Source: Faecalibacterium sp. I3-3-89 (GTDB lineage: Bacteria > Bacillota > Clostridia > Oscillospirales > Ruminococcaceae). From it: a DNA stretch of 64,000 nt. A program made the position numbers and the translations under genes. Each line of letters starts with the position of its first letter. The first letter of the stretch is position 1. Below the pieces are notes generated by a model. It was not told where the DNA came from and searched no databases. It worked only from the letters and a program-made list of their open reading frames with translations. Below, in pieces: positions 1-64,000 of this stretch. Location of the stretch: the NCBI RefSeq assembly GCF_023347275.1, contig NZ_CP094468.1, positions 1,054,001 through 1,118,000 on the forward strand. Direction: 5' to 3'.

Positions 1-225
1 GAGGCCAAATGGGACGGGGCGTTCCGTCGCGCCGAGGAATACCGCGCCGCCCACGGCGACCTTCTGGTGCCGGTGAACTACAAGACCGGCGACGGCTTCT
101 GCCTCGGCGACTGGATCCGCCGGATGCGGGAGAGCTATGCTGCCGCCGATGACCGGCTGACAGCCGCCCACGTCCAGAAGCTTGAGGCGCTGGGGATGGT
201 CTGGACGATGCCGCAGGAGAGCTGA
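1..225 (+). CDS. C-terminal end of a helicase-associated-domain protein (partial)
   Basis: The window opens inside this reading frame (frame 1), which ends at TGA 223-225, so only the last 74 residues are visible. They contain a Trp-rich repeat of the helicase-associated (HA) type: KWDGAF, then HGDLLVP, then GDWIRRMRESY, then LTAAHVQKLEALGMVW. In the family this roughly 65-residue unit is repeated at the C-termini of large helicase-like proteins. The rest of the protein lies upstream, so its overall function cannot be stated. The next gene is behind its own promoter and riboswitch and is unrelated. Confidence 0.7.
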   Translation, partial: EAKWDGAFRRAEEYRAAHGDLLVPVNYKTGDGFCLGDWIRRMRESYAAADDRLTAAHVQKLEALGMVWTMPQES

Positions 226-229
226 GATA

Positions 230-258
230 TTGCTTTTTGAGGTGAGGTGTGCTATACT
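230..258 (+). promoter_or_regulatory. Promoter of the cobalamin-riboswitch transcript
   Basis: TTGCTT (230-235) and TATACT (253-258) are separated by 17 bases. They lie about 20 bases before the start of the B12 aptamer, as expected for a sigma-A-type promoter driving a riboswitch leader. Confidence 0.65.
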
Positions 259-277
259 TCCTCTCGTCTGAATAGAA

Positions 278-474
278 AACAGCAGGTGCCTGCCGCCAAG
301 GGCTTGTCCTTTGGCCGGGAGGGTAAAAGGGAAGCGGGTGAGAGTCCCGCGCGATCTCGTCACTGTGATAAGGGAGTCCGCTGCTTTGGCGCATGTCGCC
401 GGTCACTGGGAGCTTTGCTTCTGGGAAGGCGGCAGCGGATGATGAGCTTTCAGTCAGGAAACCTGCCCGCTGTT
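278..474 (+). promoter_or_regulatory. Cobalamin (AdoCbl) riboswitch aptamer
   Basis: The leader carries the hallmarks of the B12 riboswitch: GGTGCCTGCCG near 286, a GGGAAGCGGGTGAGAG segment, CGTCACTGTGA, a GGAAGGCGGCAG segment, and a B12-box-like CAGTCAGGAAACCTGCC at 451-467. The closing P1 helix can form between AACAG (278-282) and CTGTT (470-474). It lies directly upstream of the CbiK-type lipoprotein gene. By family knowledge, high adenosylcobalamin should reduce expression of the downstream gene or genes. Whether control reaches the genes beyond the terminator at 1919 is not clear from sequence. Confidence 0.95.
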
Positions 475-519
475 GGTACAGGAGCGCCAAGCTCCGGATC
501 ACGAGGAATTGGTCGTACC

Positions 520-590
520 AAAAAGCCCGAATCGTTCAAAGGGTCTTTTTGCTGTGCCTTCCGCGCGGCAGAAAGGCTCTTTTTCGTTTG
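520..590 (+). terminator. Probable riboswitch expression-platform terminator(s)
   Basis: AAAAAG-CCC (520-528) can pair with GGG-T-CTTTTT (541-550), giving a hairpin that ends in a T run. A second GCCTT..AAGGC hairpin followed by CTTTTT lies just after it. An upstream helix TTGGTAC (474-480) / GTACCAA (515-521) overlaps the first stem and could act as antiterminator. The pairings were read by eye. Confidence 0.5.
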
Positions 591-660
591 AGCTGGCCCC
601 CGTTTCGTACCCTTTCTATCGGAAGTACCGATCCCACCCAAACAGAAAGGACTCAAAACA

Positions 661-1905
661 ATGCGTAAAGCAACCAACAAGAACTGGCAGCGCGTCACCG
701 CCGCTGCCGCCGCACTGGCCCTGTGTGCCGGTGTGCTCACCGGCTGCGGTGCATCTTCTTCTACTGCTGCCAGCAGCGCCGCAGCAAGCTCTGCTGCCGC
801 CAGCGAGGTGAGCAGCGAGGAGGCCGATGAAATGGCAGCAAAGAACGTGGCAGATCTCATCGACGCCATCTATGTGCAGGAGCGCAACGAGAACACCGAC
901 GCCCAGTGCGAGGCCGCCAAGGCCGCATGGGACGCCTTGACCGATGCCCAGAAGGAGCTGGTCGAGGGTGAAGAGGCTGACCCCGATTACTTTGGCCGCG
1001 ACACCGGCGATGCCTCCAAGGACGACCCCCGCAATGAGGACAACATCGGCGACAACGAGATCCTCGTCGTCAGCTTCGGCACCTCCTTCAACGACAGCCG
1101 CGCAGCGGACATCAAGGGCATCGAGGATGCCATTCAGGCCGCTTACCCCGACTGGTCTGTCCGCCGTGCCTTCACTGCACAGATCATCATCAACCATGTG
1201 CAGGCCCGTGACGGCGAGAAGATCGACAACATGGAGCAGGCTATGGAGCGCGCTGTCGCCAACGGCGTGAAGAATCTGGTCGTCCAGCCCACCCACCTGA
1301 TGCACGGCGCGGAGTACGACGAGATGATGGAGCTGGTGGACAGCTACCGCGACAAGTTCGAGTCTGTCGCTGTCGCCGAGCCTCTGCTGGGCGAGGTGGG
1401 CAGCGATGCCACCGTCATCAACGCCGACAAGGAGGCTGTCGCCAAGGCAATCACCGCTGAGGCCGTCAAGACCGCTGGCTTCGACAGCGTGGACGCCGCT
1501 GCTGCGGATGGCACCGCCTTCGTTTTCATGGGCCACGGCACCTCTCACACCGCAAAGGTGAGCTACAGCCAGATGCAGGCTCAGATGAACGCTCTGGGCT
1601 ACAAGAATGTCTTCATCGGCACCGTCGAGGGTGAGCCGGAGGAGACTGACTGTGAGAATGTCATCGAGGCGGTCAAGGCCGCCGGCTACACCAAGGTCGT
1701 CCTGCGTCCCCTGATGGTCGTTGCAGGCGACCATGCCAACAATGATATGGCGGGCGATGACGATGATTCCTGGAAGAGCCAGTTCGAGGCCTCTGCTGCA
1801 TTCGATTCCGTCGAGTGCCAGATCGCAGGTCTGGGCGAGATCGCTGACATCCAGCAGCTCTACATCGCACACACCAAGGCCGCTGTCGATTCCCTGAACG
1901 GCTGA
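661..1905 (+). CDS. cbiK: CbiK-type sirohydrochlorin cobaltochelatase, predicted lipoprotein
   Basis: This 414-residue protein has a lipoprotein signal (hydrophobic stretch ending in LTGCG at about residue 30), an Ala/Ser-rich linker and a roughly 45-residue acidic helical segment. A CbiK-like chelatase domain starts near residue 135 (VVSFGTSFNDSRA). The two metal-site histidines expected of the family are visible: H292 in GHGTSH and H358 in GDHANNDMAGDD. CbiK inserts cobalt into sirohydrochlorin, the entry step of the anaerobic B12 pathway. The gene is immediately downstream of the B12 riboswitch. An exported, membrane-anchored chelatase is unusual for a synthesis that otherwise runs in the cytoplasm; a role in external tetrapyrrole or cobalt handling is an alternative. 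Confidence 0.85.
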   Translation: MRKATNKNWQRVTAAAAALALCAGVLTGCGASSSTAASSAAASSAAASEVSSEEADEMAAKNVADLIDAIYVQERNENTDAQCEAAKAAWDALTDAQKELVEGEEADPDYFGRDTGDASKDDPRNEDNIGDNEILVVSFGTSFNDSRAADIKGIEDAIQAAYPDWSVRRAFTAQIIINHVQARDGEKIDNMEQAMERAVANGVKNLVVQPTHLMHGAEYDEMMELVDSYRDKFESVAVAEPLLGEVGSDATVINADKEAVAKAITAEAVKTAGFDSVDAAAADGTAFVFMGHGTSHTAKVSYSQMQAQMNALGYKNVFIGTVEGEPEETDCENVIEAVKAAGYTKVVLRPLMVVAGDHANNDMAGDDDDSWKSQFEASAAFDSVECQIAGLGEIADIQQLYIAHTKAAVDSLNG

Positions 1906-1918
1906 TTCTGACCCTATG

Positions 1919-1957
1919 ATTGCCCGGAAAGGAGTGCCTTTTCGGGCAATTTCTTTT
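1919..1957 (+). terminator. Rho-independent terminator after the CbiK gene
   Basis: ATTGCCCG (1919-1926) pairs with CGGGCAAT (1943-1950) and is followed by TTCTTTTT. It separates the riboswitch-controlled chelatase gene from the next transcription unit. Confidence 0.8.
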
Positions 1958-1967
1958 TCGGCCTGCT

Positions 1968-1995
1968 TTGAAATCAGGCCATTGCGTGTTATAAT
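1968..1995 (+). promoter_or_regulatory. Promoter for the 2029 lipoprotein and downstream corrinoid genes
   Basis: TTGAAA (1968-1973) and TATAAT (1990-1995) are spaced by 16 bases and lie 34 bases before the ATG at 2029. Confidence 0.65.
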
Positions 1996-2028
1996 CTTTT
2001 TGGTACGATATAAGTCGAGGTAACTGCT

Positions 2029-2874
2029 ATGAAACTGAAAAATAAATGCTCTCTTCTGCTGGCCGGTGTGATGCTGGCCGGTGCACTCGTCGGCTGCGGC
2101 GCATCCAGCGCCCCGGCCAGCTCTGCCGCTTCCTCCGAGGCAGCGGCCTCCTCTGCCGTGAGCGAGGCTGCTTCTGCCTCCGCTGAGGCGGCGCTGCCCG
2201 ACGGCACCTACGCCGCTGATTTTGACACCGACAGCTCCATGTTCCACGCCAATGAGGCATTCGACGGAAAAGGCACGCTGACCGTGAAGGACGGTCAGAT
2301 GACGCTCCACGTCAGTCTCGTCTCCAAGAACATCGTCAACCTCTACGTCGGCACGGCAGAGGACGCGGCCTCCCACGAGGCCGACTGGCTCCAGCCCACC
2401 ACCGATGTGGTGAACTACAGCGACGGCACCTCGGATGAGGTGTACGGCTTCGACATCCCGGTGGAGGCACTGGACACGGACTTCTCCGTTGCCATCCTCG
2501 GCAAGAAGGGCAAGTGGTACGACCACACCGTCAGCGTCCGCAATGCACAGCCCACGATGGAGGAGGCCCTTGCCGACGGCGCCTATACCTGCGACGTGAC
2601 CCTTGAGGGCGGCTCCGGCCGCGCCACCGTGGAAAGCCCTGCGGCCCTGACCGTGGCCGACGGCAGGATGACCGCCACCATCGTCTGGTCCAGCCCCAAC
2701 TACGACTATATGCTGGTGGACGGCGAAAAGTATCTGCCCACCAACACCGAGGGCAACTCCACCTTCGAGATCCCCGTCGCCGCCCTCGACACCCCGCTGG
2801 ATGTGGTGGGCGATACCGTCGCCATGAGCACCCCGCACGAGATCGAGTATACGCTGACCTTTACGCTGAAGTAA
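2029..2874 (+). CDS. Two-repeat lipoprotein next to the corrinoid importer
   Basis: This 281-residue protein has a lipobox (ALVGCG, Cys near 23), an Ala/Ser linker to about residue 60, and then two related beta-rich repeats. The repeats start at about 62 (DGTYAADFD) and about 183 (DGAYTCDVT). Each has a TVKDGQM/TVADGRM core, a Tyr-containing middle and an IPVEALD/IPVAALD strand. The architecture suggests a surface ligand-binding protein. Its place directly before the BtuF-like gene (30 bases) suggests it hands ligand to that importer. A NEAT-like fold is possible but I cannot demonstrate it. The function is inferred from context only. Confidence 0.6.
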   Translation: MKLKNKCSLLLAGVMLAGALVGCGASSAPASSAASSEAAASSAVSEAASASAEAALPDGTYAADFDTDSSMFHANEAFDGKGTLTVKDGQMTLHVSLVSKNIVNLYVGTAEDAASHEADWLQPTTDVVNYSDGTSDEVYGFDIPVEALDTDFSVAILGKKGKWYDHTVSVRNAQPTMEEALADGAYTCDVTLEGGSGRATVESPAALTVADGRMTATIVWSSPNYDYMLVDGEKYLPTNTEGNSTFEIPVAALDTPLDVVGDTVAMSTPHEIEYTLTFTLK

Positions 2875-2904
2875 ACCGCTTCGCAGACTGAGAGGTTAAA
2901 GCCT

Positions 2905-4038
2905 ATGAAGCGCCGCAATTTTCTGAAAGCCCTGCCCGCCGCCGCACTTACCCTCGCTGGCTGCGGACAGGCAGAGACCGCCCCGGCCAATACGGCCTCT
3001 CTCGTGTTCGACCACAGCTATCCGCTGGACTATGCGGCTCAGTTCTCCGCCGACTGCTATGAGGGGGGATATGTGCTGGTGAATATCCCGGACAGCGGCA
3101 GATTCCTCGTGATCCCCGAGGACGCGGCAGAGGTGGATGACCTGCCCGCCGATGTTGTCCCGCTCCGCCAGCCGCTGGACAACATCTACCTCGTCTCCAC
3201 CTCGGTGATGGACCTCTTCGTCCATCTGGATGCGCTGGACTGCATCGCCCTCTCTGGCACCAAGGCCGAGGGCTGGTATGTGGAGGAGGCCAAGCAGGCC
3301 ATGCAGGAGGGCCGCATCGCCTACGCCGGCAAGTACAGCGCCCCGGACTATGAGCGGATCCTTGCTTCCGGGTGCAGCCTCGCCATCGAGAACACCATGA
3401 TCCTCCATGACCCTGCGGTCAAGGAACAGCTGGAAAAGTTCGGCGTGCCGGTGCTCATCGAGCGCTCGAGCTATGAGAGCGGCCCGCTGGCCCGGATGGA
3501 GTGGCTCAAGCTCTACGGCATCCTGCTGGGCAGGACCGAGCAGGCGGAGGAAATTTTCCGCCAGAAGGTGGAGCAGGTGGCCCCCATCCTCGGGCAGGAG
3601 AGCACCGGAAAAACGGTGGCTTTCTTCTCCATCACGTCGAACAACCTCATCACCGTCCGCCGCACCAGCGACTATGTGGCCCAGATGGTGGGGATGGCGG
3701 GCGGCGTCTACATTTTTGACGACCTCGAGGGGGACAGCCCGGGCCAGTCCACCATCAAGCTGCCCCTCGAGACCTTCTACGCCCGGGCCAAAGACGTCGA
3801 TGTCCTCATCTACAACAGCACCATCGAGGGCGTCGTGGAGACCCGTGACCAGCTCATCGAAAAGTGCCCCATGCTGGAGGAGTTCAAGGCTGTCCAGTCC
3901 GGCGACTGCTGGTGTACGGCCCAGAGCCTGTTCCAGCAGAGCATGGAGCTGGCCGACCTCATCTCCGATATGAACCTCGTTTTTACCGAGGGCAGGCCCG
4001 ACCCGGCCTCCCTCCGCTTTTTGCAGCAGATCGTATAA
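2905..4038 (+). CDS. Corrinoid/metal-chelate ABC importer, substrate-binding lipoprotein (BtuF/FecB type)
   Basis: This 377-residue protein starts with MKRRNFLKALPAAALTLAGCG, which combines an RR-containing signal with a lipobox. The mature part has the helical-backbone class III binding-protein pattern, with two lobes joined by a long helix. Recognisable segments are the VSTSVMDLFVHLDAL region, GKYSAPDYERILA and the late DLISDMN end. Such proteins capture cobalamin, heme or siderophores outside the membrane. The downstream permease and ATPase and the surrounding cbi genes point to a corrinoid. The start is fixed by the lipoprotein signal and a GAGGTT-like site. Confidence 0.8.
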   Translation: MKRRNFLKALPAAALTLAGCGQAETAPANTASLVFDHSYPLDYAAQFSADCYEGGYVLVNIPDSGRFLVIPEDAAEVDDLPADVVPLRQPLDNIYLVSTSVMDLFVHLDALDCIALSGTKAEGWYVEEAKQAMQEGRIAYAGKYSAPDYERILASGCSLAIENTMILHDPAVKEQLEKFGVPVLIERSSYESGPLARMEWLKLYGILLGRTEQAEEIFRQKVEQVAPILGQESTGKTVAFFSITSNNLITVRRTSDYVAQMVGMAGGVYIFDDLEGDSPGQSTIKLPLETFYARAKDVDVLIYNSTIEGVVETRDQLIEKCPMLEEFKAVQSGDCWCTAQSLFQQSMELADLISDMNLVFTEGRPDPASLRFLQQIV

Positions 4039-4051
4039 AAGGAGCATTGTC

Positions 4052-5071
4052 ATGACTACCACACGCCGCCTCAGCCTCGCCTACCTCGCCCTCACGGCGG
4101 GGCTTGCGGTGCTGTTCGCGCTCAACCTGTTCTGGGGCAGCGTGGAGCTGACGCCCGGGGCAGTGGCTGCAGCCCTGCTGGGCCGGGGTGGGGATGCGCT
4201 GGCTGTGGGCATCGTGCTGCAGCTGCGCCTGCCCCGGGCCGTCATGGTGGTGCTGCTGGGCGCGGCCCTCTCTGCAGCGGGCTACCTTTTGCAGACCTTC
4301 TTTGCCAACCCCATTGCAGGCCCCTTCGTCATGGGCGTGTCCAGCGGCGCGAAGCTGGCCGTGGCCCTCACGATGGTGGTCTTCCTGCAAAGGGGGCTGC
4401 TTACCGGTTCGGCCACCCTCATCATCGCGGCCTTTGCGGGCGCGATGGCGGCGATGGCCTTCGTGCTGGTGGTGGCCCGGCGGGTGCCCCGGATGAGCAT
4501 CCTTGTCATCTGCGGCATCATGATCGGCTACATCTGCTCGGCCATCACCGACATCGTCGTGACCTTCGCGCAGGACTCCAACATCGTCAACCTCCACAAC
4601 TGGTCGATGGGCAGCTTTTCCGGCATGACGTGGGCCAACGTGGGCGCTGCGGCCTGCGTGGTGCTGCCCGCACTGGCAGCGGCATTCCTCCTCTCCAAGC
4701 CTATGGCGGCCTACCAGATGGGGGAAAGCTATGCCCGAAGCGTCGGCGTGCCGGTGCGGGCCTTCTCGACGGCCCTCGTGCTCCTTTCCAGCCTCCTCTC
4801 CGCCTGCGTGACGGCCTTTGCCGGGCCGATCTCGTTCGTGGGCATCGCGGTGCCTCATCTGGTCAAGAGCCTGCTGGGCAGCGCCAAACCCCTCTATGTC
4901 CTGCCGGGCTGCTGCCTTGGCGGGGCGGCGTTCTGCCTGCTCTGCGACCTTATCGCCCGCAGCCTATTCGCGCCCACCGAGCTGTCCATCAGCTCGGTGA
5001 CAGCAGTTTTTGGTGCACCGGTGGTCATCTGGCTGCTGGTGCGCCGCCAGACAGAGGGAGGCCGGGAATGA
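4052..5071 (+). CDS. Corrinoid-type ABC importer permease (BtuC/FecCD family)
   Basis: This 339-residue, strongly hydrophobic protein shows the FecCD/BtuC pattern: LRLPRAVMVVLLGAALSAAGYLLQ near residues 50-75, NPIAGPFVMGVSSGAKLAV, and GPISFVGIAVPHLVKSLLG near 255. About nine or ten membrane segments are expected. It forms the translocation channel for the ligand delivered by the 2905 product. It starts 13 bases after that gene with an AAAGGAG site, and its end overlaps the next ATG by four bases (ATGA). Confidence 0.85.
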   Translation: MTTTRRLSLAYLALTAGLAVLFALNLFWGSVELTPGAVAAALLGRGGDALAVGIVLQLRLPRAVMVVLLGAALSAAGYLLQTFFANPIAGPFVMGVSSGAKLAVALTMVVFLQRGLLTGSATLIIAAFAGAMAAMAFVLVVARRVPRMSILVICGIMIGYICSAITDIVVTFAQDSNIVNLHNWSMGSFSGMTWANVGAAACVVLPALAAAFLLSKPMAAYQMGESYARSVGVPVRAFSTALVLLSSLLSACVTAFAGPISFVGIAVPHLVKSLLGSAKPLYVLPGCCLGGAAFCLLCDLIARSLFAPTELSISSVTAVFGAPVVIWLLVRRQTEGGRE

Positions 5072-7032
5072 GCGAAGAAAAAGCCTTCTGCCGCACCGAT
5101 GACCTTGCCATCGGCTACGGCAAAACGCCCCTGATGGAGCACATCCGCCTCGGAGCCGAAAAGGGGAGCATCCTCACCCTCATCGGACCCAACGGTGCGG
5201 GCAAATCTACCCTCCTCAAGACGCTGGCGGCCCAGCTGGCCCCGCAGGGGGGCGCTGTCCTGCTGGACGGAAAGAGCCTTGCGGACTACTCCGGCCCTGA
5301 GCGCGCCCGGAAGATGGCCCTGATGGTGCCCCACACCCGCCGCACTGAGTTGACCACCTGCTTTGAAATGGCCTCCGCCGGGCGCTACCCCTACACGGGG
5401 CGGCTGGGCGTCCTCTCGGCGGAGGACAGGCGGCAGGTCCACGCTGCGCTGGCTCTCGTGGGGGCCGAAGCGCTGGCGGGGCGGGACTTCAACTGCATCA
5501 GTGACGGCCAGCGCCAGCGCGTGCTGCTGGCCCGGGCCATCTGCCAGCAGCCGGAGCTGATCCTGCTGGACGAGCCGACGTCCTTCCTTGACATCAAGGG
5601 CAAGGCCGAGCTTCTGGCCATCCTGAAGAGCCTCGCCCGGGACAAGAAGATGGCCGTCATCCTCAGCCTCCACGAATTAGAGCTGGCCCAGAAGATCTCG
5701 GATAAGGTCGTCTGCGTCTCGGCGGCGGGCGTCTCGGACGTTATGACGCCCGGACAGGCGTTTGCCCGGGAAAACATCTGTAAAATTTATGATTTGAGCG
5801 ACGAGCAGTACGCTTTTCTGTACGGTGAAGCGAAAAAGCCCGCCGAGACGGGGCAGCCCCGCTTTGAGCACTATGTCCGCAGCGGTCAAAAGCTCCTGCG
5901 CTGCGGTTACACCACCGGCACCTGCGCGGCGCTGGGGGCGGCGGGCGCAGCCCGTCTCCTCCTCACCGGCCGCGCCCCGGAGACGGTGGCCCTCCGCACC
6001 CCGAAGGGCATCGTGGTGGAGGTAGAGCCGATCTTCTGCCGCCGGTCGGGCGAGGGAGCGGCGTGCGCCATCCGCAAAGACGGCGGCGACGATGTGGACG
6101 TGACCACCGGCCTGCCGGTCATTGCCGGTGTGACCCTCCGGCCGGAGCTGGCCGGAGAGGTGTGCATCCACGGCGGCGAGGGGGTGGGCCGGGTGACGAA
6201 GCCCGGCCTCGACCAGCCGGTGGGCGAAGCCGCCATCAACCACGTCCCCCGGGCCATGATAAAGGAGGCGCTGGAAAAGGAGGCGGAGTCTGCCGGATAT
6301 GCGGGCGGCTTCGATGTCACCATCTCCATCGAGGGCGGGGCCGAGACAGCCAAGCGCACCTTCAATCCCCACATGGGCGTGGAAGGCGGCCTCAGCGTCC
6401 TCGGCACCAGCGGCATTGTCGAGCCGATGAGCCAGCAGGCCATCCTCGACACCATCCAGCTGGAGATGGGGCAGGTCGCGCTTCGGGCAGGGACGCCCCG
6501 GCGGCTCATCCTCGCCCCGGGCAACTACGGGCTGGACTATCTCCACGAGAATCTGCCGGCTCTGAAGTGCATCCCGGTGGTCAAGACCTCGAACTTCATC
6601 GGCGATGCGCTGGATATGGCGGCTGCGTCAAAATTCGAGCAGGTGGTGCTGGTGGGCCACATCGGCAAGCTGGTCAAGCTGGCGGGGGGCGTCATGAACA
6701 CCCATTCCCGCACGGCGGACTGCCGCACCGAGCTGCTCTGCGCCCACGCCGCTCTCTGCGGCGCGTCCCGGGGCGTCTGCGCATCCCTGATGGGCGCCGC
6801 CACCACCGACGCCTGCATGGAGATCCTAGACAAGGCGGGGATGAGAGAGCCAGTGCTGTCGAGCTTGCTGGACGCCATCCAGCTCCACCTCGACCGTCGC
6901 GCCGCCGGGGCGTTCCGGGTGGGCGCGGTGCTCTTCTCCAACCAATACGGCCCGCTGGGCCAGACCAAGACTGCAAAGGAGCTGCTGGACGAATGGAAAA
7001 ACGGATCGGCGTCTTGTACGGCGTCAGTGTAG
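5068..7032 (+). CDS. cbiD: Fusion of BtuD-type ABC ATPase and CbiD (cobalt-precorrin-5B C1-methyltransferase)
   Basis: This is one uninterrupted 654-residue frame. Residues 1-255 are an ABC ATPase: Walker A GPNGAGKST (40-48), a signature written ISDGQRQRV (145-152) instead of LSGGQ, Walker B LILLDEPTS and H-loop H202. After a short linker (about 255-272), CbiD begins with LRCGYTTGTCAALGAA (about 277) and continues to the C-terminus (GNYGLDY, GHIGKLVKLAGGVMNTHS). CbiD methylates C1 of cobalt-precorrin-5B. The ATPase would drive the permease at 4052. I see no in-frame start codon at the junction, so separate translation is unlikely. The ATG overlaps the permease stop. Confidence 0.88.
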   Translation: MSEEKAFCRTDDLAIGYGKTPLMEHIRLGAEKGSILTLIGPNGAGKSTLLKTLAAQLAPQGGAVLLDGKSLADYSGPERARKMALMVPHTRRTELTTCFEMASAGRYPYTGRLGVLSAEDRRQVHAALALVGAEALAGRDFNCISDGQRQRVLLARAICQQPELILLDEPTSFLDIKGKAELLAILKSLARDKKMAVILSLHELELAQKISDKVVCVSAAGVSDVMTPGQAFARENICKIYDLSDEQYAFLYGEAKKPAETGQPRFEHYVRSGQKLLRCGYTTGTCAALGAAGAARLLLTGRAPETVALRTPKGIVVEVEPIFCRRSGEGAACAIRKDGGDDVDVTTGLPVIAGVTLRPELAGEVCIHGGEGVGRVTKPGLDQPVGEAAINHVPRAMIKEALEKEAESAGYAGGFDVTISIEGGAETAKRTFNPHMGVEGGLSVLGTSGIVEPMSQQAILDTIQLEMGQVALRAGTPRRLILAPGNYGLDYLHENLPALKCIPVVKTSNFIGDALDMAAASKFEQVVLVGHIGKLVKLAGGVMNTHSRTADCRTELLCAHAALCGASRGVCASLMGAATTDACMEILDKAGMREPVLSSLLDAIQLHLDRRAAGAFRVGAVLFSNQYGPLGQTKTAKELLDEWKNGSASCTASV

Positions 7033-7694
7033 GCCCGGGCGACCCGGAGCTGATGACCCTGAAGGCGGTCCGCTGCCTCGAAAAATGCCCGGTCATCGCC
7101 GCACCCCAGACCGCAGGAGGCCGGATGCTGGCGCTGGACATCGCCCGGGGCGCGGTCGGGCTGGACGGCAAGACCATCCTGCCCCTGCGCTTTGCCATGA
7201 GCCGCGACCCGGAGATGCTGCGCGCCTCCCATGAGGAGGCCGCCCGGGCGGTGAAAGAGTATCTGGATGCCGGGCAGGACGTCGCCATGCTCAACCTCGG
7301 CGATGTCTCGGTCTATGCCACCTTCGGCTATCTGCAGGAGATCTTAGAGGCAGAGGGCTATAAGACCGTGAGGATCCCCGGGGTGCCAAGCTTCTGCGCC
7401 GCCGCGGCCCGGCTGGGCCAGTCCCTGACGGGCGGGATGGAAGCGCCTCTGACCATCGCCCCGGGACGACACGCGGCCGAGGTACTGGCCGCACCGGGGA
7501 CGAAGGTGCTGATGAAATCGGGCCGTCAGCTGCCGGAGACGCTGGCCGCACTGGCCGAAGCCGGGCTTCTGGGCCGCAGTGCGATGGTCTGCAACTGCGG
7601 CCTGCCGGACGAGGAGGTCTGGCCCGACCTGTCTGCCTGCGATGCCAGCCGTCCGGCGGGCTATTTTGCAACGATCTTAGTAAAGGAAGGGTAA
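6993..7694 (+). CDS. cbiL: Cobalt-precorrin-2 C20-methyltransferase
   Basis: This 233-residue tetrapyrrole methylase starts at ATG 6993, 40 bases inside the end of cbiD in another frame. The family N-terminal SAM-binding loop is GVSVGPGDPELMTLKAV, followed by LNLGDVSVYATFGY and the PGVPSFCAAAARLG segment typical of CbiL. It adds the C20 methyl group early in anaerobic corrin synthesis. The long overlap suggests translational coupling to the cbiD fusion gene. Confidence 0.92.
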   Translation: MEKRIGVLYGVSVGPGDPELMTLKAVRCLEKCPVIAAPQTAGGRMLALDIARGAVGLDGKTILPLRFAMSRDPEMLRASHEEAARAVKEYLDAGQDVAMLNLGDVSVYATFGYLQEILEAEGYKTVRIPGVPSFCAAAARLGQSLTGGMEAPLTIAPGRHAAEVLAAPGTKVLMKSGRQLPETLAALAEAGLLGRSAMVCNCGLPDEEVWPDLSACDASRPAGYFATILVKEG

Positions 7695-7699
7695 CGGAT

Positions 7700-8467
7700 A
7701 TGGTTCATTTTGTGGGAGCGGGGCCGGGTGCCCCCGACCTCATCACCCGTCGGGGCGCGGCCCTGCTGGCCGATGCCGACTGCATCATCTATGCGGGCAG
7801 CCTCGTCAACCCGGCCCTGCTGGGTCTGGCAAAGCCCGGCTGCGCCATCTACAACAGCGCCGAGATGACGCTGGAACAGGTGCTGGACACCATCCGCGCT
7901 ACGGAGCAGGCGGGCGGCACCACCGTCCGCCTCCACACCGGCGACCCCTGCCTTTATGGGGCCATCCGGGAGCAGATGGATGCGCTGGACGCCGACGGCA
8001 TCCCCTACGATGACACCCCGGGTGTGTCCAGCTTCTGCGGCGCAGCGGCGGCGCTCTGTGCCGAGTACACCCTGCCCAATGTGAGCCAGACCGTCATCAT
8101 CACCCGGATGGAGGGCCGCACCCCCGTCCCCGAGGCCGAGCAGCTGGCAAAGCTGGCCGCGCATGGGGCCACCATGGTCATCTTCCTCTCCATCGGGCTG
8201 GTGGACAAGGTCCAGCAGGCCCTCCTTTCCAGCGGCGGCTACCGCTCCGACACTCCCGCCGCAGTGGTGTATAAGGCCACATGGCCGGAGCAGAAGGTGG
8301 TGCGGTGCACCGTCTCCACGCTGGCCGAGGAGACCCGCAAAAACGGCATCACCAAGACGGCCCTCATCGTCGTGGGCGATTTTCTGGGGCGGGATTACGA
8401 CCGCAGCAAGCTCTACGACCCTGCCTTTACCACCGAGTTCCGGCAGGGGACGGAGGCCGGAAAATGA
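7700..8467 (+). CDS. cbiF: Cobalt-precorrin-4 C11-methyltransferase
   Basis: This 255-residue protein has the methylase motifs VGAGPGAPDLITRRGA at the N-terminus, HTGDPCLYGAIREQMDAL in the middle and PGVSSFCGAAAAL. All match CbiF. The start follows AAAGGAAGGGTAACGGAT, with normal spacing. Its stop overlaps the ATG of cbiG (ATGA at 8464). Confidence 0.93.
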   Translation: MVHFVGAGPGAPDLITRRGAALLADADCIIYAGSLVNPALLGLAKPGCAIYNSAEMTLEQVLDTIRATEQAGGTTVRLHTGDPCLYGAIREQMDALDADGIPYDDTPGVSSFCGAAAALCAEYTLPNVSQTVIITRMEGRTPVPEAEQLAKLAAHGATMVIFLSIGLVDKVQQALLSSGGYRSDTPAAVVYKATWPEQKVVRCTVSTLAEETRKNGITKTALIVVGDFLGRDYDRSKLYDPAFTTEFRQGTEAGK

Positions 8468-9456
8468 GCTGTGCGTATCTGGCCTTTACGGCAAGGGGCG
8501 AGGCACTGGCCCGTCGGCTGGCGGAGGCCCTGCCCGGCAGCGTGAGCCGCTGCGGCGGGGAAGTGACCCTGAAGGGCTGGACGGCGGAGCACTTTGCACA
8601 GAACGAGGCGCTTATTTTTGTAGGAGCTGTGGGCATCGCCGTCCGGGCCGTCGCGCCCTATTGCAAAAGCAAGGCCAGCGACCCAGCGGTGGTGGCTGTG
8701 GACGAGGGCGGGCAGTTCGCCGTGCCCCTGTTGTCGGGCCATCTGGGGGGCGCGAATGCGCTGGCCCGGGCGCTGGCGGAGGTCTGCGGCGCGGTGCCGG
8801 TCATCACGACGGCCACCGATGTCAACGGCCTTTTTGCCGTGGACCTCTGGGCCAAGGCGCAGGGCTGCGCCCTCCTTGAGCCGGAGCGCATCAAGCGCGT
8901 CAGCGGCACCCTGCTGGCCGGACAGACCGTCCGGTACTGGTCGGCGTGGCCGGTGGCGGGGGAGGCCCCCGCCGGGGTGGAGCGGGCCGGGACGCCCGAG
9001 GCCGCTGATTTCGCCCTCACCCTCACGCCGGAGGGCGGGGCGCTCCACCTCGTGCCCCCCATCGGGGTGCTGGGCGTGGGGTGCCGCCGGGGCACGACGG
9101 CAGAGCGGCTGGAAGAGGCGTTCTCGGCCTTCTGTGCCTCGTCGGGCCTCAGCCCGGCGGCAGTCTCGGCGGCTGCCAGCATCGACCTGAAAAAAGAGGA
9201 GCCGGGACTTGCGCAGTTCTGCGAAGCCCACGGCTGGCCCATCACATTCTATTCGGCAGACCAGCTGCGGGCCGTGCCGGGGCAGTTCACCCCCTCGGCC
9301 TTCGTGGCCGGTGTCACCGGCGTGGACAACGTCTGCGAGCGGGCAGCGGCAAAAGCCTCGGGCGGGGCGCTCCTGCTGCCCAAGACAGCGGGCGGCGGCG
9401 TGACGCTGGCGCTGGCCGTCCGCCCCTTTGCACCCGATTGGAGGACAGAGCAATGA
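8464..9456 (+). CDS. cbiG: Cobalt-precorrin-5A hydrolase
   Basis: This 330-residue protein opens the delta-lactone ring of cobalt-precorrin-5A and releases acetaldehyde. The N-terminal CbiG domain shows FVGAVGIAVRAVAPY and PLLSGHLGGANALAR. The C-terminal domain has GVGCRRGTTAERLEEAF, a SIDLKKEEPGL segment and VTGVDNVCERAA. The ATG overlaps the cbiF stop, and the gene ends four bases past the start of cbiH. Confidence 0.92.
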   Translation: MSCAYLAFTARGEALARRLAEALPGSVSRCGGEVTLKGWTAEHFAQNEALIFVGAVGIAVRAVAPYCKSKASDPAVVAVDEGGQFAVPLLSGHLGGANALARALAEVCGAVPVITTATDVNGLFAVDLWAKAQGCALLEPERIKRVSGTLLAGQTVRYWSAWPVAGEAPAGVERAGTPEAADFALTLTPEGGALHLVPPIGVLGVGCRRGTTAERLEEAFSAFCASSGLSPAAVSAAASIDLKKEEPGLAQFCEAHGWPITFYSADQLRAVPGQFTPSAFVAGVTGVDNVCERAAAKASGGALLLPKTAGGGVTLALAVRPFAPDWRTEQ

Positions 9457-10196
9457 GTGAGAACCGAAAGACCGTGTTCGTCGTGGGGCTTGGCCCCGGC
9501 GGCGGACAGTTTCTGACCGTGCAGGCGCAGAGCGCCTTGCAGCAGGCCGAGGTGTTGTGCGGCTATACGGTCTACATCGACCTTGTGCGCCCCCTCTACC
9601 CGGAAAAGGAGTGCTACGCCACCGGCATGACCCGGGAGCTTGACCGCTGCCGCTGGGCGCTGGATACCGCCCGGGCAGGCCGGGATGTGGCGCTGGTCTG
9701 CTCCGGCGATGCCGGGGTCTACGGCATGGCAAGCCCCCTTCTGGAACTGGCCGAGGCGTATCCGGGTGTTGATGTGGAGGTCGTGCCCGGCCTGACCGCC
9801 GCCCTCAGCGGCGGGGCGGTGCTGGGGGCACCGCTGGCCCACGATTTCTGCGTCCTCTCTCTGTCCGACCGCCTCACGCCGTGGGAGGTCATCGAAAAGC
9901 GTCTGGCCTGCGCGGCGCAGGGCGATTTCGCGCTGGCGCTGTACAATCCCTCCTCCAAGGGCCGCCCCGACTACCTGCGCCGGGCCGTGGACATCCTGCT
10001 GGCCCACGGCAAGGCCCCTGACACCCTCTGCGGCTGGGTGCGGAACATCGGCCGGGAGGGACAGGAAAAGCAGCTCCTGCCTCTCAGCCAGCTCCGGGAC
10101 ACCGAGGTGGATATGTTCACCACCGTCTTTGTGGGCAACGCGGCTACCCGCGCACTGAGCGGGCGGATGGTCACGCCGCGGGGGTATCGCCGATGA
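9453..10196 (+). CDS. cbiH: Cobalt-precorrin-3B C17-methyltransferase
   Basis: This 247-residue tetrapyrrole methylase has VVGLGPGGGQFLTVQAQ at the N-terminus, CSGDAGVYGMASPLLE, a VVPGLTAALSGGAVLGAPLAHDF segment and LYNPSSKGRPDYL, all characteristic of CbiH. It catalyses ring contraction and C17 methylation. A GAGGACAGAG site precedes the ATG, and the stop overlaps the cbiJ start. Confidence 0.93.
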   Translation: MSENRKTVFVVGLGPGGGQFLTVQAQSALQQAEVLCGYTVYIDLVRPLYPEKECYATGMTRELDRCRWALDTARAGRDVALVCSGDAGVYGMASPLLELAEAYPGVDVEVVPGLTAALSGGAVLGAPLAHDFCVLSLSDRLTPWEVIEKRLACAAQGDFALALYNPSSKGRPDYLRRAVDILLAHGKAPDTLCGWVRNIGREGQEKQLLPLSQLRDTEVDMFTTVFVGNAATRALSGRMVTPRGYRR

Positions 10197-10930
10197 GAGT
10201 GGTCCTGTTCAGCGGTACCACCGAGGGGCGGGAGCTTTCCCGTCGGCTGGCAGAGCTTGGCCTTGAAGTCACCGTCAGCGTAGCCACCCCGCTGGGGCAG
10301 GAAGAGCAGGGGAGCGCCCCCGGCGTCACCGTCCGGTGCGGGCGGCTCCTGCCCGATGAGATGGCCGCTCTCCTGAAGGGCGCTGCCCTCTGCATCGACG
10401 CCACCCACCCCTACGCAGTGGAGGCGACGAAGAACATCCGGGCGGCGGCAGAGTCGGCGGGGGTCGGGTATCTCCGCCTCCTCCGCCCGGCCAGCCCCCT
10501 GCCGGAGGGCTGTCTTGTCTTCGGGAGCGCAGGGCAGGCGGCGGAGGCGCTGGCGCAAAAGGAAGGAAACCTTCTGCTGGCCACCGGAGCCAAAGAGCTG
10601 ACTCAGTTTGCGGCCATCCCGCCCCAGCGGCTCTATCCCCGCGTCCTGCCCACGCTGGAAAGCATCGCAGCCTGTGAGGCGGCGGGCATCCCCCACCGCA
10701 ACATCATCGCCATGCAGGGGCCGTTCAGCTTCGCGCTCAATCAGGCGATGATGGAGCAGTTCCGTATCCGCTGGCTGGTCACGAAAGACGGCGGCGCAGC
10801 GGGCGGATTCGACGAAAAAGCCGCTGCTGCCGCCGCCGCGGGGGCGCAGCTGGTGGTCATCCGCCGCCCGCCCGAGGAGGGCGAGACGGCGGAAGAGGTG
10901 CTGAAACGCTGCAAGGAGATGATAAGATGA
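10193..10930 (+). CDS. cbiJ: Cobalt-precorrin-6A reductase
   Basis: This 245-residue protein has the CbiJ N-terminal motif VLFSGTTEGRELSRRLAELG and the conserved IDATHPYAVEATKNIRAAAE segment. Later come RVLPTLESI and the MQGPFSFALNQAMMEQF and WLVTKDGGAAGGFDEK stretches. It reduces the macrocycle using a pyridine nucleotide. Both ends overlap their neighbours by four bases. Confidence 0.92.
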   Translation: MRVVLFSGTTEGRELSRRLAELGLEVTVSVATPLGQEEQGSAPGVTVRCGRLLPDEMAALLKGAALCIDATHPYAVEATKNIRAAAESAGVGYLRLLRPASPLPEGCLVFGSAGQAAEALAQKEGNLLLATGAKELTQFAAIPPQRLYPRVLPTLESIAACEAAGIPHRNIIAMQGPFSFALNQAMMEQFRIRWLVTKDGGAAGGFDEKAAAAAAAGAQLVVIRRPPEEGETAEEVLKRCKEMIR

Positions 10931-12120
10931 ACGTGACACTCATCGGCATGGGTTCCGGCCAGCCCGAGAGTCTGACCCTCCAGAGTCTGGCCGCGCTGCG
11001 GCAGGCCGACCTCATCCTTGGTGCGCGGCGTCTGCTGGCGGCTCTGCCCGCCGGCTGCACTGCCAACCGCGCCGCTGCCTACCGCGCCGACGAGGTGGCG
11101 GAGCTTCTGCACACCTCCGGCGCAGAGAACGCCGTGCTGGTCTACAGCGGCGACACCGGCTTTTACTCCGGCGCAGCCGCGCTGCTGGATAAGCTTTCGG
11201 CTCTCGGCATCCGCACCCGGGTGCTGCCGGGTCTTTCCAGCGTCCAGCTCCTTGCGGCGGCGCTGGGCCGTCCGTGGCAGGACTGGAACCTCGTCTCGGC
11301 CCATGGCCGCGCCTGCGACCCGGTGGCCGAGTGTATGCAGGGCAGGCCCGCCTTTTTCCTCACCGGCGGCAGTGAAGACCCTGCCACCCTCTGCGCCCAG
11401 CTGGCGGCGGAGGGCTTCGGCGAGGTGGAGGCCGTCGTGGGCCAGTGCCTCGGCACGCCGGAAGAGAAGCTCTTCCGGGGCAGGGTGCAGGAGCTGGCGG
11501 CGGGCCGCTTCGACAGCCTGAGCGTCCTCCTCGTGGAGGCCGCAGAGGTGCAGCCCCGCCGCACGCCGGGCCTGCCGGATGAAGCGTTCGAGCGGGGCAG
11601 TGTCCCCATGACCAAGCAGGAGGTGCGGGCTGCTGTGCTGGCAAAGCTGGCCGTCCGCCCGGAGGATATCCTGTGGGACGTGGGGGCCGGGACGGGCAGT
11701 GTCAGCGTGGAGCTGGCGCTGGCTGCGCCCCGGGGCAGGGTCTACGCGGTGGAGTGCGACCCGGAGGGCTGCGCCCTCATCCGGGCCAACCGCCAGAGAT
11801 TCCTCGCCCGCAACCTGACCCTCGTGGAGGGGCTTGCCCCCGCCGCGCTGGCCGACCTGCCCGCGCCGGACGCCGTCTTTATCGGCGGCAGCAAGGGCAG
11901 CCTCGCCGCCATCGTGGACGCTGCGCTGGAAAAGAACCCCGCCGCCCGCATCTGTGCGTCGGCCATCGCCCTCGAGACCCTCTCGGCGGCGGTGGCTGCG
12001 CTGACGGCCCGGGGCCGGACGGTGCAGGTGAGCCAGATCGCCGTCAGCCGGGCCAGAGCCGTGGGCGGGCTGCACCTCATGATGGCCCAGAACCCTATCT
12101 ACCTCATCACGGGAGAATGA
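10927..12120 (+). CDS. cbiET: Bifunctional cobalt-precorrin-7 C5- / precorrin-8 C15-methyltransferase (decarboxylating), CbiE-CbiT fusion
   Basis: The protein is 397 residues. Residues 1-200 are the CbiE methylase: LIGMGSGQPESLTLQS, VYSGDTGFYSGAAALL and VLPGLSSVQLLAAALG. From about 220, after a short linker (GSVPMTKQEVRAAVLAKL), comes CbiT, with DVGAGTGSVSVELA as the SAM-binding motif and AVECDPEGCALIRANRQRF. The fusion methylates C5 and C15 and decarboxylates the acetate side chain. It is coupled to cbiJ by ATGA. Confidence 0.94.
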   Translation: MNVTLIGMGSGQPESLTLQSLAALRQADLILGARRLLAALPAGCTANRAAAYRADEVAELLHTSGAENAVLVYSGDTGFYSGAAALLDKLSALGIRTRVLPGLSSVQLLAAALGRPWQDWNLVSAHGRACDPVAECMQGRPAFFLTGGSEDPATLCAQLAAEGFGEVEAVVGQCLGTPEEKLFRGRVQELAAGRFDSLSVLLVEAAEVQPRRTPGLPDEAFERGSVPMTKQEVRAAVLAKLAVRPEDILWDVGAGTGSVSVELALAAPRGRVYAVECDPEGCALIRANRQRFLARNLTLVEGLAPAALADLPAPDAVFIGGSKGSLAAIVDAALEKNPAARICASAIALETLSAAVAALTARGRTVQVSQIAVSRARAVGGLHLMMAQNPIYLITGE

Positions 12121-12122
12121 CC

Positions 12123-13475
12123 ATGATCCAATTTCTGCTGGCGGCACCCCGCTCGGGCAGCGGCAAGACCACCATGACCTGCGCCCTCCTGATGGCGCTC
12201 AAGCGGCGGGGCTACACGCCCTGCGCATTCAAGAGCGGGCCGGACTACATCGACCCCATGTTCCACCGGGCGGTGCTGGGGGTGGAGAGCCACAACCTCG
12301 ACCTCTTTTTCTCCCCGCCCGAAACGGTGCGTACCCTCTACGCGAAGGGAGCCTCCGGCCACGGCGCGGCGGTCTGTGAGGGGGCGATGGGCTTCTACGA
12401 TGGCCTCGGCGGTGTGAGCGACAAGGCCAGCGCGTGGCATCTGGCCGACACGCTGGGCCTGCCGGTGCTGCTGGTGGTGGAGCCGAAGGGCCAGAGCCTG
12501 ACGCTGGCCGCAGAGCTGCGGGGCCTCGACGGCTTCCGCACCCCCAGCCATCTTGCGGGCATCCTGCTCAACAACTGCACGGCCCGGATGCACGCCCTGC
12601 TGGCCCCCATGCTGGAAGCGGAAACGGGCCTGCCGGTGCTGGGTTTCCTGCCCAAGCTCCCGGAGGCCGTCATCGGGAGCCGCCATCTCGGCCTCTATAC
12701 GGCGGCAGAGGTGGAGGACCTGCAAAAAAAGCTGGCCGCACTGGCCGCAGCGGCGGAGGAGCAGATCGACTGGCCCCGCCTGCTGGCCCTCTGCGAAAAA
12801 GAGCCGCCCGCCCTGTCCGGGCAGGCGGAGACACCCCCGGCCCGCGTCCGCATTGCTGTGGCGCAGGACGAAGCCTTCTGCTTCACCTACGCCGAGACGC
12901 TGGAAGCGCTCCGGGACGCCGGGGCAGAGCCAGTCTTTTTCAGCCCTCTCCGGGACGCAAGCCTGCCGGAGAAGGTCGGCGGGCTGTATCTGCCCGGCGG
13001 CTACCCGGAGCTTCACGCCAAAGCACTGAGCGAAAATACCGCGCTTCTGCGCGAGATAAAAAAGAGGGTCGAAGCCGGTCTGCCCACAGTGGCCGAGTGC
13101 GGCGGCTTCCTCTATCTGGGGCAGCGGCTCACCGACACCGCCGGGCAGAGCTGGCCGATGGCCGGCGTTCTGCCGGGGACGGCGCAGGACGCCGGGCGGC
13201 TCGTCCGGTTCGGATATGCCGAGCTGAGGGCCGAAGAGGACAGTATGCTCTTCCGGTCCGGAGAGCATTTTCCCATCCATGAGTTCCACCACTGGGACTC
13301 CACCGCCAACGGCACGGCCCTCACGGCCCGCAAGCCGGTGGGGGGCACGGAATGGCGGTGCGGATTTGCAAACGAGCATTTCTATGCGGGTTTCCCGCAT
13401 TTATACTGGGCGGGCACGCCCCTGCCGCAGCGTTTTGCCGCTGCGGCGGAAACATATAGGAGAGACCATGACTGA
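12123..13475 (+). CDS. cbiA: Cobyrinate a,c-diamide synthase
   Basis: The protein is 450 residues from the preferred ATG. An in-frame ATG at 12117 sits one base from the GGGAG site, whereas ATG 12123 is seven bases away. The N-terminal P-loop APRSGSGKTT and the FKSGPDYIDPMFH and CEGAMGFYDGLGG segments form the ATP-amidation domain. The C-terminal glutaminase carries YLPGGYPELHAKAL and the nucleophile Cys in AECGGFLYLG. It amidates the a and c carboxylates of cobyrinic acid. Confidence 0.93.
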   Translation: MIQFLLAAPRSGSGKTTMTCALLMALKRRGYTPCAFKSGPDYIDPMFHRAVLGVESHNLDLFFSPPETVRTLYAKGASGHGAAVCEGAMGFYDGLGGVSDKASAWHLADTLGLPVLLVVEPKGQSLTLAAELRGLDGFRTPSHLAGILLNNCTARMHALLAPMLEAETGLPVLGFLPKLPEAVIGSRHLGLYTAAEVEDLQKKLAALAAAAEEQIDWPRLLALCEKEPPALSGQAETPPARVRIAVAQDEAFCFTYAETLEALRDAGAEPVFFSPLRDASLPEKVGGLYLPGGYPELHAKALSENTALLREIKKRVEAGLPTVAECGGFLYLGQRLTDTAGQSWPMAGVLPGTAQDAGRLVRFGYAELRAEEDSMLFRSGEHFPIHEFHHWDSTANGTALTARKPVGGTEWRCGFANEHFYAGFPHLYWAGTPLPQRFAAAAETYRRDHD

Positions 13476-14544
13476 GACAGAACTTGCCGCCCTCTGCGCG
13501 GCCATCACGCCGCCGGACGAAGCCGCCCGGGCGGCGGCACACGCCCACTGGGCCAGCCTCGCAAAACCGCTGGGCGGGCTGGGGGCACTGGAAACTGTGC
13601 TCGAAGACGCCGCGGCCCTTACCGGCAGCGCGAAACTGGAGTTTTCCCACCGCGCGGTGCTGGTGCTCTGCGCCGACAACGGCGTGGTGGCGCAGGGCGT
13701 CAGCCAGACCGACAGCAGCGTGACCCGCGCCGTGGCCGAGAACCTCGCCGCCCGCCGCACCAGCGTCTGCCGGATGGCCCAGACGGCCCGGTGCGAGGTG
13801 GTGCCGGTGGATATGGGCATCGCGGGCGGGCCTGTGGCAGGCGTCCTCGACTGCCGCATCGCCCCGGGCACGGCGGACTTTACCCTTGGCCCGGCCATGA
13901 GCCGGGCGCAGGCTGTGGAAGCGGTCGGACGGGGCATCCGGCTGGTGCAGGAGCAGAAGAAAGCGGGCGTCGGCCTGCTGGCCACCGGGGAGATGGGCAT
14001 TGGCAACACGACAACGTCCAGCGCCGTGGCCGCTGTCCTGCTGGGGCAGCCGGTGGAGCGGATGACAGGACGAGGGGCAGGCCTCTCGGATGCAGGCCTT
14101 GCCCGGAAGGTCGATGCCATCCATCGCGGCATCGTCCGGAATCAGCCCGACCCCGCCGACCCGCTGGACGTGATGGCGAAGCTGGGCGGCTTCGACATCG
14201 CGGGGCTTTGTGGCATCTTTCTCGGCGGGGCCTTGGAGGGAGTGCCCGTGCTGGCCGACGGCTTCATCAGCGGAGTGGCGGCGCTCTGCGCAGTCCGGCT
14301 CTGCCCGGCGGCGGAAAAGGCGGTCTTTGCCAGCCATTGCTCTACCGAGCCGGCCGCGAAGCTGGTGCTGGATGCACTGAACAAAAAAGCCCTCATCACG
14401 GCAGGCCTCCATCTGGGCGAGGGCACCGGCGCGGTGGCCGCCATCCCGCTGTGGGATATGGCGCTGGCCGTCTACGATGGCTGCTATTCCTTCGCAGAGG
14501 GCGGCATCGATGCCTACACGCCGCAGGGAGGCGCGGGATGCTGA
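13468..14544 (+). CDS. cobT: Nicotinate-nucleotide:dimethylbenzimidazole phosphoribosyltransferase
   Basis: This 358-residue protein activates the lower-ligand base. It shows the family segments SLAKPLGGLGALE, LCADNGVVAQGVSQ, TGEMGIGNTTTSSA and, near the C-terminus, LHLGEGTGAVAAIPL with the catalytic Glu. The start overlaps the end of cbiA by eight bases, and AGGAGAGACC supplies the binding site. No BluB or anaerobic bza genes are visible, so the source of the base is not shown here. Confidence 0.93.
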   Translation: MTETELAALCAAITPPDEAARAAAHAHWASLAKPLGGLGALETVLEDAAALTGSAKLEFSHRAVLVLCADNGVVAQGVSQTDSSVTRAVAENLAARRTSVCRMAQTARCEVVPVDMGIAGGPVAGVLDCRIAPGTADFTLGPAMSRAQAVEAVGRGIRLVQEQKKAGVGLLATGEMGIGNTTTSSAVAAVLLGQPVERMTGRGAGLSDAGLARKVDAIHRGIVRNQPDPADPLDVMAKLGGFDIAGLCGIFLGGALEGVPVLADGFISGVAALCAVRLCPAAEKAVFASHCSTEPAAKLVLDALNKKALITAGLHLGEGTGAVAAIPLWDMALAVYDGCYSFAEGGIDAYTPQGGAGC

Positions 14545-15062
14545 CGCTGGTCATCGGCGGCGCAGCCAGCGGAAAGAGCGCCTACGCCGAGAGTCTTGTC
14601 TTAAAGACCGGCCTGCCCCGGTACTACCTCGCCACCATGCAGGTCTGGGACGCCGAGTGCGCCGCCCGGGTGGAAAAGCACCGGAAGATGCGGGCCGAAA
14701 AGCAGTTCGAGACGCTGGAGTGCCCGCTCCACCTCGACCATCTGGCTCTGCCCGGCCGGGGGACCGTCCTCTTGGAAGACCTCGGCAACCTTGTGGCCAA
14801 TGAGCTTTACGACCCCGGCGGGGCGGGAGAGCACACCGCAAAGGCCGTTCTGACCGGGCTGGAGCGCCTCGCCGCCGGGTGCAGCGACCTCATCGTCGTG
14901 TCGAACGAGGTGTTCAGCGGCGGGGCCGACTATGTAGGCGATACCGCGCAGTATCTGCGGGCGCTGGCGCAGGTAAACAACGCCTTCGCCGCCCGGGCGG
15001 ACAACGTCTGCCTGGTGGTCTGCGGCCTGCCGGTGTATTACAAGGGGGGAGAGAAGCTGTGA
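14538..15062 (+). CDS. cobU: Adenosylcobinamide kinase / adenosylcobinamide-phosphate guanylyltransferase
   Basis: This 174-residue protein has P-loop GGAASGKSAYAE, the YYLATMQVWDAEC segment, KHRKMRAEK, a DLGNLVANELY stretch and VVSNEVFSGG. It phosphorylates and then guanylylates adenosylcobinamide for nucleotide-loop assembly. The usual GIVP after NEVG is written FSGGADYV here, a divergent form. The gene overlaps the cobT stop and the cobS start. Confidence 0.9.
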   Translation: MLTLVIGGAASGKSAYAESLVLKTGLPRYYLATMQVWDAECAARVEKHRKMRAEKQFETLECPLHLDHLALPGRGTVLLEDLGNLVANELYDPGGAGEHTAKAVLTGLERLAAGCSDLIVVSNEVFSGGADYVGDTAQYLRALAQVNNAFAARADNVCLVVCGLPVYYKGGEKL

Positions 15063-15811
15063 CCATTTTGCAGACCATCGCGGTAGCCTTTGCGATGTTT
15101 TCGGCCCTGCCGGTACCGCAGTTCGGGTGGAACGAGAAGAATATGCGGTACGCCATGTGTGCCTTCCCCCTCATCGGGCTGGTGTGCGGCGGGCTGTGGT
15201 GCCTCTGCGGCGTCCTGCCCCTGCCGGATATGGCCCGGGCGGCGGCGTTCTGCCTCGTGCCGGTGGCTGTCACCGGCGGCATCCATCTGGACGGCTATGC
15301 CGACACCTCGGATGCCCTCTCGAGCTACGGCGACCGCGAAAAAAAGCTCGAGATCCTGAAGGATTCTCACTGCGGTGCCTTTGCCGTCATCCGGCTGTGC
15401 AGTTATTTTGTCGCCTACTTCGGCCTCTGCGGCAGTGTGCGGTTCACCCCTCGTGTGGGGCTGTGCTGGACGCTGGCGCTGGTGCTGGAACGGGCGCTGT
15501 CCGGCTTTGCCGTGGCGGCATTCCCGCTGGCGAAGGATACCGGCCTTGCCCACACCTTCGCCACGGCGGCGGACAGGCAGACCGTCCGCCGTTTCCTCTG
15601 CGGGGCGTCGGCCCTGCTGGTGCTGGCGCTGACGGTGCTGGGGGGTGGTGCTCTGGCGGCAGCGGCGCTTCTGGCGATGAGCCGCTATTATTTTGTGGCG
15701 AAAAAGCAGTTCGGCGGCATCACCGGCGATCTGGCCGGGTGGTTTCTGCAGCGGGCTGAGCTGTGGATGCTGGCGGCGCTGGCTGTCAGCCAGTGGGGAG
15801 GAGTGCTGTAA
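15059..15811 (+). CDS. cobS: Adenosylcobinamide-GDP ribazoletransferase (cobalamin synthase)
   Basis: This 250-residue membrane protein starts at GTG 15059, which overlaps the cobU stop and is preceded by a GGGGGGAGAG site. The metal-binding motif HLDGYADTSDAL (near residues 80-91) and several hydrophobic helices identify CobS. It joins alpha-ribazole to adenosylcobinamide-GDP. No ATG precedes the conserved region except one around residue 13, so the GTG start is favoured. Confidence 0.9.
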   Translation: MTILQTIAVAFAMFSALPVPQFGWNEKNMRYAMCAFPLIGLVCGGLWCLCGVLPLPDMARAAAFCLVPVAVTGGIHLDGYADTSDALSSYGDREKKLEILKDSHCGAFAVIRLCSYFVAYFGLCGSVRFTPRVGLCWTLALVLERALSGFAVAAFPLAKDTGLAHTFATAADRQTVRRFLCGASALLVLALTVLGGGALAAAALLAMSRYYFVAKKQFGGITGDLAGWFLQRAELWMLAALAVSQWGGVL

Positions 15812-16138
15812 ATGATGTTCATCACAGGGCCGCTCTACAGCGGCAAGCGCACCTTTGCGCGGAAGTTCCGGGGCAGCGTCATCGCCGATGTGCAGGACGC
15901 CGCTGCGGAAGTCCAGACCCCGGAGCAGCTCGAAGCGCTGGCCCGGGAGCTGGCGGAATACGATATTGTCATCGCCACCGAGGTCGGCGGCGGTGTTGTC
16001 CCGATGGATGCCGGAGCGCGTGCCGGGCGGGAGGCCGCCGGGCGGCTGGCCTGCCTGCTGGCCGCCCGCGCCGACTGCGTGGTGCAGATGTTCTGCGGCA
16101 TCCCGACGGTATTGAAAGGAGAATTGCCCTCATGTTGA
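15812..16138 (+). CDS. Miniature CobU-like P-loop protein
   Basis: This 108-residue protein lies between cobS and cobC. Its N-terminus (MFITGPLYSGKRTFARKF) is a P-loop of the CobU kind. Residues 50-95 (EVGGGVVPMDAGARAGREAAGRL) match the C-terminal part of CobU. The central region that binds the other half of the active site is missing. A full-length cobU sits just upstream. It could be a duplicated and shrunken copy, a regulatory partner or a minimal kinase; none of these is established. It follows the cobS stop directly and overlaps cobC by seven bases. Confidence 0.65.
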   Translation: MMFITGPLYSGKRTFARKFRGSVIADVQDAAAEVQTPEQLEALARELAEYDIVIATEVGGGVVPMDAGARAGREAAGRLACLLAARADCVVQMFCGIPTVLKGELPSC

Positions 16139-16737
16139 TCTATTTACTGCGTCATGGCCTGACCGAATACAACGCCCAGAAGCGCTATCAGGGCCAGCGC
16201 GACATCCCGCTCTCGGCGGAGGGCCTGCGCCAGCTGCGCCGGGCCGACATCGACCCGAAGGTGGTCTATATCACACCGCTGCAGCGGACGGCCCAGACGG
16301 CCCGGGTGCTCTTCCCGGACGCAAAACTCGTGGTCGTCAAAGACCTGCAGGAGATGTGCTTTGGCAGCTTCGAGGGGAAGAACTACGTCGAGATGGAGCA
16401 CGACGCCGACTATCAGGCGTGGGTGAAGGCCAACTGCGAGAGCAAGTGCCCCGACGGCGAGCGGAAGGACGATTTCTCCGCCCGCATTTGCAATGCATTC
16501 TCCGGTCTGGTGGACAAGGCACTGGCCGACGGCGAGGAGCTGCTGGTCATCCTCGCCCACGGCGGCACCCAGATGGCGGCGATGGAGCGGTATGTCCTGC
16601 CCCGGCGCGGCTATTATGAGTGGTGCGGCCCCAACGCGGGCGGCTATGTGTTGGACGCCGCCGACTGGGCAGAAAAGCGCCAGCTCCGCCTCGTCAGGAC
16701 CGTGCAGTACACGAAGGACGCGGAGGCGGACGCATGA
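16132..16737 (+). CDS. cobC: Alpha-ribazole phosphatase-type histidine phosphatase
   Basis: This 201-residue histidine phosphatase (phosphoglycerate mutase superfamily) has LLRHGLTEYNAQKRYQGQRD with the catalytic RHG, YITPLQRTAQTARVLF, EMCFGSFEGKNY and ILAHGGTQMAAMER. In this operon it most likely removes phosphate from alpha-ribazole phosphate or adenosylcobalamin phosphate. The start follows AAAGGAG with nine-base spacing, inside the preceding gene. Confidence 0.85.
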   Translation: MLIYLLRHGLTEYNAQKRYQGQRDIPLSAEGLRQLRRADIDPKVVYITPLQRTAQTARVLFPDAKLVVVKDLQEMCFGSFEGKNYVEMEHDADYQAWVKANCESKCPDGERKDDFSARICNAFSGLVDKALADGEELLVILAHGGTQMAAMERYVLPRRGYYEWCGPNAGGYVLDAADWAEKRQLRLVRTVQYTKDAEADA

Positions 16738-17690
16738 TGACCGTCTGGGCTGTGCTGGGGGGCTTCGTGCTGGATGCCATCTTCGGCGACCCGGCGTGGC
16801 TGCCTCACCCGGTGGTGTACATGGGCAAGGCCATCTCCCGGCTGGAAAAATTTCTCCGCGCCCGCCTGCCGAAGACGCCGCAGGGCGAGCTGCTGGGCGG
16901 CGCGGTGCTGGCGTTCTGCCTGCCGGTGGGGACGCTGCTGCTCACGGGCCTTGTCTGCTGGGGTGCGGCACGGCTCCACCCTCTGCTGGGGCTTGCCGTG
17001 CAGATGTTCTGGTGCGGGCAGGCGCTGGCCGCAAAGGGGCTGGTGCAGGAGAGCACGAATGTCTATGCCGAGCTGAAAAAAGGCAGCCTGCCCGCTGCCC
17101 GGAAGGCCGTGAGCCGCATCGTGGGCCGTGACACGGAAGCGCTGACTGCTGAGGGCGTGACCCGAGCGGCGGTGGAGACCGTGGCCGAAAACGCCAGCGA
17201 CGGCGTCATCGCGCCGCTGCTCTATATGCTGCTGGGCGGTGCGCCGCTGGCCCTGACCTACAAGGCCATCAACACGATGGACAGCATGGTGGGCTACAAG
17301 AACGAGAAATATCTCTATTTTGGCCGTGCGGCGGCAAAGCTGGACGATGTGGCAAACTATATCCCGAGCCGTCTGGCGGCGCTGCTCTGGATCATGGCGG
17401 CGGCGTTCACCCGCAATGACGCCAAGGGCGCGTGGCGTATCTGGCGGCGGGACCGCCGCAATCACGCCAGCCCCAACAGCGCCCAGACTGAGAGCGCCTG
17501 CGCCGGTGCGCTGGGCGTCCAGCTGGCCGGGCCGGCCTATTATTTCGGGGAATATTATCCGAAGCCCACCATCGGCGACCCGCTGCGGCCCATCGAGCCG
17601 GAGGATATTCTGCGGGCAGATCAGATGATGTATGCAGCCAGCGGGCTTGCGCTGGCGTTTGGATGTGCGATACGGGGGTTCTTGGGATGA
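16734..17690 (+). CDS. cbiB: Adenosylcobinamide-phosphate synthase
   Basis: This 318-residue membrane protein joins aminopropanol phosphate to adenosylcobyric acid. Recognisable parts are FVLDAIFGDPAWLPHPVVYMG at the N-terminus, AAVETVAENASDGVIAPLLY in the middle and MDSMVGYKNEKYLYFGRAAAKLDD. Two ATG codons (16734 and 16737) are adjacent; the first overlaps the cobC stop and has GGAGG seven bases before it. Confidence 0.92.
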   Translation: MMTVWAVLGGFVLDAIFGDPAWLPHPVVYMGKAISRLEKFLRARLPKTPQGELLGGAVLAFCLPVGTLLLTGLVCWGAARLHPLLGLAVQMFWCGQALAAKGLVQESTNVYAELKKGSLPAARKAVSRIVGRDTEALTAEGVTRAAVETVAENASDGVIAPLLYMLLGGAPLALTYKAINTMDSMVGYKNEKYLYFGRAAAKLDDVANYIPSRLAALLWIMAAAFTRNDAKGAWRIWRRDRRNHASPNSAQTESACAGALGVQLAGPAYYFGEYYPKPTIGDPLRPIEPEDILRADQMMYAASGLALAFGCAIRGFLG

Positions 17691-18739
17691 AACAACTGGT
17701 CCACGGCGGTGACTGGATGAGCTACCGCGAACGCTTTGGCCGCGATGCACTGGATTTTTCGGCGAACGTCAGCCCCCTCGGCCTGCCCGAGGGGGTGGCG
17801 CAGGCCATCCGGGAGGCTCTGGCGGAGGCCGACCGCTACCCCGACCCCCTCTGCCGTACCCTGCGCGCGGCGCTGAGCCGGGCCGAGGGCGTGCCGCCGG
17901 AGCAGATCCTCTGCGGCAACGGCGCGGCGGATCTCATCTTCCGGCTGGTCTGGGCCGCAAAGCCCCGCCGGGCGCTCGTGACGGCCCCTACCTTTGCCGA
18001 GTACGCCGCCGCGCTGGATACGGCAGGCTGTGAGGTAAAACGCTTTTTCCTCGAGGAAGCAGAGGACTTCGCGGTGACGGACGCCCTTGTGGACGCCGTG
18101 GACGAGAGCACCGACATGGTGTTCCTCTGCCAGCCCAACAACCCCACGGGACAGCTTGCTTCGCCCGGGCTGGTCGAAAAGCTGCTGCGCCGGTGTGAGG
18201 CGTGTGGCGCGATCCTTGCGGTGGACGAATGCTTCCTCGATTTCCTGCCCGACGCCGACCGGTGGACGGCGAAGCCTCTGCTGGAAAGCGGCAGCCTCGT
18301 CATCTTCAAGGCCTTTACCAAGCTCTACGGCATGGCAGGCGTCCGGCTGGGCTACTGCCTCTGCGGCGACGAGGTGCTTTTAGAGAAGATGCAGGCGGCG
18401 GGTCAGCCGTGGGCCGTGTCGAGTCTGGCGCAGGCGGCGGGCATCGCGGCTTTGAAGGAGACGGCCTATGTGGATGAGGTGCGGGCGCTGATCGCGCAGC
18501 AGCGTCCGGCCATGACGGCAGGGCTGCGGGCGCTGGGCCTGCGGGTCATCGACGGAAAAGCCAACTATCTGCTCTTCCGCGCCCCTGCCGACCTGAACGA
18601 ACGACTCCGCCCGCTGGGCACACAGGTGCGCAGCTGCGCGAATTATCCGGGCCTCGGGCCGGAGTGGTACCGCACAGCGGTGCGCACGGCTCCCGAGAAC
18701 GCCCGGCTGCTGGAGATCATGAGGGAGGTGCTGGAATGA
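17687..18739 (+). CDS. cobD: L-threonine-O-3-phosphate decarboxylase-type aminotransferase-fold enzyme
   Basis: This 350-residue PLP enzyme of aminotransferase class I/II starts with VHGGDWMSYRERFG and DFSANVSPLGLPEGV, typical of CobD. It has CQPNNPTGQL, VDECFLDF and the Schiff-base lysine K212 in FKAFTKLYGMAGVRLGY. CobD makes (R)-1-amino-2-propanol phosphate for the nucleotide loop. HisC is the closest relative, but position and N-terminus support CobD. The start overlaps the cbiB stop. Confidence 0.88.
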   Translation: MKQLVHGGDWMSYRERFGRDALDFSANVSPLGLPEGVAQAIREALAEADRYPDPLCRTLRAALSRAEGVPPEQILCGNGAADLIFRLVWAAKPRRALVTAPTFAEYAAALDTAGCEVKRFFLEEAEDFAVTDALVDAVDESTDMVFLCQPNNPTGQLASPGLVEKLLRRCEACGAILAVDECFLDFLPDADRWTAKPLLESGSLVIFKAFTKLYGMAGVRLGYCLCGDEVLLEKMQAAGQPWAVSSLAQAAGIAALKETAYVDEVRALIAQQRPAMTAGLRALGLRVIDGKANYLLFRAPADLNERLRPLGTQVRSCANYPGLGPEWYRTAVRTAPENARLLEIMREVLE

Positions 18740-20223
18740 GCAGAGCAAAATGCATCATGGTGCAGGGCACGATGAGCGGCGCGGGCAAAAGCCTGCTCTG
18801 CGCGGCGCTCTGCCGCATCTTTGCGCAGGACGGCCTGCGCGCCGTGCCCTTCAAGAGCCAGAACATGGCCCTGAACAGCTTCGTCACCAAGGACGGCCTT
18901 GAGATGGGCCGGGCGCAGGTGGTGCAGGCACAGGCGGCCGGCGTTGAGCCGGACGTGCGGATGAACCCGATCCTCCTGAAGCCCAGCAGCGACGTGGGCA
19001 GTCAGGTCATCGTCAACGGCGAAGTGCGGGGCCAGATGGCGGCGGCGGAGTATTTCCGCATGAAAAAAAAGCTGGTGCCGGACATCATGGCCGCATATGA
19101 TAGTCTGGCTGAGGAGGCTGACGTCATCGTCATCGAGGGCGCAGGCAGCCCGGCGGAGATAAACCTGAAAAGCGAGGACATCGTGAACATGGGCCTCGCC
19201 GAGATGGTGGATGCGCCGGTGCTTCTGGTGGGCGACATCGACCGGGGCGGCGTGTTCGCCCAGCTTTACGGCACGGTGGAGCTGCTGGAAGAAAAGGAGC
19301 GGGCGCGCATCAAGGGGCTTGTCATCAACAAATTCCGGGGCGATGTGGAGATCCTCCGCCCCGGCCTTGCGATGCTGGAAGAGAAGACTCATCTGCCGGT
19401 GGTGGGGGTCGTGCCGTATCTGAAGGTGGACATCGAGGACGAGGACTCCCTGAGCCAGCGCCTCGAGAGCCGGGGCGGAAAAAAGCCGCTGGATGCAGCC
19501 ATCCTCCGCCTGCCGCACCTGTCCAATTTTACGGACTTTATGCCGCTGGAGCAGCACCCGCTGCTGGGGGTGCGCTATGTGGCGAACGCCCACGAGCTGG
19601 GCACGCCCGACCTCATCCTGCTGCCGGGCACTAAGAACACGGTGGACGACCTGCTCTGGCTGCGGCAGTGCGGGCTGGAGGCAGCTCTGCTCCGGCTGGC
19701 TGGGAAAGGGACGCCGGTGCTGGGGGTCTGCGGCGGCTACCAGATGCTGGGCCAGACCCTCGACGACTCCGAGGGAAGCGAGAGCGGCCGTCCGCAGACG
19801 CTGCGGGGGCTGGGCCTGCTGCCCACCCGGACGGTGTTCAGCCAGCGCAAGCGCCGCGCACAGGTCCGGGCCGTCGTCACGGCTGCCCCCTTTGCAGGCG
19901 CGGAGCTGGAAGCCTACGAGATCCACACCGGCGTCACCGAGGCCGAGGGCGATCCGTTCGCCCGCTACCCGGACGGCGGGCGGGAGGGCTGCGTGCAGGG
20001 CAATGTGTTTGGCACCTATCTCCACGGCCTGTTTGACACTGGCGCCCTCACCGAGGCGCTGGCGGGCTGGCTCTGCCGCCGCAGGGGCATCGACCCCTCC
20101 GACGCGGCCCTCATCCCGATGGAGGAGTACCGCCGCCAGCAGTTCAACAAGTTGGCCGACGGCGTCCGGGCGGCACTGGACATGGACGCGGTGTATGCCG
20201 CGATGGGAATGGAGAAGCACTGA
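18736..20223 (+). CDS. cbiP: Adenosylcobyric acid synthase (glutamine-hydrolysing)
   Basis: This 495-residue protein has P-loop VQGTMSGAGKSLL, the FKSQNMALNSFVTKDGLEMGRAQ and VIEGAGSPAEINLK segments, and VGDIDRGGVFAQLYGT. The C-terminal glutaminase has LPGTKNTVDDL and the nucleophile Cys in GVCGGYQMLGQTL. It adds the last four amides to the corrin. It is coupled to cobD by a four-base overlap. Confidence 0.94.
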   Translation: MSRAKCIMVQGTMSGAGKSLLCAALCRIFAQDGLRAVPFKSQNMALNSFVTKDGLEMGRAQVVQAQAAGVEPDVRMNPILLKPSSDVGSQVIVNGEVRGQMAAAEYFRMKKKLVPDIMAAYDSLAEEADVIVIEGAGSPAEINLKSEDIVNMGLAEMVDAPVLLVGDIDRGGVFAQLYGTVELLEEKERARIKGLVINKFRGDVEILRPGLAMLEEKTHLPVVGVVPYLKVDIEDEDSLSQRLESRGGKKPLDAAILRLPHLSNFTDFMPLEQHPLLGVRYVANAHELGTPDLILLPGTKNTVDDLLWLRQCGLEAALLRLAGKGTPVLGVCGGYQMLGQTLDDSEGSESGRPQTLRGLGLLPTRTVFSQRKRRAQVRAVVTAAPFAGAELEAYEIHTGVTEAEGDPFARYPDGGREGCVQGNVFGTYLHGLFDTGALTEALAGWLCRRRGIDPSDAALIPMEEYRRQQFNKLADGVRAALDMDAVYAAMGMEKH

Positions 20224-20224
20224 A

Positions 20225-20737
20225 ATGGAGCAGGGACTTTTGCACCTCTACTGGGGCGATGGAAAGGGAAAGACCACCGCTGCTATGGGCCTTGCACTCC
20301 GTGCGCTGGGAGCCGGAAAGCGGGTGGTCATCGTCCAGTTCCTGAAAGGCGGGAACAGCGGGGAGATCCCGCTTCTGGCCCGGCTGGGGGCGGAGATCTA
20401 CCGGGGCAAGGCCGGGCAGAAATTCGTGTTCCAGATGACGCCGGAAGAAAAGGCCGCGACCCGTGAACTGCAAAATCAGAACCTTGCCGCTGCAATGGCC
20501 CGCCCTGCCGACCTGCTGGTGCTGGACGAGGCCGGGAGCGCCGAGGAACTGGAGATGGTGGACGTCGGCCAATTAAAAAAGGCCGTCTTGGAACGGCCTG
20601 CCGGATGTGAATGCGTCCTGACGGCCCACACGCCGCCCCAGTGGATGCTGGATGCCGCCGATTACTCCACCGAGATGAAATGCCACCGCCACCCCTACCA
20701 GAAGGGGATAAAAGCACGAAAGGGGATAGAATATTGA
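20225..20737 (+). CDS. cobA: Cob(I)yrinic acid a,c-diamide adenosyltransferase (BtuR/CobA type)
   Basis: This 170-residue protein has the family P-loop YWGDGKGKTTAAMGLALRA at the N-terminus, VVIVQFLKGG, DLLVLDEAGSA as the Walker B region, and LTAHTPPQWMLDAADY. It attaches the 5'-deoxyadenosyl ligand to cobalt. It starts one base after the cbiP stop, and its TGA overlaps a TTG used by cbiC. Confidence 0.9.
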   Translation: MEQGLLHLYWGDGKGKTTAAMGLALRALGAGKRVVIVQFLKGGNSGEIPLLARLGAEIYRGKAGQKFVFQMTPEEKAATRELQNQNLAAAMARPADLLVLDEAGSAEELEMVDVGQLKKAVLERPAGCECVLTAHTPPQWMLDAADYSTEMKCHRHPYQKGIKARKGIEY

Positions 20738-21405
20738 CGCCGCAGCATCATCTTCCCGCCGACATCGAGCGGACGAGCTTCCGCATCATCACCGAAGAAC
20801 TGGACATGATGGGCCTGACCCCGCCGCCCGAGCACGAAGCCGTGGTCAAGCGGGTCATCCACACCACCGCCGACTTCGACTATGCGCGGAATCTCCGCTT
20901 TACCCCCCACGCCGTGGAGCAGGCCGTCAAGGCCCTCCACGCCGGAGCGGTCATCGTGACCGACACGAACATGGCGCTGGCCGGCATCACAAAGCCCGGG
21001 CTGGCAAAGCTGGGCGGCATGGCCTGCTGCTACATGGCCGACCCGGAGGTGGCCGCTGCCGCCAAGGAGGCGGGCACCACCCGGGCCGTTGCGGCTATGA
21101 AAAAGGCGGCGCAGGAGCACCCCGGGGCGATCCTGGCCGTCGGCAACGCGCCCACAGCCCTGCTGACCATCGCAGAGCAGATCGAAAACGGCCTGCGGCC
21201 TGCGCTGGTCATTGGCGTCCCGGTGGGCTTCGTGAATGTGGTGGAGAGCAAAGAGCGGCTCTTCGCCATCTGCGAAAAGCACGGTGTGCCCGCCATCGCG
21301 GCGATGGGCCGCAAGGGTGGCAGCAATGTGGCCGCCGCCATCTGCAACGCCCTCATCTACTCCGCCGCCGAGATGCTCGACCCTTCGGCCCGGGGGTGGA
21401 AGTGA
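20734..21405 (+). CDS. cbiC: Cobalt-precorrin-8 methylmutase, TTG start
   Basis: This 223-residue protein moves the C11 methyl group to C12. The catalytic His lies in RVIHTTADFDYARNLRF, followed by ADTNMALAGI-like VTDTNMALAG, AVGNAPTALL and PVGFVNVVESKE. No ATG is available before the conserved region. TTG 20734 sits eight bases after AGGGGA and forms a TTGA overlap with the cobA stop, so TTG is the likely start. Confidence 0.92.
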   Translation: MTPQHHLPADIERTSFRIITEELDMMGLTPPPEHEAVVKRVIHTTADFDYARNLRFTPHAVEQAVKALHAGAVIVTDTNMALAGITKPGLAKLGGMACCYMADPEVAAAAKEAGTTRAVAAMKKAAQEHPGAILAVGNAPTALLTIAEQIENGLRPALVIGVPVGFVNVVESKERLFAICEKHGVPAIAAMGRKGGSNVAAAICNALIYSAAEMLDPSARGWK

Positions 21406-21427
21406 GCGATAAGGTTTGGAGGAACGC

Positions 21428-22156
21428 ATGAACCCTACAAGAAAGACCGATGAAAGCTTTTACCGGCTGTTTTCCGCGTCTCACACCGTTTCAGAGCATC
21501 TGACCAAGCGGGAGGACAGCGAGCTGCGCGATAAATACGACCACAACGCGTTCTGCTATTACAGCCAGCCCTCGGCAGATGAAGTCCGGGCCGCGCTGGC
21601 CTACCAGAAAGAGCGGGGAGACACCTTCCTCAAGCTGGAAGGGTACGAGCCGCTGGCCGATGCATTCGGCATGGAGTGCGAAGAGACCCTGACGATGGTT
21701 CTGCCCCCGGAAACAGACATCCGCAGCTGGAAAACGAACCCGGACGTCTCGATCAAGGCCCCGGACGCAGACCAGCTGGAACAGCACGAACTGAAATACT
21801 ACGGCCCGTTGTACGGAGATGATTTTACCGTGCGGAACAACCGGAACCTCCGGGAAAAGCTGACCTACCTCGGCGCGTATCTGGGCGGGAAGCTGGTGGG
21901 TGATTGCTATATTTTCGCATCCGATGGGTATGTCTGCATGGACGGCCTGCTGGTGGACGAGGATTTCCGGCACCAGTACATCGCCATGACCCTGATGAAG
22001 CATATTGCCGAAAAGGCGCAGGAGCGCGGAGAGATCCTGTATCTTCACGCTGACTCCGAGGATACACCGAAGGAACTGTATGCGAAGATGGGATTTCAGG
22101 CCGTTGACAAGCTCTATGAATATCTCTGCACCGATTTCTCGAAACTGAAAATATGA
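21428..22156 (+). CDS. GNAT-family acetyltransferase
   Basis: This is a 242-residue protein. The C-terminal 110 residues have the GNAT fold signs: LGAYLGGKLVGDCYIF, then MDGLLVDEDFRHQYIAMTLMKHIAEKAQERG as the acetyl-CoA-binding helix region, then YAKMGFQAVDKLYEYL. The N-terminal half (to about 120) is not recognised. ATG 21428 is chosen because GGAGG ends five bases before it. It follows cbiC by 22 bases and may be co-transcribed, but no link to B12 is evident. Confidence 0.75.
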   Translation: MNPTRKTDESFYRLFSASHTVSEHLTKREDSELRDKYDHNAFCYYSQPSADEVRAALAYQKERGDTFLKLEGYEPLADAFGMECEETLTMVLPPETDIRSWKTNPDVSIKAPDADQLEQHELKYYGPLYGDDFTVRNNRNLREKLTYLGAYLGGKLVGDCYIFASDGYVCMDGLLVDEDFRHQYIAMTLMKHIAEKAQERGEILYLHADSEDTPKELYAKMGFQAVDKLYEYLCTDFSKLKI

Positions 22157-22182
22157 ACGAATGCGCGCCGGATACGGCGATG

Positions 22183-22208
22183 GGCCTCCCGATGCGGGAG
22201 GCCTTTCT
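22183..22208. terminator. Bidirectional terminator between convergent genes
   Basis: GGCCTCCCG (22183-22191) and CGGGAGGCC (22195-22203) form a perfect nine-pair stem with a three-base loop, followed by TTTCTG. It lies between the plus-strand GNAT gene and the minus-strand gene ending at 22210. Confidence 0.75.
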
Positions 22209-22209
22209 G

Positions 22210-22938
22210 TTACACCGTCGCCAGCACGGCGAGGATGCTCTGCCAGCGCGGGTTCTCGACGGCAGGCGCACGGCGGATGGGCCGGGGCGTCTGCGCAGGC
22301 TGAGGACGCTGGGCCGACTGGGATAGGGGAGAGAGGAGGGCGGCCTGCCACGCGGCGGCAAGCTGCATGGCCTCGGGGCAGCTCTGGAGGGTGCGGCGCT
22401 CGGCTCCGGCGAGATAGTCGCCCAGCCAGCAGAGGATGGCCGCGATGTTGAGCTGCTCTGCGGCGCGGGCGCTCCAATAGCTCCAATGGGCGGGACGGCC
22501 TGCGAACCGCTCCACCGTGATGAGCGCCCCTTCCCGGACAGAGGAGGGAGCGGCCGTCCCACAACCACCGGCAGTATGGGCCAGCACATAAAGGATGTGC
22601 TCCATCCGGCGGCTGTCGAGAGCGTCGTCCCGGATGAAGGCAGAGAAATCCGTCTGGGCCAGCAGACCCTCGGCGGTGGCAGGGAAGCGCCCCGTCAGCT
22701 CGCCGGAAGCGTTGTGGCAGCTCTGCCACCCCTTTCGGATGAGCTGGAAGTTCAACTTCTGGCGTCCCATCGTGGAATAGAAGACCCGGGCCTTGCCGCT
22801 GACCGGCTCCTGCCGCAGTTCGAGATAGGCGTCCGCACCGCCGAGGTCTTGTACCTTGACACTGAGCACAAGGCGGTACTCGGGCTTCTGGCTGGACATG
22901 GCAAGGTGCATCTCTTCAAAATAACGTGCGGCATCCAT
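22210..22938 (-). CDS. Unknown protein in the MoxR/VWA cluster
   Basis: This 242-residue protein begins MDAARYFEEMHLAMSSQKPEY; the start is set by AAGGAG seven bases upstream. A longer frame upstream has no such site. It contains a strand-rich N-terminal half (YRLVLSVKVQDLGGADAYLELRQ, KLNFQLIRKGWQSC) and a helical half, with a Pro/Gln-rich tail near residue 205. I do not recognise the family. It has its own promoter, is transcribed on the same strand as the VWA and MoxR genes, and follows them after a terminator. Confidence 0.6.
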   Translation of the reverse strand: MDAARYFEEMHLAMSSQKPEYRLVLSVKVQDLGGADAYLELRQEPVSGKARVFYSTMGRQKLNFQLIRKGWQSCHNASGELTGRFPATAEGLLAQTDFSAFIRDDALDSRRMEHILYVLAHTAGGCGTAAPSSVREGALITVERFAGRPAHWSYWSARAAEQLNIAAILCWLGDYLAGAERRTLQSCPEAMQLAAAWQAALLSPLSQSAQRPQPAQTPRPIRRAPAVENPRWQSILAVLATV

Positions 22939-23002
22939 AGTGGTTCTCCTTCCTGTGGGCAGCGTGGGTGTTGTCGGAGGGGTACGGCCCTTTGTTGGTT
23001 GT

Positions 23003-23031
23003 AGTATATCATAAATCACGACAAAATACAA
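23003..23031 (-). promoter_or_regulatory. Promoter of the 22210-22938 gene
   Basis: On the minus strand TTGTAT (23031-23026) and TATACT (23008-23003) are spaced by 17 bases, about 65 bases upstream of the ATG. The ten-base box GTTGGTTGTA (plus strand 22994-23003) overlaps the -10 element, and a second copy lies at 23087-23096, so it may be an operator. Confidence 0.6.
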
Positions 23032-23104
23032 CTATAAGTTTGCCAAAAAACCAGAAATTTTTTGCCTTTCCTACGAAACAAAACGTGTTGGTTGTATACG
23101 ACAA

Positions 23105-23152
23105 CAAAAATACGGGGCCGCTGGCAGCAGATACAACTGCACAGCGGCCCCG
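23105..23152 (-). terminator. Terminator after the VWA-domain gene
   Basis: CGGGGCCGCT (23113-23122) pairs with AGCGGCCCCG (23143-23152). Read on the minus strand the stem is followed by TATTTTTGTTG, giving a standard intrinsic terminator 25 bases after the stop at 23178. Confidence 0.75.
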
Positions 23153-23177
23153 CAGGCTCTCTTTATAAATAAGAAGC

Positions 23178-24947
23178 TCAGTCGCCCAGCTCCCGGATCT
23201 CGTTCTGGATGAGCCGTCCGGCGGCGCGGGCCAGCTGGTCCATCCCCCGGATGCGGGCCATGTTCTTGCCGTAGATGCGGGAGGCATCGGCGGCGCTGGA
23301 GTCCTCGCCCATAAAGACGGCGGAGACCCGCAGGCCCTTGCGCTGGAGCGCCCGCACCTCGGCGGCGGCATCCTCCACGCCTGCGCTCCCGCTGTAATCG
23401 CGGCCCAGCGGGTCGTTGGGAGAGGGCGGGATGCGGCGGCTGTCGTTGGGGGAGGCGTCGGTCAGGAGGATGAGCAGGTGGCGTGCGGCAGGGCCGGGGT
23501 CGAAGTCGATGAGGTCGCCTGCGGCACGCAGAGCCAGACCGTCCCGGTTCCAGCCCGAGGCGAAATACTGGCAGATGCCCTGCAGGCTCTTTTCTTTAAA
23601 GCCTTTGAGCACCCGGAGGACGGTGTAGCCTCGCAGGCTGGAAAAGCAGCTCACCCGCACCGGGATGCCGCAGGCCGCGAGGCTCTGGGCAAGGATAGAC
23701 CCCTGCGCCGCGATGACCTCCTGACAGTGGAGGCGGGAGGCCGAGGCGTCCAGCAGGAGATCGACGGTAAAGGAGGGCTGATTCTCCTCCTCTGCACAGC
23801 GGAACACCCGGCCATCGTCCATGACGGTGCGCCAGACCCGCCCGGGGTCGAGATTGCCGCTGCGGGCCACCCGGGCGTTGGGCTGCTGGTGGACGAGGAT
23901 GCAGTTGCGGATCTGTTCGGAGAGCCGGAGCACGACGCTGCGGTGAAGCTCAAGGTTTTTCGCGTAATAGGCCCGGTTCCGCTCGGCCTGAAGCTGGGCC
24001 TGCTCGGCCAGATGCTTTGCCTCGGGGGTGGGGGCCTGTTCCGGGCTGGGCACGCCGGAGGCGAACCAGAGATGACAGCCCAGATGCTCGCCGGTGCAAA
24101 GCTCCTGCTCGGCCTTCCGCAGCCGCTCGGGCGGGTAGAGCGACCGGCCAAAGCAGCTCTCGATGTAGGCCCGATCCTCCTCGGCGCGCTGGCGCAGGGT
24201 GATGTGGGCCAGCCGCTTGTCCGCATGGACACCGCCGCCGGAGGCATCCACCGCGCCGGAGGCATCCACCGCGCCGGAGTGCTCCACCGTCACCCGGTCG
24301 GTCTTTATCATCTGGGTGGGCATGGTGCGGGTCATGAGGGACGCCAGGAGGCCGTCCAAGTGGAGGTGCAGCCCGGCTTTCTGGTGCACCGTCCCGTCGA
24401 ACAGCTCGAACTTGGCGTAGACAGCCAGCAGCGCGGCTTTCAGCTCCTCGGGGCGAGGGGGCGTTTCGGGGCTGAGGGCAGCGCTGAGGCTCTTTTCGTA
24501 GGGGGTCATGACGGGCGGTGTCCGGCCCTGCACGGCCCGCCAGCGTGCAGCCTGCATGGAGTAGACCAGCTGGTTCTTCGCCATCCACTCCTGCCGCGAG
24601 AGCTTGTACTGGATGCCGAAAAAATAATCCGCATGGGCGCGGCGGAGGGCCGAAAGCACCGGGCGGCCGGGCAGCTCGAGGGCGTAAGCCGCGCTTTCGA
24701 GGTAGAGCCAGCTCAGATCGTCCAGCATGGTCTGCCGGAGGTCGCCCTCCCATGTGTCGAAGAGGCTGCGCACCAGCGCGTCGCCGTAGTATTTGTGCAC
24801 CAGCCCCACGATGCAGTTCATGTAAAAATCAATGGTGCCGTCGGTGTTGCGGGCAAGGAACAACGGCTCGAAGCCGTAGGCCCCTGCCGCCGCCCACACC
24901 TGATTGGCGGCACGCCGCTCTTCGGCGGTGTAGCTCTGCGCTTCCAT
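23178..24947 (-). CDS. VWA (von Willebrand A) domain protein paired with a MoxR ATPase
   Basis: The protein is 589 residues. A helical N-terminal two-thirds precedes a C-terminal VWA domain from about 395: the MIDAS motif is DASAS (400-404), with a later Asp-containing loop TDASPND (497-503). Residues 225-236 hold two copies of GAVDAS inside a Gly-rich stretch, encoded by 18-base tandem repeats. In ChlI/ChlD, RavA/ViaA and similar pairs, a VWA protein works with an AAA+ ATPase to insert metals or remodel a target. The MoxR gene ends 13 bases upstream. The substrate is unknown. ATG 24947 has AAGGAG seven bases before it. Confidence 0.75.
   Translation of the reverse strand: MEAQSYTAEERRAANQVWAAAGAYGFEPLFLARNTDGTIDFYMNCIVGLVHKYYGDALVRSLFDTWEGDLRQTMLDDLSWLYLESAAYALELPGRPVLSALRRAHADYFFGIQYKLSRQEWMAKNQLVYSMQAARWRAVQGRTPPVMTPYEKSLSAALSPETPPRPEELKAALLAVYAKFELFDGTVHQKAGLHLHLDGLLASLMTRTMPTQMIKTDRVTVEHSGAVDASGAVDASGGGVHADKRLAHITLRQRAEEDRAYIESCFGRSLYPPERLRKAEQELCTGEHLGCHLWFASGVPSPEQAPTPEAKHLAEQAQLQAERNRAYYAKNLELHRSVVLRLSEQIRNCILVHQQPNARVARSGNLDPGRVWRTVMDDGRVFRCAEEENQPSFTVDLLLDASASRLHCQEVIAAQGSILAQSLAACGIPVRVSCFSSLRGYTVLRVLKGFKEKSLQGICQYFASGWNRDGLALRAAGDLIDFDPGPAARHLLILLTDASPNDSRRIPPSPNDPLGRDYSGSAGVEDAAAEVRALQRKGLRVSAVFMGEDSSAADASRIYGKNMARIRGMDQLARAAGRLIQNEIRELGD
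24234..24288 (-). repeat. 18-base tandem repeat inside the VWA gene
   Basis: Three consecutive copies of an 18-base unit (plus-strand GCGCCGGAGGCATCCACC), the last one diverged, encode the repeated GAVDAS residues. The length is a multiple of three, so copy-number changes would keep the frame. Confidence 0.7.
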
Positions 24948-24959
24948 CGGAATGCTCCT

Positions 24960-25889
24960 TTAGCCGAAGAGCTTTGCGGCGGTGAGCTGGGCCGGGATGC
25001 GGGCGGCGATGGCGTCCCGGATGAGGCCCTGCTCGTAGGAGTCGAAGGCCTTGTTGGTGATGCCCATGTCCAGCGCAGCTCCGGCGGCGACGCCCCGGCG
25101 CATCAGGCGCAGAGCGTCCAGCATCCCGCGCAGGTCGAGGGCTTTGGTGGAGATCTCCGCGCTGTCGCACTTTTTCTGCAAGTCGAGGAAGAGGAGGGCA
25201 AACTGCCGGACGTATTTGCCGTTCAGGTCGGGGAACTGGGTGCGCAGGAGCTTTTCAAGGTTCTCTTCGGTGATGGTGGGCATCTGGATGACCACGAAAC
25301 GGGAGGTCAGCGCCTCGTTCAGCTCCCGGGTGCCTGCATAGCCGTAGTTCATGGTGGCGATGAAGCGGGTCTCCTCAGCCAGCGGGATGCGGTCGTAGCC
25401 CGGCACATCAATGGCCCGGCGAAAATCCAGCACGGCGTGGAGGACGGCCAGCGCCTCGTTTTTGGCCATATTGATCTCATCCAGCACGCCGAAGCCGCCG
25501 CTCTGGGCGCAGCGGTAGACCGGGCCGGGCCGGAACTTTACCTGTCCGCCCTCGAAGGTGTCCATGCCGATGAGGGAGGCTGCGTCCATGTTGACGTGGA
25601 ACGAGATGTCCCACGCGGGACGCCCGAAGGCGGCGGCAAGGTTCTCTGCCAGCACGTTCTTGCCGGTGGCCTTGCCGCCCGCCAGCAGCAGGTTCTCGCC
25701 GCAGAGCAGAGCGGCCAGCGCCTGCTCCCACACCTCTCTGCCGTAGTAGACGAAAGCAGGAGCCGGGATGCGGGGACGCAGGGCCTCGGCCAGCGGGTGG
25801 GCGGCGCGGTATTCTTCCACAGCCCGCAGCAGGTCGGGGGAGATCCCCTCCTGCCGCAGCGTATCCATCAGACCAGATGTTTCAGACAT
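24960..25889 (-). CDS. MoxR-type AAA+ ATPase
   Basis: This 309-residue AAA ATPase has an N-terminal helical segment and then a P-loop written LLLAGGKATGKNVLAE, where the usual final Thr/Ser after GK is Asn. Next come Walker B GVLDEINMAKNEA, sensor-like FIATMNYGYAGTRELNEALTSRFV with the arginine finger, and a C-terminal lid. ATG 25889 is chosen because AAGGAG is nine bases away; ATG 25898 touches the site. It is likely co-transcribed with the VWA gene. It resembles CbbQ/NirQ/MoxR chaperones, but the target is not known. Confidence 0.8.
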   Translation of the reverse strand: MSETSGLMDTLRQEGISPDLLRAVEEYRAAHPLAEALRPRIPAPAFVYYGREVWEQALAALLCGENLLLAGGKATGKNVLAENLAAAFGRPAWDISFHVNMDAASLIGMDTFEGGQVKFRPGPVYRCAQSGGFGVLDEINMAKNEALAVLHAVLDFRRAIDVPGYDRIPLAEETRFIATMNYGYAGTRELNEALTSRFVVIQMPTITEENLEKLLRTQFPDLNGKYVRQFALLFLDLQKKCDSAEISTKALDLRGMLDALRLMRRGVAAGAALDMGITNKAFDSYEQGLIRDAIAARIPAQLTAAKLFG

Positions 25890-26065
25890 CAATGACATCT
25901 CCTTGCGGTTGGCAGTGCCAAACCGAAATTTCACCCTTATCATAGCACAATCGGCGTGGTTTGTGTAGAGCTTTGGCAGGCAAAAAAGCGGCAAAGAAGC
26001 AGAGAGAACACAGGGGAAGCGGATCCAAAAAATTTCAGCCAGAACGGGCGGATCTCAGGAATAAA

Positions 26066-26094
26066 TTGACAGAGCGTGTGGAATGAGATAAAAT
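26066..26094 (+). promoter_or_regulatory. Promoter of the alanine symporter gene
   Basis: TTGACA (26066-26071) and TAAAAT (26089-26094) are spaced by 17 bases. The transcript would start near 26101, just before the long inverted repeat at 26117-26164. Confidence 0.75.
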
Positions 26095-26116
26095 ATCTTT
26101 CGTTGTGTTAAAATCA

Positions 26117-26164
26117 GGAAGCTGTTTTTGTAAGCGTTGCACACCGCTTACAAAAACAGCTTCC
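26117..26164 (+). repeat. Perfect 20-base inverted repeat in the symporter leader
   Basis: Arms 26117-26136 and 26145-26164 are perfect reverse complements with an eight-base loop. They sit between the promoter and the ribosome-binding site of the 26185 gene. There is no T run after the right arm, so it is not a standard terminator. It may be an operator, an RNA stabiliser or a start-site occluder. Confidence 0.75.
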
Positions 26165-26184
26165 AAAGAAAGGCGTAAACGATC

Positions 26185-27585
26185 ATGCTCGAAACCATCA
26201 CAGCCGTCAATCAGGCGGTCAACAGCTTTATCTGGGGCATCCCGGCGATGGTCTGCATCATCGGCGTGGGCCTGCTGCTCAGCGTGCGGACCGGCTTTTT
26301 GCAGATCCGGAAATTCCCCTATGCCATCCGCACCACCATCGGACGCATCTTCCGCAGGAAGGACGCCTCCGACGGCGCAATGACGCCGTTTCAGGCGGTC
26401 TGCACCGCGCTGGCTGCGACCGTCGGCACCGGCAACATCGCCGGCGTGGCGGGCGCGATCGCCATCGGCGGGCCGGGCGCGGTGTTCTGGATGTGGTGCT
26501 CGGCTCTGCTGGGGATGTGCACCAAGTTCGCCGAGGTGACGCTGGCGGTGCACTTCCGCGAGCGGAACAAGAACGGTGAGCTTGTGGGCGGCCCCATGTA
26601 CTATATCAAGAACGGCCTCGGCAGCCGGTGGCAGTTCCTCGCGGTCCTCTACTCCCTGTTCGGCGTGCTGACCGTCTTCGGCACCGGCAACGCCACGCAG
26701 GTGAACACCATCGTCACCGCCATCGACTCAGCCCTGCTGGCCACCGGCAGCGGCCTGAACGGCATCCTGCCCACCCTCAACCTCATCGTGGGCGTCGTGG
26801 TGGCCATGATGGTAGCAATGGTGCTGCTGGGCGGCGTCAAGCGCATCGGCAGCGTCACCGAGAAGCTGGTGCCCTTTATGGCGCTGTTCTACATTGTACT
26901 GGCGCTGGGCGTCGTGGCGCTCAACTACCGCCGCTTCCCGGCGGTTCTTGCCTCCATCGTCGGCGGTGCATTCGACCCGCAGGCCGTCACCGGCGGTGCC
27001 ATCGGCAGCGTCTTTCTCAGTATGCAGAAGGGCGTCTCCCGCGGCATCTTCTCCAACGAGGCCGGCCTCGGCACAGGCTCCATCGCCCACGCCTGCGCCG
27101 ACACCCACAAGCCGGTCAAGCAGGGAATGTTCGGCATCTTCGAGGTCTTTGCCGATACCATCGTCATCTGCACCCTGACCGCCATGGTCATCCTGTGCAG
27201 CGGTGTGCCGGTGGGCTACGGCAGCGCGGCAGGCGCGGAACTGACCATCTCCGGCTTCACGGCCACCTACGGCGGCTGGTCGTCCATCTTCACGGCGGTG
27301 GCGCTCTGCTGCTTCGCGTTCTCCACCATCATCGGCTGGGGTCTGTACGGCTCCCGGTGCATCGAGTTCCTGTTCCACACCGACAAGGTGGTCGGGCCGT
27401 TCCTCGTGGTCTACTCCTTCGTGTCCATTCTGGGCGCGACGGTGGACCTCGGGCTGCTGTGGAGCATCGCCGACACCTTCAACGGCCTGATGAGCATCCC
27501 GAACCTCATCGCCCTGCTCCTGCTCTCCGGCACAGTGGCAAAGCTCACGAAGGAGTTCTTCGCGGGCGAAGGGGCAAAGAAATAA
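26185..27585 (+). CDS. Sodium:alanine (AGCS family) amino-acid symporter
   Basis: This 466-residue multi-pass membrane protein shows AGCS family segments: GVGLLLSVRTGFLQIRKF, TALAATVGTGNIAGVAGAIAIGGPGAVFWMW, GGPMYYIKNGLG, GIFSNEAGLGTGSIAHA and a GWGLYGSRCIEFLF stretch. About ten to eleven membrane helices are expected. It imports alanine or glycine with sodium. It is a single-gene unit with promoter and terminator, and an unusual leader hairpin. Confidence 0.88.
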   Translation: MLETITAVNQAVNSFIWGIPAMVCIIGVGLLLSVRTGFLQIRKFPYAIRTTIGRIFRRKDASDGAMTPFQAVCTALAATVGTGNIAGVAGAIAIGGPGAVFWMWCSALLGMCTKFAEVTLAVHFRERNKNGELVGGPMYYIKNGLGSRWQFLAVLYSLFGVLTVFGTGNATQVNTIVTAIDSALLATGSGLNGILPTLNLIVGVVVAMMVAMVLLGGVKRIGSVTEKLVPFMALFYIVLALGVVALNYRRFPAVLASIVGGAFDPQAVTGGAIGSVFLSMQKGVSRGIFSNEAGLGTGSIAHACADTHKPVKQGMFGIFEVFADTIVICTLTAMVILCSGVPVGYGSAAGAELTISGFTATYGGWSSIFTAVALCCFAFSTIIGWGLYGSRCIEFLFHTDKVVGPFLVVYSFVSILGATVDLGLLWSIADTFNGLMSIPNLIALLLLSGTVAKLTKEFFAGEGAKK

Positions 27586-27602
27586 AGAATTACTTAGAGC
27601 GG

Positions 27603-27645
27603 AACACGGCAGGTGCATTTTAATGTGCATCTGCCGTGTTTTTTG
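27603..27645 (+). terminator. Terminator after the symporter gene
   Basis: AACACGGCAGGTGCAT (27603-27618) pairs, with one wobble, with the ATGCACATCTGCCGTGTT-like right arm to 27640, followed by a T run to 27644. Confidence 0.8.
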
Positions 27646-27716
27646 TATATTGTGATAAAATACGGAGTCTGCCTTTGTGAAACAGGACGAAATATGGCTT
27701 TTGAGAGCCGAACAAC

Positions 27717-27746
27717 TTGACAAATGGATACAGGGGGGGGTAGAAT
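27717..27746 (+). promoter_or_regulatory. Promoter of the small lipoprotein gene
   Basis: TTGACA (27717-27722) and TAGAAT (27741-27746) are spaced by 18 bases and lie 55 bases before the ATG. Confidence 0.65.
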
Positions 27747-27801
27747 CGGAAACAGCAGAAACGCTCTTCTGCAAATTCTCAAAATCTGAGGAGGAAACGA
27801 T

Positions 27802-28344
27802 ATGAAAATCATGAAAAAATTGATGGCTTTGGCTCTGGCCAGCGCCCTCGCCCTGACCCTGCTCACCGGCTGCGGCGGAGGCGGTGGTGGCGGTGCCATT
27901 TCCGACGGTAACGGAGGAACGATAACGATCAGCGGCACCCAAAATGCTAACACAGAATTTTCCAAAGCATTTATCAATGCACAGGCATCGACTGGCATCA
28001 ATATGAGCTATGAGGCGGCGAAAGGCGCAAAAGCTCAGAAATTCATGGAAGTAGTTGTCGATCTGGCGAAAAAGAACCCTAATCAAAAGCTTGATGAGCA
28101 GTTTGTGTTGAAAATACTCGATAAGGCGGGAATTGATGTTACAAAAGAGATGGTTTTCATGACCGACAAGACAAACACAACATATCAGGTGGGTGAGATT
28201 AGGGATCAGATGTCCGAATGGAAGAGTGGATTGGCTGATAAAGGCGTCTCCATTGATTACGACGGGGCAACCTTCGGATATATTGTTGCAAAACATGGTG
28301 AAGAACAGCTTATGTGCATAGTGGTTGGGTACACTGCAACTTAA
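27802..28344 (+). CDS. Small hypothetical lipoprotein
   Basis: This 180-residue protein has a lipoprotein signal ending LLTGCG, followed by a run of glycines. The mature domain (about 50-180) contains helices and a beta hairpin with SYEAAKGAKAQKFMEVVVD and a CIVVGY end. The start follows GAGGAAACG. I do not recognise a family. It is a single gene with its own promoter and terminator. Base composition is lower in GC than its neighbours, which may indicate transfer. Confidence 0.65.
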   Translation: MKIMKKLMALALASALALTLLTGCGGGGGGGAISDGNGGTITISGTQNANTEFSKAFINAQASTGINMSYEAAKGAKAQKFMEVVVDLAKKNPNQKLDEQFVLKILDKAGIDVTKEMVFMTDKTNTTYQVGEIRDQMSEWKSGLADKGVSIDYDGATFGYIVAKHGEEQLMCIVVGYTAT

Positions 28345-28368
28345 GAAATAATCACATTATGGAATAAG

Positions 28369-28405
28369 GCGCCCTCCGGAATCACACCGGAGGACGCTTT
28401 TTTGC
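28369..28405 (+). terminator. Terminator after the small lipoprotein gene
   Basis: A GCG-CCCTCCGG / CCGGAGG-A-CGC hairpin between about 28370 and 28397 is followed by a run of six T. Confidence 0.75.
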
Positions 28406-28490
28406 GGTCTGCAAGCGTGGGACTTTGTTCACTTTCTCTGCAAAAATATAAAAAAGTATAAAAATTTCATGAAAATCATAAGAAATGACA

Positions 28491-28519
28491 TTGAAAATGT
28501 TTTAACAAAGTGGTAAAGT
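28491..28519 (+). promoter_or_regulatory. Promoter of the alcohol dehydrogenase gene
   Basis: TTGAAA (28491-28496) and TAAAGT (28514-28519) are spaced by 17 bases, about 60 bases before the ATG. Confidence 0.6.
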
Positions 28520-28580
28520 AGAAGCAAAGAGAGTCGTGCCTGCCGCCCGGCGGGACGCAAAATTGGGAGGTTTATTACCA

Positions 28581-29729
28581 ATGGCTGATCGTATCGTTCT
28601 GAACACCATTTCCTACCATGGCCACGGCGCCATCGAGAACATCGTGCCCGAGCTGACAGCCCGCGGCTACAAGAAAGCTTTCGTCTGCTCCGACCCCGAC
28701 CTCATCAAGTTCGGCGTCACCAAGAAGGTCACGGACCTGCTGGATGCGGCAAACTTCGCCTACGCCGTCTACAGCGAGATCAAGCCCAACCCCACAATCG
28801 CCAACGTGCAGGACGGCGTGGCTGCCTTCAAGGCCGCTGAGGCAGACTGCATCGTGACCATCGGCGGCGGTTCTTCGATGGACACCGCAAAGGCCATCGG
28901 CATCATCATCAACAACCCCGAGTTCGCCGATGTCCGCTCTCTGGAAGGCGTTGCTCCCACCAAGAAGCACGCGGTCTTCACCATCGCAGTGCCCACCACT
29001 GCCGGTACTGCGGCTGAAGTCACCATTAACTACGTCATCACCGACGTGGAGAAGAAGCGCAAGTTCGTCTGCGTCGATACCAACGATATTCCGGAGATCG
29101 CCGTCGTCGATCCCGATATGATGTCCTCTATGCCCAAGGGCCTGACCGCCGCCACCGGTATGGACGCTCTGACCCACGCCATCGAGGGCTACATCACCAA
29201 GGGCCACTGCGTCATCTCCGATATGTTCCATCTCGAGGCCATCAAGCTCATCAGCGAGAACCTGCGCGGCGCTGTCCAGAACACCCCCGAGGGCCGCGAG
29301 GGCATGGCGCTGGGCCAGTACATCGCCGGTATGGGCTTCTCCAACGTGGGTCTGGGCATCGTCCACTCCATGGCACACGGTCTGTCCGCTCTGTACGACA
29401 CCCCCCACGGCGTGGCCTGCGCTATCCTGCTGCCCGTCGGTCTGGAGTACAACAAGACCGTCGCCGGTGAGCGTTACCGCGCCGTCGGCAAGGCGATGGG
29501 CGTTGTGGGCATCGACGAGATGAACGACGTCGAGGCAGCAGATGCCACCATCGCCGCCGTCAAGCAGCTGTCTGCGGACGTGGGCATCCCCGCAAATCTC
29601 CACGGCATCCTGAAGGAGGAGGACATCCAGTTCCTCGCCGAGTCCGCTTATGCCGACGCCTGCCGTCCCGGCAACCCCCGCGACACCAGCGTGGAGGAGA
29701 TCGTGGAGCTGTACAAGAGCCAGCTGTAA
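28581..29729 (+). CDS. fucO: Iron-containing alcohol dehydrogenase (FucO/lactaldehyde reductase type)
   Basis: This 382-residue group III alcohol dehydrogenase starts at ATG 28581 with GGGAGG ten bases upstream. NAD binding is marked by GGGSSMDTAKAIG and PTTAGTAAEVT. The metal site is in GMDALTHAIEGYITK and HSMAHGLSALYDTPHGVACAILLP. The best match by memory is lactaldehyde reductase (FucO), reducing lactaldehyde to 1,2-propanediol, but other family members reduce short aldehydes and cannot be excluded. Codon choice is that of a highly expressed gene. No fucose genes adjoin it. Confidence 0.82.
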   Translation: MADRIVLNTISYHGHGAIENIVPELTARGYKKAFVCSDPDLIKFGVTKKVTDLLDAANFAYAVYSEIKPNPTIANVQDGVAAFKAAEADCIVTIGGGSSMDTAKAIGIIINNPEFADVRSLEGVAPTKKHAVFTIAVPTTAGTAAEVTINYVITDVEKKRKFVCVDTNDIPEIAVVDPDMMSSMPKGLTAATGMDALTHAIEGYITKGHCVISDMFHLEAIKLISENLRGAVQNTPEGREGMALGQYIAGMGFSNVGLGIVHSMAHGLSALYDTPHGVACAILLPVGLEYNKTVAGERYRAVGKAMGVVGIDEMNDVEAADATIAAVKQLSADVGIPANLHGILKEEDIQFLAESAYADACRPGNPRDTSVEEIVELYKSQL

Positions 29730-29761
29730 GCTGCGCCTGAGCGCTTTACCCTTATAAAATA

Positions 29762-29826
29762 TAGGCCGCTGTAAAATAACCTCTCGTCACGCCTGACGGA
29801 GAGGCTGCCTACGGCGGCCTTTTTGC
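29762..29826 (+). terminator. Two-stem terminator after the alcohol dehydrogenase gene
   Basis: AGGCCG (about 29763) pairs with CGGCCT near 29816-29821, and an inner CCTCTC-GTCA / TGAC-GGAGAGG hairpin sits in between. The outer stem is followed by TTTTTG. Confidence 0.65.
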
Positions 29827-29846
29827 GTGAAAATTCTGCCTTCCTC

Positions 29847-29875
29847 TTGCACGGGAAGCAAAAACTGCGTACAAT
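29847..29875 (+). promoter_or_regulatory. Promoter of the CmpB-like gene
   Basis: TTGCAC (29847-29852) and TACAAT (29870-29875) are spaced by 17 bases, 38 bases before the ATG at 29913. Confidence 0.65.
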
Positions 29876-29912
29876 ATCCCTGTAACCATTCATATGGGAA
29901 AGGAAACACGCA

Positions 29913-31199
29913 ATGGAGCTGAATTTTTATACCCTCTGCGTCATTTATCTGGTCTATTCATTCCTCGGCTGGGTGGCCGAGACGGTGGCAGCAACGGTGA
30001 AAGGACGTGCCTTCGTCAACCGTGGCGTGGCGTCCGGCCCGTTCTGCTTCGTCTACGGCACGGCGGCTGTGCTGATGGCCGTGGGCTTCGCCGACCTGCG
30101 TTCGGCCCCGCTGGCCCTCTTTCTCGGCTGTGCGGCGGACGCCACCGTGGTGGAATGGGTGACGGCCAAGCTGCTGGAACGGATGCACCGCCGCCGCTGG
30201 TGGGACTACTCGGACAAGAAGTTCAATCTGGACGGCTATGTCTGCCTGCAATATTCGGTGCTCTGGGGCCTGCTGGGCATGGCCAGCGTCCTATGGGGCA
30301 ACGGCCTGCTGCTGCGCCTCTGCGCCCTTCTGCCGGGATGGCTGCTGCATATGGGCGTCTGGGTCATGATGACGATCGCCGTCCTCGACCAGCTGGGTAC
30401 GGCGCTGGCCGTCAACCAGTACGCCGCCAGCCACCCGAAGTTGGAACAGTTCAACCTTGAGCTGGAAAAGCACTCGGACAAGCTGCGCCAGCGGCTCATC
30501 GCCCATGTGGAAAAGCGTATCCAGAAGGCCTATCCGACTGCTGTCCGGCCCGAGCCGACGGTGCAGGCTGAGAAGGCTTTGAGCTTCGGCGACCTCGTCT
30601 GGCTCTTCGTCATCGGCGCCTTCCTCGGCGATGTGGTGGAGACGCTCTTCTGCCGGGTGACGGCGGGGGTCTGGATGAGCCGCTCGAGCCTTGTGTGGGG
30701 TCCCTTCAGCGTGGTGTGGGGGCTGGCGCTGGTCATGGCGGCTGTCCTGCTGCGGGGCAGCGAGGAGCGGAGCGACCGCTCCATCTTCCTCTTCGGCTTT
30801 GTGCTGGGCGGCGCGTATGAGTATCTTTGCAGCGCCGTGGGTGAGCTGCTCTTCGGTGTCATCTTCTGGGATTACAGCGGCTTCAAGTTCAATCTGGGAG
30901 GTCGTGTCAACCTGCTCTACTGCTTTTTCTGGGGCATCGCGGCGGTGGTCTGGATTCGGTACGGCTACCCCCTCATCGCAAAGCTGATGGCAAAGCTCAA
31001 AAAGCACATCCTGCCGTGGATGACGGTGGTGCTGACGGTGTTCATGGCCGTGAACATGGGGCTTTCCGGTCTGGCGCTGGCCCGCTACGACGCCCGCACC
31101 AGCGGCCTCGCCCCGGCAAACCGGCTGGACGTCTTCCTCGACGAGCACTTCGACAATGCCCGGATGGAGCGGGTATACCCCAACGCAAAGAAGACGTAA
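29913..31199 (+). CDS. Duplicated CmpB-type (putative type IV ABC transporter) membrane protein
   Basis: This 428-residue membrane protein contains two copies of the ABC_trans_CmpB-like unit. The first is at residues 5-170 (YLVYSFLGWVAETVAATVKGR, FVNRGVASGPFCFVYG, DYSDKKFNLDGYVCLQYS). The second is at about 225-370 (WLFVIGAFLGDVVETLFCR, SSLVWGPFSVVWG, DYSGFKFNLGGRVNLLYC). A positively charged linker joins them. The family is annotated as putative ABC transporter type IV, but no ATPase adjoins it here. The function is unproven. Confidence 0.75.
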   Translation: MELNFYTLCVIYLVYSFLGWVAETVAATVKGRAFVNRGVASGPFCFVYGTAAVLMAVGFADLRSAPLALFLGCAADATVVEWVTAKLLERMHRRRWWDYSDKKFNLDGYVCLQYSVLWGLLGMASVLWGNGLLLRLCALLPGWLLHMGVWVMMTIAVLDQLGTALAVNQYAASHPKLEQFNLELEKHSDKLRQRLIAHVEKRIQKAYPTAVRPEPTVQAEKALSFGDLVWLFVIGAFLGDVVETLFCRVTAGVWMSRSSLVWGPFSVVWGLALVMAAVLLRGSEERSDRSIFLFGFVLGGAYEYLCSAVGELLFGVIFWDYSGFKFNLGGRVNLLYCFFWGIAAVVWIRYGYPLIAKLMAKLKKHILPWMTVVLTVFMAVNMGLSGLALARYDARTSGLAPANRLDVFLDEHFDNARMERVYPNAKKT

Positions 31200-31285
31200 A
31201 ATTTGCAGGGGACTCTTTTCTCTCTGCCGGAAGTGTAGTAAAATAAGGGCAGAAATGTTCTCACGAAGAACGAAGGAGGACCTGT

Positions 31286-31945
31286 ATGAAATTCTTTATC
31301 GATACCGCAAATGTGGACGAAATCCGCAAGGCCAATGATATGGGCGTCATTTCGGGCGTCACCACCAACCCCAGCCTCATCGCAAAGGAGCACAAGGACT
31401 ACGCCAAGACGCTGGCGGAGATCGCCTCCATCGTGGACGGCCCCATCTCCGGCGAGGTGAAGGCCACTACCACTGATGCGGAGACGATGGTGAAGGAGGG
31501 AGAGGCCATCTATGCCCTCGACCCCAAGCACATGGTCGTCAAGATCCCCATGACCGTGGAGGGCCTCAAGGCCATCAAGGCCCTGAGCGCCAAGGGCATC
31601 CCCACCAACTGTACCCTCATCTTCTCGGCCAATCAGGCCCTGCTGGCTGCACGGGCCGGTGCGGCCTACGTCAGCCCCTTCCTTGGCCGTCTTGACGACA
31701 TCAGCCAGCCGGGAATCGACCTTGTCCGCACCATCAGCGAGATCTTCGCCAACTACCCGGACATCCATACGCAGATCATTGCGGCCTCTGTCCGCAACCC
31801 CATTCATATCACCGAGTGTGCGCTGGCCGGTGCGGACATCGCCACCGTGCCCTACAAGGTCATCGAGCAGATGACCAAGCACCCCCTCACCGATCAGGGC
31901 ATCGAGAAGTTCAAGGCAGACTACACCGCCGTCTTTGGCGCATAA
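31286..31945 (+). CDS. fsa: Fructose-6-phosphate aldolase / transaldolase-like protein
   Basis: This 219-residue protein is the short transaldolase form (MipB/TalC/FSA group). Key segments are [29 protein letters not shown], the Schiff-base lysine K86 in [26 protein letters not shown] and [10 protein letters not shown]. Full-length transaldolases are about 320 residues, so the length supports this subfamily, whose members act either as F6P aldolase or as transaldolase. AAGGAGG precedes the ATG. Confidence 0.88.
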
Positions 31946-31956
31946 GAGCAAAACAA

Positions 31957-31990
31957 AAAAGCGGCAGACCGTCGGGCCTGCCGCTTTTGC
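31957..31990. terminator. Bidirectional terminator between fsa and hisS
   Basis: AAAAGCGGCAG (31957-31967) pairs with CTGCCGCTTTT (31978-31988). The A and T tracts serve both the plus-strand fsa and the minus-strand hisS, whose stop is at 32005. Confidence 0.8.
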
Positions 31991-32004
31991 TGTATCTGGG
32001 ATGA

Positions 32005-33237
32005 TCAGAAGATCTTCACTTCGTCCTTGTCCATAAAGGCGGCACCCGCAAAGCCGGCTGCTTCCAGCTGGCCCAGCTGCTTGCCGAGCTTCTTGCCCTG
32101 CGGCAGGACGGTGACGTTGTACGTCTCGCGGAGGGTGGCGGCCCGGCTCAGGACGGCGGTGAAGTCGGCGTCCCTGCCGTAGAGCAGGGCGATCTTCTGC
32201 TTTGCGCCGGGGATCTGGTAGCCCTGCTCGAGCAGGATGCCGCAGACCCGCTCGAAGCCGATGGAGAAGCCGACGGCGGGCACCTGCGTGCCAAGGAACT
32301 TGCCCACCATGTTGTCGTAACGTCCGCCGCCGGCGACTGCGCCGCTGAACTGCGGGCAGGTGATCTCGAAGACCATGCCGGTGTAGTAGCCCTGACCGCG
32401 CACGAGGCTGGGGCAGTAGGCCACCTGATAGCGGCCCGCAGCCATGGCGTTGGCGGTGGCGAGGACATACTTCAGGTCGTCGGCGATGGCGGGGTCGGCG
32501 CAGCGGGAGGCCACGGCGTCCAGCGTCACCTCACCGGCGGCGATGAAGTCGGCCAGTGCGTTGACAGCGCTCTCGGGCAGCTGCTTTTCCAGCAGTTCGG
32601 CCTTGACGCCGTCGGCACCGATCTTATCCATCTTGTCGAAGGTGATGCAGACGGAGTCCAGCGTGTCGGCGGCAAAGCCCATGCTCTCCAGCATCCCGCG
32701 GAGGATGCGGCGGTCGTTGATGTTGACGGTGAAGCCGTCGAAGCCGATGCCCAGCAGGGCGCGGGTGGTCACGTCGATCAGCTCGACCTCGGCGTTGGGG
32801 CTTTCGTCGCCCAGAATGTCGATGTCACACTGGACGAACTCGCGCAGGCGGCCCTTCTGGGGGCGCTCGGCGCGGAAGACGCGGTCGGTCTGGATGACCT
32901 TGAAGGGGTGGGGGAGCTTGTCCTTGTTGGCGGCGTAGAAGCGGCTCAGGGGCAGGGTCAGGTCATAGCGCAGGCCCATATCCGAAAGCTCTTTCGGGTC
33001 GCCGGAGTTCAGGGCAGCGGTGAGCTTGTCGCCCCGCTTGAGCACCTTGAAGATGAGGTTCAGGTTGTCGCCGCCGTCGGACTTGTCGAGGTTCTCCATA
33101 TCCTCCAGCATGGGGGTGGAGATGCGCTCGAAGCCGGATGCGCGGTAAGTCTCGAGGATCTTGCCCTGAATGTAGTCGCGCAGGGTCTGCTCGTTGGGCA
33201 GAAGGTCACGCATCCCTTTTAAGGCCTGAGTTTTCAT
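32005..33237 (-). CDS. hisS: Histidyl-tRNA synthetase
   Basis: This 410-residue class II aminoacyl-tRNA synthetase has motif 1 in FERISTPMLEDMENL, LRYDLTLPLSRFYA, motif 2 FRAERPQKGRLREFVQCDIDILG, the histidine-specific RGQGYYTGMVFEI and GGRYDNM, and the motif 3 region VGFSIGFERV. It is somewhat short but has both catalytic and C-terminal parts. The leader has no T-box; instead it contains a repeated element and a palindromic module shared with the 43217 gene. Confidence 0.92.
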   Translation of the reverse strand: MKTQALKGMRDLLPNEQTLRDYIQGKILETYRASGFERISTPMLEDMENLDKSDGGDNLNLIFKVLKRGDKLTAALNSGDPKELSDMGLRYDLTLPLSRFYAANKDKLPHPFKVIQTDRVFRAERPQKGRLREFVQCDIDILGDESPNAEVELIDVTTRALLGIGFDGFTVNINDRRILRGMLESMGFAADTLDSVCITFDKMDKIGADGVKAELLEKQLPESAVNALADFIAAGEVTLDAVASRCADPAIADDLKYVLATANAMAAGRYQVAYCPSLVRGQGYYTGMVFEITCPQFSGAVAGGGRYDNMVGKFLGTQVPAVGFSIGFERVCGILLEQGYQIPGAKQKIALLYGRDADFTAVLSRAATLRETYNVTVLPQGKKLGKQLGQLEAAGFAGAAFMDKDEVKIF

Positions 33238-33254
33238 AGTGTATGTCCTCTCTT

Positions 33255-33306
33255 TATAGCCCTCTCAGTCGCTGACGCGACAGCTCCCCCAAAGGGGGAG
33301 CCACTG
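33255..33306 (-). repeat. Intergenic hairpin repeat, copy 1 (CTCTCAGTC..CCCAAAGGGGGAGCC type)
   Basis: CCCTCTCAGTC, then GACAG, then CTCCCCCAAAGGGGGAGCC form a short self-complementary element in the hisS leader. The same pattern recurs in opposite orientation at 42965-43096. I associate it with abundant intergenic repeats in Faecalibacterium-type genomes, from memory and not checked. Confidence 0.65.
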
Positions 33307-33409
33307 GCGTGTCGGCAAGGCCTGCGCGGGACGCACAAGCTTACTTGAACCAGAAACGGGAGTGCCCTGCGGTCAGGACACACGACAGCGCAACATGAGA
33401 GATGATTTT

Positions 33410-33462
33410 TATCGCAAGTCAAGAAATTAGTGCAACAGTCAAACAGCATATTTGCGATATGC
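33410..33462. promoter_or_regulatory. Palindromic module between hisS and the MFS gene
   Basis: TATCGCAA (33410-33417) and TTGCGATA (33452-33459) form an inverted pair 34 bases apart. The second is embedded in GCATAT-TTGCG-ATATGC (33446-33462). The same arrangement, with a 33-base gap, lies before the SLH gene at 43150-43201. It is a likely regulator-binding site for divergent promoters. Confidence 0.6.
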
Positions 33463-33480
33463 AATTCAACGCTGTTGCTG

Positions 33481-33510
33481 TTGCATTAAAAAGTTGAATT
33501 GCTATATAAT
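33481..33510 (+). promoter_or_regulatory. Promoter of the MFS transporter gene
   Basis: TTGCAT (33481-33486) and TATAAT (33505-33510) are spaced by 18 bases, directly next to the palindromic module and about 75 bases before the chosen start codon. Confidence 0.65.
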
Positions 33511-33585
33511 ACCCTTCTAATTATAAAGAATACTGTCTTTTTGTCAATCAAAAAGGACACACTATTCTTTGAGGTGATGCAAAGA

Positions 33586-34797
33586 ATGCAGAAAACAAGA
33601 CCTTGGGCCATCCTGGCGGCAGGGGCGGCGATACAGGTGCTGACCGGCCTGCCCGCTGCGTGGGGCGTGTTCCAGAAGCCGGTCATGGAGGAATACGGAC
33701 TCAGTGAGCAGGGGGCGGGCTATGCGTTCGGGGTGCTCATCGCGGCCTTCGGCGTCGGATGCGTCATCGGGGGATTTTTGCAGGACAAGCGGGGGCCTCG
33801 CTTTGCGGCCCTCTGGGGGACGGGGCTGCTCTGCGGCGGATTCTTTGGGGCGGCGGCCCTCCCGGCCGGGAAGGGGAGCTTCTTTTTTGGGGTGTTCAGC
33901 ATCCCGGCGGGCCTCGGCACTGCCTTCCTCTATCCGTCCATCCAGTCCTGCGCCCAGAAGTGGTATCGGGGGCGGAAGGGCCTTGCCACCGGCGTCATCG
34001 GGGGCGCGGTGGGCCTGAGCGGCGCCTTCCTCACCGTCTTCGTCCGCACGGCGCTGCGGGGCTTCGGGCCGGTGCAGGGGATACGAGGGGCCTTCTGGGC
34101 GCTGGGGGCGCTGACCCTTCCGGTCTGCCTTGCGGGGAGCGCTCTCCTCACCGACCCTCCGCCGGAAAAGCCCCGGCCCGGCGGGCAGGGAAAGGGGGAC
34201 GCCGCACCATCCCTCGACCTCTCGCCCCGGCAGATGCTGGGCACACACCAGTACTGGCTCTGCGCCGGAGCGGTCTGCTTTTCCACCCCGGCGGTGCTGC
34301 TGTTCAGCCCCATCATCCTGAAGCTGGGCATGGAGCGGGGGCTGGACGAGAGCGCCGCCCTCTGGGCCGTGGTGCTGGGCAGCGTGGGCAGCGCGGCCGG
34401 GCGGCTGCTGATGCCCCTGCTCAGCGACAAAATTGGTCGGCGGCCGACCGACCTCATCCTCTTCAGCGCGTCGCTGGGGCTTTCGGTGGTGTTCTGGTCA
34501 GCCCGTGGATGGGCCGTCGTAGGGGTGTACGCAGGGCTGACCTTCTGCTACTCGGCGCTGGCGGCAGTGCTGCCCGCCCTCTCCACCGACCTGTTCGGCC
34601 TGCCCCACGCCGGAGTGAACTATGGCTTTCTGGCGCTGGGACAGAGCGTGGGAAGCCTTTTGTTCCCGTTTATCGCCAATTTCTGGGGCTTCGGGCCGGG
34701 GAGGCACGTCCTCGCCATCGCGGGTGCGGCGGCAGGCTTTGCCTGTATCTGGGCCGTCACGCCGGTGCAGCCAGAGCGCCCGAAGAAGCCGAACTGA
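33586..34797 (+). CDS. Major facilitator superfamily transporter (OxlT-like)
   Basis: This is a 403-residue, 12-helix MFS protein. ATG 33586 is chosen because GAGGTG lies nine bases upstream, while ATG 33577 abuts it. The N-terminal half has GLPAAWGVFQKPVMEEYGLS and GFLQDKRGPRFAALWG as the loop 2-3 motif. The second half has MLGTHQYWLCAGAVCF and LLSDKIGRRPTDL. It is most like the oxalate/formate antiporter and monocarboxylate group. The substrate is not determinable from sequence alone. Confidence 0.8.
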   Translation: MQKTRPWAILAAGAAIQVLTGLPAAWGVFQKPVMEEYGLSEQGAGYAFGVLIAAFGVGCVIGGFLQDKRGPRFAALWGTGLLCGGFFGAAALPAGKGSFFFGVFSIPAGLGTAFLYPSIQSCAQKWYRGRKGLATGVIGGAVGLSGAFLTVFVRTALRGFGPVQGIRGAFWALGALTLPVCLAGSALLTDPPPEKPRPGGQGKGDAAPSLDLSPRQMLGTHQYWLCAGAVCFSTPAVLLFSPIILKLGMERGLDESAALWAVVLGSVGSAAGRLLMPLLSDKIGRRPTDLILFSASLGLSVVFWSARGWAVVGVYAGLTFCYSALAAVLPALSTDLFGLPHAGVNYGFLALGQSVGSLLFPFIANFWGFGPGRHVLAIAGAAAGFACIWAVTPVQPERPKKPN

Positions 34798-34861
34798 GAA
34801 ACGCTCTTTCGAGGAAAAACGAAAATAACAAAAAGATTGCGAAAAATTTGTCAGAAATAGC

Positions 34862-34890
34862 TTGCAAATTGCGCCGTCGTCCTCTATAAT
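34862..34890 (+). promoter_or_regulatory. Promoter of the NifU-like/GGGtGRT operon
   Basis: TTGCAA (34862-34867) and TATAAT (34885-34890) are spaced by 17 bases. The transcript would begin near 34897, giving a leader of about 120 nucleotides. Confidence 0.75.
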
Positions 34891-34904
34891 AAAACTGTGC
34901 GTGG

Positions 34905-34985
34905 TAGTACCGGGAGGAGCGCTGAAAAGAGAGCGGCGCAGCCCGGTCAATGCAAGGCGGCAGGGGAGAGAAGCCCCGGCCGTGT
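34905..34985 (+). ncRNA. Candidate structured RNA leader of unknown class
   Basis: ACCGGG (34909-34914) pairs with CCCGGT (34942-34947), enclosing a GCGCTG / CGGCGC stem (34919-34924, 34934-34939) with an AAAAGAGAG loop. A second hairpin uses GGGG/CCCC around 34963-34977 with an AGAGAAG loop. Two GA-rich loops in tandem suggest a designed structure. It does not match any riboswitch consensus I know, including T-box, TPP, SAM, THF and ZTP. Confidence 0.45.
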
Positions 34986-35016
34986 GACATCAATTTGTCA
35001 AAAGGAGAGTATGATT

Positions 35017-35718
35017 ATGACCTATTCGCAGCAAGTACAGAATATGTGCCCGATCACCAAAGGTCCTAAGCATGGTCCGGCTCCCATCCCCGAGGAGGGC
35101 GCATGGGTCAAGGCCTATGAGATCAAGGACATCAGCGGCTACACCCACGGTGTGGGCTGGTGTGCACCTCAGCAGGGCACCTGCAAGCTGTCTCTGAACA
35201 TCAAGAACGGCGTCATCGAGGAAGCTCTGGTGGAGACCATCGGCTGCTCCGGCATGACCCACTCCGCTGCTATGGCAGGCGAGATCCTGCCCGGCAAGAC
35301 CATTCTGGAAGCTCTGAACACCGACCTCGTCTGCGACGCCATCAACGTGGCAATGCGCGAGCTGTTCCTCCAGATCGTCTACGGCCGCAGCCAGACCGCT
35401 TTCTCTGAGGACGGTCTGCCCATCGGCGCAGGTCTGGACGATCTGGGCAAGGGCCTGCGCTCTATGACCGGCACCATCTTCTCCACCAAGGAGAAGGGCG
35501 TCCGCTATCTGGAGCTGACCGAGGGCTATATCAATAAGCTGGCTCTCGATTCCAACGATGAGGTCATCGGCTATCAGTTCGTCAAGCTGGGCAAGATGAT
35601 GGAGGACATCCGTCACGGCAAGACCCCCAACGAGGCTTACGAGAAGAACGTGGGTACCTACGGCCGCTTCAGCAAGGATCAGGGCGCTGTCAAGTACATC
35701 GACCCGCGTGAGGAATAA
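35017..35718 (+). CDS. NifU/IscU-like iron-sulfur scaffold-type protein paired with GGGtGRT
   Basis: The protein is 233 residues. ATG 35017 is favoured because GGAG lies nine bases upstream; ATG 35011 is only three bases away. It begins MTYSQQVQNMCPITKGPKHG and has GWCAPQQGTCKLSLNIKNGVIEEALVETIGCSGMTHSAAMAGEIL, resembling the IscU/NifU fold with conserved cysteines. It is regularly found beside the GGGtGRT protein, as here (17 bases apart). Codon use suggests high expression. The true role is unknown. Confidence 0.75.
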   Translation: MTYSQQVQNMCPITKGPKHGPAPIPEEGAWVKAYEIKDISGYTHGVGWCAPQQGTCKLSLNIKNGVIEEALVETIGCSGMTHSAAMAGEILPGKTILEALNTDLVCDAINVAMRELFLQIVYGRSQTAFSEDGLPIGAGLDDLGKGLRSMTGTIFSTKEKGVRYLELTEGYINKLALDSNDEVIGYQFVKLGKMMEDIRHGKTPNEAYEKNVGTYGRFSKDQGAVKYIDPREE

Positions 35719-35735
35719 GAGAGGAGGAACAACTC

Positions 35736-36734
35736 ATGGCAACTTTTGAATCTATGGATCGCCGCATGCCGAAGATCGAGGCATGCCTGAAGGCCAACGG
35801 CCTCGAGTCTCTGGACGCCTGCAACGAGATGCTCCTCGCTAAGGGCATCGACTGCGACAAGATCGTCCGCGGTGTGCAGCCCATCTGCTTTGATAACGCT
35901 GTCTGGGCCTACACGCTGGGCACCGCCATCGCTGTCAAGCGCGGCCTGACCGATGCTGCCGAGTGTGCAGCCGCCATCGGCGAAGGTCTGGAAGCTTTCA
36001 CTATCCCCGGCTCTGTCGCTGAGCAGCGTCAGGTCGGTCTGGGCCACGGCAATCTGGGCGCTCGTCTGCTGAGCGAGGACACCACCTGCTTCGCTTTCCT
36101 CGCAGGCCACGAGTCCTTCGCCGCTGCTGAGGGTGCCATCGGCATCGCCCGCACCGCAAACAAGGTCCGCAAGACCCCCCTGCGCGTCATCCTGAACGGT
36201 CTGGGCAAGGATGCCGCTTACATCATCTCCCGCATCAACGGCTTCACCTATGTGCAGACCGAGTACGACATCCCCACCCAGACCCTGAAGGTCGTCAAGG
36301 AGATCCCCTTCTCCGAGGGTGAGCGCGCAGCCGTCAAGTGCTACGGCGCAAACGATGTCATGGAGGGCGTTGCCATCATGAAGAAGGAGGACGTCCAGTG
36401 CTCCATCACCGGCAACTCCACCAACCCCGTCCGCTTCCAGCATCTGGTCGCCGGCACCTATAAGAAGTGGGCCAACGAGAACGGCAAGAAGTACTTCTCC
36501 GTCGCTTCCGGCGGCGGCACGGGCCGTACCCTGCACCCCGATAACGTCGCAGCCGGCCCCGCCAGCTACGGCCTGACCGACTCGCTGGGCCGCGTCCATG
36601 GCGATGCTCAGTTCGCAGGTTCTTCTTCTGTGCCTGCACACGTCGAGATGATGGGCCTCATCGGTATGGGCAACAACCCGATGGTCGGCGCTACCGTCGC
36701 CTGCGCTGTCGCTGCTGCACAGGCCAACGCCTGA
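35736..36734 (+). CDS. GGGtGRT family protein
   Basis: This 332-residue protein carries the signature SGGGTGRTLHPDNVAAGPASYGL around residues 252-274, from which the family is named. The N-terminal part has FESMDRRMPKIEACLKANG and GVQPICFDNAVWAYTLGTAIAVKRG. It is translated with the NifU-like gene and shares its strongly biased codons. The family is common in anaerobic Firmicutes and Bacteroidetes but has no established activity that I know of. A terminator follows directly. Confidence 0.85.
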   Translation: MATFESMDRRMPKIEACLKANGLESLDACNEMLLAKGIDCDKIVRGVQPICFDNAVWAYTLGTAIAVKRGLTDAAECAAAIGEGLEAFTIPGSVAEQRQVGLGHGNLGARLLSEDTTCFAFLAGHESFAAAEGAIGIARTANKVRKTPLRVILNGLGKDAAYIISRINGFTYVQTEYDIPTQTLKVVKEIPFSEGERAAVKCYGANDVMEGVAIMKKEDVQCSITGNSTNPVRFQHLVAGTYKKWANENGKKYFSVASGGGTGRTLHPDNVAAGPASYGLTDSLGRVHGDAQFAGSSSVPAHVEMMGLIGMGNNPMVGATVACAVAAAQANA

Positions 36735-36755
36735 ATCACTTTCTAAGTTCGGCAG

Positions 36756-36790
36756 AGGGGGCTGCTTGTAAAAGGGCAGCCCCCTTTTTA
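36756..36790 (+). terminator. Terminator after the GGGtGRT gene
   Basis: AGGGGGCTGC (36756-36765) pairs with GCAGCCCCCT (36776-36785), followed by TTTTT. Confidence 0.85.
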
Positions 36791-36843
36791 TGCTGATATA
36801 TGTTCACACCAACAAACCACGAAGCAAACAAGGAAGGAAAAAC

Positions 36844-38754
36844 ATGAAGAAAGCTCAGATCAAGAAGAGCGTGTCTGCACTGGCGATGGCGGCTGTCATC
36901 GCAGTCAGCCTGTTCGGCTATGGCTGCGGCACGAAGTCTACCTCCGCAGGGGTGTCCGGTGATTTCACCGGCACTGCCAAGGGCATGGGCGGCGACGTTA
37001 CCGTTACCCTGACGCTGGAAGACGGCAAGATCACCGACTGCATCGCTGAGGGCAAGGATGAGACCCCTGGCATCGGTACGCTGGCACTGGAGCAGCTGCC
37101 CGCTCAGATCGCTGAGACCGGCAGCATCGCCGTGGACGGCGTGTCCACCGCGACCATCACCTCTGACGCCATCAAGGAGGCAGCAGCCGCTGCTCTGACT
37201 GCCGCCGGCCTGAACGCTGACGACTATAAGATCGAGGTCAAGGCCGACGAGACCAAGGCCGAGGACTCCACCGTTGACGCTGACGTTGTCATCGTGGGTG
37301 CAGGCGGCGCAGGCATGACCGCTGCCATCACCGCTGCCGGTGAGGGCAAGAGCGTCGTCATCCTCGAGAGCCAGCCTATGGTGGGCGGCAACTCTGTGCG
37401 CGCTACCGGCGGCATGAACGCCGGCAAGACCGTGTATCAGGATGAGAACGAGTTCGGCGAGTCTGCCGGTGTCGAGAAGACCCTGAAGACCGCTGCCGAA
37501 AAGTATGCCGACAACGAGACCATCACCGCTCTGGCCAAGACCGTCTCCGAGCAGTGGGCTGCCTATCAGGCCAACCCCACCGGCTACTTCGACTCGGTCG
37601 AGCTGATGGAGCTGGATACCATGATCGGCGGCAAGGGCATCAACGACCCTGCTCTGGTCGAGACTCTGTGCGCAAACTCTGCTGACGCCATCGACTGGCT
37701 GGACGAGCACGGCATCACCCTGCACAACGTCTCCAGCTTCGGCGGCGCATCCGTCAAGCGCATCCATCGCCCCGTGAACGACGAGGGCAAGGTCGTCTCC
37801 GTCGGTTCCTACATGATCCCCCTGCTGGAGGAGAACTGCAAGAAGGCTGGCGTTCAGATCCTGCTGAACACCACCGCCAACGAGATCCTGACCGATGCCA
37901 ACGGCGCTGCCGTGGGCGTCAAGGCCACCGGTTCTACCGGCGAGACCGTCACTGTGAACGCCAAGGCTGTGGTGCTGACCACCGGCGGCTTCGGCGCAAA
38001 CCTCGATATGGTCGTCAAGTACAAGCCTGAGCTGAAGGGCTTCATGACCACCAACGCCGCTGGCATCCAGGGTCAGGGCATCGAGATGGCAGAGGCCATC
38101 GGCGCTGCTACCGTGGACATGGACCAGATCCAGATCCACCCCACCGTTGAGGCCAACACCGCTGCCCTCATCACCGAGGGTCTGCGCGGCGACGGCGCGG
38201 TCCTCATCAACGCCGAGGGCAAGCGCTTCATCGACGAGGTCGGCACCCGCGACGTCGTCTCTGCTGCTGAGATCGCTCAGACCGGCAGCTACAGCTGGCT
38301 GGTCGTCGATCAGGCGATGGTCGACAACTCCAGCGTCATTCAGGGCTACATCAAGAAGGGCTACACCGTCACCGGTGCTACCTACGAGGAGCTGGCCAAG
38401 GCCATGGGCGTCGATGAGGCTGCTCTCGCTGAGACCATGAACAACTGGAACGGCTATGTGGAGGCAAAGAACGACCCCGACTTTGGCCGCACCAGCTTCG
38501 CCGACCCCCTGAACACCGCTCCCTACTATGCCATCAAGGTCACTGCCGGCGTCCACCACACCATGGGCGGTCTGAAGATCAACCCCAACACCGAGGTGCT
38601 GAACGAGAACGGCGAGGTCATCCCGGGCCTGTTCGCAGCCGGTGAGGTGACTGGCGGCGTCCACGGTGCAAACCGTCTGGGCGGCAACGCTGTGGCCGAC
38701 TTTACCGTCTTTGGCCGCATCGCCGGTGCTGCTGCCAGCGACTACGCTGCATGA
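36844..38754 (+). CDS. Exported FMN-binding-domain/FAD flavin reductase (fumarate-reductase-like lipoprotein)
   Basis: The protein is 636 residues from ATG 36844, with AAGGAAGG upstream. A lipoprotein signal ends at YGCG (about residue 27). Residues about 35-110 are an FMN-binding domain whose DGVSTATITSDAI matches the site flavinylated by ApbE. From about 140 a FAD-dependent domain starts (ADVVIVGAGGAGMTAAITAA) and ends HTMGGLKINPNTEVL, PGLFAAGEVTGGVHGANRLGGNA. Such proteins reduce fumarate, urocanate, methacrylate or other enoates as extracellular electron acceptors. It overlaps the next gene by four bases. Confidence 0.85.
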   Translation: MKKAQIKKSVSALAMAAVIAVSLFGYGCGTKSTSAGVSGDFTGTAKGMGGDVTVTLTLEDGKITDCIAEGKDETPGIGTLALEQLPAQIAETGSIAVDGVSTATITSDAIKEAAAAALTAAGLNADDYKIEVKADETKAEDSTVDADVVIVGAGGAGMTAAITAAGEGKSVVILESQPMVGGNSVRATGGMNAGKTVYQDENEFGESAGVEKTLKTAAEKYADNETITALAKTVSEQWAAYQANPTGYFDSVELMELDTMIGGKGINDPALVETLCANSADAIDWLDEHGITLHNVSSFGGASVKRIHRPVNDEGKVVSVGSYMIPLLEENCKKAGVQILLNTTANEILTDANGAAVGVKATGSTGETVTVNAKAVVLTTGGFGANLDMVVKYKPELKGFMTTNAAGIQGQGIEMAEAIGAATVDMDQIQIHPTVEANTAALITEGLRGDGAVLINAEGKRFIDEVGTRDVVSAAEIAQTGSYSWLVVDQAMVDNSSVIQGYIKKGYTVTGATYEELAKAMGVDEAALAETMNNWNGYVEAKNDPDFGRTSFADPLNTAPYYAIKVTAGVHHTMGGLKINPNTEVLNENGEVIPGLFAAGEVTGGVHGANRLGGNAVADFTVFGRIAGAAASDYAA

Positions 38755-39155
38755 GCATCCGCAAGCAGCCTGAACCGGCCAAAGGCGGAAAGCGCCTGAG
38801 CTGGAAGGCGAACCTCCTCTTCGCCGCCGTCGTTCTGGCGGCCGCAGCCCTGCTGTTCTGGCTGCTGCGTCCCCGCAGCAAGGCCGAGCCGCTGGAAGCA
38901 GTCGTGGATTTCGGCGACGGCATCACCGAGGTGCTGCCACTGGACAAGGACTACGATTACCTGTACGAGGTGGGCGGCTATGTCGTCCATCTACAGGTGA
39001 AAGACGGCGCGGTTGCGTTTCAGGACAGCCAGTGTCCGGACCATGTCTGTGAGCAGTTTGGCTGGCTGAGCGAGGAGGGCGCATGGGCGGCCTGCGTCCC
39101 TGCCGGGGTGTATGTGCAGCTGGCTCCGCAGAGCGAGGCCGACACAGCATCCTGA
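38751..39155 (+). CDS. NusG domain II-containing membrane protein
   Basis: This 134-residue protein has one N-terminal membrane helix (about 20-40, LLFAAVVLAAAALLFWLL) and an external NusG-II-like domain with CPDHVCEQFGWL near the middle and VQLAP at the end. The family is often found next to Rnf/ApbE or flavin-based electron-transfer genes. Coupling by ATGA to the exported flavin reductase suggests that the two work together at the membrane. Confidence 0.78.
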   Translation: MSIRKQPEPAKGGKRLSWKANLLFAAVVLAAAALLFWLLRPRSKAEPLEAVVDFGDGITEVLPLDKDYDYLYEVGGYVVHLQVKDGAVAFQDSQCPDHVCEQFGWLSEEGAWAACVPAGVYVQLAPQSEADTAS

Positions 39156-39171
39156 CCGGTCAAAAGGAATG

Positions 39172-39218
39172 AAGACACCCGCAAGACTCTGCAAAGAGCT
39201 TTGCGGGTGTCTTTTTTT
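39172..39218 (+). terminator. Terminator after the flavin reductase operon
   Basis: AAGACACCCGCAAG (39173-39186) pairs with CTTTGCGGGTGTCTT (to about 39214), with a run of T after it. Confidence 0.85.
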
Positions 39219-39272
39219 GCGCAAAAATGACCGGATATTTTGTAAATAATGGGTGAAATGAAATTTGGACGC

Positions 39273-39301
39273 TTGTGTATTTCGGCAAAATGCGATACAC
39301 T
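39273..39301 (+). promoter_or_regulatory. Promoter of the efflux operon
   Basis: TTGTGT (39273-39278) and TACACT (39296-39301) are spaced by 17 bases. GTGTAT and ATACAC inside it form an inverted repeat, so a repressor could bind here. Confidence 0.5.
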
Positions 39302-39366
39302 ACCAATAACAGATTTTTTGTGCAAAGGGGATCGTATGCCCGTTTGCCTACCATAGGAGGAAAAGC

Positions 39367-40995
39367 ATGATCTGGAAAAAGAAAAAGGATGCAGCAAACC
39401 AGTCCGCTGGGGAGGCGTCGGAGGCAAAGACCTCGTCCGGCGCAGCCGCATTCGCCAAGAAAAACTGGAAATGGCTTGCCCCGCTGGCTGTCGTGCTGGT
39501 GGCGGCCGTCGTGCTGGTCGTGGGCGGCGGCAGCAGGGGCGCTGCGAGCCGTGATGTGACCTACACCGAGACGACCCCCACCCGTCAGGATGTCTCCAAC
39601 TCCCTGAGCGGCACCGGCACCCTGAACCCGGCCAATACCTATACCGTCAAGTCGCTGGTGGACGGCAAGATCCTCACCAGCAATATTGAAGAGGGCGACA
39701 AGGTGGGGGAGGGCGATGTGCTCTACACCATCGACAGCTCGGACGCTTCCACCAATCTGGAAAAGGCCAGCATCGCCCTGCAGCAGGCCCAGCGCAGCTA
39801 CGACAAGACCGTAGACCGCCAGTTCGTCCACGCTGAGGTGGACGGCACCGTCAGCAGCCTCAAGGTCGCCAAGGGCGACGAGGTGAGCAGCGGTCAGGAG
39901 GTGGCGGTCATCCGCGACAGCTCCAAGATGATGCTGAGCCTGCAGTTCCCCGCAGCCGACGCCGCCAACTTCTCGGTGGGGCAGAGCGCCGACGTGGTGC
40001 TGGACGGCACCTTCGAGAGCCTGAAGGGCACCATCACCGCCGTCACCGGCACCGATGAGCTGAGCACCGGAAACCTGCTGGTGCGAACCGTCACCATCCG
40101 CGTCAACAATGCAGGCGGTCTGACCACCGCACAGGCAGCGACTGCCAACGTCAACGGCGTCAGCTCCATCGCCTCCGCGACCTTTGCCTATCAGGCAGAG
40201 CGCACCCTGACCGCTCCCGCTGCCGGTACGGTCTCCTCCATCAATGTGCAGGAGGGCGACGACGTCACCAAGGGTGACATCCTCATCGAGCTGTCGGGCG
40301 ACGACCTGACCGAATCCATCCAGTCTGCTTCTGAGACCCTGCGCAGCGCCGAGATCTCGATGCAGAACCAACAGGATACCATGTCCAACTACATCATCAC
40401 CTCGCCCATCAGCGGCACCATCATCGAGAAGGACGCACAGCAGGGCGAGGCCCTCACCTCCGGCAGCACCCTCTGCGTCATCTATGACCTGAACTATCTG
40501 GAAATGGTCATCAATGTGGACGAGCTGCAGATCAGCTCCCTCTCCGTGGGCCAGAAGGTCCAGCTGACCGCCGACGCCGTCACCGACAAGACCTATGTGG
40601 GCACCGTGACCCGCGTGTCCATGAAGGGCAGCTCCAGCGGCGGCACCACCACTTACCCCATCACCATCCGCATCGATGAGACCGACGGCCTGCGCCCCGG
40701 CATGAACGCCAACGCAGAGATCGTCGTGGCAGAGGCCAGCAACGCCCTCGTTGTGCCCAACGCCGCTGTCATCCGCGGCGGCTATGTGCTGGTGACGAAA
40801 AAATCGCCCAGCGCGGCCAACGCTGTGGAGGACATGGACGCTCCGGAGGGCTATGTCTACGTCAAGGTCGAGACCGGCGTCAGCGACGACAGCTATACCC
40901 AGATCAAGAGCGGTCTGCAGGAGGACGACACGGTGGCCTACGATACCAGCTCTGTGTCGGATGACTATTACAGCGACAGCGACAGTATCTGGTAA
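39367..40995 (+). CDS. Membrane-fusion (HlyD/MacA-like) subunit of an ABC efflux system
   Basis: This 542-residue protein has one N-terminal membrane helix (about 36-56) and an external part with biotinyl-lipoyl-like halves (NPANTYTVKSLVDGKILTSNIEEGDKVGEGDVLY; later TAPAAGTVSSINVQEGDDVTKGDIL) and a short coiled coil between them. A beta-barrel domain follows (VGQKVQLTADAV, RPGMNANAEIVVA). It starts after AGGAGG. Together with the ATPase and permease that follow, it forms a MacAB-type exporter in which the subunit caps the permease on the outer face. Confidence 0.85.
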   Translation: MIWKKKKDAANQSAGEASEAKTSSGAAAFAKKNWKWLAPLAVVLVAAVVLVVGGGSRGAASRDVTYTETTPTRQDVSNSLSGTGTLNPANTYTVKSLVDGKILTSNIEEGDKVGEGDVLYTIDSSDASTNLEKASIALQQAQRSYDKTVDRQFVHAEVDGTVSSLKVAKGDEVSSGQEVAVIRDSSKMMLSLQFPAADAANFSVGQSADVVLDGTFESLKGTITAVTGTDELSTGNLLVRTVTIRVNNAGGLTTAQAATANVNGVSSIASATFAYQAERTLTAPAAGTVSSINVQEGDDVTKGDILIELSGDDLTESIQSASETLRSAEISMQNQQDTMSNYIITSPISGTIIEKDAQQGEALTSGSTLCVIYDLNYLEMVINVDELQISSLSVGQKVQLTADAVTDKTYVGTVTRVSMKGSSSGGTTTYPITIRIDETDGLRPGMNANAEIVVAEASNALVVPNAAVIRGGYVLVTKKSPSAANAVEDMDAPEGYVYVKVETGVSDDSYTQIKSGLQEDDTVAYDTSSVSDDYYSDSDSIW

Positions 40996-41006
40996 GGAGG
41001 TGGCCC

Positions 41007-41753
41007 ATGAGCGCTCTTATCGAATTTGATCAGGTGTGTAAGTATTATCAGATGGGCGACACGCTGGTGAAAGCTGCCGACCACATCTCGATGAAGATCG
41101 AGAAGGGGGAGTTCGTGGCCATTGTGGGCCAGTCCGGCTCGGGCAAGTCCACCTGCATGAACATCATCGGCTGCCTGGATGTGCCCACCCACGGCGTCTA
41201 CCGGCTCAATGGCCGGGATGTGGGCAAGATGAACCGGGACGAGCTGGCGGATGTCCGCAACGAGATGCTGGGCTTCATCTTCCAGCAGTACAACCTTCTG
41301 CCCCGGCTGAACCTTCTGGAAAACGTGGAGGTGCCGCTGGTCTACGCCAACATCTCCCGCGCCGAGCGCCACAAGCTGGCCAAGGATGTGCTGGAAAAGG
41401 TGGGACTGGGCGACAAGCTCAAGAACCTGCCCAACCAGCTCTCCGGCGGCCAGCAGCAGCGCGTTTCCATCGCCCGTGCTCTGGTGCGCAACCCGGCGGT
41501 CATCCTTGCCGACGAGCCGACCGGTGCTCTGGACTCCCACACCGGCCGCGAGGTCATCGGGATGCTTCAGCAGCTCCATAAAGAGGGCCATACCGTGGTG
41601 CTCATCACCCACGACAATTCCATCGCCGTGCAGGCGGAGCGAATCATCCGTCTGGAGGACGGACAGGTGGTGTATGACGGCGACGCCCACGCGCCCGAGG
41701 CCATCGTGCAGCCCACCATGTCCGCCGAACCGGCACAGGAGGCAACCAAATGA
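41007..41753 (+). CDS. MacB/LolD-type ABC transporter ATPase
   Basis: This 248-residue ABC ATPase has Walker [10 protein letters not shown], the [19 protein letters not shown] segment typical of MacB/LolD proteins, signature [16 protein letters not shown], Walker [13 protein letters not shown] and the switch His in LITHDN. AAGGAGG lies six bases before the ATG. It energises the permease encoded immediately downstream. Confidence 0.92.
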
Positions 41754-42952
41754 TCCTTGAGACTTTCCGTCAGGCGCTGCAAAACGTCTGGAGCAATAAG
41801 CTGCGCACCTTCCTGACCATGCTGGGCATCATCATCGGCGTTATGGCGGTCATCGTCATCGTCGGTCTGGGCAACGGCATGACCAGAAGTATGCGGGACA
41901 GCTTTTCCGCAATGGGCACCAGCACCCTCTCCATCCAGATATGGGGCTATGGTTCCCGCACTGCGACGGTGGATGATCTGTACAACATCGTCAAAAAGAA
42001 CCCCGAACTGCTTTCCTCCATCTCACCGGAGCTGGATTTCAGCGACAACACCCCCAAGGTGGGCACGACGCGCTACCGTTACGGTACGGTGTACGGCGTG
42101 GATGAGAACTACATCGAGTCGAAGGGCTACACCCTCGCCAAGGGCCGGAACATCCAGTATATGGACATCGCAGACAACAAGCAGATCTGCGTCATCGGCG
42201 ATTACATCAACCGTACGGCCTACGGCGGCAATGCGGTGGGCCAGACCATCAAGCTCGGCGCGTACAAGTTCCGCATCGTGGGCGTGCTGAAGGCCAAGAT
42301 CTCCAATCCCGACCAGCAGGAGGGCAGCGACGACGATGCCGTCTACCTGCCCTACACCACGGCCATGCGCCTTTCCAACGAAAGCTCGCCGGACTCCTAC
42401 TCCGCCATCATGGTGGACGAGAGTCAGGCCAACGAGGCCAAGGCTGCGGTGGAGCAGGGGCTGTATGACATCTTCAAGAGCGACAGTGCCTACTATGTCT
42501 ACAGCGCCAGCGAGTGGCTGGAAGAGATGAATAAGATGATCAACATGGTCATCGTCATCCTCACCGGCATCGCCAGCATCTCGCTGCTGGTGGGCGGCAT
42601 CGGCATCATGAACATCATGCTGGTGTCTGTCACCGAGCGCACCCGCGAGATCGGCATCCGCAAGGCGATGGGCGCGAAGGAAAGGACCATTCTGGCCCAG
42701 TTCGTCACCGAGGCAGCCACCACTTCGGCCCTCGGCGGCACGCTGGGCATCATCCTCGGCTATATCGTGTCGGCCATCGCCAATCAGGTGCTTCCCATGT
42801 TCACCGACGGCATGGACGTCACGGTCAGCCCGTCCTTCAACTCCATCGCGGCGGCCTTCGGCATCTCGGTGTTCATCGGTGTGCTGTTCGGCTATCTGCC
42901 CGCAAAGCGTGCAGCGCGGCTCAACCCCATCGACGCGCTGCGGTATGATTGA
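41750..42952 (+). CDS. MacB/FtsX-type ABC transporter permease
   Basis: This 400-residue protein has an N-terminal membrane helix (about 20-45, FLTMLGIIIGVMAVIVIVGLG) and a long external MacB-like periplasmic-core domain (about 50-270). Three C-terminal helices form the FtsX domain (SISLLVGGIGIMNIMLVSVTERTREIGIRKAMGA). It starts four bases inside the ATPase gene. The likely substrate is a peptide or small antimicrobial compound, as for the family. Confidence 0.9.
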   Translation: MILETFRQALQNVWSNKLRTFLTMLGIIIGVMAVIVIVGLGNGMTRSMRDSFSAMGTSTLSIQIWGYGSRTATVDDLYNIVKKNPELLSSISPELDFSDNTPKVGTTRYRYGTVYGVDENYIESKGYTLAKGRNIQYMDIADNKQICVIGDYINRTAYGGNAVGQTIKLGAYKFRIVGVLKAKISNPDQQEGSDDDAVYLPYTTAMRLSNESSPDSYSAIMVDESQANEAKAAVEQGLYDIFKSDSAYYVYSASEWLEEMNKMINMVIVILTGIASISLLVGGIGIMNIMLVSVTERTREIGIRKAMGAKERTILAQFVTEAATTSALGGTLGIILGYIVSAIANQVLPMFTDGMDVTVSPSFNSIAAAFGISVFIGVLFGYLPAKRAARLNPIDALRYD

Positions 42953-42964
42953 TCTCCCCGGAAT

Positions 42965-43096
42965 GCGAAAGGCTCTCCCTTTGGGAGAACTGTCACCGAA
43001 GGTGACTGAGAGCGCAAGGATGCTTGCCTTGGTCAGGCGGCTTGCCCTCTCCGTCTCGCATTCGCTCGCCACCTCTCCCAAAGGGAGAGGCTTCGC
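42965..43096. repeat. Intergenic repeat, copy 2, with terminal inverted repeats
   Basis: GGCTCTCCCTTTGGGAG (42971-42987) and CTCCCAAAGGGAGAGGC (43075-43091) are near-perfect inverted ends, extended by GCGAA and TTCGC. The interior has an ACTGTCACC..GGTGACTGAGAG hairpin. No coding capacity is visible. Copy 1 at 33255-33306 shares the hairpin parts. It looks like a small non-autonomous element. Confidence 0.65.
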
Positions 43097-43124
43097 GCTG
43101 ATTTCTATAGCAGTTTGCGCTTTT

Positions 43125-43201
43125 AATGCACAAGCAACATCCGCAAACTGCATATCGCAAATATGCTATTTTGATAGGCACTATTTTTAAAAATTGCGAT
43201 A
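43125..43201. promoter_or_regulatory. Palindromic module upstream of the SLH gene
   Basis: GCATAT-CGCAA-ATATGC (43150-43166) contains TATCGCAA, which is repeated inverted as TTGCGATA at 43194-43201. The block 43125-43174 is the reverse complement of 33439-33487, with few changes. It lies 16 bases before the SLH start codon. Confidence 0.6.
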
Positions 43202-43216
43202 CAAGGAGTAACCACC

Positions 43217-45313
43217 ATGAAAAAACGTCTTCTCGCATTTCTGCTGGCGCTCAGCATCGCGGTGTCGATGCTGGCTGCGCCGGTGTCGGCTGCGGGCAAT
43301 AACACCGCCGTCCAGTTTGCCATCACGCTGGGTGCTATGGATGCGGACCAGTCCGGCGCTCTGAACGCAGCCGTGACCCGCGGCGCATTCGCCAAGATGC
43401 TCACATCCTACTCCACCTTCCGGGAGAGCGTCTCCTCTCAGGGGGCCGTGGGCACCCTTTACACCGACCTGCCCGGCACCTCGGCATGGGCACCCTATGT
43501 CCGCATCGCGGTGCAGCAGGGCTGGATGAACGGCTACACTGACGGCAGCTTCCGCCCGGACAACGCCGTCACGCTGGAAGAAGCCTGCACTGCCGTCCTC
43601 AAGCTGATGGGCTATAAGATGACCGACCTGAGCGGCGCGTTCCCCAACGCCCAGCTCAACAAGGCCAGCGAGATCGGCCTGCGCAGCGGTCTTGACCGCC
43701 GTCAGGGCGAGGCGATGAACTACGAGGACTGCGCCATCCTGCTCTACAACGCCCTCACCGCCAACAACGCCAGCGGCTCGGCCTACGGCACGACGCTGGG
43801 CTTTACGGTGAGCGACGGTCAGGTGGACGGCTCCACCGTCCTGCTCAGCAGCCTGCAGGGTCCCTTTGTCGCCTCGGAGAGCACGGTGCTGCCCTTCGTG
43901 CCCGCCAGCGTCTACCGCAACGATAAGGTGTCCGACTCTGCCGAGCTGAACAAGTACGATGTCTATTACTACAGCGAGAGCCTCAAGACCCTGTGGGTCT
44001 ACACCCGCCGCGCCGCAGGCCGCATCACCGAGGTGTCGCCCTCGGCCAGTGCGCCCACGTCCATCACGGTGGCAGGCACCTCCTATACGCTGGGCAGCAC
44101 GGCCATCGCTTCGCAGGTGTCTTCCCTCAACGGCGGCGGCGTGGGCCAGATCGTGACGCTGCTGCTGGGTATGAACAATGTGGCCGCAGGCATCGTCACC
44201 GGCGAGGAGGCCGATGAGGTCTTTTACGGCGTGGTGCAGTCGGCTTCCCGCAACCTCATCGACGAGGACAACAGCGCCGATGTGCTCCAGACCGTCAAGG
44301 TCATGTGCACGGATGGCATCGCCCGCACCGTGAATGTGGACAAAAGCCTGAACTTTCCCACCGGCTGGCTGGTGGAGGTGAAGGTCAACGCCGACGGCGA
44401 GAGCGTGGAGAAGATCTCGGAGTGCTCCGTCAATGGCGTCGTGAACGAGAACGCCACCGCACTGGGCGATATGGCCCTTGCAGACGACGTGCAGATACTG
44501 GATACGAGTACAGGGGGTGTGGCTGGGACGGTTCGTCCCAGCCGCCTATCGGGGGTAAAGTTAGATGCTTCCGATGTCCGCTACTACACCACCAATCCGC
44601 AGGGCCAGATCGATAAGCTCATCCTGAACGACGTTACCGGTGACCTGTGGTATTACGGTGTGCTGGACGACGTGAAAAATGTCGCTACCAACTACAGCAC
44701 CCTCCTCAGCGCCATCAAGGCTGAGCCGGGCGACGGCACCATCGACACCGATGCGGTCGTCAGTCAGGTGAAGAGCATCATGGTGCCCACCACCACCGAG
44801 ATCCTCTGGGGCGTCATCTCCGGCGACATCCTCAGCACGGCGTGGGAGCGCCTCACCAGCAATACCGGTGCCCTGCTGAGCCTCGGCTTCCAGCAGATCG
44901 CCCAGATCACGGGCACGCCCTTCAGTCAGATCTTCAACTTCATCGGCAGCGGCGCGACCTACATCGGCTACGTCGGCGGCCAGCAGGTCAGCCTGAGCAC
45001 CCCCATCAAGTATCCGGTTCTGGCAGGCGGCATTGCGGTCTGTCAGGAGACCACCGGCTCAGTCCGCAACATGGTGCAGCTGATGCCCATGAAGATCGAC
45101 AAGGTGGGCGCAGCCAGCGTCCTCTCCTCCAATGGGGAGCGGTTCGAGATGGCCGACGACGCGCAGGTCTATCTGTGGTACAAGGGCCAGTATTACTACA
45201 CCAAGCTCACCTCGGTGAACTCCGATGACTACTACCTCACCGGCTGGTACGACAACTTCGGCTGCGCCGCCGGCAAGAAGGTGCGCATCATCGTCGCGGT
45301 CAAGAAGGATTGA
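43217..45313 (+). CDS. S-layer-homology (SLH) domain surface protein
   Basis: The protein is 698 residues. A Sec signal peptide ends near residue 26 (APVSAAG). Residues 30-185 hold SLH-type repeats: VTRGAFAKMLTSYS, then WAPYVRIAVQQGWMNGYTDGSFRPDNAVTLEEACTAVLKLMGY, then AMNYEDCAILLYNAL. The remaining 500 residues are beta-rich and not recognised. SLH domains anchor proteins to pyruvylated cell-wall polymers. A GC-rich hairpin with rare codons lies inside the gene at 44521-44543. The start follows AAGGAG. Confidence 0.82.
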   Translation: MKKRLLAFLLALSIAVSMLAAPVSAAGNNTAVQFAITLGAMDADQSGALNAAVTRGAFAKMLTSYSTFRESVSSQGAVGTLYTDLPGTSAWAPYVRIAVQQGWMNGYTDGSFRPDNAVTLEEACTAVLKLMGYKMTDLSGAFPNAQLNKASEIGLRSGLDRRQGEAMNYEDCAILLYNALTANNASGSAYGTTLGFTVSDGQVDGSTVLLSSLQGPFVASESTVLPFVPASVYRNDKVSDSAELNKYDVYYYSESLKTLWVYTRRAAGRITEVSPSASAPTSITVAGTSYTLGSTAIASQVSSLNGGGVGQIVTLLLGMNNVAAGIVTGEEADEVFYGVVQSASRNLIDEDNSADVLQTVKVMCTDGIARTVNVDKSLNFPTGWLVEVKVNADGESVEKISECSVNGVVNENATALGDMALADDVQILDTSTGGVAGTVRPSRLSGVKLDASDVRYYTTNPQGQIDKLILNDVTGDLWYYGVLDDVKNVATNYSTLLSAIKAEPGDGTIDTDAVVSQVKSIMVPTTTEILWGVISGDILSTAWERLTSNTGALLSLGFQQIAQITGTPFSQIFNFIGSGATYIGYVGGQQVSLSTPIKYPVLAGGIAVCQETTGSVRNMVQLMPMKIDKVGAASVLSSNGERFEMADDAQVYLWYKGQYYYTKLTSVNSDDYYLTGWYDNFGCAAGKKVRIIVAVKKD

Positions 45314-46077
45314 TGCCGGGCTATTACAGCCGCCCCGCACGGCTGGGCCGTCAGGTGCGCCAACTGCTTCTCCCGCGGCGGTGTCCCTACTGCCGCGAGG
45401 TATTGGGGACGCTGCTGCGCTGTGAGGCGTGTATGCCCCGTCTGGAGGAGCTGCGCCGCAGTCCGACTATGCGGCTGGCCCGGGCCAGCCACTATCTGGG
45501 CAGGCTGGAAGGGGCCGCCGCGCCCTACCGGTATGAGGGCGTCGTCCGGGACGCTATCCTCCGCGCCAAATACGAGGGGGAGAGCTGGACGGCGGTGGAG
45601 CTGGGCCTGGAGATGACAGCCCGGCTGTTCGGCGCAAAGGTCGAGATGCACTTTGCCGAGCCGGTGCCCGGCCCTGTGGCGGGCGCTGCAGTCGGGTATG
45701 ACTGCATCATCCCGGTGTCTGCCAGCAGCCGTCGGCGCGGCTACAACGTGCCGGAACGGATGGCCTGGCCGCTGTCTCATGCACTGGGGCTTCCGCTGCT
45801 GCCGAAGGCGCTCTGCCGCGCCCGGGCCGGACGCCATCAGGCCGGGCTTTCGCTGGAGGAACGTCTGGTGAATGTGGCAGGCGCGTTTCGTGCGCAGGAG
45901 CCGGAGCTTGTGGAAGGAAAGCGGGTGCTGCTGGTGGATGACGTCATCACTACCGGCGCGACAGCCGCAGCCTGTGCGCAGGCCCTCTTGGACGCAGGCG
46001 CACACAGCGTCTTTGCGGTGGCACTGGCTGCGTCAGGTGGAGAAATGGACGCAACATCGAATGCTTCCGAAGCATGA
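45313..46077 (+). CDS. ComF-family phosphoribosyltransferase-like protein
   Basis: The protein is 254 residues. The N-terminus has a zinc-finger-like CPYC..CEAC pair. The C-terminal half has the phosphoribosyltransferase motif VLLVDDVITTGATAAACAQAL and the HQAGLSLEERLVNVAGAF segment typical of ComF. ComF proteins take part in DNA uptake and processing during competence. The ATG overlaps the stop of the SLH gene (TGATG), which suggests coupling although the functions seem unrelated. The C-terminal tail after about 235 is poorly conserved. Confidence 0.85.
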   Translation: MPGYYSRPARLGRQVRQLLLPRRCPYCREVLGTLLRCEACMPRLEELRRSPTMRLARASHYLGRLEGAAAPYRYEGVVRDAILRAKYEGESWTAVELGLEMTARLFGAKVEMHFAEPVPGPVAGAAVGYDCIIPVSASSRRRGYNVPERMAWPLSHALGLPLLPKALCRARAGRHQAGLSLEERLVNVAGAFRAQEPELVEGKRVLLVDDVITTGATAAACAQALLDAGAHSVFAVALAASGGEMDATSNASEA

Positions 46078-46119
46078 GCGAAAAATCCAGAAAAAATTGA
46101 AGAAAATTGCAAAAAGTGC

Positions 46120-46148
46120 TTGACAAAACGGCCTGCAACGGGTATACT
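46120..46148 (+). promoter_or_regulatory. Promoter of tRNA-Pro
   Basis: TTGACA (46120-46125) and TATACT (46143-46148) are spaced by 17 bases, 35 bases before the tRNA. Confidence 0.8.
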
Positions 46149-46182
46149 AATGGAGCTGTGAGCGATGAGCCACAACAAATAT

Positions 46183-46260
46183 CCGGGTGTAGCGCAGTTT
46201 TGGTAGCGCGCTTGAATGGGGTTCAAGAGGCCGTGAGTTCGATTCTCGCCACTCGGACCA
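46183..46260 (+). tRNA. tRNA-Pro (anticodon GGG)
   Basis: The acceptor stem CCGGGTG pairs with CACTCGG, with one G-T pair, then A and an encoded CCA end. The D arm is GCGC..GCGC, the anticodon arm CTTGA-ATGGGGT-TCAAG gives anticodon GGG, and the T arm is GTGAG-TTCGATT-CTCGC. All arms close. A terminator follows at 46267. Confidence 0.95.
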
Positions 46261-46266
46261 AACAAA

Positions 46267-46318
46267 AATAATCCGAACTTGTTTCCGATAGGAGATGGGT
46301 TCGGATTATTTGTTTTCT
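46267..46318 (+). terminator. Terminator after tRNA-Pro
   Basis: AATAATCCGAAC (46267-46278) pairs with GTTCGGATTATT (46299-46310), followed by TGTTTTCTT. Confidence 0.8.
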
Positions 46319-46412
46319 TCGGAAAACTCAATATGGGTGTCCGTGGAAGATGAAATCCGAAATCATAGATTGACCGATATAAACCACAACATGATTTCAG
46401 GAGGATACGAAC

Positions 46413-46649
46413 ATGAAGTACGATGCAAGAGCTTGCCATTTCAACATGGACACCGGCTGCGTGGAGCTGCTGCTCCGGGATGGAAGAAAAATTTCCATCA
46501 ATTGCACCGGGGTCGAGGATGCGCTGAATGTGACCATGGCGCAGAGGTCAGAACTGGATTATCTCATCTACAATGACCCACTGGGCTATGCTGATTTGAT
46601 TTTGAATGGTGACCCGGAGGAATATTTGGAAACAGTAGTGGACTACTGA
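46413..46649 (+). CDS. DUF6061-like small protein
   Basis: This 78-residue protein starts MKYDARACHFNMDTGCVELLL and continues with RDGRKISINCTGVEDALNV and AQRSELDYLIYNDPLGYADLILNGD. It resembles the DUF6061 proteins found on mobile elements of gut Clostridia (recalled, not checked). AGGAGG lies before the ATG. The function is unknown. A terminator follows. Confidence 0.65.
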   Translation: MKYDARACHFNMDTGCVELLLRDGRKISINCTGVEDALNVTMAQRSELDYLIYNDPLGYADLILNGDPEEYLETVVDY

Positions 46650-46682
46650 GATTTGAGACATAGAAGTAAGAATAATTAAACA

Positions 46683-46723
46683 GAAGCAGGATGCCTTTCA
46701 GTTGTTGGGTATCCTGCTTTTAT
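46683..46723 (+). terminator. Terminator after the DUF6061-like gene
   Basis: AGCAGGAT (46684-46691) pairs with ATCCTGCT (46711-46718), followed by TTTAT. Confidence 0.7.
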
Positions 46724-46774
46724 AATATGAGGTAAGATGAGAAATGTCAATAGAGCTTTTGATGCTTGAAACTA

Positions 46775-46819
46775 TTGACAAAAATATCGAAAACGCCTAT
46801 AATGCTATACAGATAGCAT
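46775..46819 (+). promoter_or_regulatory. Consensus promoter with an overlapping operator-like inverted repeat
   Basis: TTGACA (46775-46780), a 17-base gap and TATAAT (46798-46803) form a perfect consensus. ATGCTAT (46802-46808) and ATAGCAT (46813-46819) form an inverted repeat across the start of transcription, well placed for the XRE-type regulator encoded downstream. Confidence 0.75.
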
Positions 46820-46867
46820 ATGCGGCCGTATAAACTCGATCTGATTAAATTATGGAGGATATTTTAC

Positions 46868-47623
46868 ATGAAAAGAATTCCAGCATACTTGACAGATGAA
46901 GAAATCGCACGTAAAATTACAGAATGCGTGTCAAGTGCGACAGGAAATGATAGTCAAGAGCATAATAGAAAAATCCGGACGCATAATAGATCTCCGTCGG
47001 CTGTATGGGATTTTATTAATACGGCGTTATGTAAGGCTTTCTATAATGAAGAATGCCAGGCGTATGTTGTTGCACGTTGACCATGGGAAATGGCTGTTAT
47101 ATACTGCAAAAAGAATGGCTGCCTTTATACTATTATGAGAGAAAAGCGTTTTGCAGAACTGCAAAGAACGCAGGCAAGAAGAAACCAATCGCATTATCTT
47201 GACCTTTTGGCAGGTATTATAAACGCTGACTTAAGAGATGATGATTTTAATCAGATGTCGATGCTCCCTGAAAAACCTTCTGATCAAGAGGCGATGAAGC
47301 AGCAACTTTTGAAATTGCTGTATACTCTGGTAGATAGTCTTGACGAACTGAAAAGACACGTTTTGATACTGTTCAATGCAAACTATGAAACTGGGTTAAC
47401 GGCAATTCGTGCAGTAACGGTAAATCGGATGCTCACTGTCATAGAGCAGGCTAATTGGAGCAGATACATCGATTTGAATAATGTAGCTGTGGTTGAAACG
47501 GTAGACGAAGAAAATAGCAACTTTGATACACCTGATATGGGTATAAAGCTGACTAAGAAAGCTGAGCAGCGTAAGAAAAAGGTTGCTGGACTTAAAAAGT
47601 GGGATGAAAGCGCAGAAGGCTAA
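46868..47623 (+). pseudogene. Element gene interrupted by an in-frame TGA
   Basis: From ATG 46868 (GGAGG nine bases upstream) the frame runs for 70 residues (MKRIPAYLTDEEIARKI to QAYVVAR), meets TGA at 47078-47080, and continues in the same frame without another stop to 47623 (PWEMAVIYCKKNGCLY to KKWDESAEG). A single GGA-to-TGA change would explain it. The total would be about 251 residues, mainly helical with a Lys-rich end. I do not recognise the family. Internal restart at ATG 47090 could still make the 177-residue second part. Confidence 0.6.
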
Positions 47624-47652
47624 TTATAGGAGAAAGAGAGGGCTCGATTGCC

Positions 47653-48795
47653 ATGCAGGGCAATTTGAATGGAGAACGCCTAAAGAAGGCAAGAATATAT
47701 AGAGGATTTTCCGTTAGTGAACTAGCTGAAAAATCAGGATGTAGTCGGCAGAGCATTTATATGTATGAAAGAGAAAAAACAAAACGTGTGGACCTGAATG
47801 CGATTGAAGCTCTTGCAAGGACATTGGATTTTCCCGAACGCTTTTTCTGCGAGTCTGATATGAAAGCGGAAATTGGATCGACATATTTCCGTGCATTATT
47901 AACCACTAGTTCTAGATACAGAGAAGCTCAAACACAAAAGATGGAGTTTTTAGCCGATATTTTTGTATTTCTACAGGAATATCTAGAATTTCCACATCGC
48001 ACAATACCAGATTGCTCTGGACAGACACCGGAAGAAGCAGCCGCAACCCTACGTCGAGAATGGCACCTTGGAACTCGCCCGATAGAAAATATCGTTGCGC
48101 TGGTAGAGTCAAATGGAATTATTGTAACGAAGTTTCCAGTTGAAACGAATGACATAGATGCGTTTAGTCAGTTGGTTAGAATTGGAGACGAAGATATATA
48201 TTTAATCGGCTATTCAGAAAACAAAACGGCAGCTTCACGCGTTCATTTTGATATTGCTCACGAACTTGGACATATTTGCTTGCATGGTTGGAGTGAGGAT
48301 ATCGAAAAAATTGATCGAGATGAATTCAAAGAACGTGAAAAGGAGGCAAACGAATTTGCTGCAGCATTTTTATTACCTAGAGAAGGTTTTGCTAAAGATG
48401 TAGCAGTCAATCCCAAATCAATTCCAGCATATACAGAGTTAAAACGTAAATGGAAGGTTTCTATTCAAGCTATGGCACGGAGATCTTTTTCATTGGGTCT
48501 TATTACGATGGAAGAGTACCAAGAAATAATACGAACAATGCAGAGAAGAGGTATACGCAAACAAGAACCATTAGATAATATTTTAGTAACAGCAAGTCCA
48601 ACACTTTTGAAGACTGCTGTTATGATGCTATTGACCGAGAATGTGTTCACCCCTCAAGAGTTTATGGATGAACTTTCGTACAATTATAATTTGAGCTTAT
48701 ATCCAAAAGAAGTCGAATCTTTATTAGATTTGCCGAATGGAACATTAGAAAAGCCGAAAACAGTTTATTTGAGCAATTTGAAACTAAAAGAATAA
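47653..48795 (+). CDS. XRE-type helix-turn-helix protein with ImmA/IrrE metallopeptidase domain
   Basis: The protein is 380 residues. Residues 5-60 form an XRE helix-turn-helix (GERLKKARIYRGFSVSELAEKSGCSRQSIYMYE). Residues about 150-290 are an ImmA/IrrE (COG2856) domain with the zinc motif HELGH in DIAHELGHICLH and a downstream Glu-rich helix EREKEANEFAAAFLLP. In ICEBs1-type elements such proteins cleave the repressor to induce excision. Here both domains are in one chain, as in many phage- and element-borne regulators. Its genes are AT-rich, unlike the chromosome around. Confidence 0.88.
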   Translation: MQGNLNGERLKKARIYRGFSVSELAEKSGCSRQSIYMYEREKTKRVDLNAIEALARTLDFPERFFCESDMKAEIGSTYFRALLTTSSRYREAQTQKMEFLADIFVFLQEYLEFPHRTIPDCSGQTPEEAAATLRREWHLGTRPIENIVALVESNGIIVTKFPVETNDIDAFSQLVRIGDEDIYLIGYSENKTAASRVHFDIAHELGHICLHGWSEDIEKIDRDEFKEREKEANEFAAAFLLPREGFAKDVAVNPKSIPAYTELKRKWKVSIQAMARRSFSLGLITMEEYQEIIRTMQRRGIRKQEPLDNILVTASPTLLKTAVMMLLTENVFTPQEFMDELSYNYNLSLYPKEVESLLDLPNGTLEKPKTVYLSNLKLKE

Positions 48796-48826
48796 GTAAT
48801 CAAATAGATTGAAAGCAACAAAAACA

Positions 48827-48853
48827 GGGTGCGCCCTGCGGACGCACCCTGCA
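48827..48853 (-). terminator. Terminator downstream of the recombinase (minus strand)
   Basis: CAGGGTGCG (48827-48835) pairs with CGCACCCTG (48845-48853). On the minus strand the stem is followed by TTTTTG. Confidence 0.65.
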
Positions 48854-48946
48854 AAAATCCACACACGATAAGTAAGGCAGGGAGTTCCCCAGAGCAGAGT
48901 TCCCATAAAACAGTATTTGCAAAAGTTCCCTAAATGGGGAAGATTT

Positions 48947-48975
48947 GGCGTGACTTCGGTCACGCCTTTTCTTTT
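48947..48975 (+). terminator. Terminator for the ImmA/IrrE gene, overlapping the recombinase end
   Basis: GGCGTGAC (48947-48954), a TTCG loop, and GTCACGCC (48959-48966) are followed by TTTTCTTTT. It overlaps the recombinase stop at 48960 on the other strand. Confidence 0.75.
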
Positions 48976-50510
48976 GCTTCCAGTTCATCCAGAGGGATGT
49001 ACCCCAGCCCGTCGTACTTGATATGGATGTGCTGCACCCGCTTTCCGCTGGACTTATCCGGGGCATCTACATAGATAGCCGACACCAGTTCACGGAGAGC
49101 ATAGGGAGTGAGTTCTTCAATATGAACGTACTTGTGCGCTTTCTGGACGAATTTTTCAATATTCTCGATTTGCTGTTCCTGTACTTCGATTTCCTGTTGG
49201 ATAGAGAGGGATTCCTCTTCCAGCTGCTTCTGTTCGGCATCGTAGCTCTGGCTCATCATGTCGAAGCGGTCATCGCTCAGCTTTCCATTGGCGTTGTCCT
49301 CGTAGATTTTCATGAACAGCCGTTTGAGGTCTGCGATCCGCTTCTCATTCCGGGCAAGCTGCTTCTTCAGGACGGTCAGCTTTTCGCTGCTTTCCACACG
49401 AAGCTGCTCCTCCATGACCTTGCGGAAGTAGTTTTCATGACGGAGAATGTAGTCCGTCACCCGCTGAACATGACTCAGCACACGTCCTTCCAGAACCTTT
49501 ACCCGGATGAAATGTCCCTTGCACTTGCTCCCGTTCTTCTTGTGCAGAGAGCAATCAAAGAAGTCTTGACTGAAGTCCCTGTTATTGGACGAACCATATT
49601 GCATCTTGGAACCGCAGTCAGCGCAGTAGACCATACCGGAGAAAATGCTGCTCTTGCCTGTTCGGGTCATACGGTGACGCTGGCTGCGAATCTCCTGAAC
49701 CTTTTCAAACACATCATCGTCAATAATGCGCTCATGTGTATCCGGGAAGATAGCCTGATTTTCCACAGGATTCAGATGTCTCTTTTTATCCCAGATAGAG
49801 TTAGTATAGGTCTTGAAGTTGACTGTGCAGCCAGTGTACTCCCGGCGTTCCAGAATCAAACTTACTGCTCTTTTATCCCAGCGATAAGGGTCTTCCGGGG
49901 CGGGTGAGTTCGTACTCAGGCCATGGCTCAACTTATAGGCGGTGGGAGTCAGAACTTTGTCCACCCACAGTTGGTTTGCAATTTGGGTCGGGCCACGGCC
50001 TTCCATGCACATGGAGAAGATGCGCTTCACGATTGCAGCCGCTTCCGGGTCAACAAGCCAATGCTTCGGGTTCTCCGGGTCTTTTACATAGCCGTACGGA
50101 ACATTAACCGTCAGCGGTACTCCACGCTCTCCCTTGGCCTTCTGAACGGCCCGAATCTTGCGGCTGGTATCGCGGGCGTAAAACTCGTTGAACCAGTTCT
50201 TAATGCCCGCAAAATCGTTGTTTACGCTGTTCGGGTCAATGGTGTCGTAGTTGTCGTTAATGGCGATGTAGCGAACGCCATACTGGGGAAAGGTGAAGTT
50301 GGTGTACAGACCAGTCAAGGCAGAATTGCGCCCCAGTCGGGACAAATCCTTCGTGATAACGATTCCTACACGCCCTGCTTCGATCTCGACCAGCATACTC
50401 TGAAAGCCGGGACGGTCATAGTTCGTGCCGGAGTAGCCATCATCCACAAAGAACACCGGGTTCGGGAAGTGGTTCTTTTTGGCGTATGATAAATTTATAA
50501 CATTCTCCAT
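48960..50510 (-). pseudogene. Large serine recombinase lacking its catalytic N-terminus
   Basis: The frame encodes 516 residues of a Tn4451/TnpX-type serine recombinase: VDDGYSGTNYDRPGFQ, TKDLSRLGRNSALTG, the recombinase domain (VPYGYVKDPENPKHWLVD), a zinc ribbon (YCADCGSK and later Cys residues) and a coiled coil near 390-470. Intact relatives have about 40 more residues before VDDGYSGT, containing the catalytic Ser. Here the frame starts MENVINLSYAKKN, and its first codons belong to a different gene fused upstream. It is probably inactive unless a fused start supplies the missing part. Confidence 0.8.
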
Positions 50511-50712
50511 CTTTCATGGAAATTGCTGCAACAGGAACGACCATCTGACTCCATGAAAGCTCCCTTATCTCGTTCATGGGCAATACAAGGTTGCGATACA
50601 GTGGACTGACTGTGAGCTTTTGAGTTGAATATGTAATGCTCTGTTCATCAATGTACAAACCACCGCCAATGATTCCATTACGGCATAAGCTACACACAAA
50701 AGTTTTTCCCAT
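50440..50712 (-). pseudogene. Bacterial PH-like protein whose 3' end is replaced by recombinase sequence
   Basis: The 90-residue frame starts after GGAGG. Residues 18-77 have a PH/GRAM-like pattern (GGLYIDEQSITYSTQKLTV, YRNLVLPMNEIRELSW, MKDGECYKFII). After KFII the frame enters the recombinase sequence out of frame (RQKEPLPEP), so its natural C-terminus is missing. The junction with the recombinase is around 50487-50495. This looks like an illegitimate deletion or fusion. Confidence 0.55.
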
Positions 50713-51101
50713 AATATTACCGCCTCCTATTAGTTGATGGTTGGTTAAGTTGAGTATATCATATTGATTTCCAGAAGAACACCCCTATATAGGAGATTTT
50801 AGCCGTTTTACTGCGTACGTGCGTACGAGAGATTGGTACGCACGTACGCAGCGATTTGCCCGAAGCGCACCCTATATAGCCGTTTCCCCCTCGGAGAGCC
50901 CACTACACTTTGCAGACCGCAGGGCTGAAAGCGTCATAATGGGTTATTACACTTCCGCAGAAGTGCCTTTTCCTCGCCGCAGACAGCCCGGTGCACCTTT
51001 GTGAGAGCTTTCTGTCCGGCGAATCCACATCGCCCACAGGCGATGTGAGCAGGGATTCCAAAGGGGCGCAGCACCCTTGGCACACGACTTTGGTACAAAG
51101 T
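50713..51101. other. Gene-free segment with two inverted repeats
   Basis: No convincing gene lies here. It contains a 16-base perfect inverted repeat (50811-50851) and, at its end, CACACGACTTTG (51081-51092) against CAAAGTC-TA-GTGTG (51096-51109). The motif CCCTATATAG occurs near 50783 and 50871. It is likely regulatory or recombination-related DNA of the mobile element. Confidence 0.5.
50811..50851. repeat. 16-base perfect inverted repeat
   Basis: CTGCGTACGTGCGTAC (50811-50826) and GTACGCACGTACGCAG (50836-50851) are exact reverse complements with a nine-base spacer. There is no T run, so it is more likely a protein-binding or recombination site than a terminator. Confidence 0.8.
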
Positions 51102-51473
51102 CTAGTGTGTTACACCTTTCCAGAGATGTACACGTTCCTGAAATGCAAAAAGCCCCATACCCAACACCTTAACGGTGCGGACATGGGACTTGATGCTTCC
51201 TCGGCCTAGCCGGGTACTCCGTAACCAATCCTGACAGGCAGTTGCCGTGTCATTTTTCGAAAACTGTTTTACGGATACCCAGCAGTCGGGAACGCTCTGT
51301 TTTTCTTTGCTAGGGGTATGATGAGCCTGTTCCGCCTGCCATGCGGCAAACTCTCGTTGGCCTTCCTCGCTGTTCCAGCAGGCAAGGATGGCCGGGTAGA
51401 ATGCCCGTGCCAGACGGTCGATGACTTCATCGGGATAAGGGGAAATGTTTGTGGACTTTTTCTTTTTGTTCAA
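51102..51473 (-). CDS. Small hypothetical protein of the mobile element, TTG start
   Basis: The protein is 123 residues if read from TTG 51473, which has AAAGGAG seven bases upstream, the same arrangement as the ParB-like gene. It begins LNKKKKSTNISPYPDEVIDRLARAFYP-like and has an acidic/aromatic middle (CWNSEEGQREFAAWQ). The C-terminal third is basic. It ends inside the inverted repeat at 51081-51109. I do not know the family; it seems to be a regular companion of ParB-like genes in such elements. Its function is unknown. Confidence 0.55.
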   Translation of the reverse strand: MNKKKKSTNISPYPDEVIDRLARAFYPAILACWNSEEGQREFAAWQAEQAHHTPSKEKQSVPDCWVSVKQFSKNDTATACQDWLRSTRLGRGSIKSHVRTVKVLGMGLFAFQERVHLWKGVTH

Positions 51474-51617
51474 ACGCACGCTCCTTTGATCGTCCCACCG
51501 TGGCAAAGCCGGGCGAGAAAATCAAAGTTCCAATTTCATATCAGGCGCAAGGGCGCGGATAGTTTCCGCCCTGCACTTGCGGCTGGTGGCTCGTTGATGG
51601 CTTACAAGTGCCTGTCG

Positions 51618-52553
51618 TTATGCCGTTTTAGAGGATTCACCGCTGGATTCTGCAAGAACTTCGTCCAGCGTTTTCAAAAATTCAAGGTGAGGTTTCAAGG
51701 CAAAGCGAAGAACTTTGACCTGTTCCGGATGCGTAAGAAGTTTCGGGTTCAAGTCGAACGTAACTTCCCAACTCTTTCGCATGAGAGATTCAGCATTGTG
51801 GAGCCGATAGTACAGTTCGAGAAACTTTTGGGGAACATCATAGTTTTCATCAATGGTGTTGCTGGCGGCTTTTTCTGCCTGCTTCACCGTTACTTTGTTG
51901 GGCTTGACTTTCTTCGGCTTCGGCACATAATTCTTGATTTCTTTAAAGATTTCAGCCTGCTCTTCGGGCTTGGCCTTGCCGAGATTTTCGAGAAGATAAT
52001 CGGGAATGTGCAGTTCCTCGCGGAAGAACCGATCACGGAAACCGGGAGACAGTTCATCCGCAACGTCAACGCCGTGGGCATAGTATTCTGCTCGGCGGAC
52101 TGAACTTGCGCTGCTGTGATTTTCCTGTGCAATGCGCTCACAGGTTTTCATGGGCTTCTGGTTGTGTTCAGATTGAACACTGCCAGATTTCTTTGCAGTA
52201 TGCTGATTGCCGCGAAATGCTTCGGTGCGCTTTTCAGAGGAATACTGCTTACCCATAAGGAACTTCTTCTGCTCCGGGGTCAGATTACGCCGCCCTAACT
52301 GATTCTTGCAGATCCATGCGAGGACTTCTTCTCTGCTTTCAAACGGGAGCGGCATGGTAGAGAAAGAGATTTCGGGATGCTCCTGAACGATTTCATAACG
52401 ATTGTGGCCGTCAACAAGGGTGTTGTTCCACACGATCAAAGGAGAGAGCAACTTGCCCTCTTTGAGGATGTTTTCTTCAAGCTGCTTAAATTCATCATCG
52501 GTCAGAGGGGGAATCTGGGACTGAAACTCCGGGTCGATTTTCAAGTTGATCAT
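51618..52553 (-). CDS. ParB-like nuclease/partition-domain protein
   Basis: The protein is 311 residues from ATG 52553, with AAAGGAG seven bases upstream. The N-terminal ParB/Srx-like domain shows LTDDEFKQLEENILKEGKLLSPLIVWNNTLVDGHNRYEI. A helical DNA-binding part follows (RIAQENHSSASSVRRAEYYAHGVD, helix-turn-helix-like), then a Lys-rich linker and a helical C-terminus. In mobilizable elements these proteins regulate or assist maintenance. A GTGTTCA-N3-TGAACAC palindrome lies inside its coding sequence (52164-52180) and again at 55200-55216. Confidence 0.8.
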   Translation of the reverse strand: MINLKIDPEFQSQIPPLTDDEFKQLEENILKEGKLLSPLIVWNNTLVDGHNRYEIVQEHPEISFSTMPLPFESREEVLAWICKNQLGRRNLTPEQKKFLMGKQYSSEKRTEAFRGNQHTAKKSGSVQSEHNQKPMKTCERIAQENHSSASSVRRAEYYAHGVDVADELSPGFRDRFFREELHIPDYLLENLGKAKPEEQAEIFKEIKNYVPKPKKVKPNKVTVKQAEKAASNTIDENYDVPQKFLELYYRLHNAESLMRKSWEVTFDLNPKLLTHPEQVKVLRFALKPHLEFLKTLDEVLAESSGESSKTA

Positions 52554-52565
52554 TCGCACACTCCT

Positions 52566-54101
52566 TTATCTCTCCTGCTGCGCCGGTTCTTCCTCCCGGA
52601 AAAAGGACGCAACATTCTGCTTTGCGGTTTTCAGTTTGAGCAGTTCTTCTTTCGCTTCTTTGTACTGCTCGTAGAACTTCGCTTTTTCGGATGCCAGCTG
52701 CGCATACTCGGCTTCCAGCTTTTTCGGGCTGGGCAGCTTGGTGATGTCGTTTGCCTTGAAATAGTCTGCTGCCGCCCGGTACGCTGTCAGCTCTGCACGA
52801 TGCTGTTCCTCAAAGGCTACGGGTCGCTTGGCAGTATTGAACTGCTGTACGATACCCTTGGTGCTGGCATAGACTGCGACATGATAGCGCAGCTCTTTGT
52901 TGAATTTCATGCGACCTTCGAGGTCTTTCACCACCGCCAGCGAGTCGTGATACTTGGTTTCCAGTTCGGCGATGCGCTGATTCAGGGCGTCCTCGTCGGT
53001 CAAGCCCTTTTCCTGCAGAAGCTGCACGGTCTGTGCCATAACTTTGAGATTGTGTTTCGTGAGCCAACGCTTATAGCCAATGCCCTTGCCTTCGGTCATC
53101 CTCGACTGGATGTCGATCAGTTTCCCGATGGTATCCTGCTTGAACTGCGCCTTGGGTTTGTGCTCTGCGTTTGCGGTCAGGGTGGCAAGCACTGCCGCCT
53201 TATCGAACTTGTCACCGAGCTTTTTTGCCCGGATGAACTTCGTTCTGCCAGAGGGCAGATAGCTGAGCTGTCCACGGCTTTCCTTGACGGTGATGCCGTA
53301 CTGCTGCATGAGCTTGTCAGAGAAATCTTCAAAGCTCGTTGTGCGGTACAACACCGAAGAAATCTGTTTCCGCAAAGTGTCCTTTACGGTTTCAAACTTC
53401 TTCTGCCGGGGCTGCTGTCCGGCTACGGTAAGGGCTGCGTTTGCAAGGTCGAGCTTCTGCTGACCACGCCTGCGCGCCCAATACTCCGCTTCGCTCACGC
53501 GCTCTTTCGAGCCGTTGAGCAGATCGATCTGGTACAGTCCGGCACCCTCGCACAGCTCCATGACCTCGACACGCAAGTGCCGCATGGTCTGGGCTGTGCT
53601 GGAGTGCTTCATGCCCTCTAGCCAGTCGCGGGGCTTCTGCATATAGGGCTTGCGCTCCACCTCTCGTGTTCGGATGCTGCCGATCACGATGTGGACGTGG
53701 ATATTTCCCGAATGGTTGTGCCCATCGGGGTGAGTGCAGACGATGGTGGGATGACCGGGGAAGTTTTCAGAACAGAATTCCAGACCAAGGGCCTGTGCCT
53801 TTTCCATGGTCAGTCCGTTGTCGGCTGCATCTCTGGGGTCAAAGCTGATGATATACTGGTGACTCTTGATATCACCATGCTGGGTATTCTTACCATACTT
53901 GCGGTTTGCCAGCAGACAAGCTGTTGCAAACGAGAAATCGCCACACTCAAGGGTGTCGAGCAGGTACGAATCCCGCAGCTTCGGCTTGCTCTGTTCATCC
54001 AGAAGTTGCTTCCCGGTGAACGTATCGTGCTGGTAAACGAGGTACGCTTCGATGGCGGTGTAGTCCGAGTTTTTAGAGGCGATATGCTTGAGCGTTGCCA
54101 T
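52566..54101 (-). CDS. Relaxase (MOBP-type mobilization nuclease)
   Basis: This 511-residue protein has the N-terminal relaxase domain: a YTAIEAYLVYQHD start, an SFDPRDAADNGLTMEKAQALGLEF helix and the three-histidine metal motif in HNHSGNIHVHIVIG (about 130-143). The C-terminal half is a long helical and coiled-coil region (QLLQEKGLTDEDALNQRIAELETKYHDSL). It nicks oriT and leads the transferred strand. It overlaps mobC by 29 bases. ATG 54101 is taken as the start; a GTG three codons earlier is possible. Confidence 0.88.
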   Translation of the reverse strand: MATLKHIASKNSDYTAIEAYLVYQHDTFTGKQLLDEQSKPKLRDSYLLDTLECGDFSFATACLLANRKYGKNTQHGDIKSHQYIISFDPRDAADNGLTMEKAQALGLEFCSENFPGHPTIVCTHPDGHNHSGNIHVHIVIGSIRTREVERKPYMQKPRDWLEGMKHSSTAQTMRHLRVEVMELCEGAGLYQIDLLNGSKERVSEAEYWARRRGQQKLDLANAALTVAGQQPRQKKFETVKDTLRKQISSVLYRTTSFEDFSDKLMQQYGITVKESRGQLSYLPSGRTKFIRAKKLGDKFDKAAVLATLTANAEHKPKAQFKQDTIGKLIDIQSRMTEGKGIGYKRWLTKHNLKVMAQTVQLLQEKGLTDEDALNQRIAELETKYHDSLAVVKDLEGRMKFNKELRYHVAVYASTKGIVQQFNTAKRPVAFEEQHRAELTAYRAAADYFKANDITKLPSPKKLEAEYAQLASEKAKFYEQYKEAKEELLKLKTAKQNVASFFREEEPAQQER

Positions 54102-54507
54102 ACAGTTCACCCAGAACTTTCTCGGCGTGCAGCCGGAATGCGGTCAGGTCTGCAAGTTCGTCAAGGAGTTTCGCCCGGATCTGCTCGGTGTCTGCACCGC
54201 CGGAATTGAAGTGCCTTGCAAGCTGGTTGAGATTGCTGCCCATCTTGCTGCACTGGGCAAGCAGGGTGGAAACAGCGGTCAGGGTTTCTTCGCTGCCGCC
54301 TGCAACGATGACCGTTTTCTCGATCTTGACGTTGTGGATGGCGCGGCGGATGAAGGTGGAGAGGGAGAGATTCAGGAGTTTGCAAGTGAGTTCCAGTGAC
54401 GCTTTTTCCTCCGCTGCCACACGGAACTTGATGACGTGCGTTTTGCTGTTCGGCGTGTCGTGGTGCTGGGAATTGCTAGGGGTCGATTGAACATTCGTTT
54501 TGGTCAT
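54073..54507 (-). CDS. mobC: MobC-like relaxosome accessory protein
   Basis: This 144-residue protein has a ribbon-helix-helix-like N-terminal part (HVIKFRVAAEEKASLELTCKLLNLSLSTFIRRAIHN) and a MobC-type helical C-terminus (LAQCSKMGSNLNQLARHFNSGG, LLDELADLTAFRLHAEKVLGEL). MobC opens DNA at oriT for the relaxase. It is the first gene of the mobilization operon and faces away from the oriT-like region. Confidence 0.87.
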   Translation of the reverse strand: MTKTNVQSTPSNSQHHDTPNSKTHVIKFRVAAEEKASLELTCKLLNLSLSTFIRRAIHNVKIEKTVIVAGGSEETLTAVSTLLAQCSKMGSNLNQLARHFNSGGADTEQIRAKLLDELADLTAFRLHAEKVLGELYGNAQAYRL

Positions 54508-54897
54508 TGTACCTCCTGTCTGTTCGATAACTCCTCGGTGAAGTTATGTAAGCACGACACGCCGTTCCATTCGTGCCGCAAGGCACGAATGATGAGCAGG
54601 GTTTGGGGCAGGCACGCCCCAACAAGATCACTTCGGAAATGCAGACGCATTGCAGAAGTGAAGTCCCGGTGGAGCACAACATTTTCAAGAATTGAAAATT
54701 TGTGGCCACGGGACGGTTCTTGCCCTCTACCGCTGCGCTCGAAACGTATTTTTAACAAATGTTTCCGAATTGTTAAGGCGCAAAAATAAGTAGAAGTTGT
54801 GCTGCTCATGTAATGGGGTCGCCGTTTGCTCCGAACGCAGTTCCTGCCCCTGTTTTGCAGCGGCGTTGTCCGGCTCGTTCACAGAAAGTGTGAGGTC
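54508..54897. other. oriT-like hairpin region upstream of mobC
   Basis: The segment has no credible gene. It holds three hairpins in 100 bases: CATTCGTGCC-GCAA-GGCACGAATG (54568-54591), TTGGGGC / GCCCCAA (54603-54622), and TCACTTC / GAAGTGA with an inner AATGC / GCATT (about 54629-54662). Their position directly before mobC and the relaxase is where an origin of transfer is expected. The nick site itself cannot be assigned by eye. Confidence 0.55.
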
Positions 54898-55035
54898 ATG
54901 GCGCAGTATCTCGTTCAGACGGCTTATGAAGGATTCAAGGTACAGTATGAAGAAAGCCGGGCGCAGTGCGGACACTACAACCTGCTTCTTTCAAACGCAA
55001 GAATAACACTTTGGGGTTGTACGGTCAACAACTAA
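54898..55035 (+). CDS. Possible 45-residue protein at the element's right arm
   Basis: ATG 54898 opens a 45-residue frame (MAQYLVQTAYEGFKVQYEESR to WGCTVNN). A weak GTGAGG site precedes it. The composition looks protein-like (Tyr/Gln/Glu-rich, one Trp), but there is no family match that I know, and a shadow frame overlaps it. It is a tentative call. Confidence 0.3.
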   Translation: MAQYLVQTAYEGFKVQYEESRAQCGHYNLLLSNARITLWGCTVNN

Positions 55036-55520
55036 AAACAAATTTTTAAAGATTTAACAACTACATAAGATTTTATTTGTGAAAAAGAAAAATACCGCCC
55101 ACGCAGCGCAGCGATGATTTTGTCGGGTGAAACGGCGGCAAAATAGATCGGGTGTGTTGCGGGGCGGTTGATCTTTTAGGGATGATCCATGGCGAGGCTG
55201 TGTTCAAAATGAACACGACCACATCTTGTGGATGGCTTCAAGCCAATCCACAAAAGCAGCGGGATTTGTGACAGAGAATATCACGCATTGAACGGTGCGT
55301 CAAGATAATTTGAAAAAAATTATTGCGGCAAAGCGGTGATAGTAGGACTTATAGGAGGCTGTTTGAGCTGTTTTTTCTATTTATAGCTACAATGATAGCC
55401 ATTGGGGGATTGTGATGGGTCAGGGCTGAAAAGGGCTTTTATAATTTGCTGCAGCGCATCATGTCCTCGACGCTCCCAGCGTCCTCAAAGGACGATTTGA
55501 TGGGTGTGTAGGGATAAGCT
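55036..55520. other. Gene-free right end of the mobile element
   Basis: No gene is visible in these 485 bases. They contain the palindrome GTGTTCA-AAA-TGAACAC (55200-55216), an AT-rich stretch, and a GGAGGC site near 55350 without a good frame. The right end of the element probably lies in this segment or just after it. Confidence 0.5.
55200..55216. promoter_or_regulatory. GTGTTCA-N3-TGAACAC palindrome, copy 2
   Basis: The 17-base sequence has perfect seven-base arms. An identical-arm copy lies inside the ParB-like gene at 52164-52180. It is a candidate binding site for the ParB-like protein. Confidence 0.5.
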
Positions 55521-55569
55521 GTAAAAAGAAGCATGGACGCCCCCGAAAAGGAGAGCGTCCATGCTTCTT
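55521..55569 (-). terminator. Terminator after the kinase gene
   Basis: AAGAAGCATGGACGC (55526-55540) pairs with GCGTCCATGCTTCTT (55555-55569). On the minus strand the stem is followed by a TTTTTAC tail. It is 30 bases after the kinase stop. Confidence 0.8.
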
Positions 55570-55598
55570 GCTGTATCCGAATGGAGGAGATTGCGAAA

Positions 55599-56711
55599 TC
55601 AGTGATTGTCCGGGCAGACGATTTCCAGCATCTGATCGAAAACCTCTTCCATCTGCCGCACCAGCGTGAACTGGGTGCGGGCGCGGTCGAGGTTGTGATC
55701 CGGGCGGGCAATGTGGAAATAATGGTCGCCCTCCAGATAGTCAGTCAGAAAACGGATGCCGCATTCCAGCGTCATGAGCCTTGCACCCCATGCAAGGCTC
55801 TTTTTTTCTGCCATGCTCATGGATGCCCCGGCAGTGGAGAGATACCCTTTGGCGAACACTTCGTACAGATGCAGGTCAAAATGGACTTTGCTCTGGTCAG
55901 GTTCGTCCTCAGCGCAGTCGTTGGCACCGGTGCGGATGGAATCGCCGAAGTCGTAGGCCGAAAGTCCCGGCATCACGGTGTCGAGGTCAATGACACAGAT
56001 GCCTTTTCCGGTAGCGGCATCGATGAGGACATTGTTGATCTTGGTGTCATTGTGGGTGACGCGCAGAGGAATTTCGCCAGCTGCCAGCTGATCCAGCAGG
56101 ACATGGCAGTCCTGCTCCCTCGCATAGATAAATTCGATTTCCGATGTGATATTTTTTGCCCGGCCCAGTGCATCGGCGGCGAGGGCTTTTTCAAAATTGG
56201 CATAGCGGTTGGGCGTGTCGTGGAAACGGGCAATGGTCTCGTGGAGGGTGGAGGCCGGGTAATCCGCCAGCTGGTTCTGGAACTTGCCCAGCGTCTCGGC
56301 CACGGTGCGGAAGTCGGTTTCGCTGCCGACCTGCTGCAAACAGATGGTATCTTCTACAAAGTCATAGGCACGCCATGCGCCGCCGTCTGCATCCAGATAG
56401 TAAGTCGACCCCGACAAAGTTGGGATGACATTCAGCGTTTCCCGTGCTAGGTCGCCGCCCTCGGCAAGAATTTTCGCCCGCAGATGCCGGGTCACGCCGC
56501 AGATATTCTCCATCAGGCCCACCGGGTTAGTAAAGGTATCTGTGTTGATGCGCTGCAAAATAAAGCGTTTGGAATGATCTTCCCGCTAGGCCACAAAGGT
56601 GTCGTTGATATGCCCCTCACCATAGTGGTTGGCATTGCAGACCACGGGCCCGCCAAAATCAAAAGCATTTGCAGCAGACTGGAGCAGAGAAAGGGTAACG
56701 GATTTCATCAT
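55599..56711 (-). pseudogene. nahK: N-acetylhexosamine 1-kinase (NahK/LnpB type) with an in-frame amber codon
   Basis: From ATG 56711 the frame runs MMKSVTLSLLQSAANAFDF to GEGHINDTFVA, meets TAG at 56588-56586, and continues in the same frame REDHSKRFILQRINTDTF through the kinase body to 55599. The body has the phosphotransferase features LRVTHNDTKINNVLID (catalytic loop) and CVIDLDTVMPG (metal loop). Intact NahK enzymes phosphorylate GlcNAc/GalNAc at C1 in the lacto-N-biose pathway and are about 360-370 residues; this frame is 370. A single CAG-to-TAG change at residue 42 would explain the break. A TTG at 56558 could restart only a truncated form. Confidence 0.8.
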
Positions 56712-56727
56712 AAATTCCTCATTTTCA

Positions 56728-57594
56728 TTATACTTCATGCCGTTTTGACAGGGCAGGGCGTTGTCCCTGCCGCACCTGACGGCGGTATTCATTGGGGGTC
56801 AAGCCTTCCGCCTTGCGGAAGCATTGCGAAAAATAGCTGGGAGAGGAAAAACCCATCAACTCGCTGATCTGCGCCAGACTGTAACCGGTGTTGCCCAGCA
56901 TATACTTGCTTTCCTCAATGCGACGGCGGTTCAGATAGGTGATGGGAGAGATGCCATACTCTTTTTGGAAGGTATGGGCCAGATAGTATTTGTTGATGTG
57001 GGCGATTTCAGCAAGGATATCCAGCGAGATATCTTCGCGATAGTTGCTGTCCAGATACCGCTTGATCTCCACACACTCCCGGCTGTCGGAGCGGGGCGTT
57101 TCCTCTACCTGCAAAGAAAGCGTGGTACACCGCACCAGCCAGATGAGCAGCACTTCCAGCAGATCCTGACAGACCGTTTCGCAGCCGTCCAGACTGCGGT
57201 CTGCTTCGGCCAGCAGCATATGGAGCAGCGTCACCATCCGCTCCCGATTTTCCCGGCAGTTGAATATGGCGTAGGAAGAATCTGATTTTCCAAATAAGAT
57301 CTCGATGCCAGCAACGCCCAATACAATGTATTCCAGCGGTGAAGCATTCAGGCTCAACTCGGTATGCTCTACCTGCGGATTGACGATAATCATATCATCC
57401 GGTTTGACCGGATAAAGCTGACCGCTTAAATAAAACTGACCTTCTCCGCTCAGACAGTAGAACAGCTCTGTGCAGGAATGGGTGTGGGCAGTGCTGTTCC
57501 AATCGCCGCCAAATTTGCTTTTGCTGATGTACAGCAACCGGAAGGATTCCCGTGGAGCGGGAGCATGGCGGATATCAAATCGCTCGGTACTCAT
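56728..57594 (-). CDS. AraC-family transcriptional regulator of the sugar locus
   Basis: This 288-residue protein starts at ATG 57594 with AAGGAG six bases upstream. The N-terminal cupin-like sensor has AHTHSCTELFYCLSGEGQFYLSGQLYPVKPDDMIIVNPQVEHTE. The C-terminal double helix-turn-helix has DILAEIAHINKYYLAHTFQKEYGISPITYLNRRRI and LAQISELMGFSSPSYFSQCFRKAEGLTPNEYR. It is divergent from the transporter operon and upstream of the kinase in the same direction, so it probably activates one or both in response to the sugar. Confidence 0.88.
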   Translation of the reverse strand: MSTERFDIRHAPAPRESFRLLYISKSKFGGDWNSTAHTHSCTELFYCLSGEGQFYLSGQLYPVKPDDMIIVNPQVEHTELSLNASPLEYIVLGVAGIEILFGKSDSSYAIFNCRENRERMVTLLHMLLAEADRSLDGCETVCQDLLEVLLIWLVRCTTLSLQVEETPRSDSRECVEIKRYLDSNYREDISLDILAEIAHINKYYLAHTFQKEYGISPITYLNRRRIEESKYMLGNTGYSLAQISELMGFSSPSYFSQCFRKAEGLTPNEYRRQVRQGQRPALSKRHEV

Positions 57595-57696
57595 AAATGG
57601 CTCCTTTTGAGGCAAAGCGCAAAAACTATAAAAATAAAAGCAAGATACTAAAAATACAAGCCTAAAAACGATGCGTTTTTTCGTGCGTTTTTTCTC

Positions 57697-57725
57697 ATTA
57701 TAGAGGCAATGAAGAAAAAATGCAA
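57697..57725 (-). promoter_or_regulatory. Promoter of the AraC regulator gene
   Basis: On the minus strand TTGCAT (57725-57720) and TATAAT (57702-57697) are spaced by 17 bases, about 100 bases before the ATG. Tandem GCGTTTTTTC copies lie just downstream of it. Confidence 0.7.
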
Positions 57726-57832
57726 GCCCTGATTTTTGGACGGGTTCAATACTTTTGCCTTCGATAGCGTGCAAAAATATGTCAAACTGGTTACAGGCGG
57801 GGAAAATGCACCAAAACTACAGTACAAATTTT

Positions 57833-57867
57833 ATTGCTTTTGCTGAAAGAAATTTTCGAAAAGCAAT
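57833..57867. promoter_or_regulatory. Inverted repeat in the divergent control region
   Basis: ATTGCTTTT (57833-57841) and AAAAGCAAT (57859-57867) are perfect inverted arms with a 17-base spacer, upstream of the transporter promoter. It is a candidate AraC-regulator site. Confidence 0.45.
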
Positions 57868-57895
57868 ATTTCTAAAAAACGAAACAACAAAGACC

Positions 57896-57924
57896 TTGTT
57901 GCAAACCGTGAAAACCTCTATATT
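57896..57924 (+). promoter_or_regulatory. Probable promoter of the sugar transporter operon
   Basis: TTGTTG (57896-57901) and TATATT (57919-57924) are spaced by 17 bases. The leader that follows can form a CACAGCC / GGCTGTG hairpin (57940-57978). Confidence 0.5.
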
Positions 57925-58011
57925 GGAAGCAGAAAAAACCACAGCCCCTTCGGACGAAGCCTGTTTGCCCCGGCTGTGTTTTGAACGGAACTTTATGATG
58001 GAGGATACACT

Positions 58012-59382
58012 ATGAAACGCATTTCTCGTCGCAATTTTCTGAAAGTGGCTGGCGTGGGTGCCGCTGCACTGAGCCTGGCTGCCTGTGGTGGTGCTGCCAG
58101 CTCCACCGCGTCCAGCACGGCATCTTCTGCCGCTACTTCTTCCGCAGTGGCTGCGGACGTCACCATCAAGGTTGCCGCCATCGAGACCGGCTATGGCGCT
58201 GAGATGTGGAAGAAGGTCACCGAGGCCTTTACTGCTGAGACCGGCATCAAGGTGGAGCTGACCACCGACAAGAAGCTGGAGGACGTCATCGGCCCCTCCA
58301 TGCAGGGCGGCGATTACCCCGATGTGATCCATCTGGCCACCGGCCGTGAGGCTGCCCTGACCGAGCAGTTCATCAAGGGCAACCTGATCGCGGACATCAC
58401 CGATGTTCTGAGCATGACCGTGCCCGGCGAGAGCAAGAAGGTGAGCGAGAAGATCGCCGGCGGCTTTACCGACACCTCCCTGACCAACCCCTACGGCGAC
58501 GGCAAAACCTATCTGGCTCCCATGTTCTACAGCCCCTGCGGCCTGTTCTACAACGCCGGTTTCCTGAAGGAAAAGGGCTGGGACGTGCCCAAGACCTGGG
58601 ACGAGATGTGGGCACTGGGCGACAAGGCTGCCGCTGAGGGCACCTACCTGTTCACCTACCCCACCACCGGCTACTTCGACGCCTTCTTCTATGCGCTGAT
58701 GTACGCCGCAGGTGGCCCCGACTTCTTCAACAAGGCTACCCACTACGAAGAAGGCATCTGGGACACCCCCGAGGCAAAGACCTGCTTTGATATCGTGGCA
58801 AAGCTGGCTTCCTACACCAACCCCATCACCCCCGCACAGGCCAACGATCAGGACTTTACCCAGAACCAGCAGCTGGTGCTGGACAACAAGGCCCTGTTCA
58901 TGCCCAACGGCACCTGGATCGTGGGCGAGATGGCCGAAGCACCCCGTGCAGACGGCTTTGAGTGGGGCATGACCGCTCTGCCCGCTGTCAAGGCCGGCGG
59001 CGACAGCTACAGCTACACCTGGTTCGAGCAGGCATGGATCCCGGCGGGTGCTGAGCATCTGGATGCAGCCAAGCAGTTCGTGGCTTACCTGTACAGCGAC
59101 GAAGCCTGCAAGCTGTTTGCCGAGAGCGGCGCGATCCAGCCTGTGCTGGGCATCGCCGACAGTCTGGAAGGCGACAACAAGATGTTCTACTCCATCTACG
59201 ACAACGGCGCAAAGGCCGCCATGGGCAACTTTGCAGCCTTTAGTGCCATCCCCGGCGTGGAAGTCCGCACCGTGTTCTTCGATCCTGTCAACTCTCTGGT
59301 GTCCGGCAGCATGACCGAGCAGCAGTGGATCGACGGCATCAAGTCCGCCAGCGACCAGATGCGCGCCAACATCATCGAGTAA
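58012..59382 (+). CDS. Sugar ABC transporter substrate-binding lipoprotein (lacto-N-biose/galacto-N-biose type)
   Basis: This 456-residue family 1 solute-binding protein starts MKRISRRNFLKVAGVGAAAL, a twin-arginine-like signal with a lipobox (LAACGG). The mature part has TIKVAAIETGYGAEMWKKV at the N-terminus and PMFYSPCGLFYNAGFLKEKGWDVPKTWDEMWALG in the hinge region. It would deliver disaccharide to the two permeases downstream. The presence of GH112 phosphorylase in the operon suggests lacto-N-biose or galacto-N-biose. An internal terminator follows it, which should raise its level over the permeases. No ATPase is encoded here; a shared MsmK-type ATPase is likely. Confidence 0.85.
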   Translation: MKRISRRNFLKVAGVGAAALSLAACGGAASSTASSTASSAATSSAVAADVTIKVAAIETGYGAEMWKKVTEAFTAETGIKVELTTDKKLEDVIGPSMQGGDYPDVIHLATGREAALTEQFIKGNLIADITDVLSMTVPGESKKVSEKIAGGFTDTSLTNPYGDGKTYLAPMFYSPCGLFYNAGFLKEKGWDVPKTWDEMWALGDKAAAEGTYLFTYPTTGYFDAFFYALMYAAGGPDFFNKATHYEEGIWDTPEAKTCFDIVAKLASYTNPITPAQANDQDFTQNQQLVLDNKALFMPNGTWIVGEMAEAPRADGFEWGMTALPAVKAGGDSYSYTWFEQAWIPAGAEHLDAAKQFVAYLYSDEACKLFAESGAIQPVLGIADSLEGDNKMFYSIYDNGAKAAMGNFAAFSAIPGVEVRTVFFDPVNSLVSGSMTEQQWIDGIKSASDQMRANIIE

Positions 59383-59395
59383 TTAAGCCCTGCCC

Positions 59396-59428
59396 AGCGG
59401 GGGCGGTTTTTACCGCCTCCGCTTTTTT
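59396..59428 (+). terminator. Internal terminator between binding protein and permeases
   Basis: AGCGGGGGCGG (59396-59406) pairs with CCGCCTCCGCT (59413-59423) and is followed by a run of T to 59428. Partial termination would favour the binding protein. Confidence 0.8.
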
Positions 59429-59469
59429 GGGCTGTACAGTACCATCAAGAAAGGAGCGGTCAATCCCCT

Positions 59470-60354
59470 ATGAGAACGGATAAAAGCCGCAAACGGTTCG
59501 TATTCCTCTGTGTGGCACCGGCTACCATCCTGTTTTTTCTCTTTATGATCCTGCCCACCCTCAACGTGTTCCGCATGAGTTTGTATGAGCGGGGTGCCTA
59601 TTCTCCCAACGAGACCTTTGTGGGGCTCAAAAACTTCCAGCATCTGCTGAAAGATACCCAGTTCATCCGCTCGATGCAGAATATGATCCTGCTCGTGGTG
59701 GTGGTCACCATCGTCACCTTTGCGTTTGCGCTGGTGTTTGCAGCCATCCTGACCCGCGAAAAGATCAAAGGGCAGAACTTCTTTCGGGTCATCTTCTACA
59801 TCCCCAACATCCTGTCGGTGGTCGTCATCTCCGGCATCTTCTCTGCCATCTATAAGCCGGAAAACGGCATGCTGAACAGCATCATCGGCCTGTTCCGCAA
59901 CATGAGCGACCCCATCCTGTGGAAGGGCGAAAAACTGGTCATCCCCTCCATCATCATTGCCATGGTGTGGCAGGCCATCGGCTACTACATGGTCATGTAC
60001 ATGGCCTCCATGTCTGCCGTGCCCATCAGCCTGTACGAGAGCGCCAATCTGGACGGTGCCGGGCGGCTGACCCAGTTCTTCCAGATTACCATCCCCCTCA
60101 TCTGGACGAATATCCGCACCACCCTCACCTTCTTTATCATCTCCACCATCAACATGGCCTTCCTCTTCGTCAAGGCCATGACAAGCGGCGGCCCCAACGG
60201 CGCATCGGATGTGGCGCTGAGCTATATGTACAGCCAGAAGGACGCTGGCCTGTATGGCTATAGTATGGCCATCGGCGTCGTCATTTTCCTGTTCTCGTTT
60301 GCGCTGTCCGCCTGTGTCAACAAGGCCACCAGCCGTGACCCGCTGGAATTTTAA
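59470..60354 (+). CDS. Sugar ABC transporter permease (MalF type)
   Basis: This 294-residue, six-helix permease has the ATPase-contacting EAA loop in LYESANLDGAGRLTQFFQITIPLI (about 193-216). The N-terminal segment is LCVAPATILFFLFMILPTLNVFRMSLYE. It pairs with the permease that starts 12 bases after it to form the channel for the disaccharide. The start follows AAGGAGCGG, 87 bases after the binding-protein gene. Confidence 0.88.
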   Translation: MRTDKSRKRFVFLCVAPATILFFLFMILPTLNVFRMSLYERGAYSPNETFVGLKNFQHLLKDTQFIRSMQNMILLVVVVTIVTFAFALVFAAILTREKIKGQNFFRVIFYIPNILSVVVISGIFSAIYKPENGMLNSIIGLFRNMSDPILWKGEKLVIPSIIIAMVWQAIGYYMVMYMASMSAVPISLYESANLDGAGRLTQFFQITIPLIWTNIRTTLTFFIISTINMAFLFVKAMTSGGPNGASDVALSYMYSQKDAGLYGYSMAIGVVIFLFSFALSACVNKATSRDPLEF

Positions 60355-60366
60355 GGAGGGAAGAAG

Positions 60367-61263
60367 ATGCAGAATACCACCGAAAAATCTTCCCGCTCTG
60401 CGGAAGGTCTGTACAAGTTTTTCATCTATTTTGTGCTGGTTCTGCTGGCCGTGACCATCATCGTGCCGGTGGCATGGGTGTTCATGGCCTCCATCAAGCA
60501 GAACGCCGAGTTCTACGGCAACCCCTGGGCACTGCCCGCCGGATTCTACTGGCAGAACTTCGTCAACGCATGGAACGGCGCGAAAATGGGCGAATATATG
60601 CTCAACTCGGTCATCGTCACCGCGCTGGCGCTGGCACTGTTGCTGGTCGTTGCCCTGCCCGCCGCCTACTGTCTGTCCCGCTTCCACTTCAAGGGGCGCA
60701 AGATACTGAACACCTTGTTCATGGCGGGCCTGTTCATCAACGTGAACTACATCGTGGTGCCCATCTTTTTGATGCTGCGGGACAGCGATGTGTGGCTGAA
60801 AGGCCATTTCGGCAGCGGCTTTCTGCTGAACAATCTGGTGGTGCTGGCGGTGGTATACGCCGCCACCGCGCTGCCCTTTACCATCTACCTGCTGTCGGGC
60901 TACTTTGCCACCCTGCCCCACGACTTTGAGGAGGCGGCCTACATCGACGGTGCGAGCTATTTCTCCACCATGACCCGCATCATCTTCCCCATGGCAAAGC
61001 CGTCCATCATCACCATTATCCTGTTCAACTTCCTGTCCTTCTGGAACGAGTATATCATTTCCATGACCCTCATGAGTTCTACCAGCGCACCCCGCACCCT
61101 GCCGGTCGGCCTGCTGAACCTGATGCAGGCCCAGCAGAGTGCGGCGCAGTACGGCACCATGTATGCCGGTTTAGTGCTGGTGATGCTGCCCACCCTGATT
61201 TTGTACATCTGCGTGCAGCGGCAGCTGACGCAGGGCATGACCGTGGGCGGTCTGAAAGGGTAA
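60367..61263 (+). CDS. Sugar ABC transporter permease (MalG type)
   Basis: This 298-residue permease has the EAA loop FEEAAYIDGASYFSTMTRIIFPMAKP (about 190-215) and an N-terminal helix (YFVLVLLAVTIIVPVAWVFMASIK). The C-terminal end is short, typical of MalG-like partners. AAGGAGG lies before the ATG. It forms a heterodimer with the 59470 product. Confidence 0.88.
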   Translation: MQNTTEKSSRSAEGLYKFFIYFVLVLLAVTIIVPVAWVFMASIKQNAEFYGNPWALPAGFYWQNFVNAWNGAKMGEYMLNSVIVTALALALLLVVALPAAYCLSRFHFKGRKILNTLFMAGLFINVNYIVVPIFLMLRDSDVWLKGHFGSGFLLNNLVVLAVVYAATALPFTIYLLSGYFATLPHDFEEAAYIDGASYFSTMTRIIFPMAKPSIITIILFNFLSFWNEYIISMTLMSSTSAPRTLPVGLLNLMQAQQSAAQYGTMYAGLVLVMLPTLILYICVQRQLTQGMTVGGLKG

Positions 61264-61274
61264 GGTGACAAACG

Positions 61275-61466
61275 ATGAAAGCATTCTGGAAAAACAATCC
61301 TGCCCTGCGCATCGTGCTGATGATCGTGCTGTTTGTGCTGTCCATTGCACTGGTGGTCGCAGGCTGGAAAATGACCGGGCAGCTGGCTGGTCTTGGCATT
61401 ATGCTCTTGGGCGTGGCGTTGCTGCTGGCAGTGCTGGCCATCTACAATGCGACCTATCAGGATTGA
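61275..61466 (+). CDS. Small two-helix membrane protein of the sugar operon (DUF6903-like)
   Basis: This 63-residue protein has two hydrophobic helices (about 13-30 and 35-56, LRIVLMIVLFVLSIALVVAG and GLGIMLLGVALLLAVLAIYN). It resembles the DUF6903 proteins that I recall as a frequent companion of lacto-N-biose transport genes, not checked. It lies 11 bases after the permease and 29 before the phosphorylase. It may assist the transporter; the function is unknown. Confidence 0.65.
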   Translation: MKAFWKNNPALRIVLMIVLFVLSIALVVAGWKMTGQLAGLGIMLLGVALLLAVLAIYNATYQD

Positions 61467-61495
61467 GGATAAGAGAGAGGTAAAGGAGAATCCCT

Positions 61496-63655
61496 ATGGA
61501 TGAAACAAGAAAGTCCGGGCGCGTGACAATCCCCACCGACTTGGACGTGGTGCCCGAAACGCTGGAAATTCTGAAAAAGTGGGGTGCAGACGCCATCCGC
61601 GACTGCGACGGCACCGACTTTCCGCAGCAGCTGAAGGATGCCGATGCAAAGATCTACTCCACCTATTATACCACCCGCAAGGACAACGCATGGGCCAAGG
61701 CGAACCCGGACGAGGTACAGCAGTGCTACATCATGACCGGCTTCTACACCGCTCCCGGCGACACCGTGACCATCCCGCTGATGAAGGGCATCAGCCCGGA
61801 GCTGATGCAGGTGAACACCAACGATGACATCACCCGCTGGTGGGAGGTCATGGACCGAACCACCGGCCAGCCCGTGCCGCCGGAAAAGTGGAGCTATGCG
61901 GACGGCAGCGTGACCGTGCAGGCCGTGCCGTTCCATGAATATACGGTCAGCTTTCTGGCCTACCTCATCTGGGACCCGGTGCATATGTACAACGCTACCA
62001 CCAACGGCTGGACGAACTTTGAGCACCAGATTACTTTTGATGTGCGTCAGCCCAAGACCCACAAGTATTCCATGGAGCGCCTGCGCAAGTTCATCCAGGA
62101 GCATCCGTATGTGAACGTCATCCGCTACACCACCTTCTTCCACCAGTTCACCCTGATCTTCGACGAGCTGAAGCGGGAGAAGTTCGTGGACTGGTATGGA
62201 TACTCTGCTTCGGTCAGCCCTTATATCCTCAACCAGTTTGAGCAGGAAGTGGGCTACAAGTTCCGCCCGGAGTACATCATCGATCAGGGCTACTATAACA
62301 ACCAGTACCGGGTGCCCAGCAAGGAATTCCGGGATTTTCAGGCCTTCCAGCGCCGCGAGGTGGCAAAGCTTGCCAAGGAGATGGTGGACATCACCCACGA
62401 GTGCGGGTGCGAAGCCATGATGTTCCTCGGCGACCACTGGATCGGCACCGAACCTTTCATGCCGGAGTTCAAGACCATCGGACTGGATGCCGTAGTGGGC
62501 AGCGTGGGCAACGGCTCCACCCTGCGCCTGATCTCTGACATTGAGGGCGTGAAGTACACCGAGGGCCGTTTCCTGCCCTACTTCTTCCCCGACACCTTCC
62601 ACGAGGGCGGCGACCCGGTGCGGGAAGCCAAGGAGAACTGGGTTACAGCCCGCCGCGCTATCCTGCGCAAGCCCATCGACCGCATCGGCTATGGCGGCTA
62701 TCTGAAACTGGCCTTGCAGTTCCCGGAGTTCGTGGATTACGTGGAGAGCGTCTGCAACGAGTTCCGCGAACTGTACGAGAACATCAAGGGCACCACACCC
62801 TACTGTGTCAAGCGAGTGGCCGTGCTGAACTGTTGGGGTAAAATGCGGGCTTGGGGCTGTCACATGGTGCATCACGCCCTCTATTACAAGCAGAACTATA
62901 GCTATGCCGGTGTCATTGAGATGCTGTCCGGTGCGCCCTTTGATGTGAAGTTCATCAGCTTTGAGGACATCAAGAACGACCCGCATCTGCTGGACTCGTT
63001 GGATGTCATTATCAATGTCGGCGATGCCGACACCGCACACACCGGCGGCATCTGGTGGGAAGACCCGGAGATCTCCTCCGCTATCCGCAAGTTCGTCTGG
63101 AACGGCGGCGGCTTTATCGGCGTGGGTGAGCCTTCCGGTCACCCGTATCAGGGCCACATTCTCCAGCTTGCCAGCGTGCTGGGCGTGGAGGAAGAAAACG
63201 GCTTCACCCTCAACTACGACAAATACAACTGGGAGGAGCACCCCGACCACTTTATCTTGCAGGACGCCGACCAACCCGTGGACTTTGGCGAGGGCAAAAA
63301 GAACATCTACGCCCTTGAGGGCACCGAGGTGCTGGTGCAGCGGAACAAGGAAGTACAGATGGCTGCCCACGACTTCGGCAAGGGTCGTGCCGTGTACATC
63401 AGCGGTGTGCCTTACAGTTTTGCCAACAGCCGCACCCTTTACCGCGCTATCCTGTGGAGTGCCCACAGCGAGGAGGAACTGCATACATGGTTCAGCTCCA
63501 ATTATAATGTAGAAGTTCACGCCTACGTCAAGAACGGCAAGTACTGCGTGGTGAACAACACGTACGAGCCGCAGGACACCACCGTTTACACCACAGACGG
63601 CAGCAGCTTTGCTCTGCATCTGGATGCCAACGAGATCAAGTGGTATGAGATCTAA
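61496..63655 (+). CDS. lnpA: 1,3-beta-galactosyl-N-acetylhexosamine phosphorylase (GH112)
   Basis: This 719-residue enzyme is recognised by the N-terminal GRVTIPTDLDVVPETLEIL and WGADAIRDCDGTDFP, and by TTRKDNAWAKANPDEVQQCYIM, which are hallmarks of GLNBP. The TIM-barrel domain is followed by a flavodoxin-like part (NCWGKMRAWGCHMVHHALYYKQN) and a beta C-terminus. It phosphorolyses lacto-N-biose and galacto-N-biose to galactose 1-phosphate and GlcNAc or GalNAc. The partner kinase on the other side of the locus is interrupted. AAAGGAG precedes the ATG. Confidence 0.93.
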   Translation: MDETRKSGRVTIPTDLDVVPETLEILKKWGADAIRDCDGTDFPQQLKDADAKIYSTYYTTRKDNAWAKANPDEVQQCYIMTGFYTAPGDTVTIPLMKGISPELMQVNTNDDITRWWEVMDRTTGQPVPPEKWSYADGSVTVQAVPFHEYTVSFLAYLIWDPVHMYNATTNGWTNFEHQITFDVRQPKTHKYSMERLRKFIQEHPYVNVIRYTTFFHQFTLIFDELKREKFVDWYGYSASVSPYILNQFEQEVGYKFRPEYIIDQGYYNNQYRVPSKEFRDFQAFQRREVAKLAKEMVDITHECGCEAMMFLGDHWIGTEPFMPEFKTIGLDAVVGSVGNGSTLRLISDIEGVKYTEGRFLPYFFPDTFHEGGDPVREAKENWVTARRAILRKPIDRIGYGGYLKLALQFPEFVDYVESVCNEFRELYENIKGTTPYCVKRVAVLNCWGKMRAWGCHMVHHALYYKQNYSYAGVIEMLSGAPFDVKFISFEDIKNDPHLLDSLDVIINVGDADTAHTGGIWWEDPEISSAIRKFVWNGGGFIGVGEPSGHPYQGHILQLASVLGVEEENGFTLNYDKYNWEEHPDHFILQDADQPVDFGEGKKNIYALEGTEVLVQRNKEVQMAAHDFGKGRAVYISGVPYSFANSRTLYRAILWSAHSEEELHTWFSSNYNVEVHAYVKNGKYCVVNNTYEPQDTTVYTTDGSSFALHLDANEIKWYEI

Positions 63656-63674
63656 GTTCTCCTTTTCATAAACG

Positions 63675-63716
63675 AACACAACGGGCAGCTCTGTTACCAG
63701 AGCTGCCCGTTGTGTT
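63675..63716 (+). terminator. Terminator of the lacto-N-biose operon
   Basis: AACACAACGGGCAGCTCTG (63675-63693) and its exact complement (63698-63716) enclose a TTAC loop. The right arm ends in GTGTTT. A strong stem, though the T run is short. Confidence 0.8.
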
Positions 63717-63789
63717 TGCTGTATCTGCCGATAACTCAACCTGTGTCAATCGAACGCTGCAATGGAGATGGCTGGAAACGCAGAAATTC

Positions 63790-63939
63790 AGTAATGCGAG
63801 CGTAATAGACCTGCAGAAAAAAGAAACTGCCCGTGCGAGTATGCGTAAGATGGTGAAACACTTACTGAAAAAATTTAAGTATCCACCGGTGGCATATGAT
63901 ACGGCAATCAGCACGGTCATTAGCCAGTGTGAGATGTGA
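63790..63939 (+). pseudogene. C-terminal remnant of a type I restriction HsdR subunit
   Basis: In the frame ending at TGA 63937-63939 the last 45-50 residues (VIDLQKKETARASMRKMVK, HLLKKFKYPPVAYDTA, ISTVISQCEM) match the helical C-terminal end of HsdR/DUF3387 proteins. The upstream frame back to 63712 runs through the terminator and does not look like HsdR, so the rest of the gene is gone. It is a decayed fragment. Confidence 0.6.
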
Positions 63940-63987
63940 ACTGACAACATGGTAGTATGAATTGTATGAAATGTCGTTGATTTGTGC

Positions 63988-63993
63988 TTGACA
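63988..63993 (+). promoter_or_regulatory. Possible -35 element at the window end
   Basis: A consensus TTGACA lies at 63988-63993. The -10 position would be beyond the window, so this cannot be confirmed. Confidence 0.25.
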
Positions 63994-64000
63994 ATCGGAT

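Follow-up and report, generated by a model that had tools for sequence, protein, structure and literature searches.

Why would the ATPase of an importer be joined in one polypeptide to CbiD, an enzyme of corrin-ring synthesis, and what would such an importer carry? The question is raised by a gene at 5068..7032 of a 64,000-nt stretch of DNA (the window) from Faecalibacterium sp. I3-3-89 (GCF_023347275.1, contig NZ_CP094468.1, positions 1,054,001-1,118,000 of the forward strand). The strain's own genome is labeled G000, and all features described below lie on the + strand of the window.

Domain structure of the ATPase-CbiD fusion

The gene runs in a single frame from an ATG at 5068 to a stop ending at 7032, without internal stops, and encodes 654 amino acids (ORF list, Pfam and NCBIfam profile searches). 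Its start is immediately preceded by GGGAGG and overlaps the stop of a FecCD permease gene (ATGA). Pfam detected ABC_tran at residues 25-172 (PF00005, 101.7 bits) and CbiD at residues 277-541 (PF01888, 291.9 bits; cut-off 25), and the CbiD model TIGR00312 was matched along positions 1-345 of its 346 (387.4 bits; curated cut-off 200). The ATPase part comprises residues 1-253 (5068..5826; its end was read by eye from an alignment with unfused relatives), the linker residues 254-265 (5827..5862; 12 residues in the same by-eye reading), and the CbiD part residues 266-654 (5863..7032, stop included; placed by TIGR00312 and the conserved columns). The original prediction of an importer ATPase and a complete CbiD in one frame is borne out.

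The CbiD part keeps 59 of the 60 columns conserved in unfused CbiD and, by its full-length profile match over the cut-off, is a putative cobalt-precorrin-5B C1-methyltransferase. It differs from known CbiD in having an N-terminal ABC ATPase and no start of its own. The ATPase part adjoins the FecCD permease gene and carries GPNGAGKST (Walker A), LDEPTS (Walker B), SDGQ (signature) and LHEL (H-loop); Walker A was found at residues 40-48 and ISDGQ at 144-148, as predicted. The signature had been called altered (ISDGQ for LSGGQ), but SDGQ is present in 48 of 49 aligned unfused relatives (with a few genomes entered twice), which makes it ordinary here and rules it out as a novelty of the fusion. 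A Q-loop glutamine is a feature of ABC importer ATPases. None was found at fusion residues 83-98, where a histidine stands at 89 (column assigned by eye), and most unfused ATPase relatives also lack it.

The claim that the junction lacks a start codon is very nearly right: the only in-frame starts within residues 201-300 are ATG 5743 and TTG 5794, and neither has an obvious Shine-Dalgarno sequence upstream. An internal start yielding free CbiD is unlikely. From the fusion, one protein level is predicted to set both the importer ATPase and CbiD. Both halves look constrained. In eight pairwise comparisons, some with saturated synonymous sites, pN/pS was 0.07-0.43 for the ATPase, 0.11-0.30 for CbiD and 0.33-1.09 for the linker, which also varies in sequence and in length (6 to 21 residues across fused proteins, counted by eye).

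Distribution and origin of the fusion

A profile search of the genus found the full-length fusion in 14 of 31 Faecalibacterium genomes. It also occurs in Gemmiger (Gemmiger formicilis) and in isolate MH27-2, both found apart from the family scan described here, so that the search in other genomes proposed with the original prediction did recover the same fusion. Both domains are present in the best 120 listed protein relatives, including one cluster with 2,248 member sequences and another with 13,119. Among 297 family genomes (four candidates scored per genome; five genus genomes in the sample) no full-length fusion match was found outside Faecalibacterium. A sequencing artefact or frameshift is ruled out by the recurrence of the full-length fusion across genomes and listed relatives.

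The fused proteins form one clade with an SH-aLRT of 100 in both the ATPase and the CbiD tree. These are quick trees with SH-aLRT support only, from which 16 loci repeating other genomes were excluded by a hand-made list and in which some duplicates remained. A single origin of the fusion fits both. Two separate genes in related strains had been named in advance as an argument against the fusion, and such a pair does exist at locus L059, where the ATPase gene ends at 9104 and the CbiD gene starts at 9120, 16 bases apart. L059, however, lies outside the fused clade. It belongs to a different lineage and so likely represents the older arrangement, not an error in the fusion call. A C-terminal ATPase extension is present in 22 of the 31 unfused ATPases compared. 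The fusion most likely arose once between two adjacent genes, and we infer a deletion route in which the ATPase C-terminal extension, the ATPase stop and the CbiD start would have been lost.

The chances are about equal that the joining was neutral, a chance deletion between neighbors that affected neither activity; this would be compatible with any cargo. The short gap in L059 favors it, a single origin with a fast-changing linker of variable length fits it, and the route has other enzymes ahead of CbiD. Against it, no split copy was found inside the fused clade among the genomes and loci examined, in which distant members share 71-78% protein identity.

In partly available texts on cbiD fusions and Faecalibacterium cbiD (PMC8123684, PMC6593275, PMC4403557) no ATPase-CbiD fusion was found.

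The operon around the fusion

The operon is headed by a cobalamin riboswitch aptamer (RF00174, 267..484; 91.2 bits, gathering score 31.5). A CbiK-family chelatase with the lipoprotein signal LTGC follows (661..1905; PF06180, 248.1 bits against 26.2; lipobox read by eye), then a NEAT-like lipoprotein (LVGC, 2029..2874; PF05031, 33.9 bits against 32.8, with no single stretch passing alone), a substrate-binding lipoprotein (LAGC, 2905..4038; PF01497, 91.2 bits) and the FecCD-type permease (4052..5071; PF01032, 258 bits). Downstream of the fusion lie cbiL, cbiF, cbiG, cbiH, cbiJ, cbiET, cbiA, cobT, cobU and cobS (6993..15811), named by their best NCBIfam models; CbiL scores above its cut-off, while the best models of cbiG, cobU and cobS are below theirs. 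The late B12 genes cobC, cbiB, cobD, cbiP, btuR and cbiC (15812..21405) were named from reading the ORFs, without a family search. The predicted tie between importer and corrin-ring synthesis thus holds as one operon and partly as one polypeptide.

The transporter resembles the BtuFCD and FecBCD importers in its binding protein, FecCD permease and matching ATPase. It differs from them in the fusion to CbiD, the SDGQ signature and the exported-type CbiK and NEAT-like lipoprotein alongside. For permease and ATPase alike, NCBIfam models of the FecCD/BtuC/BtuD type give the best or good scores, but neither reached a BtuC, BtuD or FecE-type equivalog cut-off: the permease scored 206.1 with the BtuC model NF003001 (cut-off 334) and the fusion ATPase 164 with the corrinoid ATPase model NF007082 (cut-off 537).

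The CbiK protein keeps the motifs GHG, VEG and GDHA, presumably catalytic, and scores 196.2 with the sirohydrochlorin cobaltochelatase equivalog model NF047852, below its cut-off of 400. Its PDB relatives are 1qgo, 9b86 (heme-binding FetB, the second match) and 2xvx, which we take to be the exported CbiK (CbiKP) of Desulfovibrio vulgaris. D. vulgaris reportedly has two CbiK chelatases, to go by the title of a paper. CbiKP and FetB/IhtB likewise belong to the CbiK fold family and are located outside the cytoplasm, a location that is predicted here. In contrast to CbiKP, the Faecalibacterium protein is the sole chelatase found in its genome, encoded at the head of an operon with a B12 riboswitch and an importer.

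The NEAT-like lipoprotein was aligned with 11 relatives. With PF05031, the relative in L065 scores 42.4 and the one in L059 19.7, under the cut-off. It gave only weak matches in the PDB, mostly antibodies; the substrate-binding lipoprotein had no PDB relatives at 0.01. A search of a plasmid collection gave no matches.

Early tetrapyrrole genes and cobaltochelatases

The original prediction spoke of de novo synthesis, which the gene content does not support. Profile searches found neither HemB nor HemC in any of the 31 Faecalibacterium genomes, and none of HemB, HemC, SUMT and SirC in the 24 that have CbiD. SirC and a SUMT over the cut-off were each found in one genus genome, in both cases G024, which has no CbiD match. 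In G000 HemB, HemC and SirC were not found and SUMT was not over the cut-off, whereas the cbi genes are present. By these genes, the window's genome fits a tetrapyrrole precursor salvager.

CobN was absent from all 31 genus genomes and is ruled out as the chelatase; a table in the accessible part of a review seems to place F. prausnitzii in the CobN row (PMC8123684). Every genus genome that carries CbiD, 24 in all, has exactly one CbiK match (in G023 a partial one), and the nine CbiX matches in the genus fall inside those same CbiK genes. In 16 of the 24 the CbiK is the long one of the module, and in eight it is short and directly precedes CbiD. In G000 the CbiK with the lipoprotein signal is the only cobaltochelatase found in searches for CbiK, CobN and CbiX.

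In the portions of the literature at hand, F. prausnitzii A2-165 alone among 15 strains is reported not to grow well once cobalamin was omitted (PMC7360928), and a review puts precorrin-2 salvagers at 0.6% (PMC8123684, in part).

Co-occurrence of the importer module with CbiD

Exported-type CbiK, NEAT-like lipoprotein, binding protein, permease and ATPase recur together as a module, which in most cases follows a cobalamin riboswitch. The module's marker was detected in 34 of the 297 family genomes, and all 34 have CbiD, against 93 of 297 overall (hypergeometric 5e-20); the lists were compiled by hand, a row matching through the ATPase part alone did not count as CbiD, and only first-look candidates were scored, so misses of CbiD or of the marker are possible. 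At the 33 fetched marker loci CbiK was found 32 times and the riboswitch 27 times; the latter also stands at 8 of 8 and 2 of 2 loci in two further sets and at 8 of 8 fused loci.

HemB is missing in 29 of the 34 marker genomes and, where CbiD occurs without the marker, in 27 of 59 (Fisher 1.7e-4); like those above, these counts ignore kinship. Counted by genus, it is missing in 14 of 18 with the marker and 17 of 42 without (p = 0.011), with almost no contrast within genera. HemB is present in five marker genomes, and 27 genomes with CbiD lack both HemB and the marker, so that the module also occurs outside HemB-less cells and such cells can do without it. In G005 and G024 a related transporter lies with late B12 genes, with no CbiK or CbiD match, and in L063 a NEAT-like protein and transporter lie beside hemA and a HemC-SUMT-HemD protein.

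Another reading is a role in iron acquisition, in which the exported CbiK would strip iron from heme and the NEAT-like protein would bind heme, as proposed for FetB or IhtB, and the cbi neighborhood would be secondary. In its favor, FetB ranks second among the PDB matches of CbiK, the NEAT family bears the name of an iron-transport domain, and IhtB is termed a putative ferrochelatase/reverse ferrochelatase in an excerpt of PMC13227078. The riboswitch at most marker loci, the restriction of the marker to genomes with CbiD, the fact that searches of the window's genome gave no cobaltochelatase other than this CbiK, and a NEAT match that is marginal in the window and under the cut-off in L059 make this reading very improbable.

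Cargo of the importer and a proposed mechanism

The original prediction of corrinoid uptake would make the importer an ordinary BtuFCD-type transporter for B12 or cobinamide, with the fusion coupling corrinoid salvage to corrin-ring synthesis. Corrinoid uptake is possible and agrees with the model scores of permease and ATPase, the cobalamin riboswitch, the transporters of G005 and G024, which accompany late B12 genes where CbiK and CbiD have no match, and the setting of L063. It is unlikely, however, and not the best-supported reading: a corrinoid importer should serve CbiD-less cells too, yet the marker occurs only with CbiD, and it has no need of the exported-type CbiK found at nearly every marker locus. 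It would also leave the retained cbi genes without a detected precursor supply, and the BtuC and corrinoid-ATPase cut-offs were not reached.

The neighboring genes suggest instead import of an unfinished B12 precursor for which the cell has no synthesis of its own. The best explanation, evenly poised between right and wrong, is a FecCD-type importer for cobalt-sirohydrochlorin whose ATPase is fused to CbiD, in cells without detected early tetrapyrrole enzymes. Outside the membrane, CbiK would load scavenged sirohydrochlorin with cobalt, and the lipoproteins would hand the resulting cobalt-sirohydrochlorin to the permease. The fused ATPase would power its import by hydrolyzing ATP, and the enzymes from CbiL to CbiA would complete the corrin ring. 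In favor of this explanation are the early genes not found in the genus, the single CbiK per genome with CbiD, the co-occurrence of marker, CbiD and missing HemB in the family, the riboswitch, the one fused clade and the cobalamin-dependent growth of F. prausnitzii A2-165. The fusion would hold CbiD at the importer, in two copies, as two ATPases per importer are usual. The cargo, the place of cobalt insertion and the benefit of tethering CbiD are what we infer from this arrangement. CbiD acts several steps past the proposed cargo, so that tethering it at the port has no obvious advantage. The five marker genomes with HemB, the 27 CbiD genomes that lack both HemB and the marker, the related transporters of G005 and G024, the L063 setting and the PDB relative of CbiK named heme-binding FetB count against this explanation.

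Another tetrapyrrole is quite unlikely as the cargo: metal-free sirohydrochlorin, siroheme with metal exchange by CbiK, or a C20-methylated compound from further along the route. In favor of such a cargo, class II chelatases could work with several metals. Use of cobalt-sirohydrochlorin requires CbiL, and the operons of several fused lineages lack it, which counts against cobalt-sirohydrochlorin as the cargo. No CbiL was found in the operons of L050-L057 and L059 or in the fetched stretches of G002, G007, G014, G017 and G029, which a C20-methylated cargo would explain; the window's operon, however, has CbiL above the cut-off, and CbiL is present in G030 too. If the compound came in metal-free, a chelatase in the cytosol would have to insert the metal, and the searches of G000 gave no such enzyme.

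Import of cobalt-sirohydrochlorin would place these cells in a described class, the bacteria that need tetrapyrrole precursors for B12. As in those salvagers, corrin-ring genes are present and early tetrapyrrole genes were not found (PMC6461909). That study, in the sections available, tested 5-aminolevulinate users and mentions neither Faecalibacterium nor importers, while a late-precursor importer is proposed here; none is named in the parts of the literature searched (PMC6461909, PMC12654859, PMC7689651, PMC13227078, PMC7360928). It is possible, though doubtful, that a surface cobaltochelatase, a dedicated importer and an ATPase-borne CbiD gather the corrin enzymes at a membrane port as an import-coupled assembly line.

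The module is a concrete candidate for a late-precursor importer in a common human gut genus, and the long and short CbiK forms within that genus offer a natural contrast. The fusion offers a direct handle, since a single protein marks both the importer and the pathway. If the proposed mechanism is true, the choice of cobalt for B12 would be made on the outer side of the membrane, and some gut bacteria that look like B12 makers would depend on precursors from others.

The ATPase-CbiD fusion and its operon

The frame at 5068-7032 on the forward strand is open throughout and encodes a product of 654 residues, in which an ABC ATPase (PF00005, 101.7 bits) is followed by a full CbiD (PF01888, 291.9 bits; TIGR00312, 387 bits against a cut-off of 200). 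The original prediction that both domains share one uninterrupted frame was thus confirmed. Read by eye from alignments, ATPase homology reaches approximately residue 253 and CbiD homology begins at approximately residue 266, leaving a linker of 12 residues. The prediction also placed no start codon at the junction. This is nearly exact: the stretch encoding residues 201-300 contains only an in-frame ATG (5743) and TTG (5794), neither of them preceded by an obvious Shine-Dalgarno sequence. The permease stop overlaps the start of the fusion, and the cbiL frame begins within its 3' end.

Upstream of the fusion are a cobalamin riboswitch (267-484, 91.2 bits) and genes identified with Pfam as a CbiK-family protein with a lipoprotein signal, a NEAT-like lipoprotein (a marginal match), a binding lipoprotein, and a FecCD permease. 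The CbiK protein keeps the motifs GHG, VEG, and GDHA, and its PDB relatives are 1qgo, 9b86 (heme-binding FetB), and 2xvx. Downstream follow cbiL (above its model cut-off), F, G, H, J, ET, and A, then cobT, U, and S, with cbiG, cobU, and cobS below cut-off; further late B12 genes, named by eye, extend to 21405. Besides the riboswitch, the only RNA family match in the window is a tRNA gene (46183-46257).

The ATPase signature had been described as altered. It is not peculiar to the fusion: SDGQ occurs in 48 of the 49 unfused relatives aligned and, on this alignment, is a mark of the ATPase subfamily. The usual Q-loop residue of ABC ATPases is Gln, and the Q-loop stretch of the fusion (5314-5361, residues 83-98) has none; in the column assigned by eye to this position, fused proteins mostly have His and the unfused ones shown mostly Glu.

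Distribution and origin of the fusion

A search for the same fusion in other genomes, the check proposed with the prediction, found it at full length in 14 of the 31 genomes sampled from the genus, which named relatives place as Faecalibacterium (92% to F. longum). In 10 more genus genomes CbiD is unfused. The fusion also occurs in Gemmiger formicilis and isolate MH27-2. No full-length fusion outside the genus was found among 297 family genomes, with four candidates scored per genome. Frames spanning both domains are present in 23 fetched loci (a set with several duplicate genomes), and both domains occur in all of the best 120 listed proteins of a very large protein search. In quick trees of CbiD (73 rows) and of the ATPase (62 rows) the fused proteins form one clade (SH-aLRT: 100), which fits a single origin.

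In one unfused locus, L059, the ATPase ends at 9104 and CbiD starts at 9120. Its ATPase (L059:7830-9104) and three other unfused ones (L063:5225-6346, L065:7983-9122, L072:8001-9134) are longer by about 110 residues at the C-terminus; this extension had no Pfam match, and the fusion lacks it. Of 31 unfused ATPases, 22 are at least 364 aa long; the other nine are 230-257 aa, one being cut by a contig end. The separate genes of L059 and the extension in these 22 make deletion of the extension, the stop, and the CbiD start a likely, though not proven, route to the fusion.

Early genes not found, and chelatases present

HemB and HemC were each found in none of the 31 genus genomes, while 11 of 14 named control genomes were positive for each. 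CobN was likewise found in 0/31 (controls: 5/14). SUMT exceeded the cut-off in one genus genome (controls: 11/14) and SirC was found in one (controls: 9/14), in both cases G024, which has no CbiD match. With these genes not found in the CbiD genomes of the genus, sirohydrochlorin or a later intermediate must apparently come from outside the cell. Of 15 strains in one growth study, F. prausnitzii A2-165 was the one that did not grow well once cobalamin was omitted, and the authors allowed that their medium might contain precursor traces (PMC7360928). These data agree with the need for an outside source and do not prove it.

The only cobaltochelatase found in the genome of the window is the exported-type CbiK. 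The CbiX model gave nine weak matches in the genus, every one within a CbiK gene. Each of the 24 CbiD genomes has one CbiK match: 16 genus genomes carry a long CbiK like that of the window (the 14 with the fusion plus G021 and G023, where the module is unfused and not adjacent to CbiD) and eight have a short CbiK immediately 5' of CbiD. In G023 only the last part of the module CbiK (L133:5717-6552) is matched; this and its overlap with the riboswitch suggest a truncated gene in the assembly. Where unfused genus members were checked (L137, L138, L140, L145), dusB lies directly 5' of the CbiK-CbiD or CbiD operon.

The module across the family

The NEAT-like lipoprotein served as a marker of the module and was found in 34 of the 297 family genomes. 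All 34 have CbiD, against 93/297 overall (hypergeometric, kinship ignored: 5e-20). HemB was not found in 29/34 marker genomes versus 27/59 marker-free CbiD genomes (Fisher: 1.7e-4), and by genus in 14/18 versus 17/42 (p = 0.011); these tests also ignore kinship, eight genera contribute to both groups, and the contrast nearly vanishes inside single genera. CbiK is present in 32 of 33 fetched marker loci and has a simple lipobox pattern in 28 of the 32, the four misses being two over-long frames, one cut frame, and one non-standard box. Gene order is variable, with CbiK 3' of the ATPase in several loci, and the fetched stretch of L151 contains no permease or ATPase. Counting some genomes fetched twice, the riboswitch was found in 27/33 marker loci, 8/8 other module loci (one fused), 2/2 genus loci, and 8/8 fused loci.

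Several observations speak against a dedicated precursor importer. Five marker genomes possess HemB, and 27 CbiD genomes have neither HemB nor the marker. In one of the latter, the unfused G016 (L136:5489-9534), a riboswitch is followed by genes for a binding protein, a FecCD permease, and a different ATPase, then by short CbiK and CbiD; this may be a second kind of precursor importer, with the chelation step in the cytoplasm, so other solutions would exist. In G005 and G024 (L134, L135) a related transporter lies beside CbiA and late B12 genes. These genomes gave no CbiK or CbiD match and the two stretches no NEAT-like protein, and the transporter perhaps serves corrinoid salvage. In L063 the NEAT-like protein and transporter share an operon with hemA and a HemC-SUMT-HemD protein. 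From such gene contexts, some members of the transporter group may carry corrinoids. The L063 protein (9552-12050) is a single chain of 832 residues, HemC + tetrapyrrole methylase + HemD, beside hemA.

The distribution of CbiL is a further point against. CbiL is present in the operon of the window, of loci L048, L049, and L058, and of genome G030. It was not found between CbiD and CbiF or elsewhere in the operon in the fetched stretches L050-L057 and L059, nor in those of G002, G007, G014, G017, and G029, some of which are the same genomes. The stretches without CbiL, among them L179, L182, L184, L187, and L189, include several fused lineages.

Proposed role of the fusion

Salvagers of tetrapyrrole precursors have been described and three users of 5-aminolevulinate tested; the available part of that paper names no importer (PMC6461909). 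No published report of the fusion or the module was found in the literature searched, which leaves out most subscription journals.

The fusion, its single clade, the module, the riboswitch, the early genes not found, and the exported-type chelatase are all sequence evidence. The chances are about even that the joining of ATPase and CbiD is itself neutral, because CbiD acts several steps after import. The parts that make up fusion and module are known ones; the way they are physically put together is new. In the proposed mechanism, cobalt would be inserted into sirohydrochlorin outside the membrane, the lipoproteins and permease would bring in cobalt-sirohydrochlorin, and CbiL and the later enzymes would finish the ring, with CbiD held at the importer.
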